From: a virus
Virus record (IMG/VR): IMGVR_UViG_3300046454_000268
Coordinates: 1-23,433 of that record
DNA length: 23,433 nt
Direction: 5' to 3' (one strand)
Shown here: positions 1 through 23,433 of the stretch, one piece after another
How the letters are laid out: every line of letters starts with the position of its first letter
Numbering within the stretch: the first letter of the stretch is position 1
Position numbers and translations under genes: made by a program
Notes under the pieces: model-generated
Told to the model about the DNA's origin: nothing
Database searches by the model: none
Seen by the model: only the letters and a program-made list of their open reading frames with translations

Positions 1-1
1 T

Positions 2-12
2 CCTAAATTAGG
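2..12. repeat. 11-bp palindrome CCTAAATTAGG
   Basis: The sequence CCTAA-A-TTAGG is a perfect inverted repeat with a one-base centre. It overlaps the stop codon of the capsid gene. The same palindrome with a different centre base (CCTAA-C-TTAGG) occurs at 5202-5212 beside a promoter. It could be a regulator binding site or chance; nothing here proves a function. Confidence 0.35.
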
Positions 13-922
13 CAGTCGGGAATTCGCCCCAAGCCGCGCGTGGGTCATTGATGCCGAACGAATACCTCTCGTAGGCCTTGACCAGTAGGTTGTCAGTCAC
101 GTTATCGACCCACATGTCGCTCTCGTAAGGAATACGAAGCATGTGGATGAGGCCCTCGATGTTCGTGGTCAGGAACCATGCGAAGTTCGAAGTGAGGAAG
201 TCGAGGACGATGTGACCTTCCGGCAGACCACCGGAGAGGGAAAGGATCGCATTGACGTCGTTGTCTGCCGTGCCGGGGCGCAATTCCGTCTTGGTTAGGC
301 GGATGGCGATGCCTTCCAGATTCGGCGGCACAACCAATCTGCGGGCGCGGGCGAGGATGCGGAGGCCTCGTTCATTGACGAACTGAACACGCACGTTCGT
401 CATGTCCGCGAGCAATGTCGATTCATTGAGTGACTTCGGCGTCGATGAGGTGTTTGCCCATGTGCCGCCATCGAATGGATGCGATGTGGAAAAGAAGGCC
501 ACGCCATCGCCAACCTGAGACGAGTTGTATGTGGTGCCGAGGTTGAAGATGTTCGCGGCCTGAATTTCCTTGAACTGTGCAAACGCTTCCTGCAGTTTCA
601 GATTTGTTGGATTGAATTGCGCCTTGTACAGCAGGTCGTCGATCGCCTTTCGGGTGATCGCATAGCCCAAAGCCACTTCGATATGCACGAACGCCCACGT
701 AAATCGCTCGCCAGCAGCGTTGTCGAACTGGGTCGCTGCGCCCTCGTCCTTCAAATAGGGCAAGGCAACGAAGGCCATTTGCGTTGATCGCTCAACAGCC
801 ATGGACGACTTGTGGGTTTTGAAGACCTTGTCCCACTGTCGTGGAATCATGTCGTAGCTACCGCGGACGTCGAACAATCCGGGGAGTAGTTCTGACCTGA
901 TATTTGCTAATGCGACCGGAAT
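8..922 (-). CDS. Major capsid protein (HK97 fold), probable AUU start
   Basis: This is the major head subunit that builds the icosahedral shell. The 304-residue product resembles the Mu gpT-like or HK97-type capsid proteins of many phages. Recognisable parts are an N-terminal stretch reading LLPGLFDVRGSY, a central segment with SHPFDGGTW, the VVPPNLEGIA block, the LRPGTADNDVNA block, and a C-terminal KAYERYSFGINDPR ending. The usual start codons give only a TTG at 877, which would remove the conserved N-terminus. The reading frame continues upstream to an ATT at 922, five bases after a perfect AGGAGG; the next in-frame codon but one upstream is a stop (TAG). I therefore prefer AUU as the start, which is inference. 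The gene lies downstream of a strong hairpin and follows the probable decoration gene. The window ends just after its stop, so tail genes would be expected to the left. Confidence 0.9.
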   Translation of the reverse strand: MPVALANIRSELLPGLFDVRGSYDMIPRQWDKVFKTHKSSMAVERSTQMAFVALPYLKDEGAATQFDNAAGERFTWAFVHIEVALGYAITRKAIDDLLYKAQFNPTNLKLQEAFAQFKEIQAANIFNLGTTYNSSQVGDGVAFFSTSHPFDGGTWANTSSTPKSLNESTLLADMTNVRVQFVNERGLRILARARRLVVPPNLEGIAIRLTKTELRPGTADNDVNAILSLSGGLPEGHIVLDFLTSNFAWFLTTNIEGLIHMLRIPYESDMWVDNVTDNLLVKAYERYSFGINDPRAAWGEFPTA

Positions 923-927
923 AGTAG

Positions 928-933
928 CCTCCT
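928..933 (-). promoter_or_regulatory. Shine-Dalgarno AGGAGG of the capsid gene
   Basis: A perfect AGGAGG on the minus strand ends five bases before the ATT at 922. No ATG, GTG or TTG lies at a usable distance in the capsid frame; the nearest, TTG at 877, is over 45 bases away. This site is the main argument for an AUU start. Confidence 0.7.
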
Positions 934-945
934 ATTTTTTAGTTT

Positions 946-977
946 TCTGGTGGTTCACGATGATGCAAACCACCAGA
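946..977 (-). other. Strong mRNA hairpin upstream of the capsid gene
   Basis: Ten-base arms TCTGGTGGTT and AACCACCAGA pair perfectly around a 12-base loop, between the stop of the decoration gene (991) and the capsid Shine-Dalgarno. Read on the minus strand, the hairpin is followed by an A-rich stretch, not by T's. It is therefore not a usual intrinsic terminator. A processing or stabilising element for the capsid message is more likely (inference). Confidence 0.6.
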
Positions 978-990
978 ATGTTATGGCTAA

Positions 991-1590
991 TTAGGCCACG
1001 CCAGATGTTGCACCCAGCTTGTACCGTTGGTTGTTGAAGGCCACGATGACCCAGTTGTAGTTCGTTGTCGGATCGGAGCCGTTACCCACGCCCGGATAAA
1101 GCGACACGATCTGGAAGGCTGCTGTCGTATTCATCAGCGACTGGTCGACGACGTATGTCGAGAAAGCGCCGCCAACCGTGGTGCCACCGGCACCCGTGCT
1201 GTAACCAATGCAGTTGCCGATCGCTGTCGCAGGGACTGGCGTCAGGAGCGCCGCAACGCGGAAGAGTGCGTTTGGAGCGTCGATGACGTATGCAGTCGCG
1301 TCTGAGCCGACAGAGGCCGGGAAGTATGGCGACCATGCCGGTGTGCCGCCTGTCGGCGTATACTGGCATCCGTAGAAGATGCCTGAAATTGCCGTACCGG
1401 CCGCACCACCACCCGTGCCTACTGACGGGATGATGTATTGCGACGTCGCTGATTTGCAGACCGGATCACCAAAGTAGATCTTGGTCGCATACGACGACTG
1501 GATTTGATATTTCGAAAGCTGATAGTCCGGTGCACCTCCGGGGAGGTATCCAAAATGCTGGAAACCAAATTGCGCCTGTGTATTGGCCAT
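991..1590 (-). CDS. Probable head decoration or minor structural protein
   Basis: The 199-residue product resembles a common family of small phage structural proteins encoded next to the major capsid gene. Features typical of that family, as I recall it, are the N-terminal FGFQHFGYLPGGAPDY region, an IYFGDPV segment, a long Gly/Ala/Thr-rich beta-type middle, a segment with AYVIDAPNALFRV, and the ending WVIVAFNNQRYK. There are no membrane segments. The ATG at 1590 follows an AAGG about nine bases upstream, which lies within a small hairpin (CCGAA/TTCGG). The gene is preceded by about 200 bases of non-coding, hairpin-rich leader and followed by the capsid gene. A decoration or head-stabilising role is inferred from the location and the fold-like composition; direct virion evidence is lacking. 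Confidence 0.65.
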   Translation of the reverse strand: MANTQAQFGFQHFGYLPGGAPDYQLSKYQIQSSYATKIYFGDPVCKSATSQYIIPSVGTGGGAAGTAISGIFYGCQYTPTGGTPAWSPYFPASVGSDATAYVIDAPNALFRVAALLTPVPATAIGNCIGYSTGAGGTTVGGAFSTYVVDQSLMNTTAAFQIVSLYPGVGNGSDPTTNYNWVIVAFNNQRYKLGATSGVA

Positions 1591-1732
1591 CCGAATAGAC
1601 CTTCGGCTTGGCTCGGTTACGCGCCAGCGCGTAACGAGAGTCCGGGTAAACCGATGCTGCGTGCTTCGGTGAAAGACTCCTAGTCCGCGGACACCGCCGG
1701 TAGGAGTGGCTCGACCTCAATGCGGCGCGCAT
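1591..1732 (-). promoter_or_regulatory. Structured leader with five inverted repeats
   Basis: No convincing gene lies between 1591 and 1793. Read on the minus strand, successive perfect or near-perfect hairpins occur: ATGCG/CGCAT at 1720-1732; ACTCCTA/TAGGAGT at 1676-1707 with a nested GCGG/CCGC stem; ACCGA/TCGGT at 1650-1670; GTTACGCG/CGCGTAAC with a four-base loop at 1616-1635; and CCGAA/TTCGG at 1591-1606. The last abuts the start codon at 1590 and includes its likely ribosome site. It may be a structured 5' leader controlling the decoration and capsid genes, or an RNA processing product. The structure is seen in the sequence; the role is inferred. Confidence 0.5.
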
Positions 1733-1761
1733 GAGGGAACAAGGTCATCAGATACAATATT

Positions 1762-1788
1762 TTGTGGGAAGGCAATACCCACCCACAA
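1762..1788 (-). terminator. Possible weak terminator after glycosyltransferase
   Basis: The arms TTGTGGG and CCCACAA form a 7-bp stem with a 13-base loop just after the glycosyltransferase stop. The minus-strand sequence that follows begins AATATTGT and has no real T-run, so strong termination is doubtful. It may only separate the sugar cassette from the capsid transcript in part. Confidence 0.25.
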
Positions 1789-1793
1789 CTATT

Positions 1794-2666
1794 TCATTCT
1801 GCGGCTTGCAGGATCTCGACAGGTGGCAATGGCGTCTCAGGTGTCACGATCGCGGTCACAACGGCCTGTGGACCGACTGTACTGACCGGAGGATCGATCG
1901 CTGGTTGACCTGCCATGCCGACTGCGGCGATGGCTTTTTCATCCATTGGCTTGACGTCATTCATGGGTGCTGCCTGTTCGTACATGTCGAGATATCGACC
2001 TGCATAGTCGAACGGACCCACATGGCTCATGCGATAACCGATCGCAGCCCATGTCTTTCCGCCGCATCTTTGCCAACGCAAACAAAAGGATAGGTCCTCA
2101 GACACTACGCCGCGCTCGGGCAGGTCGAGTTTTTCGAAGGCTCTGATCAGGCGCGTTGTGCCAGCAGCCTTGAGGGTCTCACCGGCCGGATGAAGGGATA
2201 ATCTCGTGTCGACCAGTTCAGGCATCTTCTCAAGCATGGTCTTGACGAGGTCTCGCCTGATCAAGGTGCAGCCCATGCCGACGCCTTCGACCAGCATGAA
2301 ATTGCCCCGGCGCTCTGTGTGTGCCGCTCCAGTTCCTGAGCCAGCCCAAGACAGCGGCATTTTTCTCTGTGGATAAATCGTCCCGATCAGGGGTTCGTCG
2401 AACAAAATCATGTCCGTGACGATCTCGGGCGGGAAGCCCATGTCGGCGTCAATGAACAGGAGATACTCGACATCAGGCATGGTGTCGTACCAGATGGTCA
2501 GGGCCATGCCGCGTAATTCAGCGATATCGGGGAATGAAAGCGTGCTGATGCCGCCTCCCATGCCCTTTGAATTGAGGTGCTGCCTGATGCCATGCGTGGT
2601 CAGGAAGGTCGTTGCCGTGATGGTCTGGCCGAATGCAGGAACGAAAATAAAGACGTTTTTCGACAT
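1794..2666 (-). CDS. GT-A glycosyltransferase (GT2/Anp1-like)
   Basis: This 290-residue protein is probably a nucleotide-sugar glycosyltransferase. It opens with a short beta strand (VFIFVPAFG), followed by the metal-binding DAD at residues 73-75 in LLFIDADMGFPP. A later SEDLSFCLRW block around residue 200 resembles the acidic catalytic region of GT-A enzymes. A Pro/Val-rich tail ends the protein, and no membrane segment is seen. The ATG directly abuts the TAA of the upstream methyltransferase gene, so the two are likely co-translated. It is the last gene of the sugar cassette before the capsid genes. Similar proteins occur near capsid genes in other phages, to my recollection. The donor and acceptor are unknown; glycosylation of a virion protein or of host surface glycan are both possible. 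Confidence 0.75.
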   Translation of the reverse strand: MSKNVFIFVPAFGQTITATTFLTTHGIRQHLNSKGMGGGISTLSFPDIAELRGMALTIWYDTMPDVEYLLFIDADMGFPPEIVTDMILFDEPLIGTIYPQRKMPLSWAGSGTGAAHTERRGNFMLVEGVGMGCTLIRRDLVKTMLEKMPELVDTRLSLHPAGETLKAAGTTRLIRAFEKLDLPERGVVSEDLSFCLRWQRCGGKTWAAIGYRMSHVGPFDYAGRYLDMYEQAAPMNDVKPMDEKAIAAVGMAGQPAIDPPVSTVGPQAVVTAIVTPETPLPPVEILQAAE

Positions 2667-3419
2667 TTAGGCGACTTTCTGGGTTTGGGGTTGAGTAAGG
2701 TTTGGCAGCGCGCCTTGGCCGATCTCAACCTTGTCGGGGATATCCGTGAAGAAGGCCCCGCCAGAGATTGCCGATTGATCCATTGCATCCTTCAGGATCT
2801 TTGAATAATCGCGCGTTATTACGAAGTCTGGACCGCTCTTGATGTGCTTCCAGTTGATCCTGTCTTGCCATAGCAGATATGTATTCCACAGCTTTGGCCC
2901 CTGCCTGAGCCAATCCGCGAGCATCTCCTCGGAGAACCTGACGTATTCGATGATCGGATACTTCGCGATCAGGCGAAGCTCTCCCTCATGATTCCAGACG
3001 ACGTATCTGTGGTGGTGATAGCCACGAAACGGAGGAGATGCCCCGTCCACGCCTCTGGTCAATTCTGCGATCGGTGATGGCGTCTCGACGTATCCAGCCT
3101 TGCCGACACGGCTCATCTCGTCGATGAGGGGGAATGGATTGTACATGTCCTCAAGGACATGTCGACAGTAAATAAAGTCGAAACTCTTGTCCTCGAATGG
3201 AAGTTTGTTCACATCCAGATCAAGACTGATCAGCTTGTCAGTTTCGACCGGCACTGGCCTGTAATCCACGGACATGGTTGCCCGTGGGAATGGCACATAT
3301 CCGGGACCGATTTCGAGAACCTTTGCTCCTTCCGGGATCTTGTTGCACAACCACTGAACGACTGTTTCTACGGGGGGCCAGAATTTCTTATCACTGTCTG
3401 TCAAAGCGCTTGACGACAT
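2667..3419 (-). CDS. SAM-dependent methyltransferase, class I
   Basis: The 250-residue product has the class I methyltransferase signature VLEIGPG near residue 35, followed by an acidic LDVNKLPFEDKSFDFIYCRHVLED segment, here split as LDVNKLPFEDKS and FDFIYCRHVLED. This matches the Methyltransf_11 group. It probably methylates a sugar or small molecule made by the cassette. Two ATGs are possible, at 3431 and 3419. I chose 3419 because a GGAG lies six bases before it, whereas 3431 has no ribosome site. Either start overlaps the end of the TPP enzyme gene, implying translational coupling. A His-rich YHHHRYVVW stretch follows the fold core. The exact substrate cannot be assigned; a heptose or branched sugar intermediate fits the neighbours. 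Confidence 0.75.
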   Translation of the reverse strand: MSSSALTDSDKKFWPPVETVVQWLCNKIPEGAKVLEIGPGYVPFPRATMSVDYRPVPVETDKLISLDLDVNKLPFEDKSFDFIYCRHVLEDMYNPFPLIDEMSRVGKAGYVETPSPIAELTRGVDGASPPFRGYHHHRYVVWNHEGELRLIAKYPIIEYVRFSEEMLADWLRQGPKLWNTYLLWQDRINWKHIKSGPDFVITRDYSKILKDAMDQSAISGGAFFTDIPDKVEIGQGALPNLTQPQTQKVA

Positions 3420-5190
3420 CAGGTACTCCATGGGTTTCAGGGTTCATATTCGACGCAAACTCCTCGCGTGGGAGGTAGGGCCACAGATCAGCGATATCCG
3501 TGGGGACAAACTTTCCGTTCTCGGTCTTGGCTTGGACACGAGGTGCAATCACTTCATGCGGGTCCATATGCATGACGATCAGTACGGGAACCTGCGCGGC
3601 CGTATCAAGTAGGCTTTGCAGGGAATGCGACAACAAGTTCAGTGAATTGAATTCTCGCGTGAGAATCCCGAATGCCTTTGCAATCTTTGTGAAGTCTGGA
3701 AGGCTCAGGCCAGACCTTGGACCAGACATCACCTCTCGCTTGAAGTGATTGTTCTGTGCGATCTTCATGGTGGCATAGCCATCGTTCTCATAAACGAAGA
3801 TGGCAATCGGAAGCTTGTGGTGCGCTATCGTCTGCAATTCCTGCAGGTTCATCATCGCGCCGCCATCTCCCGTGAGACAGACGATCTGCCTTTTTCCATC
3901 CGCAGCGAAGGCAGCACCGATCGCAGCAGGAATACCCCAGCCCATGGGGGATACACCGGCAGAATGGATCAACCTCTGCCCTGATCTCAATTTCATTGTC
4001 TGGAATGTCGGGATGAAGCAGAAACCGACATCTGTGACGACGATCGCGGTATCTTCCAGTTCGTTGGTCAGGCTTTGCACAAATCCGTATGAACTGATGC
4101 CTGTGGTTGGTTGTTTCCATTCAGGCTTGTATTTTTCCTTCATTTCGAGGCAACGATGCATCCATAAATCTAAGCGCGAGAATGGCCTAAGGGCCTTCAG
4201 AAATTCTTTTGCATCTGCCTTGATACCGATGTCTGCATAGATTGTAGGTTTCCGATGCAGTTCGTTATCGTCTATGTCGACGACGATCTTCTTGGCGTTC
4301 TTGGCGAACAATTTTGATGCATGGCCAATCTGGGCCACAGACAATCTTGTACCGATAGCCAAGATCAGGTCTGCATTCTGAACTGCAAAGTTTGCTGCCC
4401 TGTCTCCAAATATCCCACAACGACCAACATAGTATGGATGCCCTGTCGGCATGATATCTGCCGCACCCCACGAAGAGACGACAGGAATTCCAGCCTTGTC
4501 GAAAATACGACGAAACTCTTCGATCGCTCCAGCAAGCCTTACTCCGTTTCCAACAATAACAACCGGCCGCTTTGCCCCACTCAGTTCCTTCTGAACTATC
4601 AGAGCATTGGCTTCCAATTCCATACTCGGTGGATAATATCCGGTATTGTCAAATCCGATTAATGCATCCGGGTCTATCTCTGCAGCCTGAACATCAAGCG
4701 GTATCTCAACAAATACCGGCCCCTTCCTGCCGTTCGTTGCTACACAAACAGCATGCTCAAGAACGTGACGAATTGTATCCGGCCGATCGACAGTGGTTGC
4801 TGACTTAGTCAACGGCATCATCAGGCTAACCATGTCGAGTTCATTCATACCGACTTGTCTGGTGCCCGTTCCCGGCATCATCGTATGGCTTGTCACCTGT
4901 CCGGCGATGATCAACATGGGAATGCTATCGACATACGCACACGCAACGCCAGTCATTGCATTGGTGCCGCCCGGACCTGCCGTGACACTGACAACGCCGA
5001 TATTGCCCGTGACCCGCGCATCGGCCTCCGCAGCCATCGCTGCAGCTTGCTCGTTCTGCATCGAGATGACCTTGATGCCGGGATGATTGGCAATCGCGTC
5101 ATTGAGATGCATGGCACCGGCCCCGCAGACGCCGTAGACCCTTGGCGTGATGCTGGCGATGTACTGGGCCACATAGTCGCTTAAACGCAT
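3391..5190 (-). CDS. Acetolactate-synthase-like TPP enzyme
   Basis: This 599-residue protein has the three domains of the acetolactate synthase family. The N-terminal pyrimidine-binding domain carries the activating glutamate E47 in QNEQAAAMAAEA. The central domain has IVGNGVRLAG. The C-terminal domain has the TPP-binding motif GDGGAMMN (441-448) with N469 in ENDGY. The ending, LPREEFASNM, is like that of homologues I recall from O-antigen clusters, not from valine biosynthesis. Related enzymes such as YerE add a two-carbon unit from pyruvate to a keto sugar to make branched sugars, so that is the preferred role here. Decarboxylation of another 2-keto acid is the alternative. No regulatory subunit gene is nearby. 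The start at 5190 faces a divergent promoter region. Sampled GC is about 45-47%, below the head genes. Confidence 0.85.
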   Translation of the reverse strand: MRLSDYVAQYIASITPRVYGVCGAGAMHLNDAIANHPGIKVISMQNEQAAAMAAEADARVTGNIGVVSVTAGPGGTNAMTGVACAYVDSIPMLIIAGQVTSHTMMPGTGTRQVGMNELDMVSLMMPLTKSATTVDRPDTIRHVLEHAVCVATNGRKGPVFVEIPLDVQAAEIDPDALIGFDNTGYYPPSMELEANALIVQKELSGAKRPVVIVGNGVRLAGAIEEFRRIFDKAGIPVVSSWGAADIMPTGHPYYVGRCGIFGDRAANFAVQNADLILAIGTRLSVAQIGHASKLFAKNAKKIVVDIDDNELHRKPTIYADIGIKADAKEFLKALRPFSRLDLWMHRCLEMKEKYKPEWKQPTTGISSYGFVQSLTNELEDTAIVVTDVGFCFIPTFQTMKLRSGQRLIHSAGVSPMGWGIPAAIGAAFAADGKRQIVCLTGDGGAMMNLQELQTIAHHKLPIAIFVYENDGYATMKIAQNNHFKREVMSGPRSGLSLPDFTKIAKAFGILTREFNSLNLLSHSLQSLLDTAAQVPVLIVMHMDPHEVIAPRVQAKTENGKFVPTDIADLWPYLPREEFASNMNPETHGVPDVVKRFDRQ

Positions 5191-5201
5191 TGATTTACCT
5201 G

Positions 5202-5212
5202 CCTAACTTAGG
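5202..5212. promoter_or_regulatory. Palindrome CCTAACTTAGG, possible operator
   Basis: A perfect CCTAA/TTAGG inverted repeat lies two bases upstream of the TTGACA box and 12 bases upstream of the TPP enzyme start. Its position between divergent genes suits an operator, and the same palindrome occurs at 2-12. No regulator gene is recognised in the window. Confidence 0.35.
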
Positions 5213-5214
5213 TG

Positions 5215-5243
5215 TTGACAGACTAGGGCAAATACCCCATATT
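5215..5243 (+). promoter_or_regulatory. Sigma70-type promoter for plus-strand gene pair
   Basis: A perfect -35 box TTGACA (5215-5220) is followed by 17 bases and CATATT (5238-5243), which matches four of six -10 positions. It points at the gene starting at 5276. It is the best promoter match noticed in the window, and would let this pair be expressed by host RNA polymerase independently of the late operon. Confidence 0.6.
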
Positions 5244-5275
5244 CCGATTATTGAGACAAACCACTGGGGATTACG

Positions 5276-5509
5276 ATGACAGCGATGGACCCAAAACAGC
5301 AACTGCTTCGGTGGTTCAAGGCTGAATATGCTGGTCGCACTGCTGCGGTCAAGAACGGCACTGCCAAGATTGACTGGATCGTTCCTGAGTATCGCATCAC
5401 TTGGTCAGAGATAATGTCAAAGGCTAGAGACCTCGGCATCAATGACAACATCGTTGATCTGCGGTGGTGGTGGGGAAGCACATCAGAAGCAAAGAAGAGA
5501 CGCAAATGA
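5276..5509 (+). CDS. Small basic protein of unknown function
   Basis: I do not recognise this 77-residue protein. It contains a Lys/Arg-rich C-terminus (SEAKKRRK), a Trp cluster (DLRWWWGS) and a helical N-terminus (PKQQLLRWFKAEY). It has no membrane segment or known motif. The ATG at 5276 is preceded by GGGG six bases upstream, a usable ribosome site, and lies about 33 bases after the promoter -10 box. Its stop overlaps the start of the next gene in an ATGA. It is one of only two plus-strand genes in the window and splits the minus-strand sugar cassette. The independent transcription and small size fit a phage moron, expressed outside the lytic late programme. Nucleic-acid binding is conceivable from its charge but unproven. 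Confidence 0.7.
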   Translation: MTAMDPKQQLLRWFKAEYAGRTAAVKNGTAKIDWIVPEYRITWSEIMSKARDLGINDNIVDLRWWWGSTSEAKKRRK

Positions 5510-5697
5510 CCACCAAAGACCAACTCGAATTAATCGTCGACCGCATCGGTCTCAAGAACGCGGTCGAACTCCTCGCCATCATCTGCGAGGAGAAGGCCGA
5601 ACACATTTCCAGTAACTGGCAGGATGAAATCCTGTCCAAGGACTGGACCCGCTCCGCAAGAGCACTCGACAAGTCAGCAGGAAGGATTGAGGTCTAG
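5506..5697 (+). CDS. Small conserved protein, moron pair member
   Basis: This 63-residue protein begins with a helix reading KDQLELIVDRIGLKNAVELL and contains the stretch HISSNWQDE and a SARALDK ending. It resembles short hypothetical proteins I recall from phages and Alphaproteobacteria, whose function is unknown. The ATG at 5506 overlaps the previous stop as ATGA, so translation is probably coupled; an upstream in-frame start at 5464 would lie deep inside the first gene and is less likely. The stop TAG at 5695-5697 shares the palindrome CTAG with the stop of the convergent radical SAM gene. A terminator hairpin follows 23 bases downstream. The product is soluble and mostly helical. Confidence 0.75.
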   Translation: MTTKDQLELIVDRIGLKNAVELLAIICEEKAEHISSNWQDEILSKDWTRSARALDKSAGRIEV

Positions 5698-6848
5698 AGA
5701 AAGCCTAAGTGCGGAGGTGCAGACGCTGTCGGGAAACTGACAGCGTCTTTCATATATTTATTGAGCCATGAGTTCGTGTTCGTCTGCAGACAATTCTCGC
5801 CGCAATCCTTCTGGGCATCGAACTGATCGCTCGCCAGATAGTTCAGGACTTCCCAGTATCGATCGCTTTGGTAGATATCTCTGAACCTGTCTCGGGTGAT
5901 GTTGCCAATGTGGAACTTGGCATACTTCGAATTAAACTTCTGACCACATGGCGCGATCAGGCCGTTTCCTGACATTTGAAGAATGAACGGAGGACCGTAG
6001 CAGCGTTGGTAGTCGCGCTTGCCCTCATCCTGAATGCGAGACCATTTCACAGCCACGCGGAATGAATCATCGCTGTATGTCTCGGCCTCTTCGAACAATG
6101 GAAACAGGTCGCTGTACTGCCGATAGTCGACGTCGAGATCGCCATCAACGGAATTGGCGCAGTGCTTCATGATGGCGTAGTCGGGACGGATTTCCTTGCA
6201 CAGTTTTGCAAATGGAAGGATCTGATCGCCATCCTTCGGCATAACAACAAATTGCATATTTATATTGCATTTCAAGTTGTCGCGCTTCTTGATCTCGATC
6301 GCCTTCTTGATGTGCCCAACGATGCGATCAAACAGAGGCTGCTTGAGACCCATGATCTGTGCCCAGCGATGCTTGTCGCCACCGCTGAAGTTGAAGCGCA
6401 GATAGGTCAGGTGAGGAAGGATTTTTTCTAAGACTTCCGGTGTCAGCTTAAGACCATTAGAACTTGTACCGATCTGGAGGCCTAGCTTGTTTCCATACTC
6501 CACCGACTCGGCAAAGTATGGCACTTCGGTCGACTCACCATCGCTGATCAGGCTGACACCCTTGACGCCGATCTCGGCTGCATCCTCGAGATAATCGAAG
6601 GCATGTTTCTTGGTGATGATGGTATCTTCGCTCGCTTGCAGGGACGCATAGCAGAAGTTACAGGCCGCGGCGCATTTGCGTGTCCATGCCACATCCATGG
6701 TGACAGGCGCTATGCGCTCGCCACGCTTCCATGCCTCGACACGATCCCGGTAGAAACCGATCTTGGTGCCGTCAAGCTGCAAATTATAGACGGGTGCCGG
6801 TTTCTCAAGAGCTACGGCCGCATGGAATTCCGGCATGGTGGCTGTCAT
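5694..6848 (-). CDS. Radical SAM protein with SPASM-like C-terminus
   Basis: This 384-residue enzyme has the radical SAM iron-sulfur motif CxxxCxxC as C59, C63 and C66, followed by Y67, in KCAAACNFCY. A VSLISDGEST segment stands where the SAM-binding GGE motif is normal. The C-terminal third has cysteines C283, C301, C349 and C353, typical of a SPASM-type auxiliary cluster. Radical SAM/SPASM enzymes modify peptides, sugars or cofactors. Here the neighbours are sugar enzymes and no short precursor peptide is evident, so carbohydrate dehydrogenation, epimerisation or C-methylation chemistry is suggested, not shown. The start at 6848 has an AGGAGA ribosome site that overlaps the stop of the upstream methyltransferase gene. 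Its 3' end contains the terminator hairpin that serves the opposing genes. Confidence 0.85.
   Translation of the reverse strand: MTATMPEFHAAVALEKPAPVYNLQLDGTKIGFYRDRVEAWKRGERIAPVTMDVAWTRKCAAACNFCYASLQASEDTIITKKHAFDYLEDAAEIGVKGVSLISDGESTEVPYFAESVEYGNKLGLQIGTSSNGLKLTPEVLEKILPHLTYLRFNFSGGDKHRWAQIMGLKQPLFDRIVGHIKKAIEIKKRDNLKCNINMQFVVMPKDGDQILPFAKLCKEIRPDYAIMKHCANSVDGDLDVDYRQYSDLFPLFEEAETYSDDSFRVAVKWSRIQDEGKRDYQRCYGPPFILQMSGNGLIAPCGQKFNSKYAKFHIGNITRDRFRDIYQSDRYWEVLNYLASDQFDAQKDCGENCLQTNTNSWLNKYMKDAVSFPTASAPPHLGFL
5721..5750 (+). terminator. Intrinsic terminator inside radical SAM 3' end
   Basis: Perfect 10-base arms AGACGCTGTC and GACAGCGTCT flank an 8-base loop and are followed on the plus strand by TT and CATATATTTATT. 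It would end transcripts of the plus-strand pair. On the minus strand it lies within the last codons of the radical SAM gene (residues KDAVSFPTAS), without a T-tail in that direction. Confidence 0.65.
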
Positions 6849-6857
6849 TTCATTCTC

Positions 6858-8222
6858 CTAATACGCGCCGATTTTTTTAATGTCGGTCAAGATATTGATC
6901 AGGTTCTTCAGGACCGGATCGTGATTAATGCCCTCTGTCACGCTGGCCAGAAACATGATTTCCTTCGGGCATGGGAAGCGATTGGAATTATGGTTTGCAC
7001 ATACGATAGCGATGAACTTCTCGGCGTTTCCAACCAAAGGGTCCTGCCGCAATAACTCGAGGCCTTCCAGATATGTCGCCCGATTGAAAAAGCCACCCTT
7101 GAGGACAGACCAGTCAGAGAACTTCTGCTGCGGCTCGGCGCGTTCGTAGATCACTTCGGCAAAATCTCGCCCTGCACACATCACCTTGACGAGAGGAATA
7201 TCGGCATTGACCGATCGTGTCGCCCATTGATTTGAGGGTCGTGGTGCCCAGAACGTCCTGCTCTCCCACAGGTATGAGATGTCCTGACCCATGTAGTTCA
7301 GCGAGTAGAAAAACCGTGGCTGGTATGTATCGAGCCACCGCATGTAGAACGTCACCCAGTGATCATTCATCTCCTGCAGGGAGCCGACATTGATCACGAG
7401 GTCGCTGAGTTTCTTGTATTCATCCAATCTATTGACGGGGAGAAGAACAATCCTCGTACCGGGATCGCTTCCATCCCAGTAACCGACATCATCGCCAAAT
7501 TCATCCCGCAGACAGACCTCCGAGTAGAACAGGGACTCTGGCAGGTCAGCGATCACATAACGCTTGATCTTGATCGACTTGTTAAGCATCCAGAGTCTGG
7601 CGAGACCTCCATAGCCGCCGCCGATTTCAATAATACTCTCTAGTGGCCTGATGTCCTTCTGGCATCGGAACATGACCCGCATGTGCCAGTAGAAGATATT
7701 GCTGACGAGACGATCGTATGACGGGAATAGCGTCTCAGGAATCGACTTTGAATTATCAGACAGGCTTGATTGTAAACCCCAGAATGTCGGAAATTCGTGT
7801 TCGATGATCTTCTCGTACTTTTCGTTGATGCCGCCGTCTGCCTTCTCCCTGTGATCGAACGGGATCTGCCTCTGGGCAAAATGAAGTACGTCACGGCATG
7901 AGGTGAATGTCTTGGCCTGTTCGTAGTATTTGTCTGCCCATGACGACCAGCGCGAATCGAAACTGCCTTCTTCGCGCTCGACAGGCATCGGTAGCTTGCG
8001 TGATGCTTCGAGATGGGAAAGCGCAGTAGCAATAATATCCCTGTCTTTATCGCTTCCCGGATCAATGGCTGTTGCCGTCTCAAGCCAACGCCTGTGAGAG
8101 GCCATAGCCTCTGCTTTTTTCTTCTTTCCCTTCAGGTCATCTGCGAGGGTTTCCTCGACACTGTCGGTCTCACCCAACATGTATCGTTCACCATCGATCG
8201 CGGAGACAACAACACTCCTCAC
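6858..8222 (-). CDS. Putative sugar O-methyltransferase
   Basis: The 454-residue product carries a methyltransferase motif I, IIEIGGGYGGLARL, at residues 197-210. This form is characteristic of the putative sugar O-methyltransferase family (TIGR04371 as I recall). Further family-like parts are RYVIADLPESLFYSE and LVINVGSLQEM. It probably transfers a methyl group from SAM to a sugar hydroxyl. The first 90 residues are charged and less conserved-looking. The GTG at 8222 overlaps the previous stop (GTGA), and I prefer it. An ATG at 8180 is an alternative that would shorten the protein by 14 residues. It lies immediately upstream of the radical SAM gene, with only nine bases between. Such methyltransferases often cap or tailor lipopolysaccharide sugars. 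Confidence 0.8.
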   Translation of the reverse strand: MRSVVVSAIDGERYMLGETDSVEETLADDLKGKKKKAEAMASHRRWLETATAIDPGSDKDRDIIATALSHLEASRKLPMPVEREEGSFDSRWSSWADKYYEQAKTFTSCRDVLHFAQRQIPFDHREKADGGINEKYEKIIEHEFPTFWGLQSSLSDNSKSIPETLFPSYDRLVSNIFYWHMRVMFRCQKDIRPLESIIEIGGGYGGLARLWMLNKSIKIKRYVIADLPESLFYSEVCLRDEFGDDVGYWDGSDPGTRIVLLPVNRLDEYKKLSDLVINVGSLQEMNDHWVTFYMRWLDTYQPRFFYSLNYMGQDISYLWESRTFWAPRPSNQWATRSVNADIPLVKVMCAGRDFAEVIYERAEPQQKFSDWSVLKGGFFNRATYLEGLELLRQDPLVGNAEKFIAIVCANHNSNRFPCPKEIMFLASVTEGINHDPVLKNLINILTDIKKIGAY

Positions 8223-8422
8223 AATTTGGCTCTTTGCTCTGCCGTCATCATCATGCGGAGTTTTGAATCGTCTCCCTTGTTGTCCTTAAATACCTCGACA
8301 CGCTGTCCGGTTCGAGCACGCAAATCACGCTCGAATTGTAGCATCGCAGCACCATGAAACTCTGCCGGGATGTCTGATCCGAAGCGGACGACGACATGCA
8401 ATGGATGCTCAATCGATGGCAT
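8219..8422 (-). CDS. Small hypothetical protein, 67 aa
   Basis: I do not recognise a function for this 67-residue protein. It contains FGSDIPAEFHGAAMLQFE, RTGQRVEVFKD and DDSKLRMMMTAEQR, resembling short phage proteins of unknown role. I chose ATG 8422 because it follows a perfect AGGAGG by six bases; a GTG at 8437 overlaps that ribosome site and is less likely. The start lies inside the end of the SIS isomerase gene (14-base overlap), and the stop overlaps the GTG of the next gene. The overlap on both sides marks it as an integral part of the sugar operon. It could be a subunit or chaperone for a neighbour, but this is only inference from position. Confidence 0.7.
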   Translation of the reverse strand: MPSIEHPLHVVVRFGSDIPAEFHGAAMLQFERDLRARTGQRVEVFKDNKGDDSKLRMMMTAEQRAKL

Positions 8423-8975
8423 GCTTGGCCTCCTCACGCTTCATTAATTCGTCCAAGAAACCATGCAGGATGGCCATGTGGACGTTTTCGACTACGCCGT
8501 AATTCATCGATGGGACGTAGAAATTAGCCCCGCCTCTGCCACGAAGCCTGTTGCCGCGGATAAAACCGCTCAGTGTCACAACATTGAGACGAAGTCTCTT
8601 GGCAAGATCGACTGCCTCAAGGATGCTTTCACTCTCGCCTGAACTTGATATTGCGAACAGAACGTCGCCAATGCGTCCATGGTGGGACAGGGGATGCCTA
8701 AATACACTTTCATACCCGATGTCATTGCTGATGCATGTCAGGGACGCAGCATCATTGAAACACAGCGTCGAGAAGCCACCGTTCTTCTGGTAGTCAGCCG
8801 CCATGTGGCTGGCGATCGCGGCTGAACCACCATTACCGATGAAGATCAGCCTTGGGGCGTGCCCAACGGGGGCCTGACGCACCATGTCGAGATAACCGAA
8901 TACTGAACCGTATCCGTGGTCCTCAACCTCGACACCCTCCAGCGCGAAGGCAATGTCGGCGTAGAATTGTCTCAT
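8409..8975 (-). CDS. gmhA: Phosphoheptose isomerase-like SIS protein
   Basis: The 188-residue product is a single SIS domain of the GmhA type, which converts sedoheptulose 7-phosphate to heptose 7-phosphate, the first step of ADP-heptose formation. It has GNGGSAAIASHMA at residues 48-60, the phosphosugar-binding SSSGES at 110-115, and a C-terminal ENVHMAILHGFLDE helix with H171, resembling the catalytic helix of GmhA. The region after the first motif reads AADYQK where GmhA proteins usually have a glutamate, so the substrate may differ. The start overlaps the HldE-like stop as ATGA, coupling it to the next enzyme expected in the same pathway. The length is close to that of bacterial GmhA. Other SIS isomerases cannot be excluded. 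Confidence 0.8.
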   Translation of the reverse strand: MRQFYADIAFALEGVEVEDHGYGSVFGYLDMVRQAPVGHAPRLIFIGNGGSAAIASHMAADYQKNGGFSTLCFNDAASLTCISNDIGYESVFRHPLSHHGRIGDVLFAISSSGESESILEAVDLAKRLRLNVVTLSGFIRGNRLRGRGGANFYVPSMNYGVVENVHMAILHGFLDELMKREEAKHAID

Positions 8976-10363
8976 GCCAAGAGCGCCTCGACAGTTTGAA
9001 TAATCTCTTGCCTGTTAACGTGCCGACGATGTCCGATGATGGACGTCTTGATGGCACCCGTGATGTTTCCGACGAAGGCTGCGATCTCAAGAGGCAATCC
9101 CGTCGCGATCAATGGCGCAGTCACGGCCATAACCGCATCACCGGCACCCATGGTGTCGATGCCTCCGGTCGAAAATGCGGGAGCCTCACCGAAACGCAGG
9201 TCCTCCCGCCACATCGAGCCGAACCTGCCATGCGTCACCAGAAACTTATGGCACGCGATGCGGGACGACAGCCCATCTCTGATCACACGATCGATCGGCT
9301 CTTCCTGCATGCCAGCAGCGAGCCTCGCTTCTGGATCATCGACGCAGATATAATCGGCCCTTTCGTACTTGGTGACAAGGTTGAAACCATAGTTCCCGGC
9401 ATTGCTCTGAGCGTTAACTGCCAGAAAATCAGCCTCATTGAGGATACCGCGTTCTTCAGGACCAATCAGGCCGTGTCCGAAATCCATCACGACAACGACG
9501 GATGATCCCTTCACCACATCGCAGAGATGCGATCGGAAATGACGCCGTGCGGTATCAGAAAAATGAATCTTGCGAGCAGAATAGACATCAAAAAGTTTGC
9601 GATTAAAATCACTGTCAACGTATCGGGTCTTTTTGATGGGCTGGCAGGATGTTGCCATCCACTCAGAGGTTTTCCATTCAGCATGTTTGCTTGCAGCGAT
9701 TGAGCCGCCCTCGAATTGCTCGACGCCAACCTCCACGGTCGCGAGCATCATTTCTTTTGAGGATTTACCCAAGCCTTTCACATACCGGTATTCGTCGATA
9801 ATCACTTCGCCAACGAATGAAACCTTGATGACGTCTGCCTGATCAAATGCACTGAGGATCTTGTCCTTGAACCCTGCCGCCTTTGCCTTTTCGAGATACT
9901 GGCAGACTTCGACAGAGAACATTTCTGCTTTTAGGATCTTGCTGGAAGAGAACTTCTCGCTATCGGTAAAGACTATTTTGCCCCCAACAGCTTCCACGGC
10001 CATTCTCTCAATAGCCAGCCCTGCGCCAGCATCTTCCTTGTAATCTGCTCCTTTGACGTAGATTGCTGGCTTGACCTGAGAGATGACTGGAACTGCATCC
10101 CGACTGGGATTGATGATGACTTCATCAACACACGATAGAGCGCGGAGAGCCGCTGCCCTTTGTTCTGCATTGAAGTGTGGCCTCCCGATGCCTTTTGAGA
10201 CGTATGGATCGTCCGTGACGCTCACCACGAGGCGATCGCCAAGCTTCCTTGCCTCTTGCAGATGCCTGATGTGGCCTAGATGAAGAAGGTCGAAGCAGCC
10301 ATGCGCGAGGACCGTGCGCGGTGCCGTGACGAGATGGTCGACAGACCAGACGCCGTTCTGCAT
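8972..10363 (-). CDS. HldE-like nucleotidyltransferase-kinase, domains reversed
   Basis: This 463-residue protein joins two heptose-activation domains. Residues 15-150 are a nucleotidyltransferase with HGCFDLLHLGH (21-31, HLGH nucleotide site), YVKGADYKED and FSSSKIL. Residues 178-463 are a ribokinase/PfkB domain with GEVIIDEYRY, a GGSIAAS segment and the signature DTMGAGDA (403-410, D409 as base). In E. coli HldE the kinase comes first; here the order is reversed. The likely job is to phosphorylate a heptose phosphate at C1 and then couple it to a nucleotide. No GmhB-type phosphatase is present in the window. I chose ATG 10363 because it forms TAATG with the upstream stop; a GTG at 10378 is possible. 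The kinase half is diverged, so the sugar may not be the usual heptose. Confidence 0.85.
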   Translation of the reverse strand: MQNGVWSVDHLVTAPRTVLAHGCFDLLHLGHIRHLQEARKLGDRLVVSVTDDPYVSKGIGRPHFNAEQRAAALRALSCVDEVIINPSRDAVPVISQVKPAIYVKGADYKEDAGAGLAIERMAVEAVGGKIVFTDSEKFSSSKILKAEMFSVEVCQYLEKAKAAGFKDKILSAFDQADVIKVSFVGEVIIDEYRYVKGLGKSSKEMMLATVEVGVEQFEGGSIAASKHAEWKTSEWMATSCQPIKKTRYVDSDFNRKLFDVYSARKIHFSDTARRHFRSHLCDVVKGSSVVVVMDFGHGLIGPEERGILNEADFLAVNAQSNAGNYGFNLVTKYERADYICVDDPEARLAAGMQEEPIDRVIRDGLSSRIACHKFLVTHGRFGSMWREDLRFGEAPAFSTGGIDTMGAGDAVMAVTAPLIATGLPLEIAAFVGNITGAIKTSIIGHRRHVNRQEIIQTVEALLA

Positions 10364-10470
10364 TACCAATATCGCCACGTTGCCGCGATCGTAACCACAA
10401 TCATCACAAGACCAACCGAACTGCCAATTACAATCCCCATTCCATACGAAAATGCCAAATCAGACGTCAT
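10363..10470 (-). CDS. Single-helix membrane peptide, 35 aa
   Basis: This 35-residue product is almost entirely one hydrophobic helix (about residues 8-31, MGIVIGSSVGLVMIVVTIAA), ending in TWRYW. Its ATG overlaps the glycosyltransferase stop (ATGA), and its stop overlaps the ATG of the HldE-like gene (TAATG). The double coupling supports real translation despite its size. It is the only membrane protein in the sugar cassette and could tether the enzymes or act in the host envelope. No family is recognised. Confidence 0.65.
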   Translation of the reverse strand: MTSDLAFSYGMGIVIGSSVGLVMIVVTIAATWRYW

Positions 10471-11381
10471 GCGAATGCCTGTTTGAGCGCAGGGATCGAT
10501 GTCGGTGGCGTCAGAACGGCCCTGAACATGGATTTCTCGAGGTCTGGCATCTCAGGATCATCCAATAGCGTCGACAGCATGTCGATCGCCTTCTGCTTGA
10601 TGCGAAGGTATCGCTCTTCCTTCAAACTCAGGATCGATTGTGGTGTCTGCTGACGCACAAAACCATTCAACGTGCGCGATCGTGACTCGATAATCGGATG
10701 ATGCGCGCGTAACAGGTCCTTCTGCCACTCTGGACTGACAAAATCACTGCTGTCGATGATGGCACGAGCCTCTCGACGACGCTTGAGGTAACAGGCATCG
10801 AAGAAGAACGTCCAGAAGTTGATTTCTCGACGCTCCATAGTATCAGGTGCCTTGCTCTGATCCGTCCTGATGTCTGCAAACGATATGCGGCCGATTGTTC
10901 TGACAACATCATCAGTCCAGTGATCGCAGAACCAGTATGGAAAATGCTCTGGCTGGATATAACCAAGCATGTCTGCCATCTTCCGCGTCATTGAGAGCGA
11001 ACCAGTGAAGCTTAAGTTAGCCAGATGTCCGTAGACCATCCCAATTCCGTCAGGGAACCGTCTGGCTGCCTCAAGTATCTTATCGTCATATCCGTGTGTG
11101 ATGTAGGGATCGTCGTCTCCAGCCACTGAGTAGATATCAGCCGGAATTGATAATGCGCGGTTCCACTTGGCAGCAATAGTGTCCTCTCGTTTCTGCACGT
11201 TGAGGAGCACGCGGTCGCCGAAGTTGGCTTTAGTAAGTGCGTCGAATGTGGCTGGGTCATCATGATCGATCTGAACCTGCATGACCGTGTTTTTATTAGT
11301 CCAGTTGACGATCGATCGCTTGATCGTATCGACAACCTGTACTGGCCGACTGCGTGTCGCCAGCGAGATCACAAGGTTCAT
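10467..11381 (-). CDS. GT-A-like glycosyltransferase
   Basis: The 304-residue protein starts with a short strand and loop (MNLVISLATRSRP) typical of family 2 glycosyltransferases. It has a nucleotide/metal-binding acidic cluster GDDD at residues 88-91 in IYSVAGDDDPY. A later WFCDHWTDD segment and basic C-terminal helices follow. No membrane segments are seen. It would transfer a sugar from an NDP donor, presumably the product of the adjacent HldE-like enzyme, to an unknown acceptor. The ATG lies directly after the TAA of the preceding structural gene and has a GGGAG ribosome site. It is the first gene of the sugar cassette, so the cassette begins without any gap in the head operon. It is not obviously a paralogue of the second glycosyltransferase at 1794-2666. 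Confidence 0.7.
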   Translation of the reverse strand: MNLVISLATRSRPVQVVDTIKRSIVNWTNKNTVMQVQIDHDDPATFDALTKANFGDRVLLNVQKREDTIAAKWNRALSIPADIYSVAGDDDPYITHGYDDKILEAARRFPDGIGMVYGHLANLSFTGSLSMTRKMADMLGYIQPEHFPYWFCDHWTDDVVRTIGRISFADIRTDQSKAPDTMERREINFWTFFFDACYLKRRREARAIIDSSDFVSPEWQKDLLRAHHPIIESRSRTLNGFVRQQTPQSILSLKEERYLRIKQKAIDMLSTLLDDPEMPDLEKSMFRAVLTPPTSIPALKQAFA

Positions 11382-12074
11382 TTACTCTCCCGGATCGGCC
11401 AGCGTGTGTGATGGTGCCGGGATATCAAGGCCCTTATCGATGCTCATTCGAATGTCGCCGCCCGTGCCACGATATCTCTGGTTCATCTCGAAACCATCAG
11501 GCATACCCTTGCGAACGCCAGCAAGCTTCAGGGATTCATTCCTGTCGGAGATCTGTTTCTTGGCAAGGCGGATATCTTCTGCCCTTGCTTGTTGAGACAG
11601 AACAAGAGGTCTCTCTTCAAGTCGCATGCCGCCACGCAGGATATCGCCCTTTGCATTCGGAGGAACCAAGATGCCAGCATGACGCTCGGCCGGAACAGGA
11701 CGCCAGCCATTGGTATACATCTGGTGCGACTGTTCACGAACAATGTCGGCATTGCCATGAACGGAGACGGAATTCCACTGATAATCCCAATCTTTCGGGA
11801 TCATGTGCAATGGAACATCAAAGCTGTCACCGACGTTTGTATGCGAGCGCGACAGCCTCTCGCCGTTGCGTCCGAGTACCTCGCCAGCTTGTCCACGTAC
11901 TGGTGTACGAGCGGCTTGTCGCGCGGCAGCTTGCTGTTCGATGCCTTCATCGAGCGGGACCTGAGGCTCGACAGACATGGGTTGGTTCGCTGCAGCGATA
12001 CGCTTTGCAGCCTTGGCCTCGCGTGCCCTCTTCAGGCTTTCGGCGCGCGGATTTACCTTCTGGATCTCGTCCAT
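11382..12074 (-). CDS. Conserved phage protein, probably virion-associated
   Basis: I do not know the function of this 230-residue protein. It is rich in Arg, Ala and Gln, with a charged helical N-terminal half and a central block FDVPLHMIPKDWDYQW followed by SVSVHGN and WRPVPAERHAG. Comparable proteins occur between scaffold and capsid genes in other phages, to my recollection. The best start is ATG 12074, which has GAGGGA five bases upstream; a GTG at 12086 overlaps the scaffold stop and would make this ribosome site part of the coding sequence. A structural or assembly role is inferred only from location. The final gene of the head-assembly block before the sugar cassette, it marks the right-hand insertion boundary. 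Confidence 0.7.
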   Translation of the reverse strand: MDEIQKVNPRAESLKRAREAKAAKRIAAANQPMSVEPQVPLDEGIEQQAAARQAARTPVRGQAGEVLGRNGERLSRSHTNVGDSFDVPLHMIPKDWDYQWNSVSVHGNADIVREQSHQMYTNGWRPVPAERHAGILVPPNAKGDILRGGMRLEERPLVLSQQARAEDIRLAKKQISDRNESLKLAGVRKGMPDGFEMNQRYRGTGGDIRMSIDKGLDIPAPSHTLADPGE

Positions 12075-12082
12075 GTTATCCC

Positions 12083-13054
12083 TCACTGGGTTTCATAGGT
12101 GCGGTCATATGCACCCTGCTGGGTCAATTTCTGCTTTCGCCTCGCAAATTCCTGTACGCCAATCGGATCGCCCTTCTTGAACTTCTTCTGTGGATCGTCG
12201 TAATTCCAGACATGCGTACCATCGGTCGCCGCCGCGGCTTCCCGCGCACTCAATCTCACTTCGTTGCTCGCAGGTGATCCGCCATTGGCCGATGAATTCC
12301 CCACGGGTGCCACTGCTCGCTGTGCCGGTTTTTTCTTCTCGGCTCCCGGACGCTGCACATCGTCACCCTCCGTGACAGGCGCAGCGTCCTTCCTGAGACC
12401 GATGTGTTTCTCGACGTACTCGAAGTATTCCTTGGTATCAGGCGCGAGATCATCCGCCACAGCGGCATAGTGCGCGGCCGTCAATTTCCTGTTCTTGGAT
12501 GGATCAATGACAAATTCGCGATGTTCCCGCAACCAGTTCGCTGTCTCTGTTGTACGCCCGCGAACATAGGCCTCGACCGGATCGATCGGTGCCTTCGGAG
12601 GTGCAGCCTTTCGTGCCTCGAGATTGCTCTTGGCCTCGTCGTAGGTGCGAATGTCAATGCGGGCCTGAATCAGCCTTTCGTCCGCTTCGCTTTCGGCATC
12701 GAAGTCACCGGCTTCGCGGGCGACCTTCTTGTCCCTCTTTGCAGCGTCAGCCAGAGCCTGAGCAGTAGCGAGCGCTTGGGTGATGGTGTCGAGGTTTGAA
12801 CTGGTTGCTTCTCGCCTTGCGGTCTCTGCTTCGTGTCTTGCGGCTTCTGCTGCTCGTTCCGCTGTCGCAGCGCGCTCAAGAGCTTCCGATCTTTCTTTTT
12901 CATGGGATTTCGATTTCGCCTCCAGTTCCTTGAACTGCTCGGCCAAGTCAGTGACGGCAGCATCCTTGGGTTCTACGGCCTCAGGTGCATCGACCTTGAC
13001 GACGACGTCAGGCAATTCAGGCTGTTCGTCGATCTTGACTGCTTCTTCTGCCAT
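12083..13054 (-). CDS. Probable capsid scaffolding protein
   Basis: The 323-residue product is highly charged, Ala/Glu-rich and predicted helical. A long coiled coil spans roughly residues 35-145 (for example FKELEAKSKSHEKERSE). A disordered linker rich in Pro, Lys and Gly follows, then a basic C-terminal region with DPQKKFKKGDP and FARRKQKL. Such composition, together with a position between portal and capsid genes, is typical of scaffolding proteins that direct procapsid assembly through a basic C-terminal capsid-binding segment. No protease domain is seen, so scaffold removal would be by another route. The ATG follows an AGGGG ribosome site. It shows little sequence conservation beyond composition, hence moderate certainty. 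Confidence 0.65.
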   Translation of the reverse strand: MAEEAVKIDEQPELPDVVVKVDAPEAVEPKDAAVTDLAEQFKELEAKSKSHEKERSEALERAATAERAAEAARHEAETARREATSSNLDTITQALATAQALADAAKRDKKVAREAGDFDAESEADERLIQARIDIRTYDEAKSNLEARKAAPPKAPIDPVEAYVRGRTTETANWLREHREFVIDPSKNRKLTAAHYAAVADDLAPDTKEYFEYVEKHIGLRKDAAPVTEGDDVQRPGAEKKKPAQRAVAPVGNSSANGGSPASNEVRLSAREAAAATDGTHVWNYDDPQKKFKKGDPIGVQEFARRKQKLTQQGAYDRTYETQ

Positions 13055-13064
13055 GGCTTGACCC

Positions 13065-13514
13065 CTAGTAAATCAGCGACGGATCGGATACCCGCGCCTT
13101 GATAAGCGAATCCTCGATCAGGCGGCATGCCAGACCGTCATTGCTTTGTCCGAGATGGTCCTTGATGAACATTTCCATGCCATCGGATGGGCGATACATC
13201 ACCCAGTCTCCGGGTTCGATCGATACGCCGCCGAAACGTGCGGATGCATCATCGATGAATGCCAATGGCCCGCATTTGAGCACAAGGCCGACTTTGCCCT
13301 GAAAGCGGTCCTCCATCAGGCTCTTGTCGCTAAGATGAAACTCAACAACCTCGCCCTTTGGGCCTTTCATCTTCTTGATCGGAGGCACATAAGTCGCGAC
13401 CAGAACAAAGTTATGAAATATCTCGTATTCCGTCATCGGCCCTGCTCGCTCGAGCAGTGCCTGTTTCGGATCGAATGACGCAGCTTGCGCTATCGATCTG
13501 AGGTCTACGCGCAT
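13065..13514 (-). CDS. GroES-like (Cpn10-fold) phage protein
   Basis: The 149-residue protein has the pattern of a Cpn10 beta-barrel. It runs FHNFVLVATYVPP, a mobile-loop-like region with GPKGEVVEFHLSDKS, RFQGKVGLVLKCGPLAF, and EPGDWVMYRPSDG, which resembles the conserved end of GroES. Its C-terminus continues past the barrel with CRLIEDSLIKARVSDPSLIY. Related proteins appear in head-gene clusters of several phages. T4 gp31 sets a precedent for a phage co-chaperonin that helps fold the capsid protein with host GroEL. That role is inferred, and a structural role in the virion is the alternative. The ATG directly abuts the previous TAG. The gene lies just before the scaffold gene, which suits a folding helper for head proteins. 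Confidence 0.65.
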   Translation of the reverse strand: MRVDLRSIAQAASFDPKQALLERAGPMTEYEIFHNFVLVATYVPPIKKMKGPKGEVVEFHLSDKSLMEDRFQGKVGLVLKCGPLAFIDDASARFGGVSIEPGDWVMYRPSDGMEMFIKDHLGQSNDGLACRLIEDSLIKARVSDPSLIY

Positions 13515-13748
13515 CTATTGACGCTCCTGTTCCTGCATGGCTTCACAGATTTCAATTGCCATCTGCAGACCATTGATCTGTCCGATGCGATACTTATAGT
13601 CGGCAAAGTCGCGCGCATTGTTGTCTGCCAATGCCGCAACCTTGTCGACCTTTTCCTTCATGAGTTGCGATCGCAGCGTGCGGATCGCATGCGGGGATTC
13701 CATTGCAAATGTCTGGAACCCCGTGTCATTGATTTTGACTGTCGCCAT
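13515..13748 (-). CDS. Small hypothetical protein, 77 aa
   Basis: This 77-residue product is predicted mostly helical in its second half, with LRSQLMKEKVDKVAALAD and YKYRIGQINGLQMAIEICEAMQ as two heptad-like helices. It has no membrane segment or known motif. The ATG follows the upstream stop after one base, and the gene ends against the next ATG, so it belongs to the head operon. Small helical proteins at this position may be head-assembly partners; nothing in the sequence proves this. Confidence 0.7.
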   Translation of the reverse strand: MATVKINDTGFQTFAMESPHAIRTLRSQLMKEKVDKVAALADNNARDFADYKYRIGQINGLQMAIEICEAMQEQERQ

Positions 13749-13749
13749 C

Positions 13750-14628
13750 TCAGCCCTTCGGATTTGCTGTCGGGTTCATGGCCGTTCGTGTGGCAGCACC
13801 ATATCCTGACTTGATGGCGCGTTTTTCCTTCTGCAGCTTGGCAATGCCGCCCATGCCGCCACCCATGAACTTCGGACCCATCTTCGCGTGCTGAGACGAG
13901 ATCGGACCACCTGTTGCCTTGGTCACAACTGAACCGCGGCCGATATTGGGCGTATCCTGCTTGTTGGACGGGAACGAACGTGAGATTGGCGTGCGGCCTT
14001 TACCGGCTCCTGCCGTCTGCGAGTCGGCATCATTGCTCGATGCCTTCGGCTTTCCCTTGGTGGTGAAGGCTGCCTTACCGGCCGTACCGGAGAACACAGC
14101 GCCGCCCTTCTTGTAGGTTCGTCCGCCCGTATATCGGATGCCCGGAGGAGGAACGCCCGGAGGAAGCATGCCAGCACCCGGAATGCCGGGGCCACCGGGA
14201 CCGGGAGCACCACCCATCGGAGGTGCGCCCATCGGCCTTGGCGGCATCGGCGGCGGTCCACCGGCTGGAGGTGGGCCACCCGGAGGTGGACCGGCCGCGA
14301 CACCCGGAACCATCGGATGTGGCATGGGAGGCGCTCCACCCGCTGGTGCTGGAGCATGAGGCGCTACAATCACGTTCACCGTGTGCTTGCCGCCTGATTT
14401 CTTCTTGCCGAGACGACCGCCTCGAGCACGCGCAGGACGATCGGCGCGGGCTTTCACAGCCCCACCATCGGCGCGCTGCGGCACCTTGCCAAGCATGCGC
14501 TGCTGCTTTGCGATCACGCCTGTCGCAGAACCGCCTGTCGACATGCCGCCGCCACAGGCTGCCGTGATGTCCTTGACGCGGGCATGCTGGACCTTGTGGT
14601 CGCGCTTGTCGTTCATTGGATGTGCCAT
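13750..14628 (-). CDS. Pro/Gly-rich low-complexity protein
   Basis: The 292-residue product has a basic N-terminal part with DHKVQHARVKDITAACGGGM and GGRLGKKKSGGK. A central run of Pro, Gly, Met and Ala spans about residues 100-170 (for example GGPPPAGGPPPMPP). A Gly- and Lys-rich C-terminal part ends AATRTAMNPTANPKG. The middle is probably disordered or extended; the spacing of Gly is not the strict every-third-residue pattern of collagen. Sampled GC here is near 70%. I chose ATG 14628 over 14661 because the latter lies well inside the preceding gene, whereas 14628 follows its stop closely and has a GGA-type site. Function is unknown; a virion surface or head-tail linker protein is a guess from location. 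Confidence 0.7.
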   Translation of the reverse strand: MAHPMNDKRDHKVQHARVKDITAACGGGMSTGGSATGVIAKQQRMLGKVPQRADGGAVKARADRPARARGGRLGKKKSGGKHTVNVIVAPHAPAPAGGAPPMPHPMVPGVAAGPPPGGPPPAGGPPPMPPRPMGAPPMGGAPGPGGPGIPGAGMLPPGVPPPGIRYTGGRTYKKGGAVFSGTAGKAAFTTKGKPKASSNDADSQTAGAGKGRTPISRSFPSNKQDTPNIGRGSVVTKATGGPISSQHAKMGPKFMGGGMGGIAKLQKEKRAIKSGYGAATRTAMNPTANPKG

Positions 14629-14629
14629 C

Positions 14630-14815
14630 TTATTTTCCTTTTCCAACGTATGTGGCTTCATTGATCGCGGCCTTGTCGCCGCCGAAATTACGCACCGTCG
14701 CCTCGTTATCCTTCTTCTTCACGGGATCAGATTCAGGATTGACGACGTATTTCTGCAAACCCTTGATGAACTTTCCGCCCTGACCGGTGCGGTACGGATC
14801 ATATGGAAATGCCAT
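14630..14815 (-). CDS. Small basic hypothetical protein, 61 aa
   Basis: This 61-residue protein starts MAFPYDPYRTGQGGKF and is rich in Lys, Gly and Asn, with no membrane segment. The ATG at 14815 directly follows the portal stop. Its tight spacing with neighbours on both sides supports a real gene. I do not recognise a family; a small structural or connector-associated role is possible but unsupported. Confidence 0.65.
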   Translation of the reverse strand: MAFPYDPYRTGQGGKFIKGLQKYVVNPESDPVKKKDNEATVRNFGGDKAAINEATYVGKGK

Positions 14816-17188
14816 TTATTTCTTCCCTTTTGGCTTTGCCTTCGGCTTCGCTGCGGCGGGCTGCGGAGGGTTCAGGGCTTCGTGGATGTTCAATGCCGTC
14901 TCATGCGCTTGCGCTTCTGCCTCAGTCGCGTGCTGGGCTAAACCTAATTGATGCTCTCTATCCGCGGTCTGAGCAGCAAGACCATGCGTGTCCTTGTGCT
15001 TCATGATCTCGATTGCATGCTCTCGATCGGTCTGTTGTGCAGCCACACCCTGCTTGACCAGTTCAAGTCCCTGCTTGTGGTGGTCTAATTCCTGCGCCCT
15101 TGCATCGAGGTGAAGCTTGGCTTGGGTGGCGATGTTATCACGCCTCTCGGCCGATGCGATCTTGTCCTGATCGGCATTGTGGATGATCAGTTCCTTGGTG
15201 ATGTCTGCTTCCTTGATCTTTTCCTGCGAGGCCAGTTCTGCCTGTTTGAGCGTATTGCCCTGTGCATTGTCTTGCTGGTCCATCTGCATCTTGCCAGCCT
15301 TGAGATTGATATCCTGCACTTTTGCCTGTGCCGTGATCATCGCGGCTTGGCCCTTCAGGTCAGGTGGTCCTTGCTGTCCTTGCGGCTGCACAACAAGTCC
15401 GGCCGGATCAACCTTCATCGCAGCCAAGGCACGTTTCAATATCTCGTCAGGATCAAGGCGGGATGCAAACTGAGGCATGCCGCTCAATTGCACGAGGCCA
15501 AGGGCGATCGCCACCCGATGGGTGTGGGACGGGACATTCGGATCGGAAACAGGCACCAATTGAAACTGGTCGAGGGCCGCAACAAGCTTCGTCTCATTCC
15601 AGTAATCAGGCGGCGCTTCCTTGTTGTGAACCCAGAAATCTTCCGGGTTTCTTCTGAATAACTTGATCAGCAGTTCAAACTCTTCAGACTGCGCGGTGTG
15701 CATGCCCTTGTGGGCAGCAGCCATGATCTTGGTGGCTTGCTCGATCTGGGCCAACATTGTTCCAACTGGAATGTTGGCAAGTCCTTCACCGGCCGGGACC
15801 TCCGCGGCGGTGCCAAGGGACTTTGCTTGCTCCGTGATCTTGTCGATAAGGGCGAGCAATCCGGGCGTGACGTCCTTGTATGGCAAGCCAGTGACAATCT
15901 GGCTGATGGGCTGGCCATTGGTCTCGATCGGCTGGAATTCTCCCGGTGCAAGCCTGAATGTTGCCGAGTTCTGCCGTGTTCCAAGCTTGGCGATAAATCC
16001 TGCCGGGAAGTTCGCAAACATCCCGGCATCCAATGCCTCGCGCCATGCGGCCGTGAGGGCTGCAGATGCATTGCCGAGTAGACCCAGCATGCCCGTGCCG
16101 TAGAAACCGGGGCCGGGGACATACGGATACTTGACGAACATCCGCATGCGATCGCAGTTCTCGTCCTCCTCTTCCCAGTCTCGCGTGATGGAAAGAATGA
16201 CCCTCGTGTCCTTGTCCATGGTCACGAGATAAGGAAGGGGAATGCCCTCGTCCTTGAACTTTCCCGGAGCATATTCAGGGATATCGAGTTCGCACTGCGT
16301 CTCCCAGATCGTGTATGGCTGATCCTCTGGCCTGTCTGGCTTTGCGGCCGTGCCTTGGATGCCAGCAACCTTTTCCGTCACTACGTTGGGCATCGGTGTC
16401 GGTTGCGTGAGTTCAACGTCTCGATAGACACCCAATAACTTCATCCGCTTCATCACGGATGGACGCATCGGGATCTGGTGCGTGATGCGGGCGCAGGATG
16501 CAAAGTCCTTGCTCGCATCCGAAACAATCAGGTCCTTTGCATCGATACTCTCCGACACAGGACGCCGACGCATCGGGCATCGATAGACCTTCTTGAAGCC
16601 AGATCCGCCGTAATACGTGCCCCACAACAGCATGTGGGACGTATCTGGATAATATTCCTTTGCCGTAACCGTGAGATAATGGTTGAAGCTGCGCTCGAGT
16701 TGATCGGCTAACTCGTCCTCTAACTTCGTACCCTCGCCATCATCCTTGACCTTGACGGGACCTGATGCTGGCAAGAGTTCAGACTGTGCATTGGCCCATC
16801 CCTTGAGCATGGCCTCGAGCATCAGCGGATTTGTGATCCTGCTCATGCCCTCGACGGAATCATCGACGCCTGATGCAGGAGCCTCTAGCTTGATCCCCAG
16901 CATGCCCAGACCGCGGGCAAGGATCTCAAGATGCTCTTGCCGTGACTTATCGTCTGCCTCGATCGCTGCAAAGAGGTCGTTTGCAATAACGCCTAGCTGG
17001 ATGCCATCGATGTCATCGGCAAGATTTTCAAACCAGCCGTCGTCGTCCTTGTCCTTTGATTGCTTCTTGGCATCAAGACGGACGATCTTGCCGCCATCGT
17101 CCTGATCCTCAATGATCGTACCTGTATCAGGATCGACATGGACCGTGTCGACGTTGTCGTCGATCACTATTTTTATTGGCTCGGCCAT
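14816..17188 (-). CDS. Portal protein
   Basis: This is the dodecameric head-to-tail connector through which DNA is packaged. The 790-residue product has an acidic N-terminus, a portal core with ITNPLMLEAMLKGWANAQ, MLLWGTYYGGSGFKKVY, PYVPGPGFYGTGMLGLLG and EVPAGEGLANIPVGTMLAQIEQ, and a C-terminal coiled coil of about 160 residues rich in Gln, His and Ala, ending in PKAKPKGKK. The core recalls the large P22-like portal group. The start at 17188 makes TAATG with the preceding gene. A longer frame with more upstream codons exists (to 17395) but would overlap two small genes and has an atypical Arg/Gly-rich composition. The long C-terminal helix may form a barrel inside the head, as in P22. Confidence 0.9.
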   Translation of the reverse strand: MAEPIKIVIDDNVDTVHVDPDTGTIIEDQDDGGKIVRLDAKKQSKDKDDDGWFENLADDIDGIQLGVIANDLFAAIEADDKSRQEHLEILARGLGMLGIKLEAPASGVDDSVEGMSRITNPLMLEAMLKGWANAQSELLPASGPVKVKDDGEGTKLEDELADQLERSFNHYLTVTAKEYYPDTSHMLLWGTYYGGSGFKKVYRCPMRRRPVSESIDAKDLIVSDASKDFASCARITHQIPMRPSVMKRMKLLGVYRDVELTQPTPMPNVVTEKVAGIQGTAAKPDRPEDQPYTIWETQCELDIPEYAPGKFKDEGIPLPYLVTMDKDTRVILSITRDWEEEDENCDRMRMFVKYPYVPGPGFYGTGMLGLLGNASAALTAAWREALDAGMFANFPAGFIAKLGTRQNSATFRLAPGEFQPIETNGQPISQIVTGLPYKDVTPGLLALIDKITEQAKSLGTAAEVPAGEGLANIPVGTMLAQIEQATKIMAAAHKGMHTAQSEEFELLIKLFRRNPEDFWVHNKEAPPDYWNETKLVAALDQFQLVPVSDPNVPSHTHRVAIALGLVQLSGMPQFASRLDPDEILKRALAAMKVDPAGLVVQPQGQQGPPDLKGQAAMITAQAKVQDINLKAGKMQMDQQDNAQGNTLKQAELASQEKIKEADITKELIIHNADQDKIASAERRDNIATQAKLHLDARAQELDHHKQGLELVKQGVAAQQTDREHAIEIMKHKDTHGLAAQTADREHQLGLAQHATEAEAQAHETALNIHEALNPPQPAAAKPKAKPKGKK

Positions 17189-17337
17189 TATTCCTTGTCC
17201 CCATCCCGCAGCTTCTCGGTCAAGGCCTGAAGCGCCCATTCGATCTCCTCGATCTTCTGATCGAGATTGCCTATGCGTGACGTCAGGCCATTGGCGCGGT
17301 GCTTTGTGATCTCTTCGAGGATTTCCTGATACGTCAT
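17188..17337 (-). CDS. Small coiled-coil protein, 49 aa
   Basis: The 49-residue product reads as one amphipathic helix (TSRIGNLDQKIEEIEWAL, then QALTEKLRDGDKE), so it is probably an oligomeric coiled coil. It starts with TGATG overlap to the preceding membrane peptide and ends with TAATG overlap to the portal, which supports translation. A portal- or head-associated helper is inferred from position only. Confidence 0.65.
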   Translation of the reverse strand: MTYQEILEEITKHRANGLTSRIGNLDQKIEEIEWALQALTEKLRDGDKE

Positions 17338-17453
17338 CAATCATACCCCCGCTTCTCGCCTTCATTGATCTGCTGGCCACGCATCCACCACGCACCCAGA
17401 CAGAACATGGTAAACAGCAATGGCACCAGCAAGAGCCAGTGGATCTCGATCAT
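17337..17453 (-). CDS. Single-helix membrane peptide, 38 aa
   Basis: The 38-residue product has one hydrophobic segment (WLLLVPLLFTMFCLGAWWM, about residues 6-24) followed by a charged tail (RGQQINEGEKRGYD). It is linked to both neighbours by overlaps (ATGA before, TGATG after). It would insert once in the inner membrane. A spanin or holin role is not excluded, but small membrane peptides of unknown function are common in phage late operons. Confidence 0.65.
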   Translation of the reverse strand: MIEIHWLLLVPLLFTMFCLGAWWMRGQQINEGEKRGYD

Positions 17454-17716
17454 AGCGCCAGCATCTTGCGGGCGCGTCTGGCAGCTTCTCCGAATGTCCA
17501 GTCGCCGCGACTAGCGACTGTATTCCATCGATCGCAGACATCAGGCGATAACTTGTAGTAATTAGTTCCTATGCTCGCTGCATACTGTCCAACCGCACAA
17601 TGAAGGCAGTGCAGGAAATCATATGCCTTCTCCGGTGGCTGCTTCTCAAGCCACTCGACAAATGCAAGATCGGACAGCGGATCGACCTTGGTTTCCCATT
17701 TCGGGTCAAACAGCAT
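17450..17716 (-). CDS. Hypothetical protein, 88 aa
   Basis: This 88-residue soluble protein contains PLSDLAFVEWLEKQPPEKAY, split helices with FLHCLHCAVGQY, and an Arg-rich end (ARRARKMLAL). The ATG has a good ribosome site, GAGGGA seven bases upstream. Helical segments and several His/Cys residues are seen, but they do not form a recognised metal-binding motif. Its stop overlaps the start of the next membrane peptide. No function can be assigned. Confidence 0.75.
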   Translation of the reverse strand: MLFDPKWETKVDPLSDLAFVEWLEKQPPEKAYDFLHCLHCAVGQYAASIGTNYYKLSPDVCDRWNTVASRGDWTFGEAARRARKMLAL

Positions 17717-17727
17717 TTGCTATTCCC

Positions 17728-18021
17728 TCACTGCGTGAGATCCTGCGCCGACTTCACCTTCTCATGACCGGCAAACTCGACACGACTGAGGATTTTGTTC
17801 TGCAGCGACGCACAGCCCATGTAGAGGTCCGCAGCCTGTTTGCCGGAAATCACCGTGGCATATCCGCCCTTCATGCATGCGATGATGCCGATCGATGAGA
17901 TGTTTCCATCGAGTGCCTGTGCAAGCGTCTCCTTGACAACTTCGATGACGGCCAATTGGTCCTGAGACAATTTTGGCTTCATGCCGATGATCTTGGGGCC
18001 GGTGTTATTCATCAATGTCAT
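17728..18021 (-). CDS. Conserved small phage protein, 97 aa
   Basis: The 97-residue protein has a helix LSQDQLAVIEVVKETLAQAL followed by ISSIGIIACMKGGYATVISG and AADLYMGCASLQNKIL, a pattern I recall from small conserved proteins in phages of Proteobacteria. It is soluble and has no known catalytic motif. The start at 18021 follows an AAGG by seven bases. Position between terminase and portal suggests a minor accessory gene of the late operon; function is unknown. Confidence 0.75.
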   Translation of the reverse strand: MTLMNNTGPKIIGMKPKLSQDQLAVIEVVKETLAQALDGNISSIGIIACMKGGYATVISGKQAADLYMGCASLQNKILSRVEFAGHEKVKSAQDLTQ

Positions 18022-18022
18022 T

Positions 18023-18451
18023 TCAATGCCTTATGATCGTATACGGGATGTGGCGGAATCTCCATTCATGATACCAGCGCAGAATATACTTTGCGGCTGA
18101 CATCAGCATCATCAGAGACATCGCAGTGAGGATTAGGCCGCGCATGCTGATATCGCCTCCACCACTCTTAGCCGCGGCGGCAAATGGCAGGATCAGGAAC
18201 ATGACCTGCGACAGGTTGAATACCTCTGACATCGGCGTCCAGAACCAACTGAACTGCTTGCCTTCCTGACATTCACGGATGTGCGTGATGCTGAGAAACC
18301 GTGTGCGCCACAATGGATCGTGATACCAGCGCAGATTAGGATTGGACAGTTCGCCGACTGCCTGTTCTTCCTCATGCTGCTCGATACGGTATGGCGCATT
18401 CGTTTCCTGTTTAACGCGCCAGTGTACGGCAGGGACAATTGGGTCGATCAT
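18023..18451 (-). CDS. Membrane protein, two helices, 142 aa
   Basis: The 142-residue product has a charged N-terminal half (HWRVKQETNAPYRIEQHEEE) and two predicted membrane segments, VMFLILPFAAAA near 83-95 and LILTAMSLMMLMSAAKYIL near 106-124. It then ends in a basic, aromatic tail (RWYHEWRFRHIPYTIIRH). No signal peptide is seen. It could be a holin-like or host-interaction membrane protein, but the two-helix layout alone does not decide. The ATG overlaps the stop of the upstream ORF as ATGA. Confidence 0.7.
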   Translation of the reverse strand: MIDPIVPAVHWRVKQETNAPYRIEQHEEEQAVGELSNPNLRWYHDPLWRTRFLSITHIRECQEGKQFSWFWTPMSEVFNLSQVMFLILPFAAAAKSGGGDISMRGLILTAMSLMMLMSAAKYILRWYHEWRFRHIPYTIIRH

Positions 18452-18570
18452 CTGTCAGGTCCTGATCCCTTGGTGAGCCGACGCTTCGCTATGGCTGGAA
18501 TGAAGGCCTTGGTCTCCCGTTGCCTACTGGGGGGCGGACAGTCGAGAGAAGCGCAACATCGGCTCGCCAA
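18448..18570 (-). CDS. Small ORF or remnant downstream of HNH gene
   Basis: An open frame of about 40 codons, from a TTG at 18570, ends in an ATGA overlap with the next gene. It encodes SRCCASLDCPPPSRQ and ETKAFIPAIAKRRLTKGSG. The C-terminal part looks like genuine protein, and the coupled stop supports translation, but the frame has no ATG and no ribosome site. It begins right where the HNH gene ends, so it may be the 3' half of a gene whose start was displaced by insertion of that element. It could also be a real TTG-initiated peptide with two adjacent Cys plus one later. Confidence 0.4.
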   Translation of the reverse strand: MASRCCASLDCPPPSRQRETKAFIPAIAKRRLTKGSGPDR

Positions 18571-18574
18571 GAAA

Positions 18575-19222
18575 TCAAACTAACAGACCAAATTTATCAC
18601 GAACAAATTCAATTGGGTCATGAGCACCCTTTGATTGATTGCATGGACCACACAGAAGCTGAAGATTTCTCTTGTTATTCCATCCACCACGAACCAACGG
18701 CACTACATGGTCAACGTGATACTTCATAGTCGATTTTGATAATTCTACTCGACAATAAGCGCATTTACCATGCTGCGCCTGATAAATCTCCTCAACGTCC
18801 TGAGATGTAAAAGTGCCGCCATTACGTAGCTTTAAGGCACGCCTTTTATGAACCCTCGCAATATCCCTTGCCGGATCATCCTTGTATCTGGCGCGAGCAA
18901 GTCGGCGCTTTCTTTCTTTAGTCGCTGGCAAAGCATTATTCTGCTTCTGCCATTCCGCCTTCTTCTTCCTAAACAATTTCGATCTGGCTAGGTCCGAATG
19001 TATCTTGGCCACGCACTCTCTAACTGCCTTGTTTCGTTTTTCGCGCTTTGCTGGATTGGCTCGAGATACTCTTGCATAACCAGCATTCAGCGATCTTTCA
19101 CATTCAATGCACAAACCATTTGTTGTTCTGCGCTCGGATATATGCCCGCACTTACATGGTTTGCCGGTAAAATATTTAACCAGCCCAAGTTCTTTCGCCT
19201 TTCCTCGTAGGACTATATTCAT
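18575..19222 (-). CDS. HNH endonuclease, probably a free-standing homing gene
   Basis: The 215-residue protein has an N-terminal zinc site (C23, C25, C38, C41), a long Lys/Arg-rich linker for DNA contact, and a C-terminal HNH nuclease. The nuclease shows CAYC (154-157), YHVDHVVPLVRGG with H169, D171 and H172, and LLCGPCNQSKG (C191, C194). The linker resembles NUMOD-like or AP2-free homing enzymes of phages. It cuts DNA, and may spread itself into related phages lacking it. Its start overlaps the TerL stop (ATGA). Base content and codon use are visibly more AT-rich than in surrounding genes, and the AT-richness extends about 150 bases into the 3' end of terL, which suits horizontal arrival. 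It may alternatively assist packaging, as HNH proteins do in some cos phages. Confidence 0.85.
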   Translation of the reverse strand: MNIVLRGKAKELGLVKYFTGKPCKCGHISERRTTNGLCIECERSLNAGYARVSRANPAKREKRNKAVRECVAKIHSDLARSKLFRKKKAEWQKQNNALPATKERKRRLARARYKDDPARDIARVHKRRALKLRNGGTFTSQDVEEIYQAQHGKCAYCRVELSKSTMKYHVDHVVPLVRGGWNNKRNLQLLCGPCNQSKGAHDPIEFVRDKFGLLV

Positions 19223-20913
19223 ATAGGATATAGGGCTTTTTCCTTTGGCTTTAGTTTAACTCTATCTTCCTCCGCATACAAAGTTTCTTCGTCAGTAGGT
19301 GCGAATCCGTTATCACGTAACCATTTAATTGCTTGGGTAGTGGAATCAGTGAGGTCATCATAACGACCGGTTGGGAATACGCTCATCTCGGTAATGACCA
19401 TATCGCTCCAATCCCTCACCGGAGCATAGACGCCCAAGTTCGCAAACACAGCCTGTACGGCCGTTGCACGCGCAACCTTGTCGCCCTTGACGGGGCAAGC
19501 CTGTGTCGACCAATCCTGCATGCCGTAACGGTTGCGCAATTCCTGTATCGCGCTCAGGCCCGATCCCTTGCCCTCAATGAGAAGCTTGTCGACCTTGAAC
19601 CTCTCGCATGTGTGCTTGATCCATTCGAGCAAGCCCCATGTCGGCTGCGTGCGCCTGATCCACTGAGACTTACTCTCTCCTGTCTCGTATGGCGTTCGCA
19701 CACCTGAGAACTCAAGATGCTTGCGCCATGCATGCACGAGCATCAATCGCCGTTTGCCCTCGATATGAAACACGCCCCAGACGGTGAGGCCTGTCGGGTC
19801 ATTCATCTCGTTCGCAGTGAAAGCTGAATCCACCGAAGCAACGACCAGATCGAAGATCGGGAATTTCCCATCAGCAGCTTCCCAGACCTGCCACCAGTTA
19901 GTCTTAAAAATGCCGCCACCACGCGGGGCCGGTGATTGCTGGTACTGACCGGCCCATGCGTATGGACCGACTTCCTTCTTTGTTTTCTCGATGACCCTGA
20001 CCGGGAACCGTTCGAGCCATGCTGGCGAGCCATCGCATCCATCGAGGTCATCAACGTCAAGGCGCGGATCAATCCATCCGATCTCGGTTTCAAGGGGACG
20101 TCCTGCATCATCTAGCGCGCGGCTGATATCGAATTCCATCGGGATCATGAGATGGCAATACTCAAGGCCCAGCGACAGAATGAGACCAGACACATCATCC
20201 TCATGCACCCTTTGCATGATGATCACGATCGCGCCGCGGTCCATATCGTTAAGACGATTGCTCATCGACTCCCTAAACCAGCGCACGGTCTCGGAGCGAA
20301 CGACGTCAGACTCTGCCTCTTTTACGTTATGAGGATCATCAAGAATAATGCGATCGCCACGCTCGCCAGTACCCACTCCACCCACGGACGAGGCCAGCTT
20401 CCATCCCTTGCGGGTATTAGTGACGAGAGTATCCCCTTTTTTGACGATCTTGACGGCCTTGCCGTATAGATCCCTAAATTCCTTTGATGTGACAAGGTCA
20501 CCAAACCTTCTGTTGTCTCTCTCAGTCAAACTCGCAGAGTACGAGAAGGTTACATAGCGAAGGTGCGATTTACCGCAGCATGCCCATTCCCATGCTGGCC
20601 AGAATACGTCGACCAATAGAGACTTGCAGAAGCCCGGAGGCACATTGATCAGGAGATTGTGGATCTCGCCGTATGTGACAGCCTCGAGATGCTCGCAGAT
20701 GGCCTCCATCGACCAGCCGGGGACAAAGGGCGTCTCAGGCTCGAGGATGTGCCAGAAGTATTTGACGAAGGCATACAGACCGCCAACCCATTTGCCTTCT
20801 TCATCACGATAGCCTCGCTCGCATTGCTCGTCCCGGTGTCTCCTCGCACCGATGTGAGCCAGTAACTCATTCTGCTGGATATAGGCTTTGCGCTGCTGGG
20901 GTGAGAGTTGCAT
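19219..20913 (-). CDS. terL: Terminase large subunit
   Basis: The 564-residue motor protein pumps DNA into the procapsid and cuts it. It has an N-terminal ATPase with a Walker-A-type loop, INVPPGFCKSLLV (89-101, lacking the usual second glycine, as in several phage terminases), and a Walker B, RIILDDPHN (188-196). It also carries a coupling-like IVIIMQRVHEDD motif. The C-terminal RNase H-like nuclease has acidic residues D362 in VASVDSAF, E447 in LLIEGKG and D519/D520/D523 in RYDDLTDS. The order matches the Terminase_6 group. The gene starts after the stop of the upstream protein with a four-base gap. Its last ~50 codons are richer in A and T than the rest, next to the HNH gene. Confidence 0.93.
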   Translation of the reverse strand: MQLSPQQRKAYIQQNELLAHIGARRHRDEQCERGYRDEEGKWVGGLYAFVKYFWHILEPETPFVPGWSMEAICEHLEAVTYGEIHNLLINVPPGFCKSLLVDVFWPAWEWACCGKSHLRYVTFSYSASLTERDNRRFGDLVTSKEFRDLYGKAVKIVKKGDTLVTNTRKGWKLASSVGGVGTGERGDRIILDDPHNVKEAESDVVRSETVRWFRESMSNRLNDMDRGAIVIIMQRVHEDDVSGLILSLGLEYCHLMIPMEFDISRALDDAGRPLETEIGWIDPRLDVDDLDGCDGSPAWLERFPVRVIEKTKKEVGPYAWAGQYQQSPAPRGGGIFKTNWWQVWEAADGKFPIFDLVVASVDSAFTANEMNDPTGLTVWGVFHIEGKRRLMLVHAWRKHLEFSGVRTPYETGESKSQWIRRTQPTWGLLEWIKHTCERFKVDKLLIEGKGSGLSAIQELRNRYGMQDWSTQACPVKGDKVARATAVQAVFANLGVYAPVRDWSDMVITEMSVFPTGRYDDLTDSTTQAIKWLRDNGFAPTDEETLYAEEDRVKLKPKEKALYPI

Positions 20914-20916
20914 GGA

Positions 20917-21333
20917 TCATATCACCTTGATCCCGGCGAAACCATTCCACTGCCAACCCGCATAAACCTTGATCGGACCATGGCAGTAGGACACGAACGG
21001 CAATGGCACAATCAGTTCACCACCATACAGCACGCACCATTGCCAGCCTGTCTCAGGTGGCTGCAGGTCATCGCGCTGGACGCATGTGACAGGCTTGCGG
21101 CCGATCACCTTGTAGTTCCGGTCTTGCACGCCAATGACGTAGGCGCGGAAGTTCTGCAGCGGATTGCGGATCACGGACCATGTGAAACGTCTGCGCCATT
21201 GCGGCCATTCAGGATGATACCAGTTTGCCTGATCAACAGTTTGCTCACTATCATTCTGGACCCACCACAATGGATTGATCTTCTTCTGCCATGGCTTGCG
21301 TGTGCGGCCGGATAGCTCGGTGCGGTCTACCAT
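20917..21333 (-). CDS. Conserved phage protein next to terminase, 138 aa
   Basis: The 138-residue protein is rich in Trp and aromatics and includes KKINPLWWVQND, WYHPEWPQWRRRFTWS and RNPLQNFRAYVIGV, then YKVIGRKPV and GPIKVYAGWQWNGFAGIKVI. It resembles a phage family adjacent to terminase genes (a DUF7338-like family as I recall, unverified). No catalytic motif is visible. Its start lies inside the end of the preceding membrane peptide gene and its stop is four bases from terL. A packaging accessory or membrane-surface role is speculative. Confidence 0.8.
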   Translation of the reverse strand: MVDRTELSGRTRKPWQKKINPLWWVQNDSEQTVDQANWYHPEWPQWRRRFTWSVIRNPLQNFRAYVIGVQDRNYKVIGRKPVTCVQRDDLQPPETGWQWCVLYGGELIVPLPFVSYCHGPIKVYAGWQWNGFAGIKVI

Positions 21334-21449
21334 CCCACGATCGACTGCTGGCTGAACAGATAGCCAAACCAGACCGAACCGAAGCTGAATACCAGCAGGA
21401 ATGAAATCCAGTTCTTGCCGCTGTCGATGTAGTCACGGATGCGGTTCAT
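21327..21449 (-). CDS. Single-helix membrane peptide, 40 aa
   Basis: The 40-residue product has a short polar N-terminus (MNRIRDYIDSGKN) and one hydrophobic segment (WISFLLVFSFGSVWFGYLF). It overlaps the previous gene by 17 bases and the next by 7. It is the second of two membrane peptides in this stretch (the other is at 21621-21755). Function is unknown. Confidence 0.6.
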   Translation of the reverse strand: MNRIRDYIDSGKNWISFLLVFSFGSVWFGYLFSQQSIVGW

Positions 21450-21624
21450 TTGAGGCCATATATCGACTGTAAAGATAGATCACGATGCGTCGTCTGGCAG
21501 CAGCATTGATGCCATTCAGATCACGAATAATGCTACCCAGCAAAGCCATCTCGCGATCATCATATCCATATGGTGAAAGAGCCACCGGATCAGAACCAGA
21601 ATTAATTCCCGTGATTACGGTCAT
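21433..21624 (-). CDS. Hypothetical protein, 63 aa
   Basis: The 63-residue product contains the segment YGYDDREMALLGSIIRDL and then AAARRRIVIYLYSRYM. It reads as two helices, with basic residues in the second. It starts with ATGA overlap to the previous membrane peptide and is followed by the next. The helix with ALLGSIIRDLNGINAAARRRI is similar to short helical proteins in many phages, which have no known role. Confidence 0.65.
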   Translation of the reverse strand: MTVITGINSGSDPVALSPYGYDDREMALLGSIIRDLNGINAAARRRIVIYLYSRYMASNEPHP

Positions 21625-21755
21625 TTTGGTTTTCTGCTGCGTTCAAACTTATCGTTCTGGTAGATGAGAAACCCGAAGAAAAGAATAACAGCAACACCCG
21701 CTATCCAAGATAGAATGGTCTCGATCGCATAAAGCGTGGCAGCAAACTCAACCAT
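21621..21755 (-). CDS. Single-helix membrane peptide, 44 aa
   Basis: The 44-residue product begins MVEFAATLYAIETIL, continues with a hydrophobic segment WIAGVAVILFFGFLIY and ends in a basic tail NDKFERSRKPK. The topology is probably N-out, C-in by the positive-inside rule. It is coupled to both neighbours (TGATG before, ATGA after). The position among packaging genes does not reveal a function. Confidence 0.65.
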   Translation of the reverse strand: MVEFAATLYAIETILSWIAGVAVILFFGFLIYQNDKFERSRKPK

Positions 21756-21958
21756 CAAAAATCCCGCCTGATGTATTGCCTGACTAACTCGCCTTCTTGG
21801 CTTGTGCGGTCCATGCGCTTGAAGATCTCAGCGAGGCGCTCGATCGCGGTCTCGCAACGCTGGATGCGATCGTCCATGCGTCTCCCAGCACATTCTGGGC
21901 ATGGGCACTGACCGAGATTCCCCGGCGCATGCCCAACCGTAAATTGAAGATCGCTCAT
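21755..21958 (-). CDS. Hypothetical helical protein, 67 aa
   Basis: The 67-residue product begins MSDLQFTVGHAPGNLGQCPCPEC and continues as a charged helix (RMDDRIQRCETAIERLAEIF). The close CPCPEC cysteines might bind a metal but do not form a full zinc site. It overlaps the upstream gene as ATGA and the next membrane peptide as TGATG. No family is recognised. Confidence 0.65.
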   Translation of the reverse strand: MSDLQFTVGHAPGNLGQCPCPECAGRRMDDRIQRCETAIERLAEIFKRMDRTSQEGELVRQYIRRDF

Positions 21959-22188
21959 ACCTGTCTATCCGCCATTGGATGCTTGCCGCGCTCGTCGTAG
22001 GAATTAATGTTGACGCGAATAAGCAGACCGCGGCGATCGCATTCGATCGTATATGCCTGTTGGTCACCGACCATGAGTTCCTTCAGACGCTTCCATGAAA
22101 CGAATACGGGGATGCCTTTCTCTCGCGGCCGATTGATAAACTGATCAACACCGCCAATCTCTTCCCATGTTTCACAGTCGATGATCAT
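21955..22188 (-). CDS. Hypothetical protein, 77 aa
   Basis: The 77-residue protein begins MIIDCETWEEIGG and includes FVSWKRLKELMVGDQQAY and a beta-rich C-terminal half (YTIECDRRGLLIRVNINSYDERGKHP). It may be a small beta-rich fold. Its ATG overlaps the stop of the 22185-22517 frame as ATGA, which supports that frame as the true upstream partner. No function can be assigned. Confidence 0.7.
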   Translation of the reverse strand: MIIDCETWEEIGGVDQFINRPREKGIPVFVSWKRLKELMVGDQQAYTIECDRRGLLIRVNINSYDERGKHPMADRQV

Positions 22189-22517
22189 TCTGATCGCTTT
22201 CTTACCCTCTCGACGATGGCTCGATATTCTTCGTGAGGTTTGAACTCTTTCTCCTTCGAAACCAAGTTGCTCGGCTCATCCCTTCCTTCGCCCAAGGCTT
22301 TATCACTGCCAGCGACATTTCCCGAAACTTGGAGATTGGTCTCCCACGCGACCTCGCAGTTGTCGCATTTGAAGGAGACGGACGGACCTTCGCTGATGTA
22401 GATGTGGAAGCTTGAGCCGCCACAACCTTGGCAGATGGCAAGAGCGTATGGTTTGTTTTCGGTCGACAATTGTGAACTCTTCCAACGATCGAATACATCG
22501 CCCCACAATTCGGGCAT
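22185..22517 (-). CDS. Zinc-ribbon protein (overlaps another frame)
   Basis: The 110-residue product carries a four-cysteine zinc ribbon, CxxC (C29, C32) and CxxC (C51, C54), in CQGCGGSSFHIYI and FKCDNCEVAWE. An acidic-basic C-terminal tail follows (EKEFKPHEEYRAIVERVRKR). Third-base choice in the middle is strongly C-rich, as expected for real coding in this genome, and its stop overlaps the next start as ATGA. I therefore rate it the more certain of the two overlapping frames. Such small zinc-ribbon proteins in phages often act in nucleic-acid binding, but no target is evident. Its start has no clear ribosome site. Confidence 0.75.
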   Translation of the reverse strand: MPELWGDVFDRWKSSQLSTENKPYALAICQGCGGSSFHIYISEGPSVSFKCDNCEVAWETNLQVSGNVAGSDKALGEGRDEPSNLVSKEKEFKPHEEYRAIVERVRKRSE

Positions 22518-22528
22518 CTCTCACTCAT
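22202..22528 (-). CDS. Zinc-finger/HTH protein in overlapping frame
   Basis: In another frame of the same strand, a 108-residue ORF opens MSERCPNCGAMYSIVGRVHN. It has a zinc-binding set C5, C8, H19, C21 that matches small phage zinc proteins I recall. It continues as a Ser/Ala-rich linker and ends with KPWAKEGMSRATWFRRRK, which looks like a helix-turn-helix recognition segment seen in phage transcription factors. The two end parts thus look coded, although the middle is less so. Either both frames are translated, or a frameshift joins them, or one is an ancient relic. No ribosome site precedes its ATG, which sits flush with the tandem repeat at 22529-22555. Confidence 0.45.
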   Translation of the reverse strand: MSERCPNCGAMYSIVGRVHNCRPKTNHTLLPSAKVVAAQASTSTSAKVRPSPSNATTARSRGRPISKFREMSLAVIKPWAKEGMSRATWFRRRKSSNLTKNIEPSSRG

Positions 22529-22555
22529 GAGACTATTTGAGACTATTTGAGACTA
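22529..22555. repeat. 10-bp tandem repeat after terS
   Basis: The unit GAGACTATTT is repeated 2.7 times in perfect tandem between the terS stop and the next ATG. The 10-base period equals about one helical turn of DNA, so bound proteins could stack on one face. It may be a binding site for TerS or a regulator; recent slippage is an alternative. Confidence 0.6.
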
Positions 22556-22558
22556 ATG

Positions 22559-23035
22559 TCAAGCGGCCGATTCATCCTTATCATCGACCAACTTGAGATG
22601 CGGCACACCCAATTCCTGCGCCTTCTTCGTGGCCTCTCGCACCAATTCCTCATCGGTCATTGCATCAAATGCGCCAGCATCACCAACTTCGCGGCGATCG
22701 ATGATGAGGCCTAGAATACGCGCCATTGCAACGGTTGCCTGAGTTACGCCGACTGGATTGTCCTTGTCTTTGGCGATCTCTCGAGCCTCCTCGAGATATC
22801 CCAGCAATCTCTCGCGTGAGTATTCTATCTCTGCGCCATATTGCTGGATTGATTTTTGTGCTCTTTCCTCAAGCAATTCAGCTATTCGGCTTTCAACGTC
22901 TTTACGAGACTTTAGGGTCGATGGATTGCCGCGATTTGGTTTATATCCAGCCAATGTATATGCAGCCCTGATTTCATTGCCGTTAGCAACGTGCTGGGCA
23001 AATATTTCATGCTTTGCATTTGATAGTGCTGGCAT
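22559..23035 (-). CDS. terS: Probable terminase small subunit
   Basis: The 158-residue protein begins MPALSNAKHEIFAQHVANG, with a helix-turn-helix-like repeat NEIRAAYTLAGYKPNRGNPS typical of terminase small subunits. It continues with a central helical oligomerisation region containing RERLLGYLEEAREIAKDK and a charged C-terminus. TerS normally recognises the phage pac or cos site and regulates TerL. The order terS, small genes, terL, portal, capsid is the normal packaging order. Upstream is a short 57-residue gene; an AAGG lies very close to the ATG, so the ribosome site is weak. A tandem repeat lies just after its stop. Confidence 0.75.
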   Translation of the reverse strand: MPALSNAKHEIFAQHVANGNEIRAAYTLAGYKPNRGNPSTLKSRKDVESRIAELLEERAQKSIQQYGAEIEYSRERLLGYLEEAREIAKDKDNPVGVTQATVAMARILGLIIDRREVGDAGAFDAMTDEELVREATKKAQELGVPHLKLVDDKDESAA

Positions 23036-23039
23036 TGCC

Positions 23040-23213
23040 TTAAGCTGCGTTAATGCGCGCTATAACGCTGTCCACGATCGGCTGGAGATTTTGTGTCGAT
23101 CCTGCATCCGTGATGGCTGTGAGTTGATTGTCCAAGTCTGTGGCCAATGGTGGCGCAATGCCCTTTGAAATCATGAGAGCCTGTGCTGTTGCAACGTCTG
23201 CTGCGACTGTCAT
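23040..23213 (-). CDS. Small hypothetical protein, 57 aa
   Basis: The 57-residue product has an Ala-rich N-terminus (MTVAADVATAQALMISKGIA) and continues with PPLATDLDNQLTAITDAG and PIVDSVIARINAA, a small helical protein. The ATG at 23213 follows an AGGA about six bases upstream, and its stop lies five bases before terS. No membrane segment or known motif is seen. It likely belongs to the late operon. Confidence 0.65.
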   Translation of the reverse strand: MTVAADVATAQALMISKGIAPPLATDLDNQLTAITDAGSTQNLQPIVDSVIARINAA

Positions 23214-23215
23214 GA

Positions 23216-23380
23216 TTAGTCCTGATGATATTCTAGATCTTCAATATATTTTAGCGTTTCGCGCGCCAATTCAGATAGCGGCGGACCCCAGTCAAATCCG
23301 CCCATCCATTCAGGGAACGGCTCACCCAATTTTGCTTCAGCTATCCATGTGAGACGCTTGATGATTTCTGCATGTGTCAT
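23216..23380 (-). CDS. Small hypothetical protein, 54 aa
   Basis: The 54-residue product contains RLTWIAEAKLGEPFPEWMGG and ends LKYIEDLEYHQD. It is acidic and Trp-rich, has no membrane segment and resembles no family I know. The ATG at 23380 lies near a GGGA. The open frame continues upstream without a stop to the edge of the window, so a longer start beyond the edge cannot be excluded. Confidence 0.6.
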   Translation of the reverse strand: MTHAEIIKRLTWIAEAKLGEPFPEWMGGFDWGPPLSELARETLKYIEDLEYHQD

Positions 23381-23397
23381 CAGGCAATATTTCCCAT

Positions 23398-23433
23398 TCA
23401 GCGCAAATGGCGCTCTGCCGCAGAGGACGGCTC
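23398..23433 (-). CDS. Possible 3' end of an upstream gene (cut by edge)
   Basis: One minus-strand frame at the window edge reads EPSSAAERHLR and then stops at 23398, 17 bases before the next ATG. This fits the spacing of the operon but is too short to identify. Confidence 0.25.
   Translation of the reverse strand, partial: EPSSAAERHLR

Follow-up and report, generated by a model that had tools for sequence, protein, structure and literature searches.

To our knowledge, glycosylation of phage particles has been recognized in few cases, and these have usually been traced to single glycosyltransferases. In mycobacteriophages, both capsid and tail-tube proteins are glycosylated (Freeman et al., 2023, as cited in PMC12619734). 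Pelagimyophages have rfaE, glycosyltransferase and radical SAM genes in their host-recognition islands, and these genes have been taken as modifying the host O-chain (PMC7029224). In bacteria, FlmG O-glycosylates the flagellins of Caulobacter with pseudaminic acid in the cytoplasm (PMC7591256). Here we describe a phage clade in which a whole sugar pathway appears to be housed within the head operon and is common to surface-sugar loci of the SAR11 type. We consider it reasonably probable (roughly 60%) that this cassette is a pathway co-expressed with the head genes which produces an unusual activated sugar and places it on the phage particle.

The cassette and its borders

The window analyzed here comprises 23,433 nt of IMGVR_UViG_3300046454_000268 and carries the cassette on its minus strand at 1794-11381, flanked by a scaffold-region gene on one side and by a cement-fold gene (dec), then the major capsid gene, on the other (Table 1). 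An earlier note had reported eight carbohydrate-type enzyme genes in this stretch, and their positions are borne out, all on the minus strand; however, the count was too low, as a conserved ninth gene (g8219) was overlooked. Its statement that the flanking genes are usually adjacent is correct, given that they adjoin in 31 classified cassette-less relatives, and the comparison of related phages that it proposed found both gene orders, with and without the cassette.

Table 1. Genes of the cassette and its flanks in window coordinates.
Feature	Position	Strand	Evidence or remark
Major capsid protein	8..877	-	phrog_371; annotated MW202675.1 homologue, 61% identity
dec, capsid cement/decoration-fold protein, proposed acceptor	991..1590	-	Structural matches, top Z 8.4
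GT2, predicted GT-A-fold glycosyltransferase, 290 aa, adjoins cement gene	1794..2666	-	AlphaFold model, pLDDT 78
MT11, class I methyltransferase	2667..3431	-	PF08241, E 2e-8
ThDP (TPP)-dependent enzyme, YerE/JanthE type, 599 aa	3391..5190	-	Three TPP_enzyme Pfam domains
Two overlapping ORFs between radical SAM and TPP genes (5276-5509, 5506-5697)	5276..5697	+	ATGA overlap; outside conserved cassette
Radical SAM/SPASM enzyme, 384 aa	5694..6848	-	PF04055, PF13186
NanM-type putative sugar O-methyltransferase, 454 aa, accessory	6858..8222	-	TIGR04371 E 6e-18, above its cut-off
g8219, putative small radical SAM partner, 72 aa	8219..8437	-	Ninth conserved cassette gene
GmhA-like SIS isomerase, 188 aa	8409..8975	-	PF13580; TIGR00441 E 1e-24, below cut-off
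HldE-like fusion, 468 aa	8972..10378	-	PF01467 at 25-149, PF00294 at 340-446
GT1, predicted glycosyltransferase, 304 aa	10467..11381	-	Weak phrog_14945 glycosyltransferase match, E 1.3e-6
g11382, scaffold-region gene	11382..12086	-	Upstream insertion border; dec directly after it in cassette-less relatives

An assembly chimera is excluded by two contigs of sample 3300046718 (L002 and L082), which match at 100% across both window ends, and is further contradicted by the same gene order in approximately 30 other contigs. While the lodging of the block within the head operon stands, supported by position and conservation, the GC contrast proposed for it (45-50% vs. 60%) was overstated and is wrong. 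The cassette has 52.3% GC, compared with 54.8% from g11382 to TerL and 55.5% at 1-1793, and the third-position GC ranges of cassette and head genes overlap. With a difference of just 2.5 points, a recent foreign block, as judged by GC, is rejected. Translational coupling was also proposed and holds at several junctions, but not continuously throughout the cassette. GT1 starts directly at the stop of g11382, and is the first cassette gene in relatives too, MT11 and GT2 likewise abut, and 4-nt overlaps join the HldE-like to the GmhA-like gene and g8219 to the NanM-type gene, whereas gaps separate GT1 from the HldE-like gene (88 nt), GT2 from dec (203 nt) and the radical SAM from the TPP gene (~500 bp). 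Between the latter two lie plus-strand ORFs that interrupt the operon of this window; these are absent from L003 and L229, in which the radical SAM and TPP genes abut, and no homologues were found in the loci compared.

On a rooted tree of 53 phages, a single clade (SH-aLRT 99) has the cassette inserted, precisely at the junction of g11382 with the cement/capsid genes, with one gain followed by one loss. Phages with the glycosyltransferases only nest within the cassette clade and carry these genes at the same head-operon place, and thus the glycosyltransferases persist after loss of the sugar genes. They are present in every head-operon cassette and are also the genes left in reduced ones. The cassette enzymes are under purifying selection, with dN/dS of 0.014-0.17 where measurable; as dS was saturated in many window pairs, closer pairs of relatives were taken instead. 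Together with the invariance of catalytic motifs, these values exclude inactive remnants. The cassette is real and conserved.

The core module, the glycosyltransferases and the target

The GmhA-like isomerase, the HldE-like protein with swapped domains, one TPP enzyme, g8219 and the radical SAM enzyme form a core module, which is present in 58 viral loci, 28 of them outside head operons, and also in SAR11 surface-sugar loci. The SAR11 loci additionally carry LegB-like SDR and PseC-like aminotransferase genes, and some module-bearing phages also encode NeuB and a WbuX amidotransferase. A phage contig in a Rhizobiales MAG (L274) hints weakly at an alphaproteobacterial host. No description of this module was found in a literature search that covered mainly openly available papers.

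The two glycosyltransferases named in the earlier note are identified in different ways, GT2 by its predicted fold and GT1 by a weak PHROG match and by its clustering with GT2 in a blastp grouping; a Pfam search gave no match for either. The top folds for GT2 are STIV A197 (Z 15.4) and GT-A enzymes, a PBCV-1 capsid glycosyltransferase is also among the matches, and D73xD75 is invariant in 18 sequences. With its predicted GT-A fold and invariant DxD, GT2 qualifies as a phage-encoded glycosyltransferase, and the location of a glycosyltransferase beside virion protein genes is conserved across the clade, including the glycosyltransferase-only phages. MT11 precedes GT2 in most full cassettes, and the NanM-type gene is found in few relatives (L084/L085/L229 and L164).

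The best structural matches of the dec product are capsid decoration, cement or head proteins of tailed phages, although these are moderate. No enrichment of Ser/Thr, which could have pointed to O-glycosylation, was seen in this protein among cassette phages. GT41 protein O-glycosyltransferases occur in 12 of 25 module-bearing and 0 of 25 module-less records (p = 9e-5, with phage types mixed), and within the head-operon family alone in 3/12 vs. 0/25 (p = 0.03). In the three head-cassette phages that carry it, GT41 is encoded close behind a protein of 1,334-1,855 aa with a Ser+Thr content of 31-32%.

The earlier note proposed either virion glycosylation or host-glycan remodeling, and of the two the virion is favored. 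GT2 adjoins the cement-fold gene, the glycosyltransferase-only relatives retain their glycosyltransferases there, and GT41 enzymes accompany the module. Lysogenic conversion is weakened by a PF00589 search of 12 relative contigs, which turned up no tyrosine integrase. That host surface polysaccharide is instead remodeled during infection, for example against superinfection or the sticking of virions to debris, would agree with the same module in SAR11 surface-sugar loci and with the way in which pelagimyophage glycosyltransferase and rfaE genes have been interpreted (PMC7029224). However, we regard this as rather unlikely considering that the cassette lies inside the head operon adjoining a cement-fold gene, that no flippase or polymerase was recognized among its genes, and that the 12 relatives yielded no tyrosine integrase while GT41 protein glycosyltransferases track the module.

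The sugar enzymes and a predicted pathway

The earlier picture of a late, head-linked sugar pathway with glycosylation as its outcome has good support in outline, but the term heptose-type needs qualification. In its favor are the isomerase and kinase/nucleotidyltransferase domains; against it, scores fall far below the curated cut-offs, with neither protein assigned at equivalog level (GmhA 87 bits vs. 209; HldE 115 vs. 521), and genes for GmhB and an HldD-type SDR epimerase/dehydratase were not found in the 12 relative contigs, which are possibly fragments. Accordingly, either these steps are borrowed from the host or the sugar is not true ADP-heptose. The HldE-like protein also has its domain order swapped, with the nucleotidyltransferase N-terminal and the PfkB kinase C-terminal; its HxGH and G-GD motifs are invariant in 15 phages, and a SAR11 homologue has the same swapped order (E 3e-77). 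The constant presence of a TPP enzyme and a radical SAM enzyme points away from plain ADP-heptose.

The enzyme that had been likened to acetolactate synthase is indeed a TPP enzyme, however, its best solved relative is JanthE (8RPH, 371 bits), ahead of acetolactate synthases (284 and 239 bits), and a second phage TPP enzyme has the same preference (400 bits vs. 254). By sequence it is closer to a YerE-like enzyme than to acetolactate synthases, with 8RPH the top match in a solved set that does not contain YerE itself. The TPP slot of the module is filled by an IlvB/YerE-like enzyme in 17 loci, an E1-type (dehydrogenase-type) pair in 36 and a split transketolase in 1, and never by two together. 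Sugar C-branching has been assigned to the same three ThDP enzyme classes (review PMC12247030; also PMC10338323). Branched-chain amino-acid synthesis is an unlikely role for the IlvB-like enzyme, with JanthE its nearest relative and the slot elsewhere held by E1-type enzymes or transketolase.

In the radical SAM enzyme, the CxxxCxxC motif (C59, C63, C66) and C283, C301, C349 and C353 are invariant in 16 phages, which places it among the SPASM proteins. Its putative partner g8219, in which DDSKLR..MT is invariant in 15 phages, accompanies it in 54/58 viral radical SAM loci, almost always encoded directly upstream. Among IMG/VR matches to g8219, 47/49 lie beside a radical SAM gene, and in L177 and L180 the contig ends before the radical SAM position. 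A SAR11 homologue also precedes the radical SAM gene (HHalign probability 96.8%, E 2.7e-10). It is not a common phage protein, as the phage collection yielded no hit to it at E <= 1. This tight arrangement, and the peptide maturases SkfB and PqqE among the nearest annotated relatives of the enzyme, would suit a RiPP-type peptide-modifying pair whose peptide is decorated by the sugar genes. We find this improbable, as g8219 has no evident leader/core layout and is most conserved in its C-terminal region, the SAR11 homologue is extended at its N-terminus, no protease or exporter was recognized in the cassette, and in bacteria as in phages the pair is accompanied by sugar enzymes.

Taken together, the best reading is that a C-branched and heptose-related sugar is made late and transferred to the virion surface, with both sugar and target deduced from the genes. 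The identity of the sugar, the sequence of steps, late expression and the acceptor are predictions, which run as follows. The GmhA-like isomerase and HldE-like kinase/nucleotidyltransferase would yield a nucleotide-activated, heptose-related sugar, and the sugar-branching-type thiamine enzyme may then add a carbon branch to its keto form. The radical SAM/SPASM enzyme, with g8219, could introduce a further radical change and the methyltransferases may cap the sugar. Finally, the two putative GT-A-type glycosyltransferases would place it on the capsid surface, most likely on the cement-fold protein encoded beside GT2.

Production of a diffusible compound, be it a small molecule or a changed heptose metabolite, that acts on the host, for instance by blocking defense, with no fixed glycan target, would fit an incomplete encoded pathway, and heptose metabolites are signals in other systems. 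Nevertheless, dedicated glycosyltransferases in every head-operon cassette, persisting in the reduced ones, make this very improbable. Sugar attachment to phage DNA as protection from host nucleases is hardly credible, although phage glycosyltransferases can glycosylate DNA (PMC12619734), given the location of the cassette among the head genes and that no thymidylate-synthase-family gene (PF00303; control positive in 9/14 genomes) was found in the 12 relative contigs, possibly fragments. A Tet_JBP search, run with no positive control and hence uninformative, gave no match.

A broader and more tentative proposal is that a mobile module common to unrelated phages and SAR11 makes an undescribed sugar, C-branched by a thiamine enzyme and changed by a radical SAM enzyme with a new small partner, that coats capsids and fibers, so that virion sugars would be related to those of bacterial surfaces. 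If the pathway in the head operon is confirmed, many "LPS-like" phage genes now taken as host-surface modifiers would gain a chemical identity, both a branched sugar and a partner protein of radical SAM enzymes would be newly revealed, and the purpose of a virion coating, be it hiding, stability or attachment, would become testable.

Comparison with known systems

Mycobacteriophage glycosylation resembles the predicted role of the cassette in that phage-encoded glycosyltransferases act on virion proteins, however, no account of a dedicated TPP/radical SAM sugar pathway lodged between scaffold and cement genes was found there, and the virion glycan of the window phage is a prediction from its genes. 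The chlorovirus PBCV-1 likewise glycosylates its capsid with virus-encoded GT-A glycosyltransferases, a fold that GT2 matches, and virus-encoded sugar enzymes, but it infects eukaryotic algae and differs in sugars and genes, whereas the window belongs to a tailed phage whose module is of bacterial type. FlmG parallels the GT41 of related module-bearing phages as a protein O-glycosyltransferase that works in the cytoplasm and draws on a surface-type sugar, although its system involves flagellin and pseudaminic acid, and the window encodes predicted GT-A enzymes and no GT41 (PMC7591256). The pelagimyophage islands, from marine phages, contain similar kinds of genes, but neither the TPP/g8219/radical SAM module nor a head-operon placement is described there (PMC7029224). 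With the ADP-heptose pathway (GmhA, HldE, GmhB, HldD), the cassette has the isomerase and kinase/nucleotidyltransferase domains in common, and differs in its swapped domains, its sub-cut-off scores and the GmhB and HldD-type genes not found in 12 relatives. Closest in enzyme class are the YerE-like, alpha-KADH2 and split-transketolase branching reactions of yersiniose, eurekanate and miharamycin, in which the same three ThDP classes recur that share one slot here. While those belong to LPS or antibiotic pathways and typically act on 4,6-dehydratase-derived keto-sugars, the TPP enzyme of the phage cassette is accompanied by GmhA/HldE-like enzymes and a radical SAM enzyme.

Gene content of the head operon

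The virus record is 23,433 bases long and carries all of its head genes on the minus strand, in the order small terminase, large terminase, portal, GroES-like gene, scaffold-region pair, sugar cassette, cement-fold gene (dec) and major capsid. Within the cassette, also on the minus strand, the order is glycosyltransferase GT1, HldE-like, GmhA-like, g8219, NanM-type O-methyltransferase, radical SAM/SPASM enzyme (rSAM), ThDP (TPP) enzyme, class I methyltransferase (MT11) and glycosyltransferase GT2. All eight enzymes named in the earlier note were confirmed, while g8219, a ninth gene, had been overlooked. The GC contrast that it described between cassette and head genes is far smaller than claimed (52.3% vs. 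54.8%). The proposed translational coupling holds at most junctions, which abut or overlap, but not across an 88 nt gap between GT1 and the HldE-like gene or a gap of ~500 bp between rSAM and the TPP enzyme. The latter holds two opposite-strand ORFs, which have a homologue in none of the fetched loci and are missing from the nearest relatives. HNH endonuclease-like genes are inserted in three other cassettes (loci L171, L172, and L174).

Coordinates of features in the window and in compared viral loci (L-numbers)
Feature	Locus	Position	Strand
HNH endonuclease-like gene, beside terminase	window	18575-19222	
GroES-like co-chaperonin gene, portal/scaffold interval; widespread in the phage family, annotated groeS in MW202675.1	window	13065-13514	-
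Scaffold-region gene g11382	window	11382-12086	-
GT1	window	10467-11381	-
g8219 (72 aa)	window	8219-8437	-
rSAM	window	5694-6848	-
ORF between rSAM and TPP enzyme, ATGA overlap with next	window	5506-5697	+
ORF between rSAM and TPP enzyme, ATGA overlap with previous	window	5276-5509	+
MT11	window	2667-3431	-
GT2	window	1794-2666	-
dec	window	991-1590	-
Major capsid gene	window	8-877	-
204-aa protein within cassette, Cas7-like by eye, without Pfam hit	L163	7346-7960	
TROVE/Ro60-like protein (PF05731, E 2e-15), GT2-dec interval, one relative (contig IMGVR_UViG_3300010401_000036)	L170	18814-20118	
Giant Ser/Thr-rich repeat protein, TPR-GT41 glycosyltransferase close behind	L295	14-8506	
As above	L296	20-7419	
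As above	L297	92-8509	

Conservation and distribution of the module

A head-embedded sugar module that is conserved and selected is established. In most of the 160 loci collected with capsid and portal protein queries, g11382, dec, and capsid genes are neighbors; in one clade the cassette is placed exactly between g11382 and dec, and the annotated relative MW202675.1 has no cassette-type genes in the scaffold-capsid interval. Four head proteins from 53 phages were used to build a tree with cassette-less phages as the root, and in it all cassette-bearing phages and all glycosyltransferase-only phages fall into one clade (SH-aLRT 99). As the latter nest within the cassette clade, the simplest reading would be that the sugar genes were gained once and later lost once, leaving the glycosyltransferases in place. 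The cassette enzymes are under strong purifying selection (dN/dS 0.014-0.17, unsaturated comparisons). Loci L237 and L265 share 97-99% identity in HldE, E1a, MT11, and GT2 but only 69% in rSAM and 76% in GmhA, a mismatch suggesting that recombination swaps pieces of the cassette.

Of the 58 viral loci matched by the radical SAM profile, 30 lie within head operons and the other 28 outside them; its bacterial matches come chiefly from SAR11 (Pelagibacteraceae), plus other alphaproteobacteria. g8219 occurs in 54/58 viral loci, usually immediately before rSAM, with a homologue in SAR11 clusters (HHalign probability 96.8%). The HldE-like protein of SAR11 has its domains in the same swapped order as that of the window, and the two align at 29% identity along almost their entire length (E 3e-77). 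These clusters further hold a pyruvate-dehydrogenase-like E1 pair, a LegB-like SDR, and PseC-like aminotransferases, a neighborhood of the surface amino-sugar kind. NeuB and WbuX are also carried by some module-bearing phages: L252 and L262 combine the module with NeuB, and L252 encodes a WbuX amidotransferase whose cluster is also represented in L262; together these genes make up a set of the nonulosonate type. A cassette-bearing phage contig, L274 (CAIZGQ010000073.1), was binned with a Rhizobiales MAG, a weak hint of an alphaproteobacterial host.

The sugar and its proposed branching

A ThDP enzyme was recognized in 54/58 loci, as an IlvB-like protein (17), an E1-type pair (36) or a split transketolase (1), and the first two never co-occur (0 of 58). 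Several of the remaining loci are truncated at contig ends, although L244 is the clear exception. Keto-sugar branching has been shown or proposed for the same three classes, YerE-like enzymes, which act in LPS, and alpha-KADH2 pairs and split transketolases, which act in secondary metabolites (PMC12247030, a 2025 review). The nearest solved relative of the window enzyme is 8RPH (371 bits; acetolactate synthases 284 and 239), which is JanthE, a YerE-like enzyme (PMC12188165). Since three branching classes fill this slot and JanthE is nearest, C-branching is the most economical role that we infer. GmhA and HldE score under equivalog cut-offs. Neither GmhB nor SDR epimerase genes were seen in 12 relatives, whose contigs may be fragments; thus either host enzymes would have to contribute or the sugar would not be true ADP-heptose.

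The proposed target of glycosylation

GT2 draws no Pfam hit, but its predicted structure aligns with GT-A glycosyltransferases, with STIV A197 at the top (Z 15.4), followed by the collagen galactosyltransferase group; the PBCV-1 capsid glycosyltransferase is also among the listed matches. For the dec model, the highest-ranked structural matches are capsid decoration proteins and head proteins of tailed phages (top Z 8.4; 130 residues at 4.0 A), and this predicted resemblance is moderate but consistent. GT41 protein O-glycosyltransferases occur in 12/25 module-bearing vs. 0/25 module-less viral records (p = 9e-5, phage types mixed), and in 3/3 GT41-bearing head-cassette phages the GT41 gene closely follows one for an extremely long protein rich in Ser and Thr (1,334-1,855 aa). 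Caulobacter FlmG is a cytoplasmic O-glycosyltransferase acting on flagellins (PMC7591256). Together, these lines favor the virion, rather than host LPS, as the target. Transfer of the sugar onto phage DNA (DNA glucosylation) is argued against by the failure to find a thymidylate-synthase-family gene in the 12 possibly fragmentary relatives, as is lysogenic conversion by that of a tyrosine integrase in the same set. C-branching of the sugar and virion coating, jointly, are the best-supported reading. For some module parts no description was found in the literature searched, and virion glycosylation by phage enzymes is an already known kind of system.
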